In this document: in pieces, positions 1 to 55,149 of the stretch | Numbering within the stretch: the stretch's first letter is position 1 | Layout: the number at the start of each line of letters is the position of its first letter | Assembly (NCBI GenBank): GCA_027065235.1 | Contig: JAMOOR010000086.1 | Location: forward strand, 1 to 55,149 | DNA: 55,149 nucleotides | Direction of reading: 5' to 3' | Source of the DNA: Thermotogaceae bacterium | Lineage (GTDB): Bacteria; Thermotogota; Thermotogae; Thermotogales; Thermotogaceae | Position numbers and translations under genes: made by a program | The notes under the pieces: model-generated | Told to the model about the DNA's origin: nothing | Database searches by the model: none | Seen by the model: only the letters and a program-made list of their open reading frames with translations

Positions 1-657
1 ATTTGTCTCGTTGACATTTGCATTACCACTGAAATCTTTAATTAAGAGTAGATCGCTTAAAACTCCATCTTCAAAGTCGTCATAAACTACAACTACGAAT
101 ACTTTGCTTAGGTCGTTGTATGTTGATTGTAATGCTGACGGATTGCCATAAGCGATGTTCAATTCGCTAATACCACTTGTGACATTAACCCAAATTACCG
201 CTTGCTGATTGCTGTAATCCCAGCTTTCAATCCAGAAGTAAAGTTGATTTCCATTCTGATCAAAAACCCTGATATCATCACCGTCTGATTGAACAAGACT
301 CCAGAAATTATCGTTCGTCCCTGAAGCTTCCAAACCTTCTGTTACATTATATAACTCCCACGTTGTTCCGTTAATCACTATTTTATATTGTGAATACTCT
401 GTTGGAGTGGCTGTAATCTGGAAGCTCATGTATTCCTTCCAACTTCCTCCCCCGTGATTATCAAACGGATAACTCGCAAAACTAAACTCTACCGTCGCAT
501 TACTAACCGAACTCAAATAATCCAACCTAATCTGATTACTCGTGCCATATGCATTGACATATGTCTTATTGAAATGAGCTTGAACAGTCGCTCCTTCAAC
601 TATCCCAATCCCAAACAATAATATTAATATCATCGGTAAAAATAATTTGAACTTCAT
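1..657 (-). CDS. Secreted DUF2341-domain protein, 3' end off window
   Basis: The reading frame starts at an ATG ending at 657 and runs off the left edge, giving 219 visible codons. Residues 1-22 form a signal peptide (MKFK, then a hydrophobic stretch ending IVEG). From about residue 140 the chain has the DUF2341 pattern: YFWIESWDYS, IWVNV, a short YGNPSA turn, then a VVVYDDFEDG stretch. DUF2341 occurs in large secreted adhesin-like proteins of archaea and bacteria, often before carbohydrate-binding repeats. It is the most distal visible gene of the virus structural operon, so it may be a virion spike or host-attachment protein. That role is inferred from position. Confidence 0.75.
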   Translation of the reverse strand, partial: MKFKLFLPMILILLFGIGIVEGATVQAHFNKTYVNAYGTSNQIRLDYLSSVSNATVEFSFASYPFDNHGGGSWKEYMSFQITATPTEYSQYKIVINGTTWELYNVTEGLEASGTNDNFWSLVQSDGDDIRVFDQNGNQLYFWIESWDYSNQQAVIWVNVTSGISELNIAYGNPSALQSTYNDLSKVFVVVVYDDFEDGVLSDLLLIKDFSGNANVNETN

Positions 658-666
658 AAAGATCCC

Positions 667-933
667 TCACAATCTATAAGTGTTAGGCTCCCTTCTAAGA
701 GCACTCACAATAGCATACACAATCATCCCTATCAGCAGTATTAACGGGAATTTGACGTATGCAGTGTTTATGTAGCCAAGAACTTCCAATAATTGCTGAT
801 TATTAGATTGTGCAGCTATATTGTATAGAGCCTGATATGCAGGATCGAAAGCTACGTAAACTACCAGCATGATGAAAATCGTGGCTAACAGTGCTATGAA
901 TCCGCTTGCAAATCCTTTTTGATCTCTGAGCAT
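667..933 (-). CDS. Small two-helix membrane protein of the virion operon (88 aa)
   Basis: I place the start at the ATG ending at 933 (MLRDQKGFAS), one base after the stop of the 910-aa gene. A longer frame reaching 1176 is only an overlap with that gene. The protein has two hydrophobic helices (about residues 11-29 and 62-80) around a polar Gln/Asn-rich loop. Its N-terminus, a charged D-x-x-G followed by a helix, resembles the N-termini of the two coat proteins at 5540-6503. It may be a minor coat or end-cap component. No family was recognised. Confidence 0.6.
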   Translation of the reverse strand: MLRDQKGFASGFIALLATIFIMLVVYVAFDPAYQALYNIAAQSNNQQLLEVLGYINTAYVKFPLILLIGMIVYAIVSALRREPNTYRL

Positions 934-934
934 T

Positions 935-3667
935 TTAGAGCAAATCTTCAAACAAATCTTCATCACTCTTTTTGCCACGAGCACGCTTACCACCTCTCTT
1001 TTTGCCAAGTAAAAGCTCCTCCGCCGATGGAATCGGATTAACCTTCTCAGAATAGCCCCAGAAGTCAAACCACAGATCAGATGCAAAATCTCCTCCTCTA
1101 GGCATTGGCATCGATGGCATCTCTGGAAATCTAACGGGAGCCTGTATAACGTCAAACGGTACAGAATAGGGTTCATAGTTGCTTTCTACAGGTTTATCAG
1201 CTACTAATTCCTCTTCAAGAACTTCTTCGGTCTTTAGTATGCCTATTCTTTCGTCTTCTTTCGGTGACTGCTCAATTTCAGTCCTAACTCTTAATCCAGT
1301 TTTAGTTCTCTCCTGAATCTTCTCCTTTACTTCCGTCTTACCTTTCTTAGTTACAACCGGAACATCTTCAATCAAGATCTCAGGCTCAATCTTGACAGTT
1401 TCATCAAGCTCTAATCCGACATTAATCTCAGGAATCGAAACAAGCTTTATTCCAGATAGAAAATCTGTTACACCTTCTGGAACTCCAACTCTTTTCTTCT
1501 CTAAAACCGGATATCTCCTTAAAACTGTGGTTTCCTTCTCTTTGACATCCAATAATAGTTCGTAGCCTCTACCTCTACCTTCTACAGCTTTAGTAGTTTC
1601 TTCAGAAGTTTTCTCAGCTCTTTTTCCTACCTCTTCAGCTTCCCTTAGTATTTCAGTGGTAGTCTCTTCGGTCTTCTTTGTAAGATCTTCAAACGGTTTA
1701 GATGGTTTCTTTGCCCGTCTGCTTTCAAGCTCTTCCATGTATCTTATATCAAATTCCGTAAGTCCTTCCTCTACTTCCTTGGCCCTGAATCTCTTTCGTT
1801 CAAGCAGTTTTCCGAAAGCTTCTCTCAACCCTGTAACTGGTATTATGCCTTGATCTACGGGTTCCTTTACTATAAGCTCAGCACTAGTTCTCCTTGTTAG
1901 CAGTCCGAAATCTCCTACAGTACTCAGAAGAACATCGTGATATGTTTTAGGAATGGTCACCTCAGTAGCATGGATTTCCTTACCATCTCCTACAATTACC
2001 AGCTTCTTACCAGAAGTAGTTATGTGCTCCCTATACTTTACAGGCTCTAGATCTGCTCCTGTAATCTCTACATCTATTCGACCCTCCGAAGGTTCAACCT
2101 CAACTTTAGCCGTTCCGGTTCCTGTTCTTGTGACTTCTCCAGTCGTTACCGTTTTACCTTCCTTCTTAGCTAAACGAGTTGTTTCGGATACGAACGTCAT
2201 GAATTCTCCAGAAACAGGTTCAGGCTCTGGAACAGTCCACTTAAGAGCTTTGTACTTCTCTATGATAGGTTTCACAACTGTAGCTTTGACAGCTTTGCCC
2301 TCCGAACTTACACCTGCTACCTCCAGGACATCTATACCTCTAAGCTCAGAAACTTCAACTACTGGAGATATTCTTTCAACAGCTCTTACTCCTGCTGAGA
2401 TCCCTCTTCCGGCAAAAGGTAATGCAATTAGCCCTGCAAGCTCAGTAGCAGTCTGTACTGGATATTCCTTAGCTTGTTCGTATATGTTCTGAGTTGCTTT
2501 ATGGACGAGTATTGTTTCAGTCTTAGCCTTTGTTTCACCGTACAGTGCTGCACCAACCGTATGCAAAACAGCACCACCGAGCATTGGCAGAAATTCAACT
2601 ATACCTCTACCAACGTTCTTTAGACCTTCAACAACTTGTTCTGTAGTAGATAGCTCTTTCTTAGTCTCAGTTAAGGGCTTTCCAAAAATGAACTCACTAG
2701 CCTGCTTACCCCATAGCTCCAATTGAGTTCCGGCTCCGTATAGAAGGGATCCCCAACCCTTTACATCTGTCGGAATGTATAGATCGCCAATGACCAGCAC
2801 GTTACTTTTCTCTCCAGCTTGAGCCTTAGCAACCTCTCCTAAGTAGTAACCTTGCACCTCAGCTTCTCCTTCAGCTATTGCCTTGATATCTTCCTTAGAT
2901 GCTAAGAACTGCTTTGCTCCCGGAGATATCGACTCATATTCTTCTTTTAGGAGATCTCTTTCCCTCAATTTGGTAACAACCTTATAAAGTGATGGAATCT
3001 CTACTTTTTTAACTACAACTTCAGCTTGCTTCTGCTCTGAGAGTGTAGATTTTGATCCACTACCGGCTGCTACTCTGGGCCCTGCATCACCACCTATAAT
3101 ACCTCCACTTGACGAACTAAGGTTACTGTGCGATGAATTAGATGCAGCAACACGTAAACCAGCATCTCCTCCAATCAAACCACTATCTGTTGAACCTGAA
3201 CTTTTTTTAAGTTCGGCTTGTTGTATCTGTTTAGCAACTTGTCCAACTGGAGAAACATTGTTTAGCACATATCTTTTAGGTTCTGGTAGCGGTGGTGTCC
3301 AATATTCTGGAAGACTTTCTTTCGTTCTTATTCCTGCGAAAACCATTGCTGCACGTCTCTCTTTTTTGAGACGCATCCATTCCTCTTTAGCCTTTTGTTG
3401 CTCTTTGAAAACTTCATACCACTCCGGATCTTTCCAGTGTCCTTCCTGTTCCAGTTGTTTTCTTTTCTTTATCAATTCATTGTATCTCTTCCAAGCTTCA
3501 GCTTCTTTCTTATCGAGTTCTTCAATCCTCCTTGTCGTTGGGTAACCGTAGATGTATTTGTTTCCCTGTCGCACGTAAACATAATACATCTTGTTAGGAT
3601 CGCTTGGTGGAGTGTAGTGAAACTGATTGTCGTAATAATACACCTCATCGGGCATCGTATCTACCAT
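935..3667 (-). CDS. Large virion-associated protein (910 aa), family unknown
   Basis: The largest gene of the structural operon starts at an ATG ending at 3667 with a GAGGTGAT ribosome binding site six bases upstream. The N-terminus is Tyr-rich (YYYDNQFHYTPPSDPNKMYY), followed by a charged coiled-coil stretch at about 50-110. Next comes a Ser/Gly-rich low-complexity part with two near-copies of GLIGGDAGLRVAA. Two hydrophobic helices lie near residues 350-375 and 400-425. A long Lys/Glu-rich tail ends in a basic then acidic patch. Size and position suggest a tail or internal structural protein of the virion. I recognise no domain. Confidence 0.65.
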   Translation of the reverse strand: MVDTMPDEVYYYDNQFHYTPPSDPNKMYYVYVRQGNKYIYGYPTTRRIEELDKKEAEAWKRYNELIKKRKQLEQEGHWKDPEWYEVFKEQQKAKEEWMRLKKERRAAMVFAGIRTKESLPEYWTPPLPEPKRYVLNNVSPVGQVAKQIQQAELKKSSGSTDSGLIGGDAGLRVAASNSSHSNLSSSSGGIIGGDAGPRVAAGSGSKSTLSEQKQAEVVVKKVEIPSLYKVVTKLRERDLLKEEYESISPGAKQFLASKEDIKAIAEGEAEVQGYYLGEVAKAQAGEKSNVLVIGDLYIPTDVKGWGSLLYGAGTQLELWGKQASEFIFGKPLTETKKELSTTEQVVEGLKNVGRGIVEFLPMLGGAVLHTVGAALYGETKAKTETILVHKATQNIYEQAKEYPVQTATELAGLIALPFAGRGISAGVRAVERISPVVEVSELRGIDVLEVAGVSSEGKAVKATVVKPIIEKYKALKWTVPEPEPVSGEFMTFVSETTRLAKKEGKTVTTGEVTRTGTGTAKVEVEPSEGRIDVEITGADLEPVKYREHITTSGKKLVIVGDGKEIHATEVTIPKTYHDVLLSTVGDFGLLTRRTSAELIVKEPVDQGIIPVTGLREAFGKLLERKRFRAKEVEEGLTEFDIRYMEELESRRAKKPSKPFEDLTKKTEETTTEILREAEEVGKRAEKTSEETTKAVEGRGRGYELLLDVKEKETTVLRRYPVLEKKRVGVPEGVTDFLSGIKLVSIPEINVGLELDETVKIEPEILIEDVPVVTKKGKTEVKEKIQERTKTGLRVRTEIEQSPKEDERIGILKTEEVLEEELVADKPVESNYEPYSVPFDVIQAPVRFPEMPSMPMPRGGDFASDLWFDFWGYSEKVNPIPSAEELLLGKKRGGKRARGKKSDEDLFEDLL

Positions 3668-3679
3668 TCATACATCACC

Positions 3680-4612
3680 TCACTTAATCACAATTCCAGA
3701 GCTGGGAGCAGGATGCGGAGCTGGAGCAGGAGCAGGTGCTGGGGGTGGAATGGGAGCAAAGCTACCTTTTAGCATGGCTAGGCCCATTAAGACTAAGAAC
3801 AGGAATATTCCTGCAGGTATTAGATACTTCATCCAGTTCAGCGGATTTCTGTAGTCTTCCATTATCTCAACAAATCGCTCATCGACTTCTGCAAGAATGC
3901 TGGATACTGGAATCTCCGAAGTCACAAAGTCGAGAATATCTTTGAATCTTACAACGTGAACAGCCGGAATCTCGGCAATAGCATTTATGAATGCATTATA
4001 CTTGCTTTCCAGCTCCTTAAGTTCTTCCTCTAACTTCTTTCTCTCTTTCTCATTTAGCTTTACTTCTTCAATGCCTAAGAGCTTCTTTTCATCTTCACTT
4101 AGTTCTATATAGCCCAATCTAGCCTTTATCTCCTTAATCTTCTGTTTAAGACTTTCCTCTATTAGTTTAAACTGTAGAATATTGTCTATCTTAATCGTCT
4201 CGACTACAGGTTCTGGATTGCCCTCCTTAACCAATACCTTGACTCCATAGTCCTTGGCAATGTTGAATGCACTGACTATATCATTGTTCAAAATAATACC
4301 ATATTTATCATTTATAACAAATATTGGTGTACCTTTGATCCATATGGGTCTAGCCTTTCTGGTTGGAATTGCAGCCCCATTCTTAAATATCAGCATTCCA
4401 GCCCTGTAGCGAGCCGGTAAGAATTTACCTTTACCATCCTGTTGCTCAACTAATGCGACGTCCCACTTTTTCATTCTGGCAATTATAACACCCATTAACG
4501 GCTGAGCGTAATACAGAAACACTCCTAATATAACTACAAGGATTGCACAAACTATTATCAGCACGAGATTCATCAAAACGAGCGGATTATTCAAATCAAG
4601 AAAGAAGAACAA
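3680..4612 (-). CDS. Membrane protein with coiled coil and Pro/Ala tail (about 310 aa)
   Basis: An N-terminal helix of about 30 hydrophobic residues is followed by a globular beta-rich region. A Glu/Lys coiled coil spans about 155-205, a second hydrophobic helix about 265-290, and the C-terminus is a PAPAPAPAPHPAP repeat. I prefer the TTG start ending at 4612, because the strong AGGAGGTGA site lies five bases upstream; a GTG ending at 4621 is in frame but sits inside that site. The gene lies between the 138-aa and 910-aa genes of the virion operon. It is probably a virion membrane component. Family not recognised. Confidence 0.6.
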   Translation of the reverse strand: MFFFLDLNNPLVLMNLVLIIVCAILVVILGVFLYYAQPLMGVIIARMKKWDVALVEQQDGKGKFLPARYRAGMLIFKNGAAIPTRKARPIWIKGTPIFVINDKYGIILNNDIVSAFNIAKDYGVKVLVKEGNPEPVVETIKIDNILQFKLIEESLKQKIKEIKARLGYIELSEDEKKLLGIEEVKLNEKERKKLEEELKELESKYNAFINAIAEIPAVHVVRFKDILDFVTSEIPVSSILAEVDERFVEIMEDYRNPLNWMKYLIPAGIFLFLVLMGLAMLKGSFAPIPPPAPAPAPAPHPAPSSGIVIK

Positions 4613-4613
4613 T

Positions 4614-5030
4614 TTACTCACCTCCTTTTATCTTTTGAATAATTCTACTCGTTATACTGCCTTTGGGTGCTTTTTCGCTCTCTTCAACAACCATATGCCT
4701 CTTTTCACTCGTTAGCCTGTCTAGAAGCATTCCATCCTTAGAAGCTCTGAGATTCCATTCTACTAAGAGACTAGTTTGTGCCAAATCTGAAAGAATTCTT
4801 GGAGTAATGGTGTTAGGAGGATTCGAAAACATGAACATTCTTTCCGTGCTTCTATTTATCCTGCGGACTCTTTTGAGGTCTTTGGTGCCTATAATAGTAA
4901 GCCTAGCCAGAGGAGATGTACTGGCCCAGAACAGCCTCCTTATGTACTCTGGTATGTCATCACCTACAGGATCCACGAGCAACTCTACATATTCCTGCCA
5001 AGGAACCCATCTCTTATCTCTCTCACTCAT
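4614..5030 (-). CDS. Soluble protein of the virion operon (138 aa)
   Basis: No membrane helix or signal peptide is visible. The chain is a mix of short helices with aromatic residues at the N-terminus (KRWVPWQEYVELL) and a basic C-terminus (RIIQKIKGGE). The ATG overlaps the stop of the upstream 112-aa gene in an ATGA, so the two are translationally coupled. Its stop lies next to the ribosome binding site of the downstream membrane protein. It could be an assembly or scaffolding protein; nothing in the sequence shows this directly. Confidence 0.55.
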   Translation of the reverse strand: MSERDKRWVPWQEYVELLVDPVGDDIPEYIRRLFWASTSPLARLTIIGTKDLKRVRRINRSTERMFMFSNPPNTITPRILSDLAQTSLLVEWNLRASKDGMLLDRLTSEKRHMVVEESEKAPKGSITSRIIQKIKGGE

Positions 5031-5365
5031 TTCCTACCACTCCTCCTGAACAAGTCTAAAACCGTGAAAATCCACAATATGAGAAAGACAAATCCGAATA
5101 GCATGAACAGATAGCTCAGAGAAGTGTCGTAATAAGCATACTTGAACAGAACAGCTGTAGAATTCAGCACGGTTAAATTATACGTCGTATTTATTGTTTC
5201 ATTCTGTAATATAATAACTTTATAGAATTCAACATTCAAAACCTGCAGAGCACAGACAAACCAGAGTATGGCAGCTAATATCGAGAATATGAGCGGTTCC
5301 CTTAAACTTACAACTGAGAATATAACTGCAATCGCAATCAGAATTACGAAGATTTCGTAAAGCAT
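5027..5365 (-). CDS. Membrane protein of the virion operon (112 aa, three helices)
   Basis: Two helices lie in the first 45 residues and one near residues 85-105. Between them is a polar loop with several N-x-T sites (NETINTTYNLTVLNSTAVL), suggesting an exposed, possibly glycosylated segment. An AGGTGG ribosome binding site precedes the ATG, which overlaps the end of the 60-aa gene upstream. Short membrane proteins of this type are abundant in spindle-shaped virus genomes. No family was recognised. Confidence 0.55.
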   Translation of the reverse strand: MLYEIFVILIAIAVIFSVVSLREPLIFSILAAILWFVCALQVLNVEFYKVIILQNETINTTYNLTVLNSTAVLFKYAYYDTSLSYLFMLFGFVFLILWIFTVLDLFRRSGRK

Positions 5366-5526
5366 TCTTCCACCTCTTTAAAGCCGTAACCTCCTAGCAC
5401 TATACCAAGCCCGAGAAGTGCTAGTGTGAGTGCAGGATTTACACTCCAGAAGACTCCACTTATTATGCATGCAGTCCAACCAACTAGGATCTTCCCGATC
5501 CCGCTGCAGAGCTTGCCGACATTCAT
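5344..5526 (-). CDS. Small hydrophobic protein of the virion operon (60 aa)
   Basis: The protein has two Gly-rich hydrophobic segments (about 8-26 and 32-47) joined by a tight turn (SVNPAL), then a short acidic tail (EVEECFTKSS). It begins 14 bases after the coat paralogue gene and overlaps the next gene by 22 bases. The helical-hairpin shape is that of a minor coat or holin-like protein. Function is unknown. Confidence 0.5.
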   Translation of the reverse strand: MNVGKLCSGIGKILVGWTACIISGVFWSVNPALTLALLGLGIVLGGYGFKEVEECFTKSS

Positions 5527-5539
5527 AAGAATTAGGTTG

Positions 5540-6022
5540 TTAGCGGCCTCCGAAGGCTCTGATTAGAATGCTGATTATGAATGCAGCTCCTAGGACTATT
5601 ATTCCAATGGACGTTAGAAGCATAGCCTGATAGGTATTCGTAGAAACAATCTGCTGAGTTCTGTATCCGGGAGTTTCGTATTTGTAATCAATGTAATAGG
5701 TGTAATTCACAGGATCTATCCTGGTTCCGGTAAGCAGACTTACAATACCGTTTTGAAGATCTATACTGTAGTCAACTCCTTCCTCGAAAACTAATGTGTC
5801 ATTATAGACTTTGTAGGTTCCAGGCAGAATCGGATAATGTTGAACTTGAGCCTGTCCATTGCTGAAGTTTAGAACTTCTCCAACGGATGATCCCGCAAGA
5901 CTTGGCATTGAAACGTTCACAGAAGCAAATACGTAGAGACCTATGATCATTGCAATTGCTGCTACAACCACACCCAGAACCGCACCCAGTATGGCTGCAG
6001 AACCTTTCTTATCTTCGAGCAT
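5540..6022 (-). CDS. Coat protein paralogue with an inserted ectodomain (160 aa)
   Basis: The N-terminus (MLEDKKG, then LGVVVAAIAMIIGLYVFASV) and C-terminus (IGIIVLGAAFIISILIRAF) are nearly identical to those of the next coat gene. This is therefore a paralogue. Between the two helices it carries about 75 extra residues rich in Tyr, Thr and Asn with beta-strand character, likely exposed on the virion. A GAGGTGATC ribosome binding site precedes the ATG. Two-helix coat proteins of this shape are known as VP1 of fuselloviruses and relatives. An archaeal pilin-like protein is the main alternative, but the second C-terminal helix argues against it. Confidence 0.7.
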   Translation of the reverse strand: MLEDKKGSAAILGAVLGVVVAAIAMIIGLYVFASVNVSMPSLAGSSVGEVLNFSNGQAQVQHYPILPGTYKVYNDTLVFEEGVDYSIDLQNGIVSLLTGTRIDPVNYTYYIDYKYETPGYRTQQIVSTNTYQAMLLTSIGIIVLGAAFIISILIRAFGGR

Positions 6023-6059
6023 TTAGATCACCTCGAAATAAAAAAATAGGTTGGTAGGG

Positions 6060-6503
6060 TTACTGCCCTCCGCCGAAGGCTCTAACTAAGATGCTGATGA
6101 TGAATGCAGCTCCAAGAACTATGATACCGACAGCCAATAGTATGAATGCCTGGAATGTGTTAGACTGCACGTTCTGGATTACCTGATCAGCAGTTGCACA
6201 GCCCGTAGATGGAATTGTCGTTGCAACGCTTGCAAAAACGTACAAACCTATGATCATTGCGATGGCTGCCGTTACGACTCCAAGAACTAGTCCAAGGACT
6301 CCTGCAACTCCTCTTCTGTCAGCCATTAGCCAGATGAGCGGAGATCCTCTTATGTCTTTGCTTAAAGCCCTGAGGTCAATCAGTTTTAGCAACCATACGA
6401 AAAGCTGTATGTCTTTTGGCTTTGTTTTCACTGCGTAATACAGACCGCTTACTGCAAATATCCCTAATACTACCAAAACCGCTACTAAAAGCTCAAACAG
6501 CAT
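6060..6503 (-). CDS. VP1-like major coat protein, probably a precursor (147 aa)
   Basis: A strong GGAGGT site seven bases upstream selects the ATG ending at 6503. Residues 1-59 form an N-terminal part with its own membrane helix and a basic segment. A second Met (MADRRGVAG, codon ending at 6326) then opens the coat domain: two helices joined by a short Cys-containing loop (PSTGCATADQ). Fusellovirus VP1 is known to be made as a precursor whose N-terminal region of about 65 residues is removed, and the layout here matches. Cleavage or an internal start is inferred; no ribosome binding site precedes the second Met. Confidence 0.72.
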   Translation of the reverse strand: MLFELLVAVLVVLGIFAVSGLYYAVKTKPKDIQLFVWLLKLIDLRALSKDIRGSPLIWLMADRRGVAGVLGLVLGVVTAAIAMIIGLYVFASVATTIPSTGCATADQVIQNVQSNTFQAFILLAVGIIVLGAAFIISILVRAFGGGQ

Positions 6504-6508
6504 AGCTC

Positions 6509-6577
6509 TTACCTCCATTTCTTATTCCTTTTGTTCTTCCTCTTTCTCTTCCTTCTTCTCCCGCTCTTCTTAGCCAT
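6509..6577 (-). CDS. 22-residue arginine/lysine-rich peptide, first gene of the virion operon
   Basis: The frame begins at an ATG ending at 6577 and reads MAKKSGRRRKRK, then a similar basic tail ending KKWR. About 15 of 22 residues are Arg or Lys. A TATAAAA box centred about 26 bases upstream fits leaderless transcription starting at this ATG. Its stop lies just before the coat start, and the coat ribosome binding site is inside its last codons. Such composition fits a DNA-condensing virion protein comparable in role to fusellovirus VP2, though it is not a recognisable homologue. It could also act as a leader peptide. Confidence 0.55.
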   Translation of the reverse strand: MAKKSGRRRKRKRKNKRNKKWR

Positions 6578-6682
6578 ATGCGACCACTGATAAAATGCGT
6601 TTTATAATTTGATAAAGATTATAGGCTGTAGGGTTGGGAAAGCCTAAAAAGTTATTTAGTGGCCTTTTGTTAACATTCTAAC
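6578..6682. promoter_or_regulatory. Divergent promoter between the virion operon and the RHH regulator
   Basis: Leftward, a TATAAAA element at about 6601-6608 lies about 26 bases before the ATG of the basic peptide. Rightward, AGTTATTTA near 6648-6656 lies about 28 bases before the ATG at 6683. Both positions fit leaderless archaeal transcripts. The RHH product encoded rightward is a natural candidate to bind here, but I see no clear operator repeat. Confidence 0.5.
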
Positions 6683-6823
6683 ATGGGAATAAGCATAAAT
6701 CTCAATTCAGAGTACGTAAAAAGAATAGATGAAATAAAGAAGAAGCTCGGAATAAATTCTCGTTCTGAGGTCGTGAGAAGAGCAATAGACGAGTACGCTC
6801 TTAAGTTGGGTATAATCAAATAA
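6683..6823 (+). CDS. Ribbon-helix-helix (CopG-type) regulator (46 aa)
   Basis: The sequence opens MGISINLNSEYVKRIDEIK, continues KLGINSRSEVVRRAIDEY and ends LGIIK. This is the canonical ribbon-helix-helix layout: one beta strand that pairs in the dimer, helix A, a turn with SRSE, then helix B. Such proteins are small DNA-binding repressors and are very common in archaeal viruses. It is divergent from the virion operon and ten bases ahead of the CAP-domain gene, so it may control either. The target is not shown by the sequence. Confidence 0.85.
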   Translation: MGISINLNSEYVKRIDEIKKKLGINSRSEVVRRAIDEYALKLGIIK

Positions 6824-6833
6824 GGGATCCTAC

Positions 6834-7403
6834 ATGCCAAGGAAAGAGTATATCTTCTTTTTAGTGGTGGCTGCAGCTTTCATACTTAGCTACATGAAGG
6901 GAGAAATTACTATACCTAGTAACGTCTCAATCCCTTCTGAAGACGTTAATTCCATCATAACTAGTGTTAAGCATTCCATAACCGAAATTAAAAACATATT
7001 TGAAGATATGTTTGCCAGAGAGTCTTTAAACGATCCAGAAAATCAGAAGCTGCTTGAGAGAATCATCTACGAGATGCATAACATAGAGAGGGAGAAAAGG
7101 GGACTCGAACCCTTGGAATGGGATCCGAATCTTGCAAGAATTGCTAAGAAGCATAGTGAATGGATGGCCAAAACTGGCCGTTTCATGCATACATACCAGG
7201 TTAACTTCAGAGTTTGGGGAGAGAACATATACATGGGACCTACTGGTGGAAGTGTCTATGATGTAGCCAAAGAGGCTATGAAATCTTGGATGAACAGTAA
7301 GGGGCATAGAAAGAACATTCTCAATGAGAAGTTTAAGAGAATCGGAGTTGGTGTCGCTTGTAACGGTACAATAGTCTATATAACGGTTGAGTTTGCTGGT
7401 TAA
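6834..7403 (+). CDS. CAP/SCP-domain protein with an N-terminal membrane anchor (189 aa)
   Basis: Residues 6-18 form a signal anchor, a linker reaches about residue 75, and a complete CAP domain follows. Visible CAP motifs are a helix of the type IIYEMHNIEREKRGLEPLEWDPNLARIAKKHS (split here as IIYEMHNIEREKRG and LEWDPNLARIAKKHS), the GENIY motif, the SWMNSKGHRKNIL signature and a closing IGVGVA / VYITVEFAG pair. CAP proteins are secreted and bind lipids or act as peptidase-like domains; prokaryotic functions are poorly known. It lies beyond the virion operon and may be exposed on the infected cell. It is unusual cargo for an archaeal virus. Confidence 0.85.
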   Translation: MPRKEYIFFLVVAAAFILSYMKGEITIPSNVSIPSEDVNSIITSVKHSITEIKNIFEDMFARESLNDPENQKLLERIIYEMHNIEREKRGLEPLEWDPNLARIAKKHSEWMAKTGRFMHTYQVNFRVWGENIYMGPTGGSVYDVAKEAMKSWMNSKGHRKNILNEKFKRIGVGVACNGTIVYITVEFAG

Positions 7404-7455
7404 CTCGGTTTTTTTCTGGAGGATCCATTAGGCCTTTAGAGTAACACTAATCACG

Positions 7456-7540
7456 AGAGTTATAACTTATAACCTTTTATTGCAGGTTCCGGCTACCGGA
7501 ACTTATAGTTATTAAAGCGCTACTGTTATAGTTTATAACC
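7456..7540. repeat. Nested palindromes in the 7404-7668 non-coding stretch
   Basis: Two 16-mers, GTTATAACTTATAACC at 7459-7474 and GTTATAGTTTATAACC at 7525-7540, differ at two positions and are each nearly palindromic. Between them GTTCCGG-cta-CCGGAAC (7486-7502) forms a perfect 7-bp-arm palindrome. This is the most structured part of a 265-base gap without a convincing gene. It could be a regulator site, an origin or a recombination site. Confidence 0.5.
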
Positions 7541-7668
7541 TCCTTCAGATTGGACCAATACAGGATCCTGGAACTTCTGGATGTCAATCTCGAAGCTGAT
7601 AAGTTTTCGGTATTCATTATAAAAACGGGTAATACAACGATTGGTCGAGTGAACAACTGAAGAAGAGG

Positions 7669-7833
7669 TTACTTCTTTTGGACTATTTTATGCTTAGGTT
7701 TTTCATCGGATACAACTACAACTTCAACGTAATCTATTCCTTCGATAACGGCCTCTTCTCCTTCTTCAAGCTCATCTAAAACTTTAGCAAATTCTTCCAA
7801 ATTCTTAAGCCTTCCAAATTTCTTTACCATCAT
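7669..7833 (-). CDS. Small acidic protein, possible antitoxin (54 aa)
   Basis: The frame MMVKKFGRLKNLEEFAKVL is followed by an acidic stretch (DELEEGEEAVIEG) and a beta-rich Val segment (YVEVVVVSDE). The start codon overlaps the stop of the BrnT-like gene by one base, so the two are coupled. A small acidic protein directly after a compact basic BrnT-like protein suggests the antitoxin of a two-gene module. No known antitoxin fold is recognisable, so this is positional inference. Confidence 0.5.
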   Translation of the reverse strand: MMVKKFGRLKNLEEFAKVLDELEEGEEAVIEGIDYVEVVVVSDEKPKHKIVQKK

Positions 7834-8096
7834 TAACCCTCTACTCTCATCTTATATAATCTTTTTTCAGAATCCGTCGCATCTCGTGCTGTAACCAATT
7901 CCAGCTTTCTGCCTATCTTATCTACAAATAACGTTAGATATCTTCCGGAAGCTGTTTTTCCAATGATCATATACCTGTTTTTGCCGACTCTTTTGGTGTA
8001 GATCTTGCCTTCAAAAACTTCTAGAACTTCACTAACCTTAACGTTGTGCTTCTTTTCTATCTTCAGTGCTATGTGATGCTTGATCTCTATTCTCAT
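7833..8096 (-). CDS. BrnT-like small protein, possible ribonuclease toxin (87 aa)
   Basis: I choose the ATG ending at 8096 (MRIEIKHHIALKIEKKHNV), preceded by AGGTGA. The chain has a helix, then alternating strands (YMIIGKTASGRYLTLFVDK, KLELVTARDA), then a helix (DSEKRLYKMR). The strand-strand-ARDAT-x3-E-x3-Y pattern resembles the C-terminal half of BrnT toxins, which are RelE-fold ribonucleases. It is encoded head to head with the 104-aa gene across an inverted-repeat operator. The match is partial, so another small alpha/beta protein is possible. Confidence 0.5.
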   Translation of the reverse strand: MRIEIKHHIALKIEKKHNVKVSEVLEVFEGKIYTKRVGKNRYMIIGKTASGRYLTLFVDKIGRKLELVTARDATDSEKRLYKMRVEG

Positions 8097-8111
8097 TGTT
8101 TCACCTTGACT

Positions 8112-8156
8112 TTTTACCAAACCAAAATGTTAAATATACCTTTCGGTTTGGTAAAA
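8112..8156. promoter_or_regulatory. Operator A: 12-bp inverted repeats 21 bases apart over a TATA box
   Basis: TTTTACCAAACC (8112-8123) and its exact reverse complement GGTTTGGTAAAA (8145-8156) flank a 21-base spacer. The spacer holds TTAAATATA, about 25 bases before the leaderless ATG at 8159. The same arms with the same spacing recur at 13185-13229. A dimeric or tetrameric repressor bound here would block the promoter of the 104-aa gene. Confidence 0.7.
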
Positions 8157-8158
8157 CT

Positions 8159-8473
8159 ATGGATCTGCAAAAATTGATGCAAGAGTACTTAGAGCTGGAG
8201 AAACAGGAAAGTGAGATTCTAGCTGAGTTGGAGACTTTAAAGGACGTTAGAGGCTGTATAGTCCTTAAAGAAATCCCTTATGAAGATAAAAAGTATGAAT
8301 ATTACTATTTAGTCTGGAAGGAGGGAGGTAAGGTTAAATGGAAGTTATTGGGTAAACAATATCCAAAAGATCTGGCTGAGAAATTGCAGAAAAAGAGAGA
8401 TCTCAAAAAAAGACTTAATGAAATCAGAAAAAGGAAAAAGGAGCTAAAAAAGTTAATCAAAGGCTTACTTTAA
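8159..8473 (+). CDS. Charged coiled-coil protein (104 aa)
   Basis: The leaderless ATG at 8159 lies about 25 bases from a TATA box inside operator A. The protein begins with a heptad-like helix (MDLQKLMQEYLELEKQESEI). A short beta region follows (GCIVLKEIPYEDKKYEYYYLVWK), and it ends in a very basic coiled coil (KKRDLKKRLNEIRKRKKELKK). Small helical proteins with a central YYYLVW sheet occur widely in archaeal mobile elements and may bind nucleic acid. No family was assigned. Confidence 0.65.
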   Translation: MDLQKLMQEYLELEKQESEILAELETLKDVRGCIVLKEIPYEDKKYEYYYLVWKEGGKVKWKLLGKQYPKDLAEKLQKKRDLKKRLNEIRKRKKELKKLIKGLL

Positions 8474-8631
8474 TCAAAAATTAACTCTGCTAAAAGTAAA
8501 CCTGCAGAAGTTCCTCCTACGATAGCAAACAATATGTTATCGTTTAATTCTGGAAGCACTACAAATGTAGCCATTACTAAGATCGCTGCATATCCTATTA
8601 AAGTAGCTTCAATAACCTCTTTAAGATACAT
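8470..8631 (-). CDS. Small two-helix membrane protein (53 aa)
   Basis: The frame MYLKEVIEATLIGYAAILVM continues with a second hydrophobic helix (ILFAIVGGTSAGLLLAELIF). A GGAGAAAAG ribosome binding site is upstream. It overlaps the end of the convergent 104-aa gene by four bases and lies 55 bases after the ATPase gene on the same strand, so it is probably co-transcribed with it. Function unknown. Confidence 0.55.
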   Translation of the reverse strand: MYLKEVIEATLIGYAAILVMATFVVLPELNDNILFAIVGGTSAGLLLAELIFD

Positions 8632-8686
8632 ATCTTTTCTCCAACTTAAAAAGCCTTTTTAATGCTCGTTCACCTAAAGACCTTCC

Positions 8687-9637
8687 TCAGAATGGGATTT
8701 CTCCCTTCTCATCAGCAAATGCAAAGAGTATTTTATTCGTTTTAGGAGGAAAGACTACTCCAAAGCCGAAATAATAACCGTGAGCTACCCAATATTGCAG
8801 ATTCTTAAGCATATCAACGTTCTCCTGCTTTACTCTGTGCTTATCCCTAACTCTGGCTCCTCTAAAGTAAAAGCTGAATTCAATTCTGCTAGCATAAACT
8901 CTCCAGTCAATATCTCGACTATCATGGGCCGTGAAGAAGAAGTGAATATTAGTTCCTCTGAAGTCGTTAATCCACATTGCGAGAATTCCATTCAGATGAT
9001 ACAGAGCTCCAGCTTGATTGGCAGGACACCATTCGCTCATCTCATCGAACATGAACGCTATGAACTTTCTGTTCTTACGATGAACTAAACTCCAAGCAAA
9101 TTCAAACCAAAAAACTCCACTTCTAACCTTGTACAGTTCATCGACCTCTATTGCTGGATTTAAGGTCATTACTTCATCTATAAACTTTTCAGACGGTTCA
9201 TAATCTTCGTTGGACGTTGAAGGTGCTAAAACTACGTTCAATCCCTTCTTGATCTTCCTATTAACCAATTCAGACGGTCTGCTGTAGTTCTTGTACTCTA
9301 TTTCTACTCTCTTGAGGCTTAAACCATCCTGCTCGAAGAAGTGTGGCTCATCGGTTTCATAAACCCAGAAGTTTATGGGAACGTCATGATCTTCGGGTAG
9401 AAGGGATAGAATGTAAGGTAAATGATCCCTTTTCGGTCTGAATCTCCATACTACCGGAATTCCTCTCAAAGCTAGATCACTTGCAAGCTTTGCCAGTAGA
9501 ATGGTTTTGCCCGTTCCCTTCTCACCGTATATCTCTCCTTGGCAACCTCCATAACCCATAGGTGCTGGCTGGCTGTGCAGGATCTGCCTGTATATCATGC
9601 AAGCATAATAGTTGCATTTGCTAAGATTCTCAAGCAT
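8687..9637 (-). CDS. P-loop packaging-type ATPase of the virus (316 aa)
   Basis: A Walker A motif GEKGTGKT lies at residues 38-45, and a Walker B-type FIAFMFDEMSEW occurs about two thirds along. The rest has the compact RecA-like layout of the FtsK/HerA/Zot superfamily, whose members drive DNA packaging or virion export. Spindle-shaped and other archaeal viruses carry one such ATPase. Two ATGs are possible; the second, ending at 9637, has the better spaced GGAGG site, while the first overlaps the previous stop as ATGA. Substrate and step are inferred from the superfamily. Confidence 0.75.
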   Translation of the reverse strand: MLENLSKCNYYACMIYRQILHSQPAPMGYGGCQGEIYGEKGTGKTILLAKLASDLALRGIPVVWRFRPKRDHLPYILSLLPEDHDVPINFWVYETDEPHFFEQDGLSLKRVEIEYKNYSRPSELVNRKIKKGLNVVLAPSTSNEDYEPSEKFIDEVMTLNPAIEVDELYKVRSGVFWFEFAWSLVHRKNRKFIAFMFDEMSEWCPANQAGALYHLNGILAMWINDFRGTNIHFFFTAHDSRDIDWRVYASRIEFSFYFRGARVRDKHRVKQENVDMLKNLQYWVAHGYYFGFGVVFPPKTNKILFAFADEKGEIPF

Positions 9638-9639
9638 AG

Positions 9640-10053
9640 TCATCTCCTCCAGCCTATGCCGTCCAGCATTCTGTTCAAAGTAGAAGGATCGATTGCAAAC
9701 ACTTTAGGACTGATAAAACCGTATCTCAAGGCAATATCAACGCATTCACGCATGATTTCCGTCGCATGCAGCCATGTATCCTTCCAGTTCGGATCAGCTT
9801 CTCTATCATAATAGTCTAGAATGGCATCCTCGTGCTTCTTCCAGAGATCCTCTATCCGTTTCTTGAGATCTTCATCTTTTTGAGTCTTTTCGCTCTTGTT
9901 GATAAGAGCATTTAAGAGAATGAGCGTTTGCTCGGCGATGGATAGCTTAACCAGCGGATCTACGAATAATCCGTACAGGCTTATGTATTCGGTCATCTTC
10001 GACTTAATCACGCTTTCAGGATCCATTTGTAGAGGCTGTGGATCCATTTGCAT
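9640..10053 (-). CDS. Helical protein coupled to the ATPase (about 137 aa)
   Basis: This gene precedes the ATPase on the same strand and ends in an ATGA overlap with it. The chain is almost entirely helical, with a Met/Pro-rich start (MQMDPQPLQMDPESV), a basic coiled segment (KSEKTQKDEDLKKRIEDLWKK) and an RMLDGIGWRR end. I use the ATG ending at 10053; an in-frame TTG at 10110 would add 19 residues after a run of Gs, and a TATAAATA box lies at about 10126-10133. It may be a small terminase-like or adaptor partner of the ATPase. This is inference from coupling. Confidence 0.55.
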   Translation of the reverse strand: MQMDPQPLQMDPESVIKSKMTEYISLYGLFVDPLVKLSIAEQTLILLNALINKSEKTQKDEDLKKRIEDLWKKHEDAILDYYDREADPNWKDTWLHATEIMRECVDIALRYGFISPKVFAIDPSTLNRMLDGIGWRR

Positions 10054-10270
10054 GTATTTTATACCATAACATGAATATTTATTGCTATAGGCTTTCCCCT
10101 CCCCCCTCAAGCTAATTAAATTATTTATACTGGTCGATGAAGCTCAAACGTTCGAGCCAAACTTGGCAGAATGCCCCTCTATGTTCACTTTTTTAGCATG
10201 ACAAAAGAAAGAGATTGCTTATTTCAAATAATAGAATGAATTATGATTGTTTTTTGGATAGGGTTTTAGT

Positions 10271-10300
10271 GCAACGGATCGGGAATCCGTCGCTTTTTTT
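10271..10300 (+). terminator. Hairpin plus T-run, end of a possible virus RNA
   Basis: ACGGAT (10274-10279) and ATCCGT (10285-10290) pair over a five-base loop. GC/GC pairs extend the stem past one mismatch, and seven Ts follow at 10294-10300. No protein gene on the plus strand runs into it for 1.8 kb. ATTTATA near 10124-10130 could start an RNA of about 150 bases ending here. It is either a small virus RNA with an intrinsic-type terminator or a structured non-coding element. Confidence 0.45.
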
Positions 10301-10314
10301 GCAGGAGAGTACCT

Positions 10315-10524
10315 TCAAGAAATTATCGATACAGGAGGCCTACCATGCTTCTTGCGGTAGTCTTCGCATATAGTAGCAAGAACATCAGTGGCTAGAAAGA
10401 TCGCACATTCAGAATTAACATGCTTGCGAACTTCATTAACAATATCCTTGAACGTGAACCTCTTCCTTTGAAGAAGAGTGGAAATTATAGCTGGCTTGTA
10501 CTTAGCTACCCTCAATGGAATCAC
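10315..10524 (-). CDS. Small basic protein (69 aa)
   Basis: The chain MIPLRVAKYKPAIISTLLQ, then RKRFTFKDIVNEVRKHVNSE, then a helix and KKHGRPPVSIIS, looks like a single compact helical or winged-helix domain. FTFKDIVNEV is typical of helix 1 of an HTH. The GTG start overlaps the end of the 66-aa membrane protein gene by 23 bases. It may be a small regulator. Confidence is limited by its size. Confidence 0.5.
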   Translation of the reverse strand: MIPLRVAKYKPAIISTLLQRKRFTFKDIVNEVRKHVNSECAIFLATDVLATICEDYRKKHGRPPVSIIS

Positions 10525-10702
10525 CCGTTAGGTTGCCTTTGTCATCTTCCTTGAGATAACCGCTCTTCCAGAAACATACCAGTGCACAGTAAGCTAACAA
10601 GCCTATCCACAGAAGCTTACCTTCATTTGGCTCGTAGTATAGAAAGATAGTCCATTCAAGGAATAGTAGTATCACTCCTGCTGAAAAAAGCCAACCATCC
10701 AT
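10502..10702 (-). CDS. Small two-helix membrane protein downstream of the integrase (66 aa)
   Basis: From the ATG ending at 10702 the protein has two hydrophobic helices (LFSAGVILLFLEWTIFLYY and LLWIGLLAYCALVCFW). A polar loop separates them and the tail is charged and acidic (KEDDKGNLTGDSIEGS). The start lies six bases after the integrase stop, with AAAGGTTGAT as a weak ribosome binding site, so it is translated from the integrase message. Function unknown. Confidence 0.55.
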   Translation of the reverse strand: MDGWLFSAGVILLFLEWTIFLYYEPNEGKLLWIGLLAYCALVCFWKSGYLKEDDKGNLTGDSIEGS

Positions 10703-10707
10703 AGATA

Positions 10708-11673
10708 TCAACCTTTGAGAATCGCTTTAGCATCGATACCTTCTGGTAAGATCTCAACTTTCCCCCAGAAGTTCATATACATTTCAACTATTGCTTCCGG
10801 AGTGAATTTCCGGTAGAATTCCTCCGTAATTTCCAAGAATCTTGCACCTAATAGCTTCTCCAGAAGTTCGGTATCATGGCCCATAATAGCCACTCTGTAC
10901 GGATCTGGAAATCCTATTCTTGCAGAATGAATGGCAAAAAACTTCCTGAAATGCTTCAGCCTCAAGGTTCCAGCCTTATCAAAAACGTTCCTTATGCTTC
11001 CATAGCTAAATAATATATTGTCATTATTTAATTTGATGTAAAATTTGAAAAGATCCTTGACCTGAGGATGGAGTGGTATAACCCTCTCCGTATGTGTCTT
11101 ACTTTTCGTGGCTGGAAGAATGAAATAATCATTTGACAGATCTATGTCTCCCCTAGACAGCTTAGTTAGTTCCTCCGGACGTAGACCAGTTGATGCTGCT
11201 AAGGCCGATGCCAATATTGCTCTCAATTTTGGAACCAGCCTGATTCTCGAGCGATATATACGTAAGATGTGCTCATGAACATCTGTAATCGTAACGTCAA
11301 AAACGCTATCTTTCTCAGCATACGTCTTTTTAGCTTTCTTTCGCTGAGTTTTTCTAGCTTCTTTGAGCAATTGTATTAGATCCAACAGATCTAAACCTCT
11401 TACATTGCTTAACCACTCCAAAAATCTCCTTGCCGGATCTAGATATTTGTATGGACACTCCTTACTTTGAGCAAAGATCACAAAACTATAAATGGTATCC
11501 GTTGTAAGCTCTCCTCCTGTAATTTCTAAGAACTTTTTTAGCCTTTGCTCGTAATATTTCAGAGTCTTAGTTCTAATCTTTTCCTCGTCTCTACTCCTTA
11601 TCTTGCCGTTATTTATCTCTCCTCCTAAAAATATCAAAAATTCATTTATCGTTTCCTCAGAAAAAGTGATCAT
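10708..11673 (-). CDS. Tyrosine recombinase, virus integrase (321 aa)
   Basis: The catalytic domain shows the conserved set: R165 in the TGLRPEELTKL box, K190/K192 before the ERVIPL strand, H241-x-R243 in LKHFRKFF, G265-H266 in IMGHD and the nucleophile Y287 in EEFYRKF. An N-terminal helical arm/core-binding domain fills residues 1-120. The ATG ending at 11673 has a GAGGAGGT site and overlaps the previous stop as ATGA. The gene is intact within the provirus, unlike SSV1-type integrases that are split by integration. It most likely catalysed insertion into tRNA-Gln at 14976-15020. Confidence 0.88.
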   Translation of the reverse strand: MITFSEETINEFLIFLGGEINNGKIRSRDEEKIRTKTLKYYEQRLKKFLEITGGELTTDTIYSFVIFAQSKECPYKYLDPARRFLEWLSNVRGLDLLDLIQLLKEARKTQRKKAKKTYAEKDSVFDVTITDVHEHILRIYRSRIRLVPKLRAILASALAASTGLRPEELTKLSRGDIDLSNDYFILPATKSKTHTERVIPLHPQVKDLFKFYIKLNNDNILFSYGSIRNVFDKAGTLRLKHFRKFFAIHSARIGFPDPYRVAIMGHDTELLEKLLGARFLEITEEFYRKFTPEAIVEMYMNFWGKVEILPEGIDAKAILKG

Positions 11674-11837
11674 ATCCAAACCTCCTCAACTTTAACTAGT
11701 TCCCAACCTCTCCTCCGTACAAGCATTCTAATCTTGTATTCGGCCTCTCTTACGTTTCTGGCAAAATAGGAGGGTAACAAATCTTCTAGCGTAATTCCAT
11801 CCGTCCTATGCCTTAGAACAATTTTCCAGAACCTCAT
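11670..11837 (-). CDS. 55-residue basic protein coupled to the integrase
   Basis: The frame MRFWKIVLRHRTDGITLEDL continues through RNVREAEYKIRMLVRRRGW to VEEVWI. It has about 13 Arg/Lys and looks like a small winged helix or excisionase-like fold. A GGTGAGAAGGT site precedes the ATG and the stop forms an ATGA with the integrase start, which implies coordinated synthesis. A recombination directionality factor is an attractive guess, since such proteins are small, basic and sit beside integrases. No homology was recognised. Confidence 0.55.
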   Translation of the reverse strand: MRFWKIVLRHRTDGITLEDLLPSYFARNVREAEYKIRMLVRRRGWELVKVEEVWI

Positions 11838-11859
11838 ACCTTCTCACCAAGGATCCTAT

Positions 11860-12196
11860 CTGTGGACACAAAGAGTCGATTGGCCCAATATTGTGGACAC
11901 AATAAGCGCTGCAGGTATGTGGCCACAAAGATGGACGTCTCCAGAAGCTTGTGACCACAGAGGATCCTGGACCTATCTGTGGCCACAAATCACCGGTGAT
12001 CTTGTGGACACAGTTGGGATCCTGTATATCGGAGCTCCAGTTGTGGTCACAAGAGGATCCTGGAATATTGTGGACACAGGTTTCCGGATCCTCGAGAAGC
12101 TTGTGGACACAATCAACCAACCGGGACCTACTTGTGTCCACAACCCTGGTCCAATAGTTGTGTCCACAACTCGAGGTTCCAGGACTGTGGCCACAA
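11860..12196. repeat. Array of 12 palindromes, consensus NTGTGNNCACAN
   Basis: Copies begin at 11860, 11891, 11917, 11949, 11977, 12002, 12041, 12068, 12101, 12132, 12158 and 12185, spaced 25-39 bases. Every copy keeps TGTG and CACA; the central two bases vary (GA, GC, AC, GT, TC) and the outer bases are mostly T and A. Five GGATCC hexamers lie between copies. Any frames through the array are by-products of the repeat. It lies between the integrase operon and the gene for the acidic-tailed protein and has the look of an iteron origin, a partition site or a multi-site operator. Confidence 0.85.
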
Positions 12197-12202
12197 GAGA
12201 TC

Positions 12203-12535
12203 TCACTCATCTTCCCATTCCTCCTCTTCCTCGAAATCGAAATCGTCCTCCACTTTCTCATCTTTCAGAACTCTTCCCGGGAAGAACAGAATTAGCATCG
12301 TTCCCTCGATCTCTGTCTTCTTACTCCAGTTCTCTTCCTTAACGATTCCTTCGGCAATGTAAAGTCTGAACTTCTTTCCGATCAGATCGTTGTAATCGCT
12401 CGGTAGGATTATTCGCGGGCTGACGTATTCCTCCCCGTTCAGCTTCCTCTTGTGCTTTCCTACTTTCCTTTCCTTAGTTTCCCAGCCCCAGCCAGTATCA
12501 GCCCTAATCTCCTTAATCTCTACCTCAACCTTCAT
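12203..12535 (-). CDS. Protein with strongly acidic C-terminal tail (110 aa), possible ssDNA-binding type
   Basis: The body is beta-rich (VEVEIKEIRADTGWGWETKE, then YVSPRIILPSDYNDLIGKKF, then GTMLILFFPG). It ends in an acidic tail, DDFDFEEEEEWEDE. A small beta body plus an acidic, aromatic-containing tip recalls single-stranded DNA-binding proteins of phages and plasmids, which use the tail to recruit partners. The stop is seven bases from the palindrome array, which supports a replication link. The SSB idea is analogy only; no OB-fold signature was identified. Confidence 0.55.
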   Translation of the reverse strand: MKVEVEIKEIRADTGWGWETKERKVGKHKRKLNGEEYVSPRIILPSDYNDLIGKKFRLYIAEGIVKEENWSKKTEIEGTMLILFFPGRVLKDEKVEDDFDFEEEEEWEDE

Positions 12536-12911
12536 GAGAATCGACCCCCGTGAGGGTTCTAACAGCGTTAAGAATTTCGTCTCTTGAGGAAACCCAATAT
12601 AACAGAATTACATCTGAGAGAACAAGTAAAGCAAGAGTTACTGCAAATATATCCCTTAAATCGTACCTTTCTGTCACATCACTAAAAGCCTTTAGCAGTT
12701 CTAACCTAGCTTGACGAAGATTTATACCTTTACCAGCCTGTTCAGTTAGCCTAAGTAGCCACTCTAACGTATTAGATGTGCTCGAAAGGACGTTCTCTGT
12801 AATAAACACGGCTCTTAAGCGAGATATTGCTTCCTGCTTATCTTCCTCAGCTTTACTTATTATCTCTATGATCTCTTCAAATACTCTTCTACCTTCCCTA
12901 AGAAGATCCAT
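12525..12911 (-). CDS. Coiled-coil protein with one membrane helix (128 aa)
   Basis: An AAAGGAGGTCG site selects the ATG ending at 12911 (MDLLREGRRVFEEIIEIISK). A long amphipathic helical region fills residues 1-85, then one membrane helix (FAVTLALLVLSDVILLYWV), then a short polar tail. The layout fits a membrane-tethered coiled coil, as in some virus lysis-control or membrane-remodelling proteins. Family unknown. Confidence 0.55.
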   Translation of the reverse strand: MDLLREGRRVFEEIIEIISKAEEDKQEAISRLRAVFITENVLSSTSNTLEWLLRLTEQAGKGINLRQARLELLKAFSDVTERYDLRDIFAVTLALLVLSDVILLYWVSSRDEILNAVRTLTGVDSHEG

Positions 12912-12927
12912 TAGAATCGACCTCCTT

Positions 12928-13167
12928 TCAGTCAACATATTCTAATTCCCAGATATCCTCGTAATCATCTAGAAATTCTGAAAACTCCCGAATAGCTTTC
13001 ACAACTTTCTCAATCTCCCAATCCTTTAGACCTCTATCCCTAAGAACCTCTCTTACAGAATATTCCGGCTCCGGATAATAGTAGATGAAAATCTCTTCCT
13101 TGTCCTTGAATACTCCGATAACCGGAGCATCATTCTCCCGTTCCCCAAACGATATCTCTATAATCAT
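12928..13167 (-). CDS. Small acidic protein under operator B (79 aa)
   Basis: I choose the ATG ending at 13167 (MIIEISFGERENDAPVIGVF) because it follows operator B and a GGGGTG site; an upstream in-frame ATG at 13245 would run through the operator. The N-terminus is strand-rich and the C-terminus is an acidic helix (FLDDYEDIWELEYVD). Expression is probably set by whatever binds the inverted repeat at 13185-13229. Function unknown. Confidence 0.5.
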   Translation of the reverse strand: MIIEISFGERENDAPVIGVFKDKEEIFIYYYPEPEYSVREVLRDRGLKDWEIEKVVKAIREFSEFLDDYEDIWELEYVD

Positions 13168-13184
13168 TCCCGACACCCCTACAT

Positions 13185-13229
13185 TTTTACCAAACCTTAT
13201 GCATGCTAACGTTCTTGGGTTTGGTAAAA
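13185..13229. promoter_or_regulatory. Operator B: same inverted repeat and spacing as operator A
   Basis: TTTTACCAAACC at 13185-13196 and GGTTTGGTAAAA at 13218-13229 are separated by 21 bases, identical in arms and spacing to 8112-8156 while the spacers differ. It overlaps the 3' end of the 47-aa gene and lies just upstream of the 79-aa gene, with a GCATAAGG TATA-like element on the minus strand inside it. Confidence 0.7.
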
Positions 13230-13330
13230 CTCCTAAGTCGATCATAAAGGGAGAGAATAAACGCTATGACAACAATGAACGGTTCAATGACTTTTCCAAG
13301 CCAAATAACCCATTTTGGGAACCGTATCAC
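13187..13330 (-). CDS. 47-residue single-helix membrane protein
   Basis: The GTG start ending at 13330 follows a GGAGGTG site by eight bases and overlaps the previous stop as GTGA. The chain has one membrane helix (VIEPFIVVIAFILSLY) between an aromatic start (RFPKWVIWLGK) and a basic tail (RLRSFTKPKNVSMHKVW). The coupling and ribosome binding site make it credible despite its length. Function unknown. Confidence 0.55.
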   Translation of the reverse strand: MIRFPKWVIWLGKVIEPFIVVIAFILSLYDRLRSFTKPKNVSMHKVW

Positions 13331-13515
13331 TTCTTTAACACCTCCAAAACCCTTTTTCGGCTCTCTATCATCCTCGTCAAACTTCTTACAAGTTTCTCGT
13401 TCCCGGATTCCTTAGCACTCCTTAGCCAATCCTCTAAGAATTGAATCTCAAGCTCTAACTTGTCTATCGTCTTGCTTCCATCTCCAACTCCCAAATAACC
13501 CCTACTCGCATCCAT
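13327..13515 (-). CDS. Small charged coiled-coil protein (62 aa)
   Basis: The ATG ending at 13515 has an AAGGAGGG site eight bases upstream. After MDASRGYLGVGDGSKT the rest is one long amphipathic helix rich in Lys, Glu and Leu (IDKLELEIQFLEDWLRSAKE). The stop overlaps the start of the 47-aa membrane protein. The pair could act together, with the coiled coil regulating the membrane peptide; this is conjecture. Confidence 0.5.
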   Translation of the reverse strand: MDASRGYLGVGDGSKTIDKLELEIQFLEDWLRSAKESGNEKLVRSLTRMIESRKRVLEVLKK

Positions 13516-13519
13516 AACA

Positions 13520-13822
13520 TCATCCCTCCTTAACAAACTCCTCCCATTCCTTAGCAAAACGTCTCAAAAACTCAGAAAAATGAGTAGACAAAACATAGCC
13601 TTTCCTAGTCTTTTCAACCATTCCAGAATTCACTAACTTCCTTAAAATATTGTAAACTGCAGATCCAAACTTTTTTTCTAATTCACTTGCCTTTGGTGTA
13701 TTTTCCTTGATATATTCCAAAACAGTCCAGAATTGCTCACCTTGAGGCTTCCTCATCATTACAGCATCTCTCAAACCGAATTCTCCAACTCTTAGCGTTA
13801 CCCAGTATTGCCTTTCTCTCAA
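13520..13822 (-). CDS. Winged-helix DNA-binding regulator (100 aa)
   Basis: Residues about 30-80 form a winged helix: FWTVLEYIKENTPKASELE (helices 1-2), FGSAVYNILRKLVNSGMVEK (recognition helix) and TRKGYVLS (wing). A basic strand-rich start precedes it and an amphipathic helix (EFLRRFAKEWEEFVKE) may dimerise it. It lies directly downstream of the larger winged-helix gene, with a two-base gap. It is a plausible binder of operators A and B. Target inferred only. Confidence 0.75.
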   Translation of the reverse strand: MRERQYWVTLRVGEFGLRDAVMMRKPQGEQFWTVLEYIKENTPKASELEKKFGSAVYNILRKLVNSGMVEKTRKGYVLSTHFSEFLRRFAKEWEEFVKEG

Positions 13823-13824
13823 GT

Positions 13825-14976
13825 TCAGTCCCTCCCTTTTGGAATTCTAACCCAAGAAACGTATCGTACTCTTTTATCTTGCTTCTTTTGAGAACTCGAT
13901 GATCCATTGCTTCTTTTTCTAAGCTGAAGCTGAACAATACTGGCAACAGTCGAATTTAGCTGATTAATTAGCTCATTCAAGCCATTCATGGTTTGATTCA
14001 TTTTACTCATAACCTCTTTAGCTTCAATCATGTATTGTAGATGCGTATTCGAGTTAATGGCAAATTTCTCGTTGGCTTCTGCAAAAGCCTGTAAAGTGGT
14101 AGTTACTTTAGTTAAGAAACCATCACTGCCAAATAAAAGAGATTCAAGTTTGTCAATCTTTTCATCAATGACGTCAACTTTTATCTCTATATTTTTGACT
14201 CTAATAGGCTCTAATATGACATCCTCAGCATATTGAGCGTCATTTGTTTCTCTTTCCCAATATCCTTTACTTCTGTCTATTAAGGCTCTAGCTTCTACAT
14301 CTAAGTCCTTGCCCTGTAGATCTTTAGCAGGATATCCAAGTCTAACCTCATAATTCGTAAGAGGTAAGAAGTCAGGTAACCTCTCAGCATATTCTGCTGA
14401 TATTACTTCAGGAATGAAATCTATATCCTCTACTTCTTCATAAGTATCTATGCCAAATTGCTCCAGTAAGGCTTTACGACATTTTAAGCCGTCATTATAG
14501 CATTTTATGTAAGCCTTGTTTAAATTAGATGCTTTGAACTCTGGAAGATCAAAGAATACAACAGTTAATTGTTCTGGTGCTACATTAATCCAGACCTTAG
14601 CTTTAAAATCTCCGACATCTAATTCTAACTCATATCTACGCCAATTGTTAACCGTAGTTCTCTTAGCTTTTCCTTCTATCCTAAGTTTTTCAAGAATCTT
14701 TATGAGCTTTTCAAGTTCAGTTTTGATTCTGTACTTGATCCATATATTATGAATTCTTAGCCTTCCAACTGAGAACTCTAATATATCTTTGCCATCATCT
14801 GTAATCTGATAATATTCGCCACGCTTAGTTATGTATCCTGAATCTACCAATTCTCCAAGAACCCTATAAAGATAGCCCTTTGATAGCCCTAATCTTTGTT
14901 TAATATCTTTGGCTCTCAGAGGTCTTTCACTGAGTAATTCAAGAATTCTTCTCTTTGTATCAGATATTTCACTGTA
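13825..14976 (-). CDS. Winged-helix and coiled-coil regulator, 5' end cut by the attachment site
   Basis: The frame encodes a winged helix (TKRRILELLSERPLRAKDIK, QRLGLSKGYLYRVLGELVDS, GYITKRGEYYQITDDG), a long mixed domain, a heptad coiled coil near residues 265-310 and a basic Ser-rich tail. Clear HTH coding continues upstream to 14976, where the tRNA-derived att core begins. No ATG, GTG or TTG exists between the core and a TTG at 14850 that would remove the recognition helices. The true start therefore appears to lie on the other virus arm and to be joined only in the circular form. In the provirus the protein is probably truncated or silent. Confidence 0.7.
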   Translation of the reverse strand, partial: YSEISDTKRRILELLSERPLRAKDIKQRLGLSKGYLYRVLGELVDSGYITKRGEYYQITDDGKDILEFSVGRLRIHNIWIKYRIKTELEKLIKILEKLRIEGKAKRTTVNNWRRYELELDVGDFKAKVWINVAPEQLTVVFFDLPEFKASNLNKAYIKCYNDGLKCRKALLEQFGIDTYEEVEDIDFIPEVISAEYAERLPDFLPLTNYEVRLGYPAKDLQGKDLDVEARALIDRSKGYWERETNDAQYAEDVILEPIRVKNIEIKVDVIDEKIDKLESLLFGSDGFLTKVTTTLQAFAEANEKFAINSNTHLQYMIEAKEVMSKMNQTMNGLNELINQLNSTVASIVQLQLRKRSNGSSSSQKKQDKRVRYVSWVRIPKGRD

Positions 14977-15020
14977 GGCCTTTGGAGCCCGCGACCGGGG
15001 TTCGAATCCCCGCGGGGCTA
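14976..15020 (+). other. Attachment site: 3' fragment of tRNA-Gln(UUG)
   Basis: The 45 bases fold as the 3' part of a tRNA: anticodon loop CTTTGGA (anticodon TTG), 3' anticodon strand GCCCG, variable bases CGAC, T-stem CGGGG/CCCCG around TTCGAAT, acceptor strand CGGGGCT and discriminator A at 15020. The D-arm and 5' acceptor strand are absent; upstream sequence is protein-coding. This is the standard duplicate left by integration into a tRNA 3' half and marks the right end of the provirus. The anticodon identity predicts an intact tRNA-Gln(UUG) left of the window. Confidence 0.85.
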
Positions 15021-15275
15021 TGCTTATAACCCTTTCGCTTGTGAGCGTTTCTCACAACTTTTGGGGATCTCCTGCGGTGTTTACCTTATTAGGATTTTCT
15101 CGCAACTTGGTGACGCAATTTGTGACAGCTTAATGTCTCTTTTTAAGAACAGAGGCAGTGACACGGTTTCACCATTGCGCGTCTGTGAAAGGATTGCTCG
15201 GAGATTTCGAACCCCTGACGAATTTAAAATAAACGCGTTAAATAAAAAATAAAACAAATTGAAACTCTCAACAAA

Positions 15276-15932
15276 TCAGAAAATTAACAGATTTATCGGA
15301 ATTTGTTCTATCACCTCTCCTCTTTCGATCTTTTCTACAATTTCCTTTATTCTTCTGTAAATCCAGCATTCTCTGCACTCCCTTTTCTCATCTTCAAACC
15401 TGAAAAGTCTGAAGTAGTAGGTGTCAACGAGACCTCCTTGAGGCTTTCTTCTTCCACACTTCAGGACAAGGCATGATTCAGCCAAGTACGTAAGAGCTCT
15501 GCTGAGCGATTTGTTAATGCTTGCATCCTTCAGTCTGAAGCTTTCTGCTAATTTCACTTCTTCTTTTATCTCCGTAAATCTCATGGGTCGATTTCGGCTG
15601 TGAAGAGCTTTCGCAACGTCCGCACACTTCCTGAAATCAACAAATCCTACATTTATCTTGACTATTTCCACAATTTCGTCTTCACTTAGTACTGGAAGGA
15701 AGCTCTCTATTTCCTTCCACACCTCTATTACTCTGGCTAATTTTTCTTCGTATTTTTCCTTGGAAATGACAATCTTCGAGAGGTAAATGATCTCATCAAC
15801 CATCCAGTTGTATTTCTCAAGCACTTCTCTGACAATACCTCTTTGCTTTTCTATAATATCATCACTCACCTTAATCTTCCCGTTTCTGAAATGCTCCTTC
15901 AATATTTTTCCAACTATCTGCCTCTCACGCAT
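15276..15932 (-). CDS. Uncharacterised protein with a probable winged helix (218 aa)
   Basis: The first 90 residues are helical and charged. Residues about 105-165 look like a winged helix (DVAKALHSRNRPMRFTEIKE, then a helix ending INKSLSRALTYLAESCLVLK, then a GRRKPQGG wing). A Cys pair near the end (RECRECWIYRR) could bind metal. It is transcribed away from the AbrB-like gene across a palindromic operator, so it may regulate that promoter. Family not recognised. The 255 bases between it and the attachment site hold nothing I can support. Confidence 0.6.
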   Translation of the reverse strand: MRERQIVGKILKEHFRNGKIKVSDDIIEKQRGIVREVLEKYNWMVDEIIYLSKIVISKEKYEEKLARVIEVWKEIESFLPVLSEDEIVEIVKINVGFVDFRKCADVAKALHSRNRPMRFTEIKEEVKLAESFRLKDASINKSLSRALTYLAESCLVLKCGRRKPQGGLVDTYYFRLFRFEDEKRECRECWIYRRIKEIVEKIERGEVIEQIPINLLIF

Positions 15933-15978
15933 GTATTTTCATCTGCTAGATCTCTCAGCCTTCCGGGAACATTCTACA

Positions 15979-16093
15979 ATGTTACCGAAAATTTACGGAG
16001 CTAGAAACGATTTTTTATGGAGTAGAATGTGCGTCAGAAGAGTGCTGAGTGTTGCGGTAACATCAGGAATGTTACCGATGGAAGATGTTACTG
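15979..16093. promoter_or_regulatory. Operator cluster with a perfect 9-bp-arm palindrome
   Basis: CGGTAACAT (16055-16063) and ATGTTACCG (16069-16077) are exact inverted arms over CAGGA. A further ATGTTACCG occurs at 15979-15987 and a one-mismatch copy ATGTTACTG at 16085-16093. All lie in the divergent intergenic region between the 218-aa and AbrB-like genes, the last just before CTTTATG at about 16099, a plausible TATA for the leaderless ATG at 16132. Either flanking protein could bind. Confidence 0.65.
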
Positions 16094-16131
16094 CCAGATA
16101 GCTTTATGTTGAGGTATTTGCATTTTACAAC

Positions 16132-16800
16132 ATGGTCAAATACATTGGCCTGAGAGTTGCAGTGCTGAGTGGTGGAGCTTACAAGGTCACGGTGCCTATT
16201 GGAATTTTTAGAGAAGTATGGAAAAAGCTGGAAGATGAAAAACCCAAGAATGTTCCACTCTGCTTCATGAAGGAAAGCGATGTGATAATGATAGAGCCAC
16301 TGGAAAATGTTATGGAAAAAGATTACCCCAAGGAGATAAAGGAGCGTGTTTACGAGGACTGGAAGAAATACTTACGTAAGGTTGTTCAAGAGAAACTGGA
16401 TATCCTTACTGATAACATTGTCAAAGGCAATATTCACGAAATGACTTACCAGCAGATGCTTGATCAAGTGCTTGAAGATATCAAGACCATCATCAGATCA
16501 TACATGAAAAGTCTGAAAGGAGTCCTTAGCTTTACACCCGATGAGCTTGAGTCTATTCTTGCCACAGCAACTCTTGAGATAGAAAGAGAAAAGGAGGAAG
16601 AGTTCAGTTATATTCTGGATGAAATTCGCAAGATGATCGAAAGAAAGCGAGAGATAAAGAAAATGCTTGCAAATCTCGAAGAAAAAAGTGAAATTGACAA
16701 AGATCTCAGAAGGATGATAAGAGAAAGATTGCTATTCGAACTGTCGATTATTGAAGACAGGCTGAAGAGAGTTAAATCCGTTCTTGAGGAGGATGAGTGA
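16132..16800 (+). CDS. AbrB/SpoVT-type DNA-binding protein with a helical C-terminus (222 aa)
   Basis: Residues 5-57 match the swapped-hairpin AbrB pattern: a first strand GLRVAVLSGGAYKVTVP, a helix GIFREVWKKLED, then a VIMIEPLE strand. The remaining 160 residues are charged helices with coiled-coil character. AbrB-type proteins are dimeric transcription regulators. It opens the operon leading into the M48 protease, which overlaps it by eight bases, and lies beside the 16055-16077 palindrome, so autoregulation is likely. The long helical tail is unusual for the family. Confidence 0.65.
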   Translation: MVKYIGLRVAVLSGGAYKVTVPIGIFREVWKKLEDEKPKNVPLCFMKESDVIMIEPLENVMEKDYPKEIKERVYEDWKKYLRKVVQEKLDILTDNIVKGNIHEMTYQQMLDQVLEDIKTIIRSYMKSLKGVLSFTPDELESILATATLEIEREKEEEFSYILDEIRKMIERKREIKKMLANLEEKSEIDKDLRRMIRERLLFELSIIEDRLKRVKSVLEEDE

Positions 16801-18013
16801 GGCAGATTTTCCGCCACACTTAAACTGGTTTCTTTTACTGGTACTTGTAATTCTACTTCTCTCCGCGCTATTTACTTCAACGTATTTTGTAGTGGCAAAT
16901 TATACAGCTTCTAAAAGCCCTGCTGCAGAGGTACTTTACACAATCTGCGAATTTGTATTATTCGCGACTCCTTTGCTGATAGCACTTCTACTTTTCGTAT
17001 CGCCTAGAATAAAACTTTCACAGCTAAACGCCAAGCGTATTGATGATTCCAAGATTATAGAGTTTGTAAATTCGATAAGGAAAGAAATGGGAATAAGGAA
17101 AAATGTGGACATATACGTGGCACCTGAGGTAGGAGGTCATGCAATTGTTTTTGGTTTCAGGAAAGCTTTTATTGTCATTTCTGAAGAGCTCCACCGAAGT
17201 TTCAGCATTCTTCCTCATCTGGTCAGGCCAATTATAGTTCATGAACTCAGTCACATAAAGAACGCTGATGTTTTCACATATGAGTTCGCAGAGGCAGCGT
17301 GGAAGTCCTATGCACTGATAGCTTTGATATCCGGTGCATATCTTGCTGTAAACGCAGATAAGGTATTTTCTTTTTCGTATCCCCTCACCTATGAGCATGT
17401 GCTTGGATTCTGGTTTGATGACATTTTACTTCCCTCGGTTCTGTTATACCTGCTTAACAGACAGATCTCGAAATATAGAGAGCTTTACGCTGATGTTACA
17501 GCAAGCAAAATCGATAAAAATCTGATCACGGCTCTGCGTATGCTATGTTTACCAAGAAAGAGAAGATCTCTCAGATTAGGAAAGCCTATGATCCTTGAGA
17601 GAATTGAGTCTCTCGAACAACCTTTTAGAATTTTCACTCCGGGCTACTGGCACGGATTTATTCTGGGAACCGTGTCGCTTTACGGTTTTGTTTTTGGTTT
17701 AAGACTTGTTCCGTTCACACCATTACAGAGCCTTGAAGAGCTGGAAAGTTTTCTCTTTGCAGTCAGCTATGCTGGAATACTGGTGAGCGTTCTTGGAGGA
17801 TTGTATGTCTTGAGAAATCAGCTAGTGTGGTTTGCCAAGAGCTACAAGAAGATGTTCGGTGTCACGAGACTGACGTTGAAGGACTACGTTCTATTCCTGA
17901 GAATGCTCCTCGCATCATCGCTTGGACTGGTTACGGGCATGTTTTTCGCATTCTTTTCGGGAGGTTTGTTTATCTACACTGTGGAGGCTTTTCTGAAGCT
18001 CATTTTGAAATAG
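16793..18013 (+). CDS. M48-family membrane zinc metalloprotease (HtpX-like, 406 aa)
   Basis: Two membrane helices at about 10-35 and 45-70 precede a cytoplasmic peptidase domain. The zinc motif H150-E-L-S-H154 (VHELSHIKNADVF) and the third-ligand segment YRELYADVTAS are present, so it should be active. Four more hydrophobic helices follow. HtpX/Ste24-type enzymes cut membrane or misfolded proteins. The ATG at 16793 overlaps the AbrB-like gene with a GAGGAGG site immediately before it. The Ubl-E2 gene follows 164 bases later on the same strand, so the protease may belong to the conjugation system, for example as a processing enzyme or effector. Confidence 0.85.
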   Translation: MSEADFPPHLNWFLLLVLVILLLSALFTSTYFVVANYTASKSPAAEVLYTICEFVLFATPLLIALLLFVSPRIKLSQLNAKRIDDSKIIEFVNSIRKEMGIRKNVDIYVAPEVGGHAIVFGFRKAFIVISEELHRSFSILPHLVRPIIVHELSHIKNADVFTYEFAEAAWKSYALIALISGAYLAVNADKVFSFSYPLTYEHVLGFWFDDILLPSVLLYLLNRQISKYRELYADVTASKIDKNLITALRMLCLPRKRRSLRLGKPMILERIESLEQPFRIFTPGYWHGFILGTVSLYGFVFGLRLVPFTPLQSLEELESFLFAVSYAGILVSVLGGLYVLRNQLVWFAKSYKKMFGVTRLTLKDYVLFLRMLLASSLGLVTGMFFAFFSGGLFIYTVEAFLKLILK

Positions 18014-18161
18014 AAGGGTTGTTCCCGGGTGTCACCTAAGCGGGTAAAATCGATTCCTACAGCAGTACATTCAGGCAGGAAGACAGAATGAAGTGACCTA
18101 GTGTCTCCTCTCCTGTTCTCACAAGCCTTCTTTATTCTAACGGATACCTCATTACCGGAGA

Positions 18162-18174
18162 AAGGAGGTGATCG
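18162..18174 (+). promoter_or_regulatory. Near-perfect ribosome binding site of the Ubl-E2 gene
   Basis: AAAGGAGGTGATC fully complements the 3' end of archaeal 16S rRNA and lies four bases before the ATG at 18178. It fixes the start of the Ubl-E2 protein and predicts high translation, in contrast to the leaderless genes around it. Confidence 0.8.
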
Positions 18175-18177
18175 GGA

Positions 18178-18846
18178 ATGGGGCTGGAGTCCGGGCCGAG
18201 AAGGATTGAGGTTTTGATAGGAGCCGACAGGGTGCCTGTGGAAATCGATGAAAGAACAACTGCAAGGGACGTAAAGAGAAAGCTTGGAAGAGATAGTAGT
18301 GAGTGGATGCTTCTGGTGAACAATGTTGTTCTTGGCGACAAGGAAAAAATACTGCCAAAGCTTACGGGAAAGGACGATGATATCAGGCTCGTTCCGAAGA
18401 CAGACGTCGGCTCCTCTTTAATTTTTTTAACTGGCGAGAAAAGGATGAAGCAGGAAGAAACTCTTCTCAGAGGAATGGGCTTTGTGCCCGATGGTCACCG
18501 GAAGTATTCGGGTCTGTTCATGGCATGTGGTAGGATATTCAAGATGACTGTGTATCTTCCGCCAACCTTTCCTTATTCTAGGCCTATCATAACAATAGAT
18601 GATCCCTATTTTCTCGGTAAGCACCCGTGCATACTCCGAAGCTCCTACGGTATAGAGGTTCACTTCCATGATAGCGACTGGAAACCCTGGATGCACGCTG
18701 CAGATCTTGCCGCTCAGGCTGTGAGCTTTCTGAAATCGTTTGAGAAGAAAGAAGAGGAGAGGGACGTTCCATGTGCGGATCGAGAGGATATAATAGCTCT
18801 GGTGGAGAGATACATCGAGTTGTTAGGACGGCTCAGGAGATTTTAG
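18178..18846 (+). CDS. Ubiquitin-like / E2-like fusion protein (222 aa)
   Basis: Residues about 8-75 form a beta-grasp-like ubiquitin domain (RRIEVLIGADRVPVEIDERT, a helix ARDVKRKLG, LVNNVVLGD, DDIRLVPKT). Residues about 88-188 follow the E2/UBC layout: helix 1, strands ending KMTVYLPPTFPYSRPIITI, then H149-P150-C151, W168-x-P170 and a C-terminal helix. H149-P150 corresponds to the HPN motif; at the usual active-site position (YGIEVHF) there is no Cys, so C151 is the candidate nucleophile. The ubiquitin part has no free diglycine tail. With the JAMM and E1 genes beside it, it most likely carries or transfers a ubiquitin-like modifier. Confidence 0.75.
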   Translation: MGLESGPRRIEVLIGADRVPVEIDERTTARDVKRKLGRDSSEWMLLVNNVVLGDKEKILPKLTGKDDDIRLVPKTDVGSSLIFLTGEKRMKQEETLLRGMGFVPDGHRKYSGLFMACGRIFKMTVYLPPTFPYSRPIITIDDPYFLGKHPCILRSSYGIEVHFHDSDWKPWMHAADLAAQAVSFLKSFEKKEEERDVPCADREDIIALVERYIELLGRLRRF

Positions 18847-19517
18847 AGTATTACAAGAATGTCATGAGAAAATTCGCAGCCTACAGTATAAGGATAATAT
18901 CGCTTGTTCCCCTTGCCATTGGATGTGGGCTAACGTTAGTTTCAGCAAGAGCTCTCAGATTTGCCGACGAGCTTGAGGGTTGCGTATCGGAACTGAAGCA
19001 TGAAACAGGTGAAGAATGTAGAGAACCGGAAGAGCTAGTGATCCCCTCTCCGGTTCTCTACGAAGCTTTCAGCATACTCATTTCTCACGGCAAAAAGTCG
19101 AAGGAATGGATCGTAGCCCTTGGTGCTCAGGAGCTTGATGGAAAGCTTGTGATAACAAGAGTTTACGACGTTAACTGTGCAATCTCCCATACAACGGGTG
19201 CCGAGGTCGATTACCAAAGCCTCGCCAAGGCGCTCAGATTCTACGAAGAATGTGGGTATCAGATTGCGGGGCTTGCACACATTCATCCTTGGAATTCCGA
19301 AACAGTATCACCAAGTGCTACTGATATCAAAACTCATAGACAGTGGGAAGAGCTGTACAAAGGGAAGTTCATCGGAATCGTTTTCAACAATTCAGGAGTG
19401 TTCAGAATATTTCACGGTGGAAAGTGCAAGGTAAAGCCTAAAGTTGTTGGAAAGGGAGTTAAAAGGATCGGAAAAGAACTTTACAGGCTTGAAAAATGTG
19501 AGAAATTGGTTTCTTAA
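18771..19517 (+). CDS. JAMM/MPN+ (JAB) isopeptidase-like protein with a membrane helix (248 aa)
   Basis: The metalloprotease signature is complete: E112, H170-x-H172-P, S182 and D185 (AHIHPWNSETVSPSATD). A hydrophobic helix at about residues 36-60 suggests anchoring with the active domain in the cytoplasm. The ATG at 18771 follows a GAGGAGAGGG site but overlaps the E2 gene by 76 bases; a second ATG at 18864 would avoid overlap yet has no ribosome binding site. JAMM enzymes of this kind remove or mature ubiquitin-like proteins. Its stop overlaps that of the opposing 611-aa gene. Confidence 0.85.
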   Translation: MCGSRGYNSSGGEIHRVVRTAQEILEYYKNVMRKFAAYSIRIISLVPLAIGCGLTLVSARALRFADELEGCVSELKHETGEECREPEELVIPSPVLYEAFSILISHGKKSKEWIVALGAQELDGKLVITRVYDVNCAISHTTGAEVDYQSLAKALRFYEECGYQIAGLAHIHPWNSETVSPSATDIKTHRQWEELYKGKFIGIVFNNSGVFRIFHGGKCKVKPKVVGKGVKRIGKELYRLEKCEKLVS

Positions 19518-21349
19518 CACTTTTTCATTTCCTTTCTTCCTCTCTTTATACTATCTTCGAGCATTTCTTCCAGAACTTCTGGCAGAGTTGTTGCTAAGAT
19601 CCAAAGGGTAATAATTCTTTTTTCCTCCTCACTAATTTTAGAAAGATCTTTAACAAATTTTTCTAGCTTTGGTATGAGTTCTTGGTAAAAGATTTGTAGG
19701 GTTTCCTCTTTTCTGAAGTCTAATCCAATCTGAAAGCTTAAAGGCTCGACCTTTTCAATAAGCCTGTCTAGATCTTCTTCAGTTAAACAGTGCCAGTACA
19801 TTCTGGTTGGGCGCGGAGACCATATGTTGAAAATAGAAGCTAAAGTTAGTGGATCGAACCAGATCTGTCTCTTGTATTCTTCTTTGCCTATTACTTCAAG
19901 AATAAACTTTTTTATTTCCTCCTTAAATTCAAATAGCTTATCATAGATGATCTTTAAACGTTTCGCGTCTATCTCTCTTTCTACCTTGCGATAGTCTGTA
20001 GAAATATCCGTTAATTCTACATAATGAGAAAGAGCTCTTTTGAGTTCTTCTATGTAATATTTCAGAAAATGTTTGAAGATTTTAATCTCCAAAAGCGAGT
20101 AAAAGGGCAGTGGGGGTTGGTTATGAATAATTTCACTGCATGCTGTCCAAAGGTTTTTTAGATTCGCTTGAAGGTTATATTCCTTGCAAATAATCTCAAT
20201 AGACTTTCTTGTAAGATTAAGACACTTATCTTTGAGTATAAGAACCTTATTCTCCCAGTCTTCTTGCAGCTCCTCTAACGGCTTAGAAAGTATCCTGTTT
20301 AAAGCTTTGTTTATTTCGATCTCCCAGTTTTTAAGGTCATCATGTTTATAGATACTCTTACCTCCCGCTTTGATTCTCTCTCCCTCAAAAAGTAACATCA
20401 AAACAATTTCGCGATTTTCCTTGAAGCTCTCCGCAATTTTCTGGTAAATGATTAATTTTATTAGGAGCTCCAAGATATTTCGAAGGTGAAAATAACATGC
20501 TGGTATGCTTAAAATCTCAAAAGCAGACAAAAGACCGTACCACCACATCTTAAGCTGGGAAGTAAAGTAAACGGAAGCTTCATTCTCCTCATAAAATGTG
20601 TCTTCTAGTCGGGCTATTAACTCTAGAAGTCGTTCAAGATAAAATTTGATTTCATAATAATCTCCAGCATAGAGCAGGATCTTTCTGAAGTTTTCAAAGT
20701 TACGTCCGTATGTTTGTTTAAGTTTATCCTCTTTAATTTTGAGAAGTCTTAAATGTCCACCAGTTGAAAAGTAAAAGTTAGCTAGAATTTCGTTATAAGC
20801 ATCTTTTATCATCTTTCCATCCTTTTCTATTTGAGCAATCCAATGTTCAGATTTTCTCTCCAGATACTCAAAAAATACATCCCAATTTATTCTTAAAGAA
20901 ATTGTTCTGGTGTTGGAAATGGAGTTATCAATCAAATGCAGTCTGACCAATGGTTTACCATCTAAGCAAATACTTTTCTCCCTTGCTACAAAATCCTTCC
21001 ATCTTCTTTTAAATTCATCAGCAGAGATGTTTCTTTCAAACATCTCACTACAGATAGAAACAATAAAAGAGTAGATTTGTTGAGGTACATCAACATATAT
21101 CTGAGCAGGTCTGATTCTGATCTTTCTTCCAGCTTTATCTCTCTCCCGAAAGGTTATTTGTATGGAGTAAGTTGGAAATAGTTTTGATAATCTCATGCTA
21201 AAAAGTATATGTTGTTGTGTCCATTTAAAACTTTTATGAGAGCATTTATCAGCTCCCTTACAGTTTTCCAGTCCATAATCATAGTTAGTGTTTGATGACA
21301 GTTTGTCCCCTCCTTTAACACGGATTTCAACAAAATCTGCATGTTTCAA
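19514..21349 (-). CDS. Large helical protein inserted within the Ubl cassette (611 aa)
   Basis: The protein is almost all helical, Lys/Glu/Leu-rich, with a beta-rich segment at about 60-165 and a CKGADKCSH cluster near residue 30. Two local patterns, LRNILELLIKLI and ACSEIIHNQ, loosely recall HEPN-type RNase folds, but I cannot assign it. It runs against the cassette: its stop overlaps the JAMM stop by four bases and its start lies ten bases from the E1 start. Such tight fitting suggests an inserted cargo gene, or a regulated antisense partner such as an effector. The start could lie further inside. Confidence 0.7.
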   Translation of the reverse strand: MKHADFVEIRVKGGDKLSSNTNYDYGLENCKGADKCSHKSFKWTQQHILFSMRLSKLFPTYSIQITFRERDKAGRKIRIRPAQIYVDVPQQIYSFIVSICSEMFERNISADEFKRRWKDFVAREKSICLDGKPLVRLHLIDNSISNTRTISLRINWDVFFEYLERKSEHWIAQIEKDGKMIKDAYNEILANFYFSTGGHLRLLKIKEDKLKQTYGRNFENFRKILLYAGDYYEIKFYLERLLELIARLEDTFYEENEASVYFTSQLKMWWYGLLSAFEILSIPACYFHLRNILELLIKLIIYQKIAESFKENREIVLMLLFEGERIKAGGKSIYKHDDLKNWEIEINKALNRILSKPLEELQEDWENKVLILKDKCLNLTRKSIEIICKEYNLQANLKNLWTACSEIIHNQPPLPFYSLLEIKIFKHFLKYYIEELKRALSHYVELTDISTDYRKVEREIDAKRLKIIYDKLFEFKEEIKKFILEVIGKEEYKRQIWFDPLTLASIFNIWSPRPTRMYWHCLTEEDLDRLIEKVEPLSFQIGLDFRKEETLQIFYQELIPKLEKFVKDLSKISEEEKRIITLWILATTLPEVLEEMLEDSIKRGRKEMKKC

Positions 21350-21359
21350 ACAAACATCT

Positions 21360-22097
21360 ATGAACGATAAGGAGAAGTTGTTTCTTGATAGAACCCTCAG
21401 AATTCCTTGGTTCGACTATGAGAAAATGAAAAAAATGCGTATTGGAGTGATTGGCACTGGAAACACGGGATCCTACGTCGCTGTCATGCTCTATGGTCTT
21501 GGTCCCAGAGAGCTCTGGCTCATCGACAAGGATGTTGTAGAGCTCTCGAACATTCAGAGGCAGTTCATGTATTCTGAAAAGGACATAGATAGGCCAAAGG
21601 TTGAGGCTGCGAGGGACTTTCTGCTGAGCAGATTTAAAGGATTAAACACAAAAGTCAGGGCTGTGGTCGCAGACATAAGATACTTTGACGAATTCGATTT
21701 TGACTTTGTTTTTTCGTGCGTTGACAACAACTCTGCAAGGAAGGCTATACTCAAGATGTGTCTGGAAAAGAGAATACCGCTCATAGACATGGGACTTGAG
21801 TTCTATGAATCTCAGGCAGGCCATGTTCTGCTCGTTGATAGAGAGAAGTTCCCTGAAGGTGCGTGCATAAACTGCTACATGGATCTCGATAAGAAGAGCG
21901 TGTACAGAGGAGGGTGCATCGCATCGGGAATAACTTACTCAGGAGCGATTGTAGCTGGTGTTGCTGTTGGAATGTTTGTTCAGCATGTGATGAAAGAGCT
22001 CAAAGTGAACTATTACTTCATAGACCTTAACACTTGCATCACAATGTTCAAGCTGATGAAAAGAAGGGAAACCTGCAAGGTGTGTAGCGATGCTTAG
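21360..22097 (+). CDS. E1-like (ThiF/MoeB/UBA-fold) adenylating enzyme (245 aa)
   Basis: The nucleotide-binding G-x-G-x-x-G (GTGNTG, residues 32-37) is followed by D56/D58, the N64-x-x-R67-Q68 box (NIQRQ), K80 and D122. These are the residues that activate the C-terminal glycine of ubiquitin-like proteins. C186 (RGGCIASG) is the candidate catalytic Cys. Two CxxC pairs (C169/C172 and C229/C232) form the usual zinc site. The ATG at 21360 is preferred because upstream codons overlap the opposing gene. It pairs with the Ubl-E2 and JAMM genes, and its stop overlaps the next small membrane protein gene. Confidence 0.88.
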   Translation: MNDKEKLFLDRTLRIPWFDYEKMKKMRIGVIGTGNTGSYVAVMLYGLGPRELWLIDKDVVELSNIQRQFMYSEKDIDRPKVEAARDFLLSRFKGLNTKVRAVVADIRYFDEFDFDFVFSCVDNNSARKAILKMCLEKRIPLIDMGLEFYESQAGHVLLVDREKFPEGACINCYMDLDKKSVYRGGCIASGITYSGAIVAGVAVGMFVQHVMKELKVNYYFIDLNTCITMFKLMKRRETCKVCSDA

Positions 22098-22275
22098 AGG
22101 CTTAGAGTTTATTTTTCTATTTTTTTGTCTTATAGGAGCTTTCATAGTTGAAAGATGTGGAAAGTATTCCTATGCTGTAATTTTGATAATCAGTATGTTC
22201 TTCCATCATTTTGCGGTGTTCATACTTGCATGCATTCTCTGCTATTCTTACTGGAGAAGATTGCGTGGTTACTAG
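22090..22275 (+). CDS. Small two-helix membrane protein coupled to E1 (61 aa)
   Basis: The ATG lies inside the last codons of the E1 gene (eight-base overlap), so translation is coupled. Helices span about residues 5-22 and 27-48, the second containing FFHHFAVFILACILCY with two adjacent His residues. A basic end (YWRRLRGY) would face the cytoplasm. It may anchor the conjugation machinery or be its membrane target. No family was recognised. Confidence 0.6.
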   Translation: MLRGLEFIFLFFCLIGAFIVERCGKYSYAVILIISMFFHHFAVFILACILCYSYWRRLRGY

Positions 22276-22309
22276 TCTACAAATGTTGAGTTGCTGACAT
22301 AAACGAAAA

Positions 22310-22335
22310 GTGACATCTGTCACCCTTTCTGTCAC
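22310..22335. promoter_or_regulatory. GTGACA/TGTCAC palindrome before the 62-aa and HerA genes
   Basis: GTGACA-TC-TGTCAC (22310-22323) has perfect 6-bp arms, and CTGTCAC follows at 22329-22335. It lies in the only gap between the E1-coupled gene and the HerA operon. Two direct GTGACAT copies occur at 48242-48260 ahead of another nuclease-like gene, so a shared regulator is possible. Confidence 0.4.
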
Positions 22336-22383
22336 AGTATTCTGTAAATTTTCTGCAGAAGCAGAGTAATGATGGTGTAGCAT

Positions 22384-22572
22384 ATGCAGTTCTCAGAGCA
22401 TGTAAGAATACTAATCTTCGTACTCATAGGATTTCTTGCTCTCTTTGTCGTAGCTTACTCCCTCAAAATAACAAGATTGTGGATCGCTGCTTTCGTCGTA
22501 ATAATAGTTCTTTCTGGAACGATTGCTGTTCTCGCAAGGTGGAGCAGGTATGATGTTGAAGAAACAGACTAA
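22384..22572 (+). CDS. Small two-helix membrane protein before HerA (62 aa)
   Basis: Two hydrophobic helices (about 8-26 and 31-49; LIFVLIGFLALFVVAYSL and LWIAAFVVIIVLSGTIAVL) are followed by a short acidic tail (RYDVEETD). The gene overlaps the HerA start by 23 bases. This echoes the small membrane proteins that precede the VirD4-like gene at 37414. It may form a membrane base for the ATPase. Function unknown. Confidence 0.6.
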   Translation: MQFSEHVRILIFVLIGFLALFVVAYSLKITRLWIAAFVVIIVLSGTIAVLARWSRYDVEETD

Positions 22573-24916
22573 ACACATCAGAATCTATGAAATCTCAAAG
22601 CCAAAGAACGAAAGCTTTCTCAAGGCAGTGAACTTTCCCTTCACTGTCATTATAGATGTCAATAGATTCGCAAAGCTCTATATTGAAATACACTCAGCAT
22701 CATTCTTCAGAAAGGAGAAAGACCTTGAAAGGAAGTTTAAGCGATTGCTCGAAGCACTATCTTCTGAGTACGATTTCAAATGGATTGAGGAAAGACCAAG
22801 TGATTTTGAAGGCTCATTCTTTTACACAGCAACCTATAACGATCACAGCTTAGCGGATCTCGTGAAAACTCTCATTCTAAACGATATAAAGGCAAGAATT
22901 ATTCTCACCTTCAAACCTAATGCAAAATGGCTGTGCAGCTTTGTTATTGCATCTGATAAGGAGATCACCCACTTTCTCAAAACGTTTTTCAGGGATATGA
23001 AAAGAATTAGCAAAAAGGAGTTTGAAAAGGTAAGGAAAGGAGTACTGATAAATCCAAAAATTCTGAAAACGTTCACGCTCAGAAAACTTCCAGGAATTGC
23101 TTCACTTCCAGTTCTCGATGTCATCGTTCCCGTGAGGTTTACCTTTGAACCCAAGAATGCGATAAGAGTTGGCAGAGTTATTCATCTCACAACCGGAAGG
23201 GAAACTGTTGATGCATTTCTTCCTATTCAGAGGATAAACCAGCACGTTGCAATTTTAGCAACCACTGGAGCCGGAAAAACGAATCTGTGCAGACATATGA
23301 TAATCGAGCTTCACAAGAAAGGAATTCCATGCCTGATCTTTGACTGGAAGAGGGATTACAGGGATCTTGCGAAAAAAATAGATGCTGTAGTTTATGATTT
23401 CAAGGAAAATCTCTTCACGTTCAACCCTTTGAAGCCAGCGGGCGAGCCTTCAATGTGGGCTAAGGAGCTTGCAAACATAATGGCTGAGGTTATCTCGGGA
23501 GGTGCATATGCTTCCGGTGCTTTCTCTGTTTACGTTGAGCTTATCGACAAGCTATATCGTGAGCGTGGCGTTTACGATGGCTCCAAAAATTACCCAACGA
23601 TTTTCGATCTTCTCAGAGAGCTTGAAGAATATTCAAAGCAAAAAATTTCCGAGAGGGAAAGAAACTGGATCGCCTCGGCTTTGAAGCTTTTCAAATCACT
23701 TGCTGTCGGAAAGACGAGGGAAGCTTTTGATGTAAAGGAAGGAATAAGCATTGCCGAACTTCTGAGCAAGACAGTTATAATAGAGCTCGATGGGCTTGGC
23801 GATCCAATTGCAAAGGCTTTTCTGATCTCAGTTCTCCTGCAGAAGATAAGGAACTACAGGCTTGAGCGAAAGGAGAGAGATGTTCTCAAGCATGTTATCG
23901 TTATTGAAGAAGCTCAGAACGTTCTGAAAAGGGATGAGGAAGCCTCTTCTATAATCACAACAACCTACAGGGAGATAAGAAGCCTCTGCGAGGGAATAAT
24001 ATCGATTACTCAGATGCCCTCAGAGTTCAGCAAGGATGCTCTGGCAAATACAAACACTTTCTTTGTCATGAAGCTCGTTCACAGGGATGACAAGCTTCTT
24101 GCTTGTAATTTGCTTGGACTTAATTACAGATACATGAGAATTCTTGAGCATCTTGAGAAGGGTACCGCATTCATGAAAACTGATGGCGTGTGCCTGATAA
24201 AGGTTCCTCTGGTTGAGAAGGAGTACATTGAGATAAAGAGGCAGAGACCTTCGAGAGAAGATGTTGCTGCGTGTGCTGCAAGGAGAAACGATGTGAGGGA
24301 GAGAGCGGAAGATCTGACTGAAAAGGAGTGGCTTGTGCTGAAATGCATCGGCGAATCTCTTGCATACAACAACTCAACACTGCAGAAGGTTACCGGGTTC
24401 TCGAATGACGAAATCAAGAAAATTATTGGTAGACTTGTCGAGAAGGGCTTTGTCAGATATGCGTATGCAAAGAAGAAGGGAGCTGGAAGGAGGCAGAAGA
24501 CTTACTTCCTGTTTCCTTATGGTGAGGAAGCTTACAGACAGAAATTTGGAGAATATCCTGATATTGTAAGAGCAAAAAGAAAGAGAAAGGATGTTACTCA
24601 TGAAGAGATGAAAAGAAAGGTTATGGAAGTTCTTGGAATTCCTGATGGTCGTTTTGGAAGATTTGATATAATTGCTGAAGACGGACCTATTGAAATTGAG
24701 ACCGGAAGCAACAGAAACGATCAGATCTACGAAAACATAAAGAAAAGCGTTGAGGAATTTGGATTTGCAAGGTTTGTTGTTGCCGATGAGGTAACTTACA
24801 ATGCTGTTCTGCAGCAGGCTGCGAGGTACAGGTTTGAGAGTGAATGTAAATTTGAGCTACAAATCAATACATACAACAATCTAAGCAAGTCATGGAACAT
24901 ATTTATTTTTAGATAG
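22550..24916 (+). CDS. HerA-type ATPase with winged helix and nuclease-like tail (788 aa)
   Basis: The P-loop ATTGAGKT lies near residues 237-244, followed by LIFDWKRDYRDL and the Walker B VIVIEEAQNVL, typical of HerA DNA translocases. Residues about 585-650 form a winged helix (WLVLKCIGESLAYNNSTLQK, ... IIGRLVEKGFVRYAYAKKKG). The last 100 residues (FDIIAEDGPIEIETGSN) have the D...ExE order of a restriction-endonuclease fold. The ATG at 22550 is chosen for its GGTGG site. HerA pumps with linked nucleases occur in several defence systems. This one follows the Ubl cassette and may be its DNA-acting arm or a separate module. Confidence 0.85.
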   Translation: MMLKKQTKHIRIYEISKPKNESFLKAVNFPFTVIIDVNRFAKLYIEIHSASFFRKEKDLERKFKRLLEALSSEYDFKWIEERPSDFEGSFFYTATYNDHSLADLVKTLILNDIKARIILTFKPNAKWLCSFVIASDKEITHFLKTFFRDMKRISKKEFEKVRKGVLINPKILKTFTLRKLPGIASLPVLDVIVPVRFTFEPKNAIRVGRVIHLTTGRETVDAFLPIQRINQHVAILATTGAGKTNLCRHMIIELHKKGIPCLIFDWKRDYRDLAKKIDAVVYDFKENLFTFNPLKPAGEPSMWAKELANIMAEVISGGAYASGAFSVYVELIDKLYRERGVYDGSKNYPTIFDLLRELEEYSKQKISERERNWIASALKLFKSLAVGKTREAFDVKEGISIAELLSKTVIIELDGLGDPIAKAFLISVLLQKIRNYRLERKERDVLKHVIVIEEAQNVLKRDEEASSIITTTYREIRSLCEGIISITQMPSEFSKDALANTNTFFVMKLVHRDDKLLACNLLGLNYRYMRILEHLEKGTAFMKTDGVCLIKVPLVEKEYIEIKRQRPSREDVAACAARRNDVRERAEDLTEKEWLVLKCIGESLAYNNSTLQKVTGFSNDEIKKIIGRLVEKGFVRYAYAKKKGAGRRQKTYFLFPYGEEAYRQKFGEYPDIVRAKRKRKDVTHEEMKRKVMEVLGIPDGRFGRFDIIAEDGPIEIETGSNRNDQIYENIKKSVEEFGFARFVVADEVTYNAVLQQAARYRFESECKFELQINTYNNLSKSWNIFIFR

Positions 24917-24932
24917 CTAATAACTATATGTC

Positions 24933-26096
24933 ATGATTAAAAAGCTCAGAAAAGCTAAGAAGTATAATAAAATTTTGAGAGATATAAGACCATCACCCTA
25001 TCTTGTAATATTCTCGGGGAGAATAGCTTCTATGCAGAAAGATAATGGAAGTTGGTTTGATGATCCTTTTCTAACAGCTTCTGCATTAAGAGCTCTTCAT
25101 GAATGCTCTAAAATCTTTCCTGATATGAGTTTTAAGGATTGTATTAGAGCTGGCAAAAGGTACCTTGAAAATGAGTTAGAACGACTCTCTGAAGAAATTT
25201 TAACGTCAGAAGATATCTATCTTAATTTAGATGAAAATGCGAGAACGCTCTCTCTACTTATTTTAGTATTATCTACTGTTGCCAAAAGTAAATTTAACAA
25301 AGATGTATTGCAAGCGTTTGAAAAGCTAGAGAAAGAGGTAACAAAATATCGAAAATCCCTTGGAGATGTGGAAATCATATCACAAGTTGTTAAATGTCAT
25401 TGTATCAAAGGTTTTGGGAAACCTCCAAGTGAATTAGTTGAATTTTTATTGGAGAAATTACTACTATCTGATGACCTAACTCTTAAATTAGCAATATTAG
25501 AGAGTATTTTTTATATTAAGGAAAAATATGAAAAATTGCTTGAAAATGCTTGGAGTAAGATCTCACCAAAACATGGACTAGATGACAAAGATTTCTGGGA
25601 GCATCTCCAAAATATAGCCATAAAACTTTTAGAAAATCTTGAGAATAATGACATCAAAGCAGAAGCCCTGTATTATGGGAACTTAATAGCAAAACAATTA
25701 GATGCTAATTCATTGGGAATATGGACACTTACGTTGAAAAAAGCTGAAAATTTGTTTAGTAAAGTATACAGCGAAGATGATGAATATTTTTTATATGAGT
25801 TCTCATTAATAGCAGAATCATTAGCTATTTCCCCGTTTGGGAAAGCTATGTTCATAAACGCCGAGAATCTTCCTGAAGTAGATAAAGCTATCAGATGGTA
25901 CGAAGAGAAAAAGAGAAATAACATTATTATGCTCTCTAAAAGAAAATATAATGCTACTATATTTTTCACTTTAGCTAATTTTTCCGCTTTTATATTTCTT
26001 TTAGTACTTTGGCTTACGAATGATCTCAAAGCCGCTATTATTTCTGGAGCAATACCAATTTGTGTATCATTGGTTGTCTCTCTGCTAGTAAAATGA
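24933..26096 (+). CDS. Helical-repeat protein with two C-terminal membrane helices (387 aa)
   Basis: Near residue 30 a QKDNGSW-x-DD-PFLTASALRAL segment resembles the QxxxGSW motif of alpha/alpha-toroid (terpene-cyclase-like) proteins. The middle is made of helical repeats. Two membrane helices lie at about 345-360 and 365-385, making this a tail-anchored protein. It starts 16 bases after the HerA gene on the same strand. The base composition is more AT-rich than HerA, hinting at a different origin. Possibly a membrane-disrupting effector; this is speculation. Confidence 0.6.
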   Translation: MIKKLRKAKKYNKILRDIRPSPYLVIFSGRIASMQKDNGSWFDDPFLTASALRALHECSKIFPDMSFKDCIRAGKRYLENELERLSEEILTSEDIYLNLDENARTLSLLILVLSTVAKSKFNKDVLQAFEKLEKEVTKYRKSLGDVEIISQVVKCHCIKGFGKPPSELVEFLLEKLLLSDDLTLKLAILESIFYIKEKYEKLLENAWSKISPKHGLDDKDFWEHLQNIAIKLLENLENNDIKAEALYYGNLIAKQLDANSLGIWTLTLKKAENLFSKVYSEDDEYFLYEFSLIAESLAISPFGKAMFINAENLPEVDKAIRWYEEKKRNNIIMLSKRKYNATIFFTLANFSAFIFLLVLWLTNDLKAAIISGAIPICVSLVVSLLVK

Positions 26097-26106
26097 TGCA
26101 AACACG

Positions 26107-27570
26107 CTAAATAAACCACAATGTTCTTTCTAGCCAAGAGTTCTCTGGAGGATTTATTCCTTGAGCGTATGCTCTTGCAACATCTTGTGCAAATTCTAAT
26201 GTGGCTGGTAATCTGATAAGACCAGGAAAAATTGTTTGCCAATGAAGTGCCGTTTGATCAACTATATGTTTACATACATCCTCAAGACTAGAAAAAGGAC
26301 AATCTTGCTCACCCAAGTTTTGACAACATGCAATAATTGGATATATCATCTCATTTCTTTCTCTATCTTCCAACGAACCTGCAGTAGAGATTATAGCAGT
26401 GCGATCATTTATGGCTACACACGTACCAACCTTAGCGTTTTTCGTTTCCTTACTTTCATCCAGTAAAAAGAATGCTTGCTCTTGTATGATACCTATAAAT
26501 CCTACCTTTATTTCACTTATTTGTGAAGTCTTAAAAGATTCTTTAGCGTCTTCTACAGCCTCCTTAACACCTAAAATCTCTTCTGGATGGAATAGGTTAA
26601 GTCGATGTAACGCAACGTTTAGAGTATTCTTTCCATTTTCATATATTTTTGCGATTCTGGGGTCTTTTACAGCAGTTTCAAGAATTTTTAAAAAGAATTC
26701 TTTCATATCTTTCTTTGAGATTTTCATTCCTTTTGTGTAATATTTTCTTGAAGTAACCGTACCTATTAATCTACCAAAGCTATCGAGTATTACAGCATGT
26801 CCTACTACATACCCTTTAGATAGGCGAGCAAAGCGGATACCAATTGAGATATCTAAGGGTTGCTCGGTTCTCTGTCTGATAATCCAGGGTAAACCTCCAA
26901 CTTTTCCATATATATTTAGAGAAAAATTCCATAATGAGTAACTAACATCCCTTTTGTGGGATATCTGGTATAGTATGCCATATCCTTCAGCCTCAAGCTC
27001 GTAGTATGAAGCATACTGTGTAGGAAGACCTTCTTTTGTTAACAATCTCTTAGCCTCTATGTACTGTTCTCTCCTCTTTAAAGAGCTTTTATGAGCTGTA
27101 CCTCCAATCACTATTACAGGTATATTCTTTCTTTCAAAAGCCTCCTGAGACACTACCTTTATCTCCTCCAAGTTCTCAGAAATATTACCTACTTTATATT
27201 TAATGAACTCATCAGAAGACCTTGGAATATATACTCTCTCTAATCTAAATTCAGATTGAAATCCATCAAAACTTACACTGCCTGTATATCCATCATCCAT
27301 ATACTCCATTAAACTAAGTAATGCATTTTCAACCATTTTCTCGTCTTTAGGATATACTACAATAATTTCTATGCCTTTGAATTTTCGCTTTAATGTCTCA
27401 GAAGAAGTCTGACTATCATAGGGGCCATATATGTGAATTCCCTTTAAAGGAGGTATCAGTTTACGAGTACTTTGTCTATCACTAAAAATGTAGAAAGGTT
27501 GTCCAACATCTATCAACTTTAGGGAAGCTTTTTGAATCCTTATGACTTCCGTCCGAAGCCCTACTATCAT
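26107..27570 (-). CDS. Argonaute MID-PIWI protein, catalytically inactive (487 aa)
   Basis: The C-terminal half is PIWI: VGGLPWII (about 224-231), a first RNase H-like strand ISIGIRFAR, a LHWQTIFPGLIRLPATLEFA stretch and the terminal ...PPENSWLERTLWFI, matching the end of Archaeoglobus Piwi (NPWFL). The first catalytic Asp is replaced by R246, so it should bind but not cut. A Y170-x3-K174-x10-Q185 pattern may be the guide 5'-phosphate pocket of MID. PAZ and N domains are absent. The ATG overlaps the partner gene stop (ATGA). Such truncated Argonautes act in plasmid or virus defence with a partner protein. Confidence 0.82.
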   Translation of the reverse strand: MIVGLRTEVIRIQKASLKLIDVGQPFYIFSDRQSTRKLIPPLKGIHIYGPYDSQTSSETLKRKFKGIEIIVVYPKDEKMVENALLSLMEYMDDGYTGSVSFDGFQSEFRLERVYIPRSSDEFIKYKVGNISENLEEIKVVSQEAFERKNIPVIVIGGTAHKSSLKRREQYIEAKRLLTKEGLPTQYASYYELEAEGYGILYQISHKRDVSYSLWNFSLNIYGKVGGLPWIIRQRTEQPLDISIGIRFARLSKGYVVGHAVILDSFGRLIGTVTSRKYYTKGMKISKKDMKEFFLKILETAVKDPRIAKIYENGKNTLNVALHRLNLFHPEEILGVKEAVEDAKESFKTSQISEIKVGFIGIIQEQAFFLLDESKETKNAKVGTCVAINDRTAIISTAGSLEDRERNEMIYPIIACCQNLGEQDCPFSSLEDVCKHIVDQTALHWQTIFPGLIRLPATLEFAQDVARAYAQGINPPENSWLERTLWFI

Positions 27571-28331
27571 TTAAACCACTCCTCTAAACTGACTTGCTTC
27601 ACATCTCTTTCTTTACGCTCTTCACTTTTTATAGTAAACTTCCACCCTTTGAATAAAAGTTTTCTATCAGAAAGATATACATCAAGCGGGAATACTTTAC
27701 CGAGTAAGTCTTCAATAATCTCTTCATATTTCTTTGAAGATCCTTTACTCACACGCGAGATTAGCTTTGACCTTGTTTGAGGATCCTTAACTATTTTATA
27801 CTCATAATCCACACATTCATAGTCAACACTCGGTACTATACCAATATTACTTAAATTAACTCTAAGAATTTTGTCGAGAGAAATTCCAACTATAACTCCA
27901 GTATACATGCCCGAAGTAATAAACTTTGAGCTATAAAATCTTCTTTTAGGCATCAATATAATATCCTTATGTCCTCTTAACTTAGTACGAAGAGTATAGC
28001 TTAAAGCATCTCGTACTAACACTATACCTACATCAAGCCAAAGTTCATCGGAAGTCAGTGTAGTTGTTGTAACATCGATTTCGTCGAATCTTTTGAAGTA
28101 CTCTTTAGCTATTTGCATGATTTCCTTCTTTTCTACATCTTCCTTACTAACTGAACATAACCATAGAAATTTTTGAAAAAAGGCATGCCCTAAACCTCTT
28201 CTTAATAATTCTTTGCGAAATCTTTCTGAAGAAACTTTCAAATTTTGTCTAACTGTTTCAATTCTCCACAAAATAACATCCTCTAATAAGTCACCCTCAT
28301 TTAGCATTAGATTAATGGATATGCTTGTCAT
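27567..28331 (-). CDS. Argonaute partner, N-L1-L2-like protein (254 aa)
   Basis: This gene is immediately upstream of, and coupled to, the MID-PIWI gene. It begins with helical segments (GDLLEDVILWRIETVRQNLK). A beta-rich middle follows (KFITSGMYTGVIVGISLDKI), and the end is FPLDVYLSDRKLLFKGWKFTI. Archaeoglobus fulgidus Piwi is known to work as a heterodimer with a separately encoded N-L1-L2 protein of similar size and position. The assignment here rests on that context, length and beta content, not on a sequence comparison. AAATAATTTATTAAG upstream fits a TATA box for a leaderless ATG. Confidence 0.6.
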   Translation of the reverse strand: MTSISINLMLNEGDLLEDVILWRIETVRQNLKVSSERFRKELLRRGLGHAFFQKFLWLCSVSKEDVEKKEIMQIAKEYFKRFDEIDVTTTTLTSDELWLDVGIVLVRDALSYTLRTKLRGHKDIILMPKRRFYSSKFITSGMYTGVIVGISLDKILRVNLSNIGIVPSVDYECVDYEYKIVKDPQTRSKLISRVSKGSSKKYEEIIEDLLGKVFPLDVYLSDRKLLFKGWKFTIKSEERKERDVKQVSLEEWFK

Positions 28332-28400
28332 TTAAGGAATTTTACTTAATAAATTATTTTAAGCTTTATCTATCCAATTAAAACTAGGAATGGTCACTTA

Positions 28401-29828
28401 TCAGCCTCTTAGCTTGTATTCAAATCTTTTCTTCTCAAATTCTCCTGGCTCAAGAATATGTAACCAATCATTAACTCTTTTCCTATATTCTGTTGCTATA
28501 TCCATTATTGCTTTGAGTTCGCTCTTGTCGTGGCTTTCATTTGGTATTAGGAGTTTGTACAACCCGCTGACAATTTTCTTTATAGCTTTTTCTTCTCTAA
28601 TAGAATAATCTCCAATTAGCTCAACTTCCTGCTCTACTATGTAGCTATAATCATACTTTCTAAGCTCATGAAGAACTTCGCAGAAGTAATCTGAAGCAAT
28701 ACCGTAACTTTGAGATAAATGATAGCTGGATTTACTTATCTTTGGTAATTCCCAACCTGGAATAATCCCGTGAATCCTGTCTATTAATGCGGAATCTCTC
28801 ATTTCTTGTGGTAAGATATATGTTAATTCCTCTACGGGAACGAACTTTCCAGATTCATCTTTTTCGACAGAGACATTACCCATGAAGACTATAGAGCATC
28901 CGCTTGATGCTTTCTTTGGTCCTCTTTCATATTGTCCACTTTCCATATAGTCTTTGAGCTTTCCTATCATTTCATGCGGATTTGAGAATTTTATTTTACT
29001 AATTTCATCAAAAATCACAGCATCCTTCGTTCCAATTTCTCCTAAAGTTTTCTTCTGTATGTTGTAGAATAAAACAGCTGGACTTATATTTCCTCCAGCA
29101 AAGATTCGAGTGTAATATGTTGAGTTTCTGTAGAGATAAGTTTTACCAGTCGCTCTTGGTCCAAATTCAATTAGATTTGAGTTCCTCTCAACTAAAGGGA
29201 TTAGACGGGTTAGGAGAATCAGCTTTTGTCTCCTATCATAGACTTTTGGATTCAGCCCAAGAGTGTTGATGAGAACATCGAGCCATTCGTCAAATGTGAA
29301 TTCATCTCTTGCTTCTTTAAACAGGTTTATGTCTGTGAAAGAGCATTGGAATGGTCGAAAATCTGCGATGAGTACTGGGGTCATTAAGGGGTTACCATCT
29401 GAGTCTTTTGGAACAATATCAATAGCGTATTTCAACGTTACTAAGCCCCACATCCCTGTAATCAGGAGATTTTCGTGTTCTTCAATAATCGCCTCATCAA
29501 TCATGCAATTTCTAAGATTTAGATTCTCCAAATGAGCTCTGTAAGTTCTTCGATAGATGTCAGTTTCAACTCTGACCTCATCTATGATCACGATCTTGTC
29601 GAACTTCATTAAATCAGAGAGAATCTTCTCTCTTTCCTTGGCTTCGTGATAATATTTCGATATAAATTCCGAGAGCTTCTGAGTGTAGATCTCTCCGTAT
29701 TTTTCATAGAATCTTGATGCAAGATTTTCAATAACAAAGCGAGGTAGCATAGTAAACTCCTGTTTGTTTGCAATTCTCTTATCAACAGCTAAATCACCAA
29801 AGACGGCTTTTATCTTGCTTGAGAGCAT
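28401..29828 (-). CDS. brxL: BrxL-like AAA+ protein lacking the Lon domain (475 aa)
   Basis: The order of motifs is that of BREX BrxL: an N-terminal AVFGDLAVDKRIANK segment, Walker A LIEFGPRATGKTYLYR, FAGGNISPAVLFYN, Walker B DAVIFDEISKIKF, MKDYMESG-type (LKDYMESGQYERG), IVFMGNVSVE and LIDRIHGIIPGWELPK. Typical BrxL continues into a Lon-like protease; this one stops after a helical region at 475 residues. A GAGGTGA site selects the ATG ending at 29828. BrxL binds DNA as a ring and is needed for phage exclusion. It ends a four-gene operon begun by the PglX-like gene. Confidence 0.85.
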   Translation of the reverse strand: MLSSKIKAVFGDLAVDKRIANKQEFTMLPRFVIENLASRFYEKYGEIYTQKLSEFISKYYHEAKEREKILSDLMKFDKIVIIDEVRVETDIYRRTYRAHLENLNLRNCMIDEAIIEEHENLLITGMWGLVTLKYAIDIVPKDSDGNPLMTPVLIADFRPFQCSFTDINLFKEARDEFTFDEWLDVLINTLGLNPKVYDRRQKLILLTRLIPLVERNSNLIEFGPRATGKTYLYRNSTYYTRIFAGGNISPAVLFYNIQKKTLGEIGTKDAVIFDEISKIKFSNPHEMIGKLKDYMESGQYERGPKKASSGCSIVFMGNVSVEKDESGKFVPVEELTYILPQEMRDSALIDRIHGIIPGWELPKISKSSYHLSQSYGIASDYFCEVLHELRKYDYSYIVEQEVELIGDYSIREEKAIKKIVSGLYKLLIPNESHDKSELKAIMDIATEYRKRVNDWLHILEPGEFEKKRFEYKLRG

Positions 29829-29845
29829 GTTATTCACCTCATTAA

Positions 29846-30559
29846 CTAACTCTCCATAGCTAAGTCTGAAAGAGCAGATCTTAACGTTCGTAGGGCTAAT
29901 AAGAACTTCTGCAGTAATATATCGGCATTCTTTTGCCATTCTGGCTGAGAGGTTGCAGTTAGTTGAACACCAAGTCTTTTAGATACATCTAAAGCCTCTT
30001 TTTCAGATGGGGGATGATATGGAGGAATTTTGTTTCTCAGCGTAACGATATCTCGTAAAATATTCAAAGCTCTCTCTATTTCATCATTATATTTTCCTTT
30101 TTCCTTAAACAAAGCTTCTAAAAGCTTCAGCCCTTTCCAATCTTTTTCATAATTTGTAACTAACTTCCGTAATGCTTCAATATTCATTTCAACTAAACTC
30201 GCTAATACACCAATCTTATGGGCAAAATCTACAAAGGAATAACAAGGAGAACTCATAAGTGTTGCTTGATCGGGAGATACTCTTACCAAATCTACTCTTT
30301 CTCCCAATAACTGCCTAAAAGACAGGTTTATTAGCTTAATTTCGTTTAGAATTTCATTTGGAATTCCATACCCCACTTTTATGGATTTCTTAGGACAACT
30401 ATTATATGCTTCCTTTAGCTCTGAAATCGAAAAATAAATCTTGTTAAACGCCGAGCATTTATGGAAAGAATGCACTATTATTGGCTCATCACTCGATGGA
30501 TACTCATCGTAAACTAATTCATAGTATTCACACACTCTACAATCAAGATCTTCGTTCAT
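29846..30559 (-). CDS. Uncharacterised protein of the BREX-like operon, Cys cluster at N-terminus (237 aa)
   Basis: The start (ATG ending at 30559, site GGAGATTG) gives MNEDLDCRVCEYYELVYDEY, then HSFHKCSAF: a CxxC-x-H-x-x-HxC-like group that could bind zinc. The rest is helical with no membrane segment. It overlaps the previous gene by 17 bases and ends 18 bases before BrxL. I do not recognise a BrxA, BrxB or PglZ signature. It may replace a missing BREX subunit or be a system-specific adaptor. Confidence 0.6.
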   Translation of the reverse strand: MNEDLDCRVCEYYELVYDEYPSSDEPIIVHSFHKCSAFNKIYFSISELKEAYNSCPKKSIKVGYGIPNEILNEIKLINLSFRQLLGERVDLVRVSPDQATLMSSPCYSFVDFAHKIGVLASLVEMNIEALRKLVTNYEKDWKGLKLLEALFKEKGKYNDEIERALNILRDIVTLRNKIPPYHPPSEKEALDVSKRLGVQLTATSQPEWQKNADILLQKFLLALRTLRSALSDLAMES

Positions 30560-31130
30560 GTTCAATCTCCTCAATCATTGTAGAAATTAACTCATCTAAA
30601 GTTGTTGCCCCTTTTCTATTCATAAGCTCCTTAAGTTTATGATAGGTCTCTCTGGAAACTGAAATCCAAGCTAAATCCCTGTAATAAGTGGATAAAAGTC
30701 GTCTGTATTTGTCGACAGGTAGTTCAATGGTTAGTGTTCTAGGGGGTATAGACCATGTTGCAATTTGTGAAACTTGTGTTGCGTTAGGTGGTATAAATAA
30801 GCAGAATCCAGTAAACATTAGTTCGAAAATAATATCCTCTAACTCTTGATGTTTTAATAGCTCATGAACAGCATTATTACTATCAATGCTAAAGCTAAGA
30901 TCTATTTCGAATCTTTTTGGTTGATTTTGTTCGAGTTGACTGATAATCAAAGGAACATTGCCTAAAATTAGCCCTTTATCTCTTAACTTAATTGTGCATT
31001 GAAGACAAACTAAGAATACTCTATCGTTTGCCCTATTTGTAATTTCTCCTATAAATTTTACTGTGGGTTCAGCATACGAATCATATTTGGGTTCTACTCT
31101 TTGTAATCGTATCTCGATTTGAGGAGACAC
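30543..31130 (-). CDS. Uncharacterised beta-rich protein of the BREX-like operon (195 aa)
   Basis: The GTG ending at 31130 has a GAGGTGAT site. Residues 1-130 alternate strands (IEIRLQRVEPKYDSYAEPTV, KFIGEITNRANDRVFLVCLQ, FEIDLSFSID) as in an immunoglobulin-like sandwich. The C-terminus is helical and charged (YHKLKELMNRKGATTLDELI), resembling a ribbon- or coiled-type DNA-binding tail. It sits between the PglX-like gene and the 237-aa gene. Function unknown; possibly a structural subunit. Confidence 0.55.
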   Translation of the reverse strand: MSPQIEIRLQRVEPKYDSYAEPTVKFIGEITNRANDRVFLVCLQCTIKLRDKGLILGNVPLIISQLEQNQPKRFEIDLSFSIDSNNAVHELLKHQELEDIIFELMFTGFCLFIPPNATQVSQIATWSIPPRTLTIELPVDKYRRLLSTYYRDLAWISVSRETYHKLKELMNRKGATTLDELISTMIEEIEHERRS

Positions 31131-31147
31131 TTCATATCACCTCTTGG

Positions 31148-34100
31148 TTACAATAACTCATCGAGCATATCATCTAAACGATCCTTTTTCCTAACTTTTT
31201 TCTCCTTCTCAACATAGAGTGTGAACTTTCCTTCTTCCTTAACATTCCTATCAACGATAACTTTGAAAGGTATCTCATACTCTCCAGGCTCTATAGGTTT
31301 GATTTTAATCTTGAACGTTTCTTCTTCTTTGTCAGTTTCCAATTTCTCTGTCTTACCGAATAAATCGAGTTCAATCGTTATTTTTTGCTTCTGCGGGTTT
31401 ATAATCGTGATTTCTAAATTTCCTCCGAGAGAAGGTTTAACGTTTGCATTGAAATTGACTTGGACATCTTTTGGAATTTCGATCTCTTCTTCCTCTTCTT
31501 CGATTTCACCTTCCTTTAGGATTTTAAGACACTTCTTAATTTCCTTTAGTTCTTCGTCCGTGATTCCGTATAATTGAGCAACGAGTTTGTCTATTTCATC
31601 TTCTATCTTTTGTAACTCCGGTTTAAGTTCATCTTTCTTCTTTTCGTAAATTTCTTTGGCTATTTCATGAGCTTTCTTTGATAGCTCTGAGAGTTTTTGA
31701 TGGATTGGATCGCTAGGATTAAATTCAGGGACTCTAATGTGCTCTACAACACGAGGATCAATCGTAGTCTCTATAGCATAGGCCGATATTGTAAGAGAAA
31801 CTATGCTCGAATTTAGAACCGCTGATACATAGTAGGCTTCATCTCTATTGTTTAGCGGTATCAACATTAGCTTATGGTCGGGTATAACTATTCTGTTTCC
31901 TAATATTGGGTGATTAATTGGCTCTAATACGCAAGTATGGAATTCTGCCTTTCCAGAAATCTTTCCTGATATTTCTTTCCATACGACTTTATACGGCTGA
32001 AAAGTATAAGATCCAATAGCATAAATTGAGTAGAATGGTCTATCCTTGCCCCATAGCTTGTGGATAGATCTTTTCTCTAATTCATCCTTAAACTTAAAGA
32101 AGTATTCAAACGCTTTTGGATATTTCATCTTCATTACGTTTTCAATTATTGGTTTTCCAGTCTTTGGATCGTGTGGAACTATTATCCAACCGTAATTACT
32201 TTCAACAAACCACTTCTTAACGTCTCTACCCCTTACCAACGGATAAATCAAATCCTTCTCAACTATTGCTTCAACTACCTCAACCTTCTTCTTTTGACCG
32301 GGAAGAATTGGATTTCTTATAAGTAAGCCTTGTGGAGTTTCATCCAAAATTTCGATCCAATAGACCTGATTTAATGCTGTATTAACTCCTTCGTAGGCCC
32401 TATACCCACTCTTACCCAGCACTTTCTTAATCCCCTCGTAAGCTTTCTCAGTAATCTGCATCCAAGGACTATCGGGCTTACTTATCTCAACTGGCAGAAA
32501 TACTATTTCGAACCTTCTTGTAATCGCCTTAACGTCCTCCAAACTTAGCTCAGTATCGATCCCTTTACTCCTCGGATTATGTCAGACAATACATGGTACC
32601 GGGAACTCTGTCTTGCCATTTCTCTCAACAACAATCATCGCAGTTCTGTTCACAGCACCCTCGAACGGATAGAGAGTAACCAAATCATGAATCTTCAAAA
32701 TCTTACAGGCAACTTTGTTAGATGGTTTACCTCTCGCCAAGAACTCCCTGAAACCAGCACCAGCTTGAGTCTTGAATACTGTAAATGGAATCAAGAATGC
32801 TAACTTTCCATTCTCTTTTGTGAACCTATCTAAACTCCTAGCAACAAAAAGTGATGCTATTTCTCTCTTAACTTTACCCATTCCTTTACCTTTGCCTTTA
32901 AGCAATCCATATTGATCCCACAGATCCTTGGATCTTTGTCTATAATCCTCAGGAAGACTCTCCCAGTTGATCCAGGGTGGATTTCCTACAACATAGTCAA
33001 ATTTACCCTTAAGCAATGGAGCAAACGCATTTCTGATTATGGAAGTCCAAATCTTATTCTTACCTGCTTTCTCAAGTTCATAAAATATGGAATACAATTT
33101 CTTTAACATTGAAAGGATGTGAGAATCGTCAATCGCTAGTTTATCCTTTATGAACTTTTCAAATTCATCCGGTGTGTACTCAAGTTCCACTTTTTCCGCA
33201 ATGAAATCTAAAAGCTTTCCAAGCAATCCTTCATCAACTATTTGTTTTGGTATCTCAAAATTACCCGCTGATGTTCTTATGATGTAACTAGATCCGGTTA
33301 GTGTTGTTCTAGTTTCGATTAGCAACGAATCAGCGAGATAAACGGGGATTTCGATTTCTGCTTGTTCTCTTCCATGAAGCACATCAGCGATAGCAAGTAG
33401 ATAGTTTGTTCTTGCTGCAAGAACTGCAAGTGGATTTAGATCATAGCCAACTATATTTTGTAGAATGTATTTTCCCACTATGTCTGTGAGATAGTGTCTG
33501 TCAGCATATTCTTTCAACCTTTTAATAGCCAAAATAAGGAATGTTCCTGAACCACATGCAGGATCAAGTAACCTAAGCTGGAGAGGATAAGTAGGATCTT
33601 CCTTTTCTTTTGCGAGCTTTTCAAAGTTCTCGATGGTATAGCCAATCTCATCAAGCACAAGATCAGCAAGCCAATCTGGGGTATAGTATTCTCCAAGATC
33701 GTGCCTAACTTTTCTTGGAACTAGATGCTGATAAAGTCGCTTTAGTAGATCTCTTGCGTATTCGGGTTCAAGGATTGGTGTCGCTGGTTCGTAATCAGCA
33801 AGTCTCTTAGCAATAAGAGAAACCACATTTGCAATGTCTTGATCAAATTCCTCCAAGTACCAACTGAAATAGTCACCCTCTACAAAGTTTGTAATACCAA
33901 GAATTTTCTTAAAGATTCCTCCACTTTCTAGTTCTTCAAGTTCTTTCTTAAGGACATTTAGGCCTCTTAAGTGTGCATCCTCTAACTTTGAAACATAAGA
34001 AACGAGCCATTTACCAGTACCAAAGAGATATGTGATCTCAGCTGCAAGAAGTTTCATGAGCAGTGCGTAGTATGTATGAATAGCAAAAAGTAAAGCCGTG

Positions 34101-34789
34101 TTATTAGCTCCTTTAAGGTTGTACTCTTTCTCAAGACCTTTAAGCTTCTCAGGACTATATCCACAGGCTTGTGAGAATAATCTTACCCAGTCCTCAAAAA
34201 GTAGCTTAGTTTTCCCACTTTTTGGATTAATGATTTTATTGTAAAAGACTCTTACAGCAGTCTTTGCAATATCACTTTTAGGACCAAAATCTCTTAAGAG
34301 CTCTTCAACGCATAATTTTTTCCTTTTCAATCCTCTAATAGCCTCTATAAGCCTTATTACGGTTTCTCTTGTAATGTCATATGGCCCTCTTAAAATCCAT
34401 TGTTTATTTCGCTCATCGTATCTAACAAATGCTATTTTATCAGAAATTATCACACCTAAAAAGTGTTTGTATCTCTCCTCTACCTCAGCCTCCTTTTTTA
34501 TATAGGATATGACCTGTTCTTTTGCTTTTGCTATATCTTTATCTCTTGTAAGTTTTCCAGGAGCCTTATATTCGATTATTACATGACCGTATAATGCATC
34601 TGCTCTACCACCAGAAATAAACGTATATTCATACCGAGCAAAGGGTATATCTTTTTCAGTTTCTCTGAGCTTAGAAATAATTTCATTTTCTATGATATTA
34701 GACACTCTGATTCTAAGTTCTTCCTCATTCTTTGCGAAAGTTGCCGCTTGCTTAATTCCCGAATAGACCTTATCAACATCGATTTCCAT
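31148..34789 (-). pseudogene. Type IIG / PglX-like restriction-methylase, split by one in-frame TGA
   Basis: One frame of 1214 codons is interrupted only by TGA at 32582-32584. The first 735 residues hold a nuclease-like D...EYK motif (GGRADALYGHVIIEYKAPGK), the methylase motif DPACGSGTFLI and NPPW, so N6-adenine methylation is expected. The remainder (478 codons) carries target-recognition-like sequence (ending ...HIRVPEFNPSDPIHQKLSEL), a coiled coil and an acidic end. The residue at the stop is probably a former Trp, since TGG differs by one base. A GAGGTTAATAA site precedes the ATG. It may be a pseudogene, two complementing halves, or a readthrough product. Confidence 0.8.
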
Positions 34790-34948
34790 TTATTAACCTC
34801 CTTTCTTCTAGTTTTGTGCTCTTGTCCTTCCTTATAAATTTCTTACTCCCTTAGGACAAAAATATATTTTTGGGTACCACCTGGTTGGGATATTATCTTA
34901 AGGGAATATCTAGAAAAGCTTATGAAGTTAAGCTAAAAATATCCAACT

Positions 34949-35401
34949 GTGAAATATTGGATTTGCATAACTACTGAAGATAATTGGAAAATAATTAAAG
35001 AGAAAAACATTTGGGGTGTCCCAGAGAGACATAAGAATACGATTTCTAAAGTGAGACCTGGAGACAAACTCTTAATTTATCTTAAACAAGAGAAAGTCGG
35101 AGATAAAGTTAAAGAATCAAGAATAGTTGCTGTCTACGAAGCAGTTTCAGAAGTATTTAAAGAGTCGACAAGGATCTTTAAAGTTCCAAAAGGTATGGGA
35201 AATGAGATATTTCCTTATAGAATTAGAATAAAACCTGTAAATATTTTTGATAAACCAATTGAGTTTAAGCCTTTGATACCGAAACTCAGGTTTATTAAAA
35301 ACAAAAAGAAATGGTCAGGACATTTAATGGGTAAAGCTATGAGAGAAATTCCTGAAGAGGACTATAAGTTAATTTTAAGTCAATTGTCTCAAAAATCATG
35401 A
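34949..35401 (+). CDS. EVE-domain protein, modified-base reader (150 aa)
   Basis: The chain starts [20 protein letters not shown] and has the EVE/PUA-like pattern: [23 protein letters not shown], strand [11 protein letters not shown], then PYRIRIKPV and a final [19 protein letters not shown] domains bind flipped modified bases (such as 5-methyl- or hydroxymethyl-cytosine) and are often encoded near restriction systems. It is divergent from the PglX-like gene and starts at a GTG with no clear ribosome binding site. Ligand unknown. Confidence 0.8.
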
Positions 35402-35411
35402 GGTGTTATTG

Positions 35412-35837
35412 ATGGCCAAAATTATCGGTGTTGCATATCCCATTCCTAAGAAGTTTATTGATCGTTTCTTTAAAGAAGGAAAAAACGTTTTTGTTAAGCC
35501 AGCTACGGTGTGGAAACAGTTAAAGCCAGGAATGAAATTCGTATTTTATCAATCACATGAGGATACAGGATTTGTCGGTGAGGCAAAGATAAAGAGGATA
35601 GTTCTTTCGAAGGATCCAATGCAGTTTTTTGAAACCTTTGGAGATAGACTATTTCTAACAAAAGAGGAGCTCAAAGAATATATTAAATCGCAAGATCGTT
35701 GGAAATCTCCTGGAAGTAGAGAAAAGGTAAAGAAAAAACTTTGGATAGCAATAGAGCTTGAAGATATAAAGAAATACGATAAGCCAATAAAACCGAAACG
35801 CTTTATTCCGGTTAGTGGCCAATACTTAAAAGAGTAG
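35412..35837 (+). CDS. DUF365-like PUA-fold protein (141 aa)
   Basis: A GAGGTG site selects the ATG at 35412 (MAKIIGVAYPIPKKFIDRFF). The pattern ...GKNVFVKPATVWKQLKPGMK..., VFYQSHEDTGFVGEAKIKRI and LWIAIELEDIKKY resembles the archaeal DUF365 family, which is predicted to have a PUA-like fold close to EVE. It follows the EVE gene by ten bases. Two adjacent base-reader-like proteins suggest recognition of modified nucleic acid. Family assignment is from memory of the motif. Confidence 0.65.
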   Translation: MAKIIGVAYPIPKKFIDRFFKEGKNVFVKPATVWKQLKPGMKFVFYQSHEDTGFVGEAKIKRIVLSKDPMQFFETFGDRLFLTKEELKEYIKSQDRWKSPGSREKVKKKLWIAIELEDIKKYDKPIKPKRFIPVSGQYLKE

Positions 35838-35846
35838 CGGGTGATT

Positions 35847-36164
35847 ATGAAGGTCGTATTTGTTTGTTCTCCATTCCAAGGAAAACATGAAAATATAGAG
35901 AAAGCTAAGAAGTATTGCAGAATGCTCGTTGATATGGGCTACATTCCAATAGCTCCTCATGTCTACTTTAGCCAATTTATGGATGATCACAATCCAGAAG
36001 ATAGGAGAAGAGCTTTAGAGATGAATAAGAAGTTGTTAGAGTTCTGTGATGAGCTTTGGATTTTCGGAAATGAAATAACGGAAGGGATGAGAGAAGAAAT
36101 AGAATACTTCAAAAGAATTAAAGGAGAGAACAAGATAAGGAGAATAACGGAAATAAAACTTTAA
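35847..36164 (+). CDS. Nucleoside deoxyribosyltransferase-like protein (DUF4406 type, 105 aa)
   Basis: The chain begins MKVVFVCSPFQG, then ENIEKAKKYCRMLVDMGYIP, IAPHVYFSQFMDD and ELWIFGNEITEGMREEIEYF. The SP(F/Y)-G start, the PHxYF box and the W(I/V)FG-x-x-x-x-G-M-x-x-E end are those of small deoxyribosyltransferase-like (TIR/NDT-related) proteins that handle nucleotides. The ATG at 35847 is close to GGGTGAT; a GTG at 35841 is possible. It ends the EVE/DUF365 trio, so a role with modified nucleotides is likely but unproven. Confidence 0.75.
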   Translation: MKVVFVCSPFQGKHENIEKAKKYCRMLVDMGYIPIAPHVYFSQFMDDHNPEDRRRALEMNKKLLEFCDELWIFGNEITEGMREEIEYFKRIKGENKIRRITEIKL

Positions 36165-36184
36165 AACAAGGATCAAAGAAAAAT

Positions 36185-36523
36185 ATGGTGAAGGTGCTAA
36201 AAATGGATGTATTTGTTTATGTTTTAGATAGATTCATTCCAGTAGATTTAACGAGGAATGAGGTCCTAAAAGCATTTGAAGAAGATATACTAAAACCGTT
36301 TGAATTTATTAAAGAGACAGTCAAAAATGAGATGAAAGGCATAAAGAAAGTAGAGTTCTATGACAGTTACTTCAAACGTGACGATGAATTTCTAATAGAG
36401 TATTTGGTTGATTTCAGTAATGGTAGAGCCGCAGTTAAACTGATAGCTTCTGATAATCCAAGGAAATTACTCATGGATTATTATAGATATGAACGAAATA
36501 AGTACGGACAAAGCGAAGATTGA
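36185..36523 (+). CDS. Uncharacterised small protein (112 aa)
   Basis: The sequence includes MDVFVYVLDRFIPVDLTRNE, a helix ending EFIKETVKNEMKG, KKVEFYDSYFKRDDEFLIEY and GRAAVKLIASDNPRKLLMDYY. It is alpha/beta, soluble and acidic overall. The second Met at 36203 has the better AAGGTG site, so the protein may be six residues shorter. It follows the deoxyribosyltransferase-like gene by 20 bases and may belong to that operon. Family not recognised. Confidence 0.55.
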   Translation: MVKVLKMDVFVYVLDRFIPVDLTRNEVLKAFEEDILKPFEFIKETVKNEMKGIKKVEFYDSYFKRDDEFLIEYLVDFSNGRAAVKLIASDNPRKLLMDYYRYERNKYGQSED

Positions 36524-36547
36524 GAGTTCGCAATATATTATCTCTCG

Positions 36548-36892
36548 TTATTCTTCCAACTCATCAAGAATTCTTCTAATCCTTTCTTTCAGTTCTGGCA
36601 GATCTTTTTCAACAACTTCCCAAACAAGATCAAGATCGACTCCAAAATACCCATGAATAAGAACATCTCTCATTCCTGCGATTTGTTTCCAAGGCACATC
36701 AGGATATTTCTCTCTGAAATCCTGAGGTATATTTTTCACAGCTTCTCCAATTATCTCAAGTCTTCTGATAACTGCGTCTTGCAGCTGAAGATTTTCCATG
36801 AAGTCTTCCTTAGAAATACCCTGAGTGTACTCCTCAATTCTCTCAATACTTTCCATTATGTGCTGTAAAAACGTTTTTACGTCTTTTTTCAT
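36548..36892 (-). CDS. hepT: HepT-type toxin (DUF86, 114 aa)
   Basis: The helical protein carries the HEPN ribonuclease motif R75-x4-H80-x-Y82 ([10 protein letters not shown]), preceded by the family's [14 protein letters not shown] helix. HepT toxins are neutralised when the partner MntA adenylylates the Tyr of this motif. The start overlaps the MntA gene by four bases, giving the usual antitoxin-first order. The pair is very common in archaeal genomes and mobile elements. Confidence 0.92.
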
Positions 36893-37173
36893 AGAATATC
36901 AACCTTCTCAGCAAGAATTTTGTCTTTGAGCAGAGGATGAATCGATTTATAGGTAAGAACATCAACTTTTCTCTTCAGCTTCTCTTCAAGCTCTATCTTA
37001 AGCCCTGCAAGATCAAGTAAACTCTTTCTACCTTCAAATTCCACAAGAATGTCAATATCACTCTTCTCAGTATATTCTCCTCTTACGATAGATCCAAATA
37101 GGGATGCTTTCTTCACATTATACTTCTTGAGTACTGGAAGTATTATTTCCTTTATTTCCTCTATTCTGTCCAT
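36889..37173 (-). CDS. mntA: MntA-type nucleotidyltransferase antitoxin (94 aa)
   Basis: The minimal nucleotidyltransferase signature is present: G27-S28 ([11 protein letters not shown]) and D39-x-D41 (SDIDILVEF). A conserved [18 protein letters not shown] end follows. Length is normal for MntA. It adenylylates HepT and so blocks its RNase activity. It is the first gene of the pair; the 240 bases upstream to 37413 are T-rich with no gene. Confidence 0.92.
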
Positions 37174-37413
37174 CCTTAAACACCTAACTAACTTTTGTCT
37201 CTAAGCTCTAAAATATTTAACTCCAGCCAACAATTTCTACTTTGCATTAACACTTTCAGTAAATTCCCAACATAATATAACCAATTCTCTCAGCATCCTT
37301 CTTTTTTCTACTTCACCACTCTTTTTTCTTCTTTTTTTTTTTCAAAAACACAAAACCCCGGCTTGGAATTCACGGGAAACCGTTTTATGGGATTTATGGG
37401 TTTTATGTTTTTA

Positions 37414-39201
37414 TTATGCGATCCTTTCAACAATCACACAGTACTTCTCTCTATCCCCAAGTATCCTCTTAACTCTCTCTGCAATCTTATCATCGGGAAC
37501 GACAAATATAACGTCTCTTCCCATTCGAATGTTCTTCTCATAGTTTCTCAGCACCTGAGCTGGGTGATCGGCTCTTACCTCGATCTCAACTCCTGTTTCA
37601 ATCCACTTATCGCCAACTCTTCTGTAAGCGATGATATCGGGCTGTTCTTTTCCTCCTCCCTGATGCGGAAACACAACAATAAACCCATTCTTCCTCAGCT
37701 TTTCCGCAAAGCTCAAAGCAAGTTTTTCATGGGTCTTTCCTCCCGCACTCGTGGATTTTGATTTCTTATATCCAAGAACTTCCTCAGACTTTTCGGTGAG
37801 CTCAACGACGATCTTTGGCCTGCCTCTCTTCTGCTTTACAACATGCCTCGTAACAAAACCAAGACTTTCAGCCCTTTCAAGCAGAGAGGAGAGCTCGCTT
37901 CCCCTTATTCCGGGCTTTATGCTTCTATATTTTTCAAATATATCGCTGACCTTAACCTCCCCCTCCTTTCTGAGTGAGTCGATTATGTTTATCAGCTCGA
38001 ATATCTCGACATCCTCAACTACCTCGCAAATCCCCTCTTCAACTTCAAAAAGCTCCTTCATCCTGCTCAAAACATGATCAATGAAGCTGTTTCTCGCGAA
38101 AAGAGGAAGCGTTGAAATTTCGAAAACCTTGGTTTCGTTAAAAACCCTTCCGCTGATGTATACAATCGCTTTTCCATCTGGAAGTGCAACAAGCTTTTCC
38201 GCAAGCTCCTTAGAACCAAAGTTCCTTGAAATAAGAATTGCATCTTCACCAGAAACCCTGAAAACAATCTTTATCCCGGAATTTGATAAAACATCTCCAA
38301 GAAGCTCCTGCGATAGCTGAGATGTGTGCTGGTGTGCGAGTATCAGACCGATTCCGTATTTTCTGCCCTCCGCTATCATGTTTCTCAGGGTTTCGAGATG
38401 CGAGTAAAGATGAAACTCGTCTATCGCGAGAATGATTGGAAAATCCTTATCTCTCGACATAGCTGAGAACCATAGCTTCGTTACAATCGTTGAGCCTATC
38501 AGCACCGATATTATTTCGGATAGCTCTCCCTTGGGAAGTCTGAACGCTATCAGCCTTTTGGGAGCTATCAGCTCTTCCAAGCTCAGGCTCGAAAACTTCC
38601 TGCAGAGGATTTTGCTGATAAACGCATTCTTAACAAACGGTGCGAGCTTGTTGAGAACCGAGTCTGTTCTTCCTCTTGGTAGCCTTTTGAGCTCTTCCTG
38701 AAACTCTCTGTGCTGAATCTTTCCACTCACCAAATCGTAAAGATCCTTCAGCGTTGGTGAATCATCCTTCTCATAAAGTGCTCTCAGGCCATCCTGAAAG
38801 ATTCTGTTAAGCGATGGTCCCCAGTACTGCACGCCATAGAGCTTCTTGAAAAACTCTGTGATCTCTGCAATCATCTTCTCGGCAACTATATCTCTGTTAT
38901 CGCAACATGGAAGCTCAAGAGGGTTCAGCGAAAACCTTACCCTCAAAGGGTCGAACAGATAAACGTTTTCCAAATCTCCGGGATTAACAGCCCTTACAAC
39001 ATTCATTGAAAGATCTCCGTGAGGATCTATGACAATGCAGCATGCATTTTCCTCAAAAGCCTGAACGATTTCATTTGCTATTAACGTGCTCTTGCCTGTG
39101 CCTGTCGCTCCCAGAATGTACTGGTGATAAAGAAGATGGCTTAGCCTGATGAAAACGGGATATCTCACCCCTCTCAGCTCTCCGAATCCTACCTTTATCA
39201 T
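37414..39201 (-). CDS. VirD4/HerA-like DNA-translocating ATPase with nuclease-like tail (595 aa)
   Basis: Walker A GATGTGKST lies at residues 31-39, with IDPHGDLSMNVV, Walker B-like ILAIDEFHLY and the sensor LILAHQHTSQL after it; these are features of type IV coupling proteins and HerA. A winged helix (KYRSIKPGIRGSELSSLLER) precedes a C-terminal PDIIAY...GVEIEVR segment typical of a restriction-endonuclease fold. It ends a leftward four-gene operon with two small membrane proteins. Roles in plasmid transfer or DNA defence are both possible. Confidence 0.82.
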   Translation of the reverse strand: MIKVGFGELRGVRYPVFIRLSHLLYHQYILGATGTGKSTLIANEIVQAFEENACCIVIDPHGDLSMNVVRAVNPGDLENVYLFDPLRVRFSLNPLELPCCDNRDIVAEKMIAEITEFFKKLYGVQYWGPSLNRIFQDGLRALYEKDDSPTLKDLYDLVSGKIQHREFQEELKRLPRGRTDSVLNKLAPFVKNAFISKILCRKFSSLSLEELIAPKRLIAFRLPKGELSEIISVLIGSTIVTKLWFSAMSRDKDFPIILAIDEFHLYSHLETLRNMIAEGRKYGIGLILAHQHTSQLSQELLGDVLSNSGIKIVFRVSGEDAILISRNFGSKELAEKLVALPDGKAIVYISGRVFNETKVFEISTLPLFARNSFIDHVLSRMKELFEVEEGICEVVEDVEIFELINIIDSLRKEGEVKVSDIFEKYRSIKPGIRGSELSSLLERAESLGFVTRHVVKQKRGRPKIVVELTEKSEEVLGYKKSKSTSAGGKTHEKLALSFAEKLRKNGFIVVFPHQGGGKEQPDIIAYRRVGDKWIETGVEIEVRADHPAQVLRNYEKNIRMGRDVIFVVPDDKIAERVKRILGDREKYCVIVERIA

Positions 39202-39960
39202 TCATGCTCCCTTTAACGGGAGATGGGCAATTGCAGCAAGAGACGATGACATAATTCTGAATCCCTCAAAGATTGAGAGCTTTCTCTCCGCAATTCTATG
39301 GAAAATATCTCTTGAATTTCTCACTGGCGATGATAGAACTGGTTTCAGTTTTGCAAACCCGTTGAAAACCGAGAAGCTTCTCAGAATTCTCTCGCACTCA
39401 TCTCTTGCGTTTTTCCACTTTTCTGAGAAAGCTGAAACTGCCACTCTGAGCCTGAATAGTGGGTATTCTCCCGAAAACGTTTCTATAACTGTTCTTTCTG
39501 GTTTGAAAAGAAACTGAATTATGCATGGGTTTCTGATCGCCGAAATTACGTGAATTAAAGGATCGTAATCGAAATCTTCAAGTGTTTTTAGACCGAGAAT
39601 GCTTCCTTCGAGCTTCAGGAATCCGGAAGCTACGTAGCCTTTAGCTTCCGGGAATGCCTTTTTCGGGTATTCAAGCTTTGGAGATGGGTAAACAGCTGAA
39701 AGCCTATATGCAAGCTCTCCCAATTTTTCAAACCTGTTCGATGAAAGGTAGAATTCAAGATCCTCTTCCTTCCATATCTCGATTGAGTATGTTGCCTTTT
39801 TGCTCCACAAGATTTTCAGAGCTTCTTCCAGAAGCAACAGGTTGCTGAAAGAGGTTTCTGATGGAATGAACCTGACTACTTCTGGAAACTTCAGATGCCT
39901 GAAACTATCTGGAGAAAATTCATTTACTCCGTTAATCCATCTTCTTATCCTATCGAGCAT
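39202..39960 (-). CDS. Uncharacterised partner of the VirD4/HerA-like ATPase (252 aa)
   Basis: The chain starts MLDRIRRWINGVNEFSPDSF and is mixed alpha/beta with no membrane helix. A LFRLRVAVSAFSEKWKNARD stretch recalls the membrane-proximal domains that precede the motor in archaeal conjugation ATPases. It is encoded immediately before the ATPase (no gap), so the two halves may have derived from, or function as, one protein. No family assigned. Confidence 0.6.
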   Translation of the reverse strand: MLDRIRRWINGVNEFSPDSFRHLKFPEVVRFIPSETSFSNLLLLEEALKILWSKKATYSIEIWKEEDLEFYLSSNRFEKLGELAYRLSAVYPSPKLEYPKKAFPEAKGYVASGFLKLEGSILGLKTLEDFDYDPLIHVISAIRNPCIIQFLFKPERTVIETFSGEYPLFRLRVAVSAFSEKWKNARDECERILRSFSVFNGFAKLKPVLSSPVRNSRDIFHRIAERKLSIFEGFRIMSSSLAAIAHLPLKGA

Positions 39961-40168
39961 TTTTGCCTCGCCTCCCGTTTTTTAAAGCAGCGATCCCGAA
40001 AAGCGAGAAAGTTCCGAGAATTGTTATGTCGCTTCTTCCAGCAAATATGCCTGAGATCGCTGCAATCACGCACGCAAATGCTATGAAGCCTGTCAGTGAT
40101 TTCACAAGTATTTTCATCAGGAATCCGAGGACTATGCCTGTCAGAAATACCAGAAGCAGTTCGTTCAT
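39950..40168 (-). CDS. Small membrane protein of the ATPase operon (72 aa)
   Basis: Two or three hydrophobic helices (LLLVFLTGIVLGFLMKIL, GFIAFACVIAAISGIFAG, ILGTFSLFGIAAL) are followed by a basic tail (KNGRRGKNAR). The start overlaps the upstream gene's stop (ATGA) and the end overlaps the 252-aa gene by 11 bases. It is a plausible membrane subunit of the translocation complex. Confidence 0.6.
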   Translation of the reverse strand: MNELLLVFLTGIVLGFLMKILVKSLTGFIAFACVIAAISGIFAGRSDITILGTFSLFGIAALKNGRRGKNAR

Positions 40169-40386
40169 CTTTTTCTCACCTTTTTGAGCAAGCTCTTTGT
40201 TATTTCGTGCTCGTAAAGTACGAGGAATAGCAGGGAGAGTACTTCGAACTGAAGAGCCTCTATGATTTTACCTCCAAGTCCTTTCATCACGGCGAGCAAA
40301 GCAAAGAGTATGCAGAAAGCCGAGTAGATTGCAGCTTCTGTGCTCATTTTTTCAAGGGTTCTGAAAGGATAGGGTTTTTCCTTCAT
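40165..40386 (-). CDS. Small membrane protein, first gene of the ATPase operon (73 aa)
   Basis: I place the start at the ATG ending at 40386 (MKEKPYPFRTLEK); a longer in-frame start would reach into the divergent promoter region. Two hydrophobic helices (AIYSAFCILFALLAVMKGL and LQFEVLSLLFLVLYE) and a basic end (LLKKVRKR) follow. It is coupled to the 72-aa gene. Function unknown. Confidence 0.55.
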   Translation of the reverse strand: MKEKPYPFRTLEKMSTEAAIYSAFCILFALLAVMKGLGGKIIEALQFEVLSLLFLVLYEHEITKSLLKKVRKR

Positions 40387-40478
40387 GCGAAGTTTTATGT
40401 TGTGGAGAAAGAAAAAGCGGAAGAGAGAGGAGAGTGCAGAAAAATTTATTGTGGATAGTAACAAACAGTATTTATTTT

Positions 40479-40817
40479 ATGAATGAATTACAGAAAAGAA
40501 GGCCTATAGGATGCATTATTGTTAAAGATAATGAAGGACAAGAAGTAAACATTTGTGTGGGGCCTAAGGGAGACTTAGGAGAAAAAATAGTCATAATAGA
40601 CTCCGATAAGAAAGTTAAAGGATTCGAGAAGACTGAAGATGCGATTAAGTTTCTCAAAAAGATAGGTGTACCTTTTGAAGAACGAAAAAGAGCTACTGAG
40701 TTTATATTGGAGAATTTGAGAGCTGCAGAGATTATGTACGACAGACTTGGATTTGATAGTAAAATCAGCCCTTCTTTATTAGATTTTGGCATAGAAAAAG
40801 AAAGGTTCAGAAAATAA
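40479..40817 (+). CDS. Uncharacterised small protein (112 aa)
   Basis: The frame MNELQKRRPIGCIIVKDNEG continues with GEKIVIIDSDKKVKGFEKTE and a helical end (RATEFILENLRAAEIMYDRL). It is a soluble alpha/beta protein, divergent from the VirD4-like operon. No membrane segment, zinc motif or known signature is visible. Confidence 0.55.
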   Translation: MNELQKRRPIGCIIVKDNEGQEVNICVGPKGDLGEKIVIIDSDKKVKGFEKTEDAIKFLKKIGVPFEERKRATEFILENLRAAEIMYDRLGFDSKISPSLLDFGIEKERFRK

Positions 40818-40818
40818 T

Positions 40819-41379
40819 CTAGATTCTTGGCACACTTTCATGCACCTTCAAAACTCTTCTCCATGAATCCACATCCTCTGTCAAAGGTAGCGGATCAAAC
40901 GTTCCTAAATAGATGTATCTCCACATCTCCCGATCAAGAAATATCTTGCAAGCTTTTCCTCCATACTCCTCTATCAAATCTTCATAACCCTCAAATTCGT
41001 AAATCGCATCATCTGCTTTAAAAACAATCAGATTTCTGTCCTTATCAATGCTCAGCCTTTCGATGAATTCATCATAGTACTTTGGAATTTCACTTCTGTT
41101 CAGCATGTAAAACGGAAGTTCAGGCTCGGAATCGTCGTTGACAAAAGCATAAACATAGTCACAGAAAATGCTTCCTGAAGCTCTGAAAATGATTTTATGA
41201 TTCCTGTAGTCTATCACGCTCTTTGCAATGTTTTTTATCACGTCTTTCTGCTTTCCATCTCTGTAAAAAAGGACATCGCTATACAGAAGCTTCCAGCCAA
41301 GCCAATCTCTTTTAAAGGAAATCGATTCTGGAAGATACTGGGTTTCCTCGACGAATTTCACGAGTTTATTGATATTCAT
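40819..41379 (-). CDS. Uncharacterised soluble protein (186 aa)
   Basis: The chain MNINKLVKFVEETQYLPESI has many aromatic residues and acidic loops, for example CDYVYAFVNDDSEPELPFY and IYEFEGYEDLIEEYGG. It runs convergently into the 112-aa gene, with stops two bases apart. The composition fits a compact alpha/beta protein. I recognise no family. Confidence 0.55.
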   Translation of the reverse strand: MNINKLVKFVEETQYLPESISFKRDWLGWKLLYSDVLFYRDGKQKDVIKNIAKSVIDYRNHKIIFRASGSIFCDYVYAFVNDDSEPELPFYMLNRSEIPKYYDEFIERLSIDKDRNLIVFKADDAIYEFEGYEDLIEEYGGKACKIFLDREMWRYIYLGTFDPLPLTEDVDSWRRVLKVHESVPRI

Positions 41380-41495
41380 GGCTAATCTTAATTTCCGTGT
41401 AGAATTAATGGCGAAGAAAGAGAATGTTGCAGATTAATGCAATTTGCAATTCACTCTCTTCTGTCTTATAATTCATCATGAAGACGTGATTCCTT

Positions 41496-41798
41496 ATGAA
41501 GGAGATCAAAGACATCATCAAAGAACACATCCAGAAAAACAAGAAAACTAGTATATGCTACGACTACGATAATGGATGCATTGAGATAAACGGGAGAAAA
41601 TACATGACTGGACAACTCTCATTCAGCGAGGTTGGTAGAGCTGTAAAGGACGCACTTAGAGAAGTTTACGGAGACTATAGAACGATACCATACACCTTCA
41701 ACTCAGAAGCATATGAGAACGAGAAGTTTAAGGCAGAAGTGCTTGCTCTGGGATTTGAGGGTATTCTCAGGTTCAGCATTCTAAGAAAAGAAAAGTAG
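41496..41798 (+). CDS. Uncharacterised small protein (100 aa)
   Basis: The chain MKEIKDIIKEHIQKNKKTSI continues with CYDYDNGCIEINGRKYMTGQ and a helix FSEVGRAVKDALREVYGDY. Soluble, alpha/beta. It stands alone on the plus strand between two minus-strand genes, with a promoter region of 116 bases containing TGCAATTTGCA. Family unknown. Confidence 0.55.
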   Translation: MKEIKDIIKEHIQKNKKTSICYDYDNGCIEINGRKYMTGQLSFSEVGRAVKDALREVYGDYRTIPYTFNSEAYENEKFKAEVLALGFEGILRFSILRKEK

Positions 41799-41822
41799 TT
41801 TTTCTTCTTTCCTTTTTAATTG

Positions 41823-42206
41823 TCAAAGTATAGCTGCCTCCTCTTCTTCTATTTTAGCTCTGACTATTATTGAAACTAGAATTGCAAGGAACATCGTTGA
41901 GGCGGAGAGATAATCCCCTAACTCCATGTTGAACCAGATATAGGTCGCTGTAAACGTAAAGTAATAGACCACGGTGCTCAATCTTTTCATGAATATGAAA
42001 GCAAAGGAGACTCTGAACAGAAGATAGAGTGTTTGGATAAGGAGCACAAGTATAGCCACATTAAGCACGTTCGCTACTGGAGAAAAACCTGCAAACGATT
42101 GTTTTAACACACTAATTACAAGTGCTAGGACATAACCTTCAATTGCACCTGAGATACCATTTACAAATCCATTGAGCACACTCTCTTCGGGAGTGTAATA
42201 TACCAT
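41823..42206 (-). CDS. Integral membrane protein, about four helices (127 aa)
   Basis: Hydrophobic helices lie at about 18-40, 48-70, 72-88 and 95-115. The N-terminus is short and polar (MVYYTPEESVLNG) and the tail acidic (RAKIEEEEAAIL). CTTTTATAC at about 42229-42237, some 25-30 bases upstream, is a likely TATA. No transporter signature is seen. Function unknown. Confidence 0.6.
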   Translation of the reverse strand: MVYYTPEESVLNGFVNGISGAIEGYVLALVISVLKQSFAGFSPVANVLNVAILVLLIQTLYLLFRVSFAFIFMKRLSTVVYYFTFTATYIWFNMELGDYLSASTMFLAILVSIIVRAKIEEEEAAIL

Positions 42207-42292
42207 AGTGCAAATCTAGACATTCAAACTTTTATACATTGCAATTAGCTCAGTCTTGACAATCTTTTTGAGTAACGCAATCAAATTCTAAC

Positions 42293-42505
42293 ATGTCTGG
42301 AATCTTCAGAAAATGTCCCTTTTGCAAGGAGGATGCGATACTGAAGACAGTAGAGCCTGATTTCAGGAAGGGAGTGTTTAGAAGAATCTTTGAATGTAAA
42401 AACGGACACGAATTCAGTGAGGAAGTAAGCTTCGATGAAGAAAGAAAATGGGTAAAGGAAGTTTTTGAGGAAATAAGCAACAACCTCAAAAACTCTTCAG
42501 ATTGA
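42293..42505 (+). CDS. Zinc-ribbon-like small protein (70 aa)
   Basis: CPFCKE at residues 8-13 and CKNGHE near 35-40 form a Cys2-Cys-His zinc ribbon. The rest is a charged helix (EERKWVKEVFEEISNNL). Its stop overlaps the end of the convergent integrase gene by nine bases. Proteins of this form act as DNA- or RNA-binding accessory factors. Specific role unknown. Confidence 0.65.
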   Translation: MSGIFRKCPFCKEDAILKTVEPDFRKGVFRRIFECKNGHEFSEEVSFDEERKWVKEVFEEISNNLKNSSD

Positions 42506-43675
42506 AATTTTTGCTCTAGTTTCTCTTATCTTTCTCATGAAAAAGTCCCTGAACTCCCGGTCGTTCCACAGAGTTTCCATTATCTCGTCTATCATCTGCC
42601 TTCTAACCTCTCTCTCAAGCAGCTTTTCTGCCTGCTCATCAAGCGGGAAGAAGCATCTCTGACAAACCCTATTCGTTGCTGGATTCATCTCACCACACCT
42701 CAAACATTTCTTTGGCTTCAGCAACTCACCATCTTTTTCACTTTCCTCCATTTCGATACCGTAAAGCTTCAGAATCGCTTTATCCACGTCTCTACCGGAT
42801 AGATGCACGTAAACACTTGCCATGTCGCTATCCTGAACCCAACCAAAGAACTCCTTCATCTGCGCTTCAGTAAGAAAGTTTGCAAGATGCGTAGCCCTTG
42901 CATGCCTGAAGGCATGCGGGTTCACGCTCTTTCTAACCCCTGCCTTCTCCGCAATGACCCTGAGAATTGTCCTCAGTGAGTTATATGGCAACCTTTTGAG
43001 GTTTCTTAGCGAGATCCAGAGCCATGCTTCCGGATCATCATTAAACGGATGCATGTTCATCCATTCCGCGAGGTAAGGAGCCGAAGAAACGAGCCTTATC
43101 CTTCTGTAACCAGTTTTACCGTGAACAACAATTATAGCACCATACCTGTCAAACTGAACGTTTTTCATCTTCATCGACAGAAACTCTCCAACTCTACAGC
43201 CCGATTCATAGAGAACTGCAACTATAGCCTTATCTCTTGTAGTCTGTGCAGCATCTATCATCTTTTTGATATCCTCTTCTGTGAGAATCTCTTCGGGAAG
43301 TTTTTTGTTCTTCACGTCGTTGCATTTCAGCCATGAAATCAAATCTTCCTTTCCAAGCCATCTGAAGAACTTTTTAATCGATCGCTTGTAGTCATATTTC
43401 GTCCAGTCCTTGAATGGAGACGCGTTTATTACTGCGACAACTTTTTTGAGATCTTCTTCAGTTGCCTTATCAAAGTCCTTTCCAAGCCACTCCGCAACCT
43501 TTCTGAGGATATAAGCGTATTTCTGAACTCTTCCTGCTGTTATTCCTTGTGCAAAGCAGTCGTTGCAGAATTTTTCTATTAGTTGCTTGTTTTTCTGAGA
43601 AATATTTGACTGTCTTAGAAGCCTTAATGCTATTTCATATCTTTTCCAGTAGCGATGTATGTTCATTCTCCACAT
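42497..43675 (-). CDS. XerC/D-like tyrosine recombinase with C-terminal zinc ribbon (392 aa)
   Basis: A SAM-like core-binding domain (about 15-115) precedes the catalytic domain with R161 (SGCRVGEF), K187 (VHGKTGYR), H254-x-x-R257 (HAFRHA) and Y289 (ASVYVHL); the usual LGH box is FGW. A CLRCGEMNPATNRVCQRC zinc ribbon and a helix follow. CAATATAT about 25 bases upstream fits a leaderless ATG at 43675. It is the likely integrase of the second element, with the inverted repeat at 43710-43770 directly upstream. Confidence 0.9.
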   Translation of the reverse strand: MWRMNIHRYWKRYEIALRLLRQSNISQKNKQLIEKFCNDCFAQGITAGRVQKYAYILRKVAEWLGKDFDKATEEDLKKVVAVINASPFKDWTKYDYKRSIKKFFRWLGKEDLISWLKCNDVKNKKLPEEILTEEDIKKMIDAAQTTRDKAIVAVLYESGCRVGEFLSMKMKNVQFDRYGAIIVVHGKTGYRRIRLVSSAPYLAEWMNMHPFNDDPEAWLWISLRNLKRLPYNSLRTILRVIAEKAGVRKSVNPHAFRHARATHLANFLTEAQMKEFFGWVQDSDMASVYVHLSGRDVDKAILKLYGIEMEESEKDGELLKPKKCLRCGEMNPATNRVCQRCFFPLDEQAEKLLEREVRRQMIDEIMETLWNDREFRDFFMRKIRETRAKISI

Positions 43676-43709
43676 CCAGATTTGTTGTTACTGCTCTCAT
43701 ATATTGGGG

Positions 43710-43770
43710 GAGGCTCTGTTAATTGCAAATGGCGCCCCGGCCAGACTCAGATAGATTTTAACAGAGCCTC
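43710..43770. repeat. 13-bp perfect inverted repeat, candidate origin or att site beside orc1/cdc6
   Basis: GAGGCTCTGTTAA (43710-43722) is exactly mirrored by TTAACAGAGCCTC (43758-43770) around a 35-base GC-rich core containing GGCGCC. Each arm has a G-run just outside (TTGGGGG and, on the other strand, ATGGGGATA), as in origin recognition boxes. AT-rich sequence follows to 43860 and the orc1/cdc6 gene starts at 43891. An archaeal origin is the simplest reading. A recombinase site is the alternative, as the integrase starts 35 bases away. Confidence 0.6.
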
Positions 43771-43890
43771 TATCCCCATTATAGCTGTAATCCAAATTAT
43801 AAATTTAGTTATATTCAAATGCTGTATTTAAATTTAACTTTGCAATCTACTCCTCTAACCTTTAAAAATTCTCATTCAGGAATTCCAATC

Positions 43891-44985
43891 ATGTACGGTT
43901 ACGAGGATCCCGTATTTCGCCAGAAGGAAGTTTTAAGTCCTGATTATCTTCCTGATCATTTACCGCATCGAGAAAAGGAGATAAAGGCGATATCGAGCAT
44001 TATAAATAGTGCACTGAAAAATCCTTCAAGCGTTTCGAATATATTCATCTATGGTCCTCCGGGAACCGGAAAAACAGCTTCTGTGAAATTCATTTTCAGG
44101 AAGCTTGAGGAGGAAACCAGTGCGTTTACAGTTTATCTTAACTGTTTTCGCGTGAATACGAGAATGGGTGCACTTTACTCGATAATCCTTGAATTCTTCA
44201 GAAAGGTAAGACCTACAAGAAGAATTCCCTCAAGAAGAGGCATAGCATATGACGAGCTTTACGATCTGCTTATCTCAGAATTGAGAAAATCTAGAGTCTT
44301 TCCTGTGATATGCTTCGATGAAGTGGATCACCTTTTCCCGAGAGGCTCTGAAGTACTTTACGATCTCTCAAGGCTCAAGGAGGAATCCATTCCGGCACAG
44401 ATAATCATGGTCACCAACGATCAGTTCGTCTTCATGAATGTTGATCCACGCATAAAAAGCTCTCTTCGCCCTGTTGAGGAAATTCCCTACAAACCATACA
44501 CTTTCAAACAGATGAAGGAAATAATTCAGATGAGAGTTGAGTTCGCATTTCACAGAGGAGTTGTTGATGAAGAAGCAATAGACTATCTTGCTGAGGTTGC
44601 CTGCGAAATGGGAGGAGACGTGAGAATAGCGAGAGAAACTTTGCTCAGAGCCGGAGAACTTGCAAAGAAAGATGGAAAATACAGGGTTACCGTTGACCAC
44701 GTGAAAAGTGCTCTTTCAGAATCGCAGTTCGCAAAGGCAAGATGTATGATTGATCAACTCTCTTCAAACGAGAAAAAGATAATTTCTCTTATCCCCGAAA
44801 ATGGTATTTTTTATTCAGAGTTCTATGAGCTTTACAGGAAAGTATATCCTCAGGGGCTAAAGGACAGAATGCTGAGATACTATCTTGAGAGACTTGCTAG
44901 CTACGGACTAATAAGCATGGAAAGAAGAGGAATTGGAGGTAGTTATTTTATAAGGCTAAATGTGCCGAGGAAGGTCTTAATTTGA
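43891..44985 (+). CDS. Orc1/Cdc6 replication initiator (364 aa)
   Basis: The N-terminal LPHREKEIKAI box, Walker A GPPGTGKTAS, Walker B VICFDEVDHLF, sensor IIMVTND and the GGDVRIARETLLRAGELA segment identify Orc1/Cdc6. A C-terminal winged helix (SEFYELYRKVYPQGLKDRML) binds DNA. CTTTAAAAATT centred about 26 bases upstream fits a leaderless ATG at 43891 (MYGYEDPVF); an in-frame ATG at 43819 is less likely. Divergence from the chromosomal type and the neighbouring integrase suggest it serves the integrated element. Confidence 0.9.
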   Translation: MYGYEDPVFRQKEVLSPDYLPDHLPHREKEIKAISSIINSALKNPSSVSNIFIYGPPGTGKTASVKFIFRKLEEETSAFTVYLNCFRVNTRMGALYSIILEFFRKVRPTRRIPSRRGIAYDELYDLLISELRKSRVFPVICFDEVDHLFPRGSEVLYDLSRLKEESIPAQIIMVTNDQFVFMNVDPRIKSSLRPVEEIPYKPYTFKQMKEIIQMRVEFAFHRGVVDEEAIDYLAEVACEMGGDVRIARETLLRAGELAKKDGKYRVTVDHVKSALSESQFAKARCMIDQLSSNEKKIISLIPENGIFYSEFYELYRKVYPQGLKDRMLRYYLERLASYGLISMERRGIGGSYFIRLNVPRKVLI

Positions 44986-45077
44986 ACACTACTCTAAATT
45001 TTACCAAAAATCTTCTTGATAGGTTTCAAGAAAGAGTAAAGAAAAATTTAAGGTCATTTTATTACTAGACTTTCTAA

Positions 45078-45755
45078 ATGGCATTTCAAATTCCAGTATG
45101 GAAATTCAATGGAGTAGTTTCAATAAGCACAGTAACTGCTAGACTGAGCCAAATAAGTAGGAATATTTCTCTTGCAGCAAACAGAAATGTAAATTCAACT
45201 CAGATAGGAAACATAAATATAGATCTTCCGGTTCTTGAGCTAATAAATCTGGGATACACAGAAAAGCAAATCACGGGAATTGATGATAATGTTATAATGT
45301 ATAACTGGGGTATAAGGTTATCTCTCTATACTCCTCCTATTCCTCCACCACCACCAGTTTCTTATCTTTATGAAAAGTATTTTTCCGGAGATCTATCAGG
45401 AGTTATTGGTGAAAGTGTGTTTGTTTATTATCTAACAGAAAATTTGGGGATATCTCCATACTACATAGCCCATTTAAGACCTCAGAAGAGGAAAGATGAA
45501 CTTTCTCCGGATTTCATTATATATGACCGTTCTAAGAAGCTTGCCAGTCTTCTTGGAACCACCAATTATCAAGATGAGATATATGCAGAAGTTAAAGGCT
45601 GTATGGGTGATATTGACGATAAAAGGATTGAAAGAGCAATAATGCAACTATCGCGCCTCGTTACATCTAGTAATCAATATGGCTTAATCTTCCTACTGAA
45701 TAGACCGAGAGGTCGTGAAAAGTATAAAGCAACAATTGTTGTTGTGAGGGGGTAA
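45078..45755 (+). CDS. Restriction-endonuclease-fold protein (225 aa)
   Basis: The C-terminal half has the PD-(D/E)xK order: SPDFIIYD, then DEIYAEVKGCMG, preceded by helix GVIGESVFVYYLTENLG. The N-terminal half has a Pro run (PPIPPPPPV) as a linker after a beta-rich segment. GAAAAATTTAAGG about 26 bases upstream gives a leaderless ATG. The next gene starts five bases after the stop. The pair has the shape of a small defence or restriction cassette; substrate unknown. Confidence 0.65.
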   Translation: MAFQIPVWKFNGVVSISTVTARLSQISRNISLAANRNVNSTQIGNINIDLPVLELINLGYTEKQITGIDDNVIMYNWGIRLSLYTPPIPPPPPVSYLYEKYFSGDLSGVIGESVFVYYLTENLGISPYYIAHLRPQKRKDELSPDFIIYDRSKKLASLLGTTNYQDEIYAEVKGCMGDIDDKRIERAIMQLSRLVTSSNQYGLIFLLNRPRGREKYKATIVVVRG

Positions 45756-45759
45756 ATTC

Positions 45760-46452
45760 ATGAATGATAGTAAGAAAGAATTTGTCGGAAAAATAATTTC
45801 TGCCTATAATGCTATAAGGGATTATGTATGGATAGGCGACTTTGAGGAGGTAAGAAAAATTCTCCAAGAAATAAAAAGGATTAAAGAAGTAGAGATGTGC
45901 ATTAAAGAAAGGGAAAAATGGGATAAAATTCTTAAGAAGATAAAAGAAGACTTAAAGAAGATCCCAGATAAGAAGGAGAGAAACTCAATAAAAACTATTA
46001 AGCTAAAAGAGGAAAGTCTAAAAATTGACACTGAAAAAGTTGTCTATGGGTCCATTTTAAAGGACCTGTTGAAAATCGAAGAAATGGTAACTCCTACTCT
46101 TTTTAACTTCTTTGAGCAGAAACAAATGATAGTAAAAGAAAGGTTTTTTAGGTACACAATACTTGAAAAAACTGATAGAGAATTTGAAGTTCGAGCATTA
46201 GTAGAGAAAATACCTGAAAAAAGAGCTATAGAGCATCTTGTAAAGGTGGCTCAAGAAAAAGGTTTCACTGTTAGCAAGCCAAACATTAATATTCATAGCT
46301 TCTCCATAGAACTTTACTCAGACACTTGTTATATCAAGATACGCGGCATTTATCCAAGGATATTGATTAATCTCTCCTTCTGTACATCACCAAAGTATGA
46401 TGCCGTTCGCGAGTATACAGAATTAATAATAAAGTCGTTGGTACAATCTTAA
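45760..46452 (+). CDS. Uncharacterised partner of the nuclease-like gene (230 aa)
   Basis: Residues 1-115 are charged helices with coiled-coil character (EVRKILQEIKRIKEVEMCIK, WDKILKKIKEDLKKIPDKK). The rest is beta-rich (FEVRALVEKIPEKR, SFSIELYSDTCYIKIRGIY, PRILINLSF). Five bases separate it from the nuclease-like gene, with a GTGAGGGGG site before the ATG. It could control or target the nuclease. No family assigned. The 130 bases after it hold no gene. Confidence 0.6.
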   Translation: MNDSKKEFVGKIISAYNAIRDYVWIGDFEEVRKILQEIKRIKEVEMCIKEREKWDKILKKIKEDLKKIPDKKERNSIKTIKLKEESLKIDTEKVVYGSILKDLLKIEEMVTPTLFNFFEQKQMIVKERFFRYTILEKTDREFEVRALVEKIPEKRAIEHLVKVAQEKGFTVSKPNINIHSFSIELYSDTCYIKIRGIYPRILINLSFCTSPKYDAVREYTELIIKSLVQS

Positions 46453-46582
46453 TAATGTAGATCTTTATTGAAAACATCTCTGATAATTAATTTGATAAAG
46501 CTGTAAAATTCTTTAACCAACTCTGAACAGAATTAAAGCTACCATTGAAAATGGAAATTATTAATACTTTATGAAGCAGTAG

Positions 46583-48205
46583 CTATGCATTGCTCTTCAG
46601 TGCTAGAATTTCCTCAAACTTAAACCTCCACTCTCCTTTCCTCAATTTTTCTCTCAAATCTTTCAGCGTAATCTCTCCCCTATTAAGCATCTCCTCAACT
46701 TTTCTCCACTCGTACTCATGCCTGTACTTCTTTCCTGTCATCTCGCTTATCAGCCTGTCAATAGCCGAGAAATACAGTGTCATGATTCCAAGCCTTTTCG
46801 CCATGTGCAGGGCTTCGTTGCTCCAGCCCAGACCAATCATTATCGGCAGAACATTTCTTGAATTTCCAAAAGCTGCCTTAACTCTGTCATCAAAGTTCGC
46901 AACATGCTCCGGCTTCACAAGCGTGTACTTGCACTCTACGGGTATTATCAGATCCAGAGAACTTCTTCCTTCGGCCATCACGTTGAAAGCGTAGAAGGTT
47001 CCCCTTATCAGAACATCAAACTCAAGCTTTCTACCCTTTTCCGTAACAATCCAGACGTTTGCTACTTTCTCATCCCTGAAAACGAACGGAATTGAAAACC
47101 TGCTGAGCTCAGGATTGTTTCTAAGCTCTTCGGAGCTGCAGAGAATCTGAAACAGCCTTGCAACGAGCTTCTCGTAGAAGCTTCCTATAACCGCTCTTAT
47201 GTTTATCCTCGCGAGGGACTTGGCTATTTCCTTCTTCAGCTTTTCCTCCCAGTCCGAGTCAAGATCAACCAAGAAGCTTTCATAACCATAGCCGGATTCA
47301 GATTTTGGAACAACATACCCGAGCCAGTCGATGAAAGAGTCTCTCTTAAACTCAGGAATCTTAACATCGACCTTAACATCTCTTACGGAGCTTTCAACGT
47401 TTATCTCAACCTCTATGCACTTTGCAACCTTTCTGACGTGATATCTCACTTCATCTGGCGTGAGATAAAGCTCGGAGACTATTCTGCTCACAGGCACAAC
47501 TTTCTCGCTCTTGACAAGATCCCTGATCGTTCTCAAAACTTCATTCTCCCTTATATAACGCTCCCTGTAATTTTCGAGCTGCTCTTCCGTAAAATACCAA
47601 ACCCACTTTCCATCAATCTTTCTTCCTCTCAAACCATCCTTTCTCAGAGGCTTCAGAACAGCTCTGGTTAATGAGGAAGTTGCGTTGTAAAAATCTCTCT
47701 TCGTTTCTATCCTGTAAACGTTATACCTCTCGTTAAGCCTTTCAAGAATTTCCTCAACAGTTAAGGCAGTTTCTGAATTTCTCAGAATTTCAAGCACGAG
47801 ATCTTTCTTCTTAACCTTGCTGCTTTCTTTCTCCTTGATCATTTCGTAGGAAACGAATCTCGCCGAGTATTCCTTTCCGTTGAGCGTGAATTCCACTGTT
47901 CTTCCGGCGTATTCTATCGGGGCGTAGAGATATGCCCTCACGTTCTTGCTGTCCATGCTCGCATACGGAGAAACGGGATAATCTTCAATCTTAACCATGC
48001 TCTCCGTTCTTGAGATCTTGCCCTTTTTGAAAAGCCTTCTCAAAGCATGCTCTATCTTATCGGACTCTCTCCAGTTAATGGATTTTGAATCTCTCTTCTC
48101 TCTGATCCCGAAATACTCCTTGAAGTCCGCAAGACACAGAGGTCTCTTCTTTTTCTCAAACAGCTCATTAAAGGCTTTCAGAACGTATTCGCTTTTGTAA
48201 ACCAT
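46583..48205 (-). CDS. Multi-winged-helix protein with nuclease-like domain (540 aa)
   Basis: At least two winged helices are visible (LVLEILRNSETALTVEEILE ... and LRTIRDLVKSEKVVPVSRIV, SELYLTPDEVRYHVRKVAKC). Near residue 420 FDVLIRGT...IIPVECKYT is a restriction-endonuclease-type core, followed by IMIGLGWSNEALHMAKRLGI. I use the ATG ending at 48205; an upstream in-frame GTG at 48289 would add a Cys/His-rich stretch and run through a direct repeat. It may be a plasmid replication or partition factor, or a defence nuclease. Confidence 0.65.
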   Translation of the reverse strand: MVYKSEYVLKAFNELFEKKKRPLCLADFKEYFGIREKRDSKSINWRESDKIEHALRRLFKKGKISRTESMVKIEDYPVSPYASMDSKNVRAYLYAPIEYAGRTVEFTLNGKEYSARFVSYEMIKEKESSKVKKKDLVLEILRNSETALTVEEILERLNERYNVYRIETKRDFYNATSSLTRAVLKPLRKDGLRGRKIDGKWVWYFTEEQLENYRERYIRENEVLRTIRDLVKSEKVVPVSRIVSELYLTPDEVRYHVRKVAKCIEVEINVESSVRDVKVDVKIPEFKRDSFIDWLGYVVPKSESGYGYESFLVDLDSDWEEKLKKEIAKSLARINIRAVIGSFYEKLVARLFQILCSSEELRNNPELSRFSIPFVFRDEKVANVWIVTEKGRKLEFDVLIRGTFYAFNVMAEGRSSLDLIIPVECKYTLVKPEHVANFDDRVKAAFGNSRNVLPIMIGLGWSNEALHMAKRLGIMTLYFSAIDRLISEMTGKKYRHEYEWRKVEEMLNRGEITLKDLREKLRKGEWRFKFEEILALKSNA

Positions 48206-48241
48206 GACTTTAGATTTATCATGCGATGTTCCACTATTTTT

Positions 48242-48260
48242 GTGACATCTCAGGTGACAT
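48242..48260. promoter_or_regulatory. Direct GTGACAT repeats upstream of the winged-helix nuclease gene
   Basis: GTGACAT occurs at 48242-48248 and 48254-48260, a 12-base period (about one helical turn). It shares the GTGACA half-site with the palindrome at 22310-22323. It lies 37 bases before the chosen start at 48205 and could be its operator. Confidence 0.35.
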
Positions 48261-48482
48261 TTCTCTGATTTTTCACAGTTCGTTTTCACGTGCTACACAA
48301 AGCGGGGCTACTAACCATTACTAATAGCTCAAATATAATTTTCTAAAAACTATTAAAACTAACGTGTTGCTTGTAGCTCAATATTCGAAAGATGATGATT
48401 ATATGACACAGTGTTATACGATTTTCACCAAAATTTCCAAACCGCCAAATGATTATATATTTCCCTTGAATAGTCTTATATC

Positions 48483-48800
48483 ATGAAGGAAATCGACGGA
48501 AACGAGCTTGAGAGGATAGTTGAGAACGGGTTGGTAGTTGTGGATTTCTATGCGGATTGGTGTGCTCCGTGCAGATTCCTAAAGCCTATCCTTGAAAAGG
48601 TTGAAAGAGAATTTAGGGAAATAACGTTTGTAAAGGTGAATATTGAAGAGCATCCAGAGATAGCATTCAAATACGGGATAACGAGCATTCCAACCGTTCT
48701 GATCTTCCAAAACGGTAAAGTTGTTGGGGGTTTTGTCGGAGCTTTACCGGAAGAAGCGATTAAAGCCGAAATTCTAAAAGCCCAAGCAATGATTCGCTAA
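48483..48800 (+). CDS. trxA: Thioredoxin (105 aa)
   Basis: The active site W26-C-A-P-C30 lies in DFYADWCAPCRFLKP, followed by the family's VKVNIEEHPEIAFKYGITSIP with the cis-Pro and a GFVGALP end. Length is normal. It reduces protein disulphides in the cytoplasm. ATTATATATTT centred about 27 bases upstream fits a leaderless ATG. This is the first clearly chromosomal gene to the right of the accessory island. Its stop overlaps that of the convergent regulator gene by four bases. Confidence 0.95.
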   Translation: MKEIDGNELERIVENGLVVVDFYADWCAPCRFLKPILEKVEREFREITFVKVNIEEHPEIAFKYGITSIPTVLIFQNGKVVGGFVGALPEEAIKAEILKAQAMIR

Positions 48801-49120
48801 ATCTTGCCATTTTTTATTTCGTCGAGCCATCTCTTGAGCATTCTGACTGTAATCTCTTTAAATTTGTTAAAATCTACTGCCTTATAAACGTATTTATATC
48901 CTCCACTCTTTAAAATCTTGTATTCTCTTTTTACAAGCCCTCTATCCATCAAATTTTTTAGCGCTTTGTAAATTGAGCTATTATCTTTTCCAAGTTTTTC
49001 AGCAATCGCGTTCACATCTAGCTGGGGATTTTTGAGCAGTGTAAGGTAAACCTCCATCTCCAAGCACGATATACCAAAAGCACACTTCAGAATGCATTTG
49101 AGGTTTTGATCACACTTCAT
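48797..49120 (-). CDS. TrmB/ArsR-like winged-helix regulator (107 aa)
   Basis: The start overlaps the previous stop as ATGA at 49120 (MKCDQNLKCILKCAFGISCL). The HTH is clear: LEMEVYLTLLKNPQLDVNAI, AEKLGKDNSSIYKALKNLMD, RGLVKREY, then a YKYVYKAV wing. N-terminal Cys residues could bind metal or sense redox state, which would fit the neighbouring thioredoxin. The target is unknown. Confidence 0.8.
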   Translation of the reverse strand: MKCDQNLKCILKCAFGISCLEMEVYLTLLKNPQLDVNAIAEKLGKDNSSIYKALKNLMDRGLVKREYKILKSGGYKYVYKAVDFNKFKEITVRMLKRWLDEIKNGKI

Positions 49121-49401
49121 ACCTTTACGAACACCATCTTCATGTTCTCCTTCATTGGCATGAACTTGTAGCCACATCTACACTCCAGCTCATCCGGAAT
49201 GTCCATTATATTTTCAAATTCAGCGCAGATGTCTCTACATCTTGGGCAGATAACCTTAAACTTCAGCTTGAGCTTTCCCTTTTCAACGAGCTTTAAGCAG
49301 AGGTTTGTAGCATGACAAACACTCGTATTAAGCTTTTCCGCTAAAACATCTGGCTCGATCTCTCCCGAAATCAGTTCAAGAACTCGATCGAGCTCCGACA
49401 T
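49117..49401 (-). CDS. HTH and zinc-ribbon protein (94 aa)
   Basis: Residues 1-45 form a winged-helix-like domain (VLELISGEIEPDVLAEKLNT, ATNLCLKLVEKGKLKLKFK). A zinc ribbon follows (VICPRCRDIC, then LECRCGYKF). It is coupled by an ATGA to the regulator gene downstream. It resembles small archaeal transcription-associated proteins; partner unknown. Confidence 0.7.
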   Translation of the reverse strand: MSELDRVLELISGEIEPDVLAEKLNTSVCHATNLCLKLVEKGKLKLKFKVICPRCRDICAEFENIMDIPDELECRCGYKFMPMKENMKMVFVKV

Positions 49402-49421
49402 AAAAACAAATAAAAAATTGA

Positions 49422-49775
49422 TTAGCCAGCCTGAACTCCGCTGAGTAGAGACTTAATCTTCTTCTGCAGATCTTGCAATCGCTCTTTTAGCTTCTCCTCC
49501 TGCCTCTCCAAAGCCTTAATTCTGATCTCGAACGTGTCCTTTTTCTCCTTTAGCTCTTTTAGAATGTCCTCCTTCGAAGTTTTGACGAGGATCGTTCCGA
49601 CAGTTTTAAATATCGGAGTGTCGTCACCGACCTTCTCCACTTCCTGAATGGCATTTTCGGTCTCCTTCAACGAGTTTTCAAGTTGAACCTTCTGCGTTAC
49701 CACCATCTGAAGCTGTTGCTGAAGTTGCTGAAGCTGGGCAATCATATTCTGAACCTGAGGAGGAAGTTCACCCAT
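49422..49775 (-). CDS. pfdB: Prefoldin subunit beta (117 aa)
   Basis: The chain MGELPPQVQNMIAQLQQLQQ (split from its long coiled coil), a central beta hairpin VGDDTPIFKTVGTILVKTSK, and a second coiled coil match the prefoldin beta family, which forms a hexamer with alpha subunits to deliver unfolded proteins to the thermosome. The ATG ending at 49775 overlaps the Pcc1 stop (TAATG), so a longer in-frame start is rejected. The Brix-pcc1-pfdB order is a conserved euryarchaeal cluster. Confidence 0.95.
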   Translation of the reverse strand: MGELPPQVQNMIAQLQQLQQQLQMVVTQKVQLENSLKETENAIQEVEKVGDDTPIFKTVGTILVKTSKEDILKELKEKKDTFEIRIKALERQEEKLKERLQDLQKKIKSLLSGVQAG

Positions 49776-49990
49776 TATAACACCTCCAAACACGCTTTAA
49801 TCAACCTCAACCAAGCGTTTACAGCCGCTCTAAGGTCTGCCAACTCATCCGCCTCAAGCTTTAGCATTAGCCTACCTCCATCTAAATAAACCTTTGCCTT
49901 GCTTATCGCATCCCTCTCATCAACCTTCAATGCTCGGTATAGGATTTCGGCTTTCCACTCCTCCATCTCAAAAACGAACTCAGCCTCCAA
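49775..49990 (-). CDS. pcc1: KEOPS complex subunit Pcc1 (71 aa)
   Basis: The small alpha/beta chain with FEMEEWKAEILYRALKVDE, a DGGRLMLKLEADELADLRAA strand-helix and NAWLRLIKACLEVL matches Pcc1. Pcc1 dimerises in the KEOPS complex, which makes t6A37 on ANN-decoding tRNAs. It overlaps the Brix gene by 11 bases and is coupled to pfdB. Length is normal for archaeal Pcc1. Confidence 0.85.
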   Translation of the reverse strand: MEAEFVFEMEEWKAEILYRALKVDERDAISKAKVYLDGGRLMLKLEADELADLRAAVNAWLRLIKACLEVL

Positions 49991-50468
49991 CTTTAATTCC
50001 TCCTCTCCTCTTTATCTTCATTTTGAAAACCAAAACATCCTCATACCAAAACTCCAACGTTATCCACTCCTCATCTCTCCTAACGTAAACCTTCTTCTTC
50101 GAATCAATCTTCCTCGCGAGCTTTAAACCTGCTTCGCTTTGAGGAAGAGCTCCCAATAAAAGTGGATCGAACGGAGCTTTGCCGACGAAGACGACGGGAC
50201 TGTCATCCATCTTAACCTTCACGATGTTACTGACGTTGAAGCGAATCCTCAGCAGTTCTCCCTTCTCCGGGTGGACGATCTTAAGAATCGCTGGATTTCC
50301 CTTAACTTCTTCTATGATCGCAAGGTTTTCGTTCTTGTTTAGCATGGAATAAAGTTCTTCCAAGCTTAGCTTTCCTCTCGTAACGTATCTCCAATTCATA
50401 AATCTGGCCAAAGCTTTTGCTAAGCTTCTCGTCCTTCTGCTCGGTTTTCTTGATGTCGTGAGAATCAC
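49980..50468 (-). CDS. Brix-domain ribosome biogenesis protein (162 aa)
   Basis: The start MILTTSRKPSRRTRSLAKAL is the Imp4/Brix signature, followed by WRYVTRGKLSLEELY, ALPQSEAGLKLA and a closing WITLEFWYEDVLVFKMKIKR. Archaeal Brix proteins (Mil type) assist rRNA processing and ribosome assembly. It starts next to the divergent Trm5-like gene with little room between them, and leads the pcc1-pfdB operon. Confidence 0.92.
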   Translation of the reverse strand: MILTTSRKPSRRTRSLAKALARFMNWRYVTRGKLSLEELYSMLNKNENLAIIEEVKGNPAILKIVHPEKGELLRIRFNVSNIVKVKMDDSPVVFVGKAPFDPLLLGALPQSEAGLKLARKIDSKKKVYVRRDEEWITLEFWYEDVLVFKMKIKRRGGIKVGG

Positions 50469-50515
50469 GTAACTTGGACGTCAAAAAGATATATAATGTT
50501 GTGCCAGCTATCTCC

Positions 50516-51349
50516 GTGAGCTTGAAGGAAGCTTTAAAGGGTAAGGTGAGTGATGAGGAACTCAGGAAGGTTACAAGGAGTTTTGAGATAATCGGAGATG
50601 TTGTTCTTATCAATCTACCAGATGAAGTTCTTCATCTCAAGGATCTAATCGTTCAAGCCATTCTGAGCAAACACAAACATGTCAAAACTATTCTGAGAAA
50701 GGTTGGAGAGGTTGAAGGGATTTACAGAGTTGCGAGGTATGAGCCGATATATGGTGGAGAAACAGAAACGATCGTCAGAGAGCACGGATGCAGATTTTTG
50801 GTAGATCCCACCAAAGTTTACTATTCGGTCAAGCTTTCGGGAGAGAGGGAGAGGATTGCAAAGCTTGTGAGGCCGGGAGAAAGAATTTTGGTTATGTTCG
50901 CTGGCGTCGGACCTTACGCGATCGTAATAGCGAAGCTTGCAAAGCCTAAGGAGGTGATCGGAGTTGAGATAAACCCCAAAGCCGTCGAGTATTTCCGCAA
51001 GAATGTTGAGCTGAACAAGGTTCGGGATATCGTGAAGGTTTACGAGGGAGATGTGAAGGAGGTCGTTCCGAAGCTTGAGGGAAAGTTCGACAGGATTTTG
51101 ATGCCAGCTCCGTATTCAGCTGAAGATTTCGTCTATCTGCTCAGAGACAAGGTGAAGGTCGGGAGCTACATTCACTACTACACCTTCGCCGGCGAAGAGG
51201 AGGAAGATGAGATTCTACCAACGAAGGTGAAGGATCTATTCAAAAAACACGGGATGATAATCGAAATCGAAAAGATCAAGACTTGCGGTAGCTTTGCTCC
51301 CCGTGTCTACAGATACGCCGTCGATCTTAAAATCGTCGATCTGATTTAG
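50516..51349 (+). CDS. Trm5-like class I SAM methyltransferase (277 aa)
   Basis: The protein has LVRPGERILVMFAGVGPYAI (SAM motif I), VIGVEINPKAVEYFRKNVEL, YEGDVKEVVP and IHYYTFAGEEEE, as in archaeal Trm5, which makes m1G37 or wyosine precursors in tRNA. The motif IV region reads MPAP rather than the usual NLP, so it may be a paralogue. ATATATAA at 50489-50496 is about 25 bases before the GTG at 50516, fitting a leaderless start; an in-frame GTG at 50501 and a TTG at 50474 are alternatives. Confidence 0.82.
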   Translation: MSLKEALKGKVSDEELRKVTRSFEIIGDVVLINLPDEVLHLKDLIVQAILSKHKHVKTILRKVGEVEGIYRVARYEPIYGGETETIVREHGCRFLVDPTKVYYSVKLSGERERIAKLVRPGERILVMFAGVGPYAIVIAKLAKPKEVIGVEINPKAVEYFRKNVELNKVRDIVKVYEGDVKEVVPKLEGKFDRILMPAPYSAEDFVYLLRDKVKVGSYIHYYTFAGEEEEDEILPTKVKDLFKKHGMIIEIEKIKTCGSFAPRVYRYAVDLKIVDLI

Positions 51350-51621
51350 CCGATCTCTATCTCCAAGTAATCTTTGCTCGCCCTGATGTTCGTAATCCTT
51401 CTCCCGATCTCGAATCTGACCTTATCCGAAATTCTCTCCGAAGGCAGTCCGATGGATGAGAATACATAACCCATCAGAAGGGCACTGTTCACGAAGAATA
51501 GCCCGGCTAAGCCCATCTCCAAGAAGAGTCTGAAGTTTTGCTCACCCATCCTCTTATCGTATCCCCTTTCTCTTAGCCATCTCTCGAACTCTTGCAAAGT
51601 CAGGGATATCTTTTTACCCAT
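51346..51621 (-). CDS. Uncharacterised small protein (91 aa)
   Basis: The ATG ending at 51621 (MGKKISLTLQEFERWLRERG) lies about 26 bases from a TTATAT box, so a leaderless message is likely; codons upstream are discounted. A hydrophobic middle (MGLAGLFFVNSALLMGYVF) and a charged strand-rich end (RFEIGRRITNIRASKDYLE) follow. The stop overlaps that of the Trm5-like gene by four bases. Family unknown. Confidence 0.6.
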   Translation of the reverse strand: MGKKISLTLQEFERWLRERGYDKRMGEQNFRLFLEMGLAGLFFVNSALLMGYVFSSIGLPSERISDKVRFEIGRRITNIRASKDYLEIEIG

Positions 51622-51665
51622 ATCGCTCAATCGATCCGGCAGAATATAACCGTTTAGGTGATCGC

Positions 51666-52664
51666 ATGAGAGGAGAGCTGATAACTCCCGATGGGGAGAT
51701 TTTGAGGGGTGAGCTTGTGATGGATGGCAATAGGGCGAAGTTCGAGGAGTGCGAGTGCAAGCCGGAATTCGTGTTCGCTCCGACATTCTTCAACGCTCAC
51801 ACCCATTTAGGAGATTCGGTTGCGAAGGATCCACCCTTCTTAAGCTTAGAGGAGCTCGTGGCTCCCGGCGGATATAAATTCAGAGTTTTGACAGAATCGA
51901 GCGAAGATGAGCTCGTAGAAGGAATGAAGGATTCTATAAAGATTGCATTCGAAAGTGGAACCACCGCACTGCTCGACTTCAGGGAGGGGGGTATTAAGGG
52001 TCTGAATCTGCTCAAGAAGGCGGACGATCTGGGGATCTGCCTTCCTTTAGCGAGGCCTTCGAGCTTGGATGAAGCGGAAAAACTGTTGAACCAAGCTTTG
52101 GGCTTTGGGATGAGCTCGACGAGAGATCACGACTTCAGATTTCTGGAGGAGCTCAGAGAGATCGCAAGGAAGCACGATAAGATGTTCGCGATCCATGCTG
52201 GGGAGAGAGATAGCGAAGACGTAGAATCGGCTCTCTCTCTTAATCCAGATCTGCTCATCCATATGAACAAGGCTGACGAGAGGTTGCTTAGGAAGGCGAT
52301 GGATGAAGGTATTCCAATCGTCTCATGCATTCGCTCTAACTCCTTCTTCGGTCTTCTCAATCCGAAAAATTACAGGATTATGGCGGAATACGACCGCTGG
52401 TTGCTTGGAACTGACAACGTCATGATAGCCAAGCCCTCTATGCTCGAAGAGATGCACTTTGCATCTCTATTGCTGAAAAACGATTTGGCAATCTTTAAGG
52501 CAAGCGTTAGGGGATTTGAACTCTTCGGTGGGGATATGGGATTGATAGTGTTCCATAGAAGGAGGAACTTCAAGAATTCGAAAAATGTTCTAGCTACGCT
52601 CGTCAGAAGGGCCGGGGTTGAAGACATCGAGAAAGTTTTATTGGTTACGTTGATTTACGATTAA
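51666..52664 (+). CDS. Metal-dependent amidohydrolase-superfamily protein (332 aa)
   Basis: H45-x-H47 (FFNAHTHLGD), a later AIHAGERDSED His, LLIHMNKADE and LLGTDN supply the metal ligands of the TIM-barrel amidohydrolases (chlorohydrolase/cytosine-deaminase branch). An AGGTGATC site precedes the ATG at 51666. It probably hydrolyses or deaminates a ring or amide substrate. The specific substrate cannot be read from the sequence. Confidence 0.85.
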   Translation: MRGELITPDGEILRGELVMDGNRAKFEECECKPEFVFAPTFFNAHTHLGDSVAKDPPFLSLEELVAPGGYKFRVLTESSEDELVEGMKDSIKIAFESGTTALLDFREGGIKGLNLLKKADDLGICLPLARPSSLDEAEKLLNQALGFGMSSTRDHDFRFLEELREIARKHDKMFAIHAGERDSEDVESALSLNPDLLIHMNKADERLLRKAMDEGIPIVSCIRSNSFFGLLNPKNYRIMAEYDRWLLGTDNVMIAKPSMLEEMHFASLLLKNDLAIFKASVRGFELFGGDMGLIVFHRRRNFKNSKNVLATLVRRAGVEDIEKVLLVTLIYD

Positions 52665-52691
52665 AGTATAGATTTTATATACTTTCGCCCC

Positions 52692-52705
52692 GTTAGTTAA
52701 CTAAC
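52692..52705. promoter_or_regulatory. GTTAGTTAACTAAC palindrome before an ATPase remnant
   Basis: The 14-base sequence is a perfect palindrome. It follows an AAGTATA-gatttta-TATACTT inverted repeat and precedes the decayed ATPase reading frame. It is probably the operator/promoter of the former gene. Confidence 0.4.
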
Positions 52706-52716
52706 CGGGTGTTAGT

Positions 52717-52842
52717 ATATTCTTCGATCCGAAACCGAAAACGAGACGGGAAGATCTATACGATAGAGAAAAAGAGCTTGAGGAGCTCGAAAGAGCTTTA
52801 AATAAGCATCCATTGAGCCATACACTTATATTCTCTTCTTAA
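52717..52842 (+). pseudogene. Remnant of an archaeal ATPase gene
   Basis: The 41 codons read IFFDPKPKTRREDLYDREKE, then LEELERALNKHP, then a few unrelated residues and a stop. FFDP-x-P-K-x-RREDL-x-DRE is the N-terminal signature of the archaeal ATPase family (PF01637), whose P-loop should follow directly but is absent. No ATG, GTG or TTG starts the frame after the upstream stop. The fragment overlaps the end of serB. It is a decayed leftover. Confidence 0.7.
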
Positions 52843-53995
52843 ACTCCTCTGGCAACTTTAGGATGCTCGCCAATCCGATCAGATTTTCCTTCGATAAAGT
52901 TCCGTCTGCAACCTCCTTCAGAACCTTCTTCGCGTTAAAAGCTATGCCTAAACCAGCATTTTCGATCATTATCCTGTCATTAGCACCATCTCCAACGGCT
53001 ACTATGTTTTCCTTACTTATACCCTCCTTCCTAGCTAGCTCCTCGATGATTTTTGCTTTCTCCTCTGCATCTATTATCCTTCCCTTTATCTTGCCCGTAA
53101 GTTTCCCGTCTTTAATCTCAAGTTCGTTGCCGAAGGCGTAGTCCAATCCGAGCTCGTTCTTCAGCTTTTCCGTAAAATACGTGAATCCACCGCTGACCAA
53201 TGCGATTTTATATCCTGCCCTCTTCAAAGCCTGAATTAGCTCCTTAGCTCCTTCTGTAAGCTCGATCTGGTTGTAGATCTTTTCGAGGACTTCGACGGGC
53301 AAACCTTTCAGCAGTCTCACCCTTTCGATCAAAGCCTGCTTGTAGTCCAATTTGCCCTCCATGGCTTTCTTTGTAATTTCTTTCACCTCCTTCTCAACTC
53401 CAGCCGCTTTGGCGAGCTCGTCGATTATCTCCGCATCGACTATCGTTGAGTCCATGTCGAAGACTATTAGCCTCTTTTCCCGCTTGAAAATCGAATAGGG
53501 CTGAATTACGATGTCTAAACCATAGCTTTCCACTTCCTCCTTGAGCTGTCTCTTTATTTCGTTGGGATTGGCATCTCCTATATCAACCACGAACTCTATC
53601 GAGATTAGCTTGTCTCTTGCAGTTAGAGTGGTTCTTTCGATGTTTACGTTGTGTTCGAGCAAAATTTTGGTTATATCTCTGACTATTCCTATCCTATCCC
53701 TTCCCAAAACTGTTATAACGTATAGATTCTTCTCCTTTTGCTTTGGTCTGACGAATGGAGTAAGGTGAACGTGAACACCCAACTCTTTCCCTTTCTCCTC
53801 AAGCAGACCTTTCAACTCTTCGATTGAAATCGAACACCTCTCGATGTCGCCTATGATGAACATGACGAACAAGCCTTGAAGGACATTCTGCTCGATATCC
53901 ACAATGTTTACGTTGTTGTCAGCCAAGATCTTCGAGATTCCGTATATTATTCCCGGTCTATCTGGGCCGTAAACTGATACGGCGATCAGCTTCAC
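52826..53995 (-). CDS. serB: Phosphoserine phosphatase with two ACT domains (389 aa)
   Basis: Two ACT domains (residues about 3-78 and 90-165; VSVYGPDRPGIIYGISKIL and VTVLGRDRIGIVRDITKIL) precede a HAD phosphatase domain. The nucleophile motif D180-M-D182-S-T, the LVSGGFTYF Ser and the VGDGANDR motif are present. It makes L-serine from phosphoserine; the ACT domains probably bind serine for feedback. The GTG start ending at 53995 has GTTTTAATC about 25 bases upstream and is leaderless. Double-ACT SerB is usual in Archaeoglobus. Confidence 0.95.
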   Translation of the reverse strand: MKLIAVSVYGPDRPGIIYGISKILADNNVNIVDIEQNVLQGLFVMFIIGDIERCSISIEELKGLLEEKGKELGVHVHLTPFVRPKQKEKNLYVITVLGRDRIGIVRDITKILLEHNVNIERTTLTARDKLISIEFVVDIGDANPNEIKRQLKEEVESYGLDIVIQPYSIFKREKRLIVFDMDSTIVDAEIIDELAKAAGVEKEVKEITKKAMEGKLDYKQALIERVRLLKGLPVEVLEKIYNQIELTEGAKELIQALKRAGYKIALVSGGFTYFTEKLKNELGLDYAFGNELEIKDGKLTGKIKGRIIDAEEKAKIIEELARKEGISKENIVAVGDGANDRIMIENAGLGIAFNAKKVLKEVADGTLSKENLIGLASILKLPEEFKKRI

Positions 53996-54067
53996 AATGG
54001 AATTTTTCTCTGATCGATTAAAACGTTAACGACAAAGCTTATTACCGGAAAAACTAAATAATTAATA

Positions 54068-54541
54068 ATGTTGTTCTTTAAGCCCAACGTCGATAAGCTT
54101 AAGGAGAAGGGGGATGTTAGAGGTCTGATCAAGGCTCTGAAGCATAAGGACGTTTCGATAAGGAGAAATGCTGCTAAGGCTTTGGGTGATTTGAAGGCGA
54201 GCGATGCAATCGATGCTCTCATCAAAGCTTTGAGCGATGAGGATGTCGGCGTTCGAATTGAGGTTGCGAGGGCTTTGGGAAAACTCAAGGATTCTAAGGC
54301 TATCGAACCTTTGCTCGAAGTTGTGAGAAAAGATGAAAGCTTGGATGTAAAAATAGAGGCTGCTAAAGCTCTGAAGGAGATCGGATACTCAAAGGCTACT
54401 GAGCTATTAGTCGGATTGGTTTCGCAGTCGCTTAAGATTCCGAAGGAGATGGCGGAAAAGATCGTGAGCGAAGGGAAGATAGTAGATGCTATCTTAGATA
54501 AAAAGAAATTCATCGATAGGTTCTTCAAACGTAAAACTTAA
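54068..54541 (+). CDS. HEAT-repeat protein (157 aa)
   Basis: After MLFFKPNVDKLKEKGDVRGL come at least three HEAT/PBS-lyase repeats of about 31 residues: ALKHKDVSIRRNAAKALGDL, ALSDEDVGVRIEVARALGKL, VVRKDESLDVKIEAAKALKE, each followed by KA-x-E/D-x-L. Such proteins are scaffolds for protein-protein contacts. It is divergent from serB with its own TATA-like ACTAAATAA. Partner unknown. Confidence 0.88.
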   Translation: MLFFKPNVDKLKEKGDVRGLIKALKHKDVSIRRNAAKALGDLKASDAIDALIKALSDEDVGVRIEVARALGKLKDSKAIEPLLEVVRKDESLDVKIEAAKALKEIGYSKATELLVGLVSQSLKIPKEMAEKIVSEGKIVDAILDKKKFIDRFFKRKT

Positions 54542-54566
54542 GTTAGGATTTCTTAGACTTCGAGAG

Positions 54567-55149
54567 ATGATCGAATTTTACAATAGAGAAAGAGAGATTG
54601 GAGAGATACTGAGAATTATGAAGTCTCGCCCTGATCTAATCACTTTCGTTTATGGCCCGATCAATTCGGGGAAGACCGAGCTGTTTCAGTATCTCATCCG
54701 CCGGTTACCGAATGAATTCGTCGTGTTCTATGTGAATTTGAGGGGAAGATTCATAAAGGATTACGACGACTTCTTAAGGGTTTTGTTCAAATTGGAGAAG
54801 GATGATCAAACGAAACTGCTCAAGATGATAGTAGATCAATCGATCAAGCTGTTAACGTTCAAGGGGATACCCGTTTCTGAAAGCGTTATCGAAGCGATCT
54901 TTGGTAGAGATAGATCGGAGGATGTATTCGAATTTTTAGAAGATTATTTAAGCGGTATAGCGGAGAAACGTAGGCCGATTTTGATTTTAGATGAACTTCA
55001 AGTGATAGGTGATTTGAAAGTGGACGGTCTTCTGATTTACAAGCTCTTCAACTTCTTCATCAGGCTTACGAAGGAACTACACATCTGCCACGTTTTTGCG
55101 ATCACATCCGATTCTCTGTTTTTGGAGAGAGTTTACGAGGAGGCTATGC
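54567..55149 (+). CDS. Archaeal ATPase (PF01637-type), 3' end off window
   Basis: The first 194 residues are visible: FYNREREIGEILRIM (the DRE-type N-terminal box), Walker A VYGPINSGKTEL, and Walker B PILILDELQVI. These are hallmarks of the large, often multi-copy ATPase family of archaea with STAND-like domains. Function within the family is mostly unknown. It starts 25 bases after the HEAT gene. It is related to the decayed fragment at 52717-52842 but intact over the visible part. Confidence 0.85.
   Translation, partial: MIEFYNREREIGEILRIMKSRPDLITFVYGPINSGKTELFQYLIRRLPNEFVVFYVNLRGRFIKDYDDFLRVLFKLEKDDQTKLLKMIVDQSIKLLTFKGIPVSESVIEAIFGRDRSEDVFEFLEDYLSGIAEKRRPILILDELQVIGDLKVDGLLIYKLFNFFIRLTKELHICHVFAITSDSLFLERVYEEAM

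What the first reader, a model, noticed from the sequence alone, without database searches (positions are those of the whole stretch)
18178..22097. Ubiquitin-like conjugation cassette (Ubl-E2, JAMM, E1) in an archaeal accessory island
Three signature enzymes lie together: an E2-fold protein with an N-terminal ubiquitin-like domain, a JAMM protease with all metal ligands (H170, H172, S182, D185, E112), and an E1-like enzyme with the GxGxxG, NxxRQ and candidate Cys. Known bacterial counterparts are CBASS type II (Cap2/Cap3) and Bil systems. Here there is no nucleotidyl cyclase, the Ubl is fused to E2, and the neighbours are an M48 protease, small membrane proteins and a HerA-nuclease. That combination does not match a system I can name.
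Basis: partly seen in the sequence, partly recalled or inferred. Interest (0 to 1): 0.92.

Follow-up and report, generated by a model that had tools for sequence, protein, structure and literature searches.

The report
Archaeal ubiquitin-like conjugation cassette, mobile
A small mobile gene cassette in heat-loving archaea encodes a complete ubiquitin-like protein-tagging kit, with the tag made as one chain with the enzyme that attaches it, next to anti-virus genes; it suggests that some archaea, like bacteria, may defend themselves by ubiquitin-style tagging.

Summary
The interval encodes a ubiquitin-like domain fused to an E2 fold (18178-18846), a JAMM metalloprotease (18771-19517) and a minimal MoeB/UBA5-type E1 (21360-22097), with catalytic residues conserved in homologues. 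The genes form a conserved operon: G183, in the class of an Archaeoglobaceae genome, has wHTH (divergent) - coiled protein - membrane M56/M48 protease - Ubl-E2 - JAMM - E1 - small membrane protein - HerA-type ATPase. G151 and G156 keep wHTH and Ubl-E2; three more genomes keep only remnants of the cassette's two ends (deletion scars). All six loci sit just after a tRNA gene. In the window a 611-aa opposite-strand gene interrupts the operon; Argonaute, BrxL and type IIG restriction genes lie nearby. The Ubl resembles SAMP2 and ends in an invariant Val-Gly before a variable linker, so I propose a Ubl-E2 proprotein that the JAMM cleaves after Gly78. No other E1 and no other ThiS/SAMP2-type Ubl was found in the host bin. 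CBASS, Bil, Bub, SAMP and the Caldiarchaeum system each fail at least one tested feature. Defence is inferred, not shown. The contig's composition fits Archaeoglobi better than its assigned bin.

The parts
18178..18846 (+). Ubl-E2 fusion, 222 aa: SAMP2-like beta-grasp (res ~8-73), tail ...DDIRLVPKTDVG78, linker 79-85, UBC-like fold with H149-P150-C151, E160-x-H162, W168, H173
   Evidence: orthologues at 45-64% identity in G156, G183, G151
18771..19517 (+). JAMM/MPN metalloprotease, 248 aa, E112 ... H170-x-H172-P-x8-S182-x2-D185; start codon uncertain (76-bp overlap with Ubl-E2)
21360..22097 (+). Minimal E1 (MoeB/UBA5/UbaA type), 245 aa: GTGNTG, NIQRQ, CxxC/CxxC, candidate catalytic Cys186
15276..15932 (-). 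Divergent wHTH-like protein, candidate regulator, present at the left end of all Archaeoglobi copies and scars; no Pfam family, HTH nature judged by eye
16132..16800 (+). Coiled-coil-type protein with a possible AbrB-like N-terminus (by eye), 222 aa; conserved in G183 (32%)
16784..18013 (+). Membrane metalloprotease, M56 (BlaR1)/M48 type, HELSH motif, about 6 predicted TM segments; among the other copies found only in G183
22090..22275 (+). Small two-TM protein, 61 aa; also in G151, not found in G183
22384..22572 (+). Small two-TM protein, 62 aa, 61-69% identical in G183 and G151
22523..24916 (+). HerA/VirB4/CedD-type ATPase with a wHTH and a candidate PD-(D/E)xK-like C-terminus (by eye); 72% to G183, remnants in G154, G181, G179, G151
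19514..21349 (-). 611-aa protein of unknown family, between JAMM and E1 in this window only
   Evidence: absent from G183
14986..15021 (+). 3' half of a tRNA gene, probable attachment-site remnant, about 255 bp before the wHTH gene

Best explanation
This is a mobile ubiquitin-like conjugation cassette of Archaeoglobi-type archaea, most likely a defence module. Proposed mechanism: the 222-aa protein is a proprotein. (1) The JAMM cuts it after the invariant Val77-Gly78, releasing a SAMP2-like modifier ending -PKTDVG and an E2 starting at about Ser79. (2) The E1 adenylates the new Gly78 terminus and carries it as a thioester, probably on Cys186. (3) It is handed to Cys151 of the E2 and joined to a target, possibly a virus or plasmid protein or the neighbouring HerA ATPase. 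(4) The JAMM also removes the tag. The divergent wHTH protein and, in two loci, the BlaR1-like membrane protease would control expression, and the HerA ATPase with the small membrane proteins would be the effector or DNA-acting arm. Shown by sequence: domain content, conserved catalytic residues, operon, tRNA-linked location, repeated deletion. Inferred: cleavage at Gly78, conjugation, roles of HerA, M56 and wHTH, and defence.
For: Folds. Family matches to ThiF, SAMP2/ThiS and UQ_con. Catalytic residues conserved. Syntenic operon in G183. Val-Gly is invariant in four members before a linker of variable sequence and length. In alignments with free end gaps the terminal Gly of a standalone GG-ended Ubl from G209 lands on Gly78 or its equivalent in three of four members and one residue off in the fourth; shuffled controls reached the score in 0, 4, 0 and 0 of 500. 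The model puts Gly78 in the low-confidence linker. No ThiS-type Ubl above cut-off and no SAMP2 match elsewhere in the host bin, and a single E1. Precedent: a JAMM (Rpn11) cleaves pro-ubiquitin and a ubiquitin-GFP fusion in Caldiarchaeum (PMC5654768), and BilC matures BilA (PMC11354881). UBA5 Cys250 lies within one residue of Cys186 in the alignment (UBA5 active site from PMC12355090). Defence neighbours: Argonaute, BrxL, type IIG restriction-modification; restriction-modification-like genes beside the G183 and G151 copies, judged by sequence. Deletion scars with at least two different junctions.
Against: No experiment. The Ubl ends Val-Gly, not Gly-Gly. The JAMM assignment rests on motif and position. 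M56 and HerA are not in all copies: G151 has a truncated HerA and no M56 at that place, and G156 has other genes there. Only four Ubl-E2 copies are known and two of them lie at contig ends. The defence genes nearby could be bystanders in an accessory island that also carries integrases and a TraG-like ATPase. The host bin is about 92% complete, so another Ubl could be missed.
Confidence: 0.55

Rival explanations
1. Same enzymes, but the fused Ubl is never released: it acts in cis, as an E1-docking domain (comparable to the UFD of canonical E1s) or as an autoinhibitor, and the true modifier is another protein or the E2 substrate itself.
For: The Ubl ends in VG rather than GG; the 245-aa E1 has no room for a UFD, and an E2-borne beta-grasp could replace it (general knowledge of E1 architecture).
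Against: The SAMP2-like sequence and the invariant Gly at the position of the SAMP terminus; no other ThiS/SAMP2-type Ubl found in the host bin; a JAMM is encoded alongside.
Confidence: 0.22
2. The cassette is not defence but a conjugation or DNA-transfer accessory: tagging regulates a Ced-like DNA translocase made of the HerA/CedD-type ATPase and the two-TM small proteins, or serves the mobile element's own spread.
For: The ATPase's best NCBIfam match is CedD, E 7e-26, and the small proteins have two predicted TM segments, like CedA1 and CedA2 (PMC9905601); the window has two integrases and a TraG-like ATPase.
Against: Score far below the CedD cut-off (91 against 600 bits); no CedA/VirB6-like channel recognised; defence genes in the same island; the ATPase is broken in G151.
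Confidence: 0.17
3. It is a housekeeping SAMP-like sulfur-carrier or protein-modification pathway that happens to lie in an island.
For: The E1 resembles MoeB/ThiF/UbaA; the Ubl resembles SAMP2.
Against: Very sporadic: absent from all other 389 genomes searched around the bin, found in 3 of 59 genomes of the class of G151; SAMP conjugation needs no E2 (PMC11354881); island and tRNA location.
Confidence: 0.06

Closest known systems
Caldiarchaeum subterraneum ubiquitin system (ubiquitin, E1, E2, RING, Rpn11/JAMM; PMC5654768)
   Same: Archaeal; compact cluster with a Ubl precursor, E1, E2 and a JAMM that matures the precursor
   Different: Here the Ubl precursor is fused to the E2, the E1 is a 245-aa MoeB/UBA5-type enzyme, no RING protein was recognised in the cassette, and it sits in a defence-type island with wHTH, M56 and HerA
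Bil system (BilA-D) of bacteria
   Same: Ubl, E2, JAMM and E1 in one operon; the JAMM matures the Ubl; the E2 here has Cys...E-x-H resembling the BilB CEHH motif
   Different: BilA has two Ubl domains on its own gene and BilD is a large E1 with inactive and active adenylation domains plus a Cys domain (PMC11354881); here one Ubl is fused to the E2 and the E1 has a single domain
CBASS type II Cap2/Cap3
   Same: E1, E2 and JAMM chemistry; defence context; the 25 best PADLOC matches of the E1 are all 'E1-E2' profiles
   Different: E1 and E2 are separate genes here, there is no CD-NTase in the cassette, and a beta-grasp modifier is present (Cap2 conjugates the CD-NTase, PMC12355090)
Bub systems (Citrobacter BubCD)
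   Same: Bacterial E1/E2-type Ubl operons; the E1 region of BubCD matches at E 8e-8
   Different: BubCD is one 458-aa chain; here the E1 is a separate 245-aa chain and the E2 is fused to the Ubl
SAMP/UbaA/JAMM system of Haloferax
   Same: SAMP2-like Ubl, UbaA-like E1, JAMM protease
   Different: An E2 is present here and the Ubl is part of it
Iyer et al. 2006 operon types 6a-6e (PMC1779556)
   Same: E1, E2, JAB and in some types Ubl genes clustered, sporadic distribution, some on mobile elements
   Different: Described there from bacteria, with the E1 usually fused to JAB or E2; none described has an N-terminal Ubl on an active-site-Cys E2 with this neighbourhood

Membership tests
Prokaryotic E1-E2-JAMM ubiquitin-like conjugation operons (general kind) | E1-like, E2-like, JAMM and Ubl domains encoded together with conserved adjacency | tested here: met
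CBASS type II | CD-NTase gene in the operon | tested here: not met
   No nucleotidyltransferase match among the cassette genes scanned in the window or the variable genes of the other copies
CBASS type II | E2-E1 fusion (Cap2) | tested here: not met
   E1 is a separate 245-aa chain
Bil | Separate BilA with two Ubl domains | tested here: not met
   One Ubl, fused to the E2
Bil | E1 with inactive and active adenylation domains plus Cys domain | tested here: not met
   Single ThiF domain in 245 aa
Bub | BubCD-type multidomain chain with the E1 region from about residue 184 | tested here: not met
   Only the E1 part aligns (21-146 to 184-313)
SAMP system | Standalone Ubl ending GG, no E2 | tested here: not met
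   E2 present; Ubl internal, ends VG
Caldiarchaeum-type archaeal ubiquitin system | Standalone pro-ubiquitin with GG, plus a small RING protein | tested here: not met
   No RING match in the cassette genes scanned; Ubl fused to E2
E2 (UBC) superfamily | UBC fold with conserved active-site Cys | tested here: met
   Model and Foldseek match to Ubc15, moderate confidence; C151 invariant in four
JAMM/MPN+ proteases | E...HxHPx(n)SxxD motif | tested here: met
JAMM/MPN+ proteases | MPN fold | tested here: inconclusive
   single-sequence model pLDDT 36
Ubl-conjugation system | Covalent Ubl-target conjugates | not testable with these tools
   needs biochemistry

The most novel reading that the evidence does not exclude
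An archaeal antiviral system in which the modifier and its own conjugating enzyme are made as one proprotein that the partner JAMM splits, so that tag and E2 are produced one-to-one and conjugation is switched on by a protease; coupled to a BlaR1-like membrane protease and a HerA/CedD-type ATPase. It would be the first dedicated ubiquitin-like defence system in archaea that I know of.
Probability: 0.4. Interest if true: 0.87.

Novelty: new variant of a known kind. Interest (0 to 1): 0.75.

Why it matters
Ubiquitin-like conjugation in defence is recent knowledge and, in the papers held here, bacterial; for archaea it has only been guessed at (PMC12660748, suggests that Borg desampylases may counter an archaeal SAMP-based defence). 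This cassette gives that idea a concrete, small, testable set of probably thermostable proteins. The Ubl-E2 fusion is an unusual way of delivering tag and conjugating enzyme together and may inform how E1-E2-JAMM modules were assembled before eukaryotes.

Tried and rejected
Viral, phage and plasmid collections gave no relative of the Ubl-E2, the JAMM, the E1 (viral) or the HerA (viral); plasmid hits to the E1 that carry a listed name are ordinary MoeB/ThiF-type enzymes. The best E1 hits in the bin's own phylum (about 30% identity, longer proteins) looked like ordinary E1s and were not pursued. Weak Ubl-E2 hits in G158 and G439 were dropped (frames with stops, no supporting hit); the G209 hit is a standalone GG-ended Ubl, kept as a comparator. 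A host MoaD candidate at G000:C266 proved to be a short ORF that looks like an S4-type RNA-binding protein (by eye), not a MoaD. JAMM fold prediction from one sequence failed; alignments with loci from the fetch from genomes were not sent to the folding tool because its rule excludes them. Aragorn allowing introns found no complete tRNA in the window. The top Foldseek hit (Bqt4, rmsd 13) is a poor superposition and was ignored. Paper searches gave nothing on an archaeal Ubl-E2 fusion or Ubl defence cassette; the primary Bil and Bub papers were not found in the library, so details of them come from reviews, PDB titles or memory.

Full report
Observation. The three genes exist at the stated coordinates. 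The E1 is unambiguous (PF00899, 131 bits) and is the only ThiF-family match in the bin. Its best start is the ATG at 21360, since the orthologue in G183 begins at the same place in the alignment. PDB searches place it nearest MoeB, with UBA5 and SUMO E1 next. Cys186 is conserved in three members and lies one position from UBA5 Cys250 in the alignment (active site named in PMC12355090); it is a candidate for the thioester cysteine, not a proven one.

The 222-aa protein. With one sequence Pfam sees only UQ_con at 0.057. With four family members SAMP2, ThiS and UQ_con appear, and a profile search of the PDB lists SAMP2-type structures for the first half (weak). A model built from the window protein and the Archaeoglobaceae orthologue has the order of strands and helices of a beta-grasp followed by a UBC-like core, with the linker at low confidence. 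Foldseek returns ubiquitins for the first half and Ubc15 among the longer matches. The E2 part has H149-P150-C151, E160-x-H162, W168-x-P170 and H173, with C151 and most of these invariant in all four. An HPC setting of the cysteine is also known from ATG3/ATG10 (my own knowledge), and Cys...E-x-H resembles the CEHH motif reported for BilB (PMC11354881).

The tail. Val77-Gly78 is invariant in four proteins, the other three being 44-64% identical to the window protein, while the residues just after it vary in sequence and length. Aligning the first half to a standalone GG-ended Ubl from G209, with free end gaps, places its last Gly on Gly78 in the window, G183 and G151, and one residue off in G156. 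No SAMP2-type and no convincing ThiS-type protein was found elsewhere in the bin. Together with the neighbouring JAMM and the Caldiarchaeum precedent (Rpn11 cleaves pro-ubiquitin and a ubiquitin-GFP fusion; PMC5654768), the simplest reading is a proprotein cleaved after Gly78.

Relatives and synteny. A pattern scan of one genome per species found one relative, 63% identical, in Archaeoglobaceae archaeon AUK153 (handle G151). Searching the class of that genome found G183 (54%) and G156 (45%); there was no other clear member in 394 relatives of G183 or among 390 genomes around the bin. G183 carries the full order wHTH / coiled / M56-M48 / Ubl-E2 / JAMM / E1 / TM62 / HerA with mostly overlapping genes. 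G151 has wHTH and Ubl-E2 on one contig, and the E1 C-terminus, TM61, TM62 and the first ~34 residues of HerA followed by restriction-modification-like genes on another; that these are one locus is likely but not proven. G156 has wHTH, three other genes (one an HD-domain protein) and Ubl-E2 near the contig end. So the core appears to be wHTH with Ubl-E2, JAMM and E1, the HerA/TM part is commonly linked, and the M56 slot varies.

Deletion scars and tRNA. G154, G181 and G179 have HerA fragments 73-80% identical to the window's, directly abutting a wHTH remnant, with everything between missing; the junction in G154 differs from the shared one in G181 and G179. The cassette was therefore once more widespread and has been lost at least twice, as expected of a costly defence module, though other explanations are possible. 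All six loci (three copies, three scars) lie immediately downstream of a tRNA gene (Ala-GGC, or Ile-GAT in G151). The window has the 3' half of a tRNA at 14986-15021 at the corresponding place, with an integrase gene upstream (10708-11679), consistent with an element having entered the tRNA beside the cassette.

Context. Downstream in the window are an Argonaute and its partner-like gene, BrxL, a type IIG restriction-modification pair, a TraG-like ATPase, a second integrase and a Cdc6-like gene. The membrane protease scores best with M56 (BlaR1) in Pfam and NCBIfam, which suggests a sensor-protease plus repressor arrangement with the divergent wHTH gene; that is inference. The HerA-type ATPase has its best NCBIfam match in CedD, a paralogue of CedB needed for DNA import (PMC11868833), and the small proteins have two predicted TM segments, as do CedA1 and CedA2 (PMC9905601); this is the basis of the DNA-transfer rival.

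Host. The contig's tetranucleotide profile correlates better with seven of the twelve Archaeoglobi genomes sampled (0.81-0.87) than with other contigs of its own bin (0.77; those contigs match each other at 0.86-0.94), and at 55 kb it is much longer than the other sampled contigs of that bin, the next being 21 kb. The Brix-type gene at 49980-50468 (named by eye) is 57% identical over 133 residues to one in G161. I therefore think the contig is Archaeoglobi-like and possibly misbinned; no claim of transfer between phyla is made.

Judgement. As a kind, this belongs with prokaryotic E1-E2-JAMM Ubl operons. It fails at least one defining feature of each named system tested. The Ubl-E2 proprotein, the single-domain UBA5-like E1 and the M56/HerA setting make it a new variant, and I found no description of it in the papers held. 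Confidence is high that it is a Ubl conjugation cassette (about 0.9), moderate for cleavage at Gly78 (about 0.6) and for defence (about 0.6).

Noticed in passing
window 26107-28331 (-), 24933-26096 (+): Argonaute plus a partner-like protein and a 387-aa protein with two C-terminal TM segments; all three have homologues clustered in G161 (L081: 47%, 42%, 29%), so the 387-aa gene probably belongs to the Argonaute module rather than to the Ubl cassette.
   Followed up: partly
window 28401-29939 (-): BrxL homologue (PADLOC E 9e-110); other BREX genes were not searched for systematically.
   Followed up: no
window 31148-34789 (-): Type IIG restriction-modification enzyme split into two ORFs that match the two parts of one PADLOC profile.
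   Followed up: no
window 14986-15021 (+): tRNA 3' half with no 5' half nearby, beside an integrase: likely attachment site of a second element next to the cassette.
   Followed up: partly
window as a whole (G000:C86): Composition and a Brix-type gene point to an Archaeoglobi origin rather than to the bin's own lineage; possible misbinning.
   Followed up: partly
L078 13003-14947, L079 262-1277, L080 4033-5048: Deletion scars joining wHTH remnants to HerA remnants next to tRNA-Ala genes, with at least two different junctions.
   Followed up: partly
window ~11800-12350: ORFs on both strands of this stretch show repeated WPQ/VDT/CVHN-like translations, suggesting a short repeat array; not analysed.
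   Followed up: no
L033 298-372: The tRNA beside the G151 copy is predicted Ile(GAT) whereas the other five loci have Ala(GGC) at that place.
   Followed up: no
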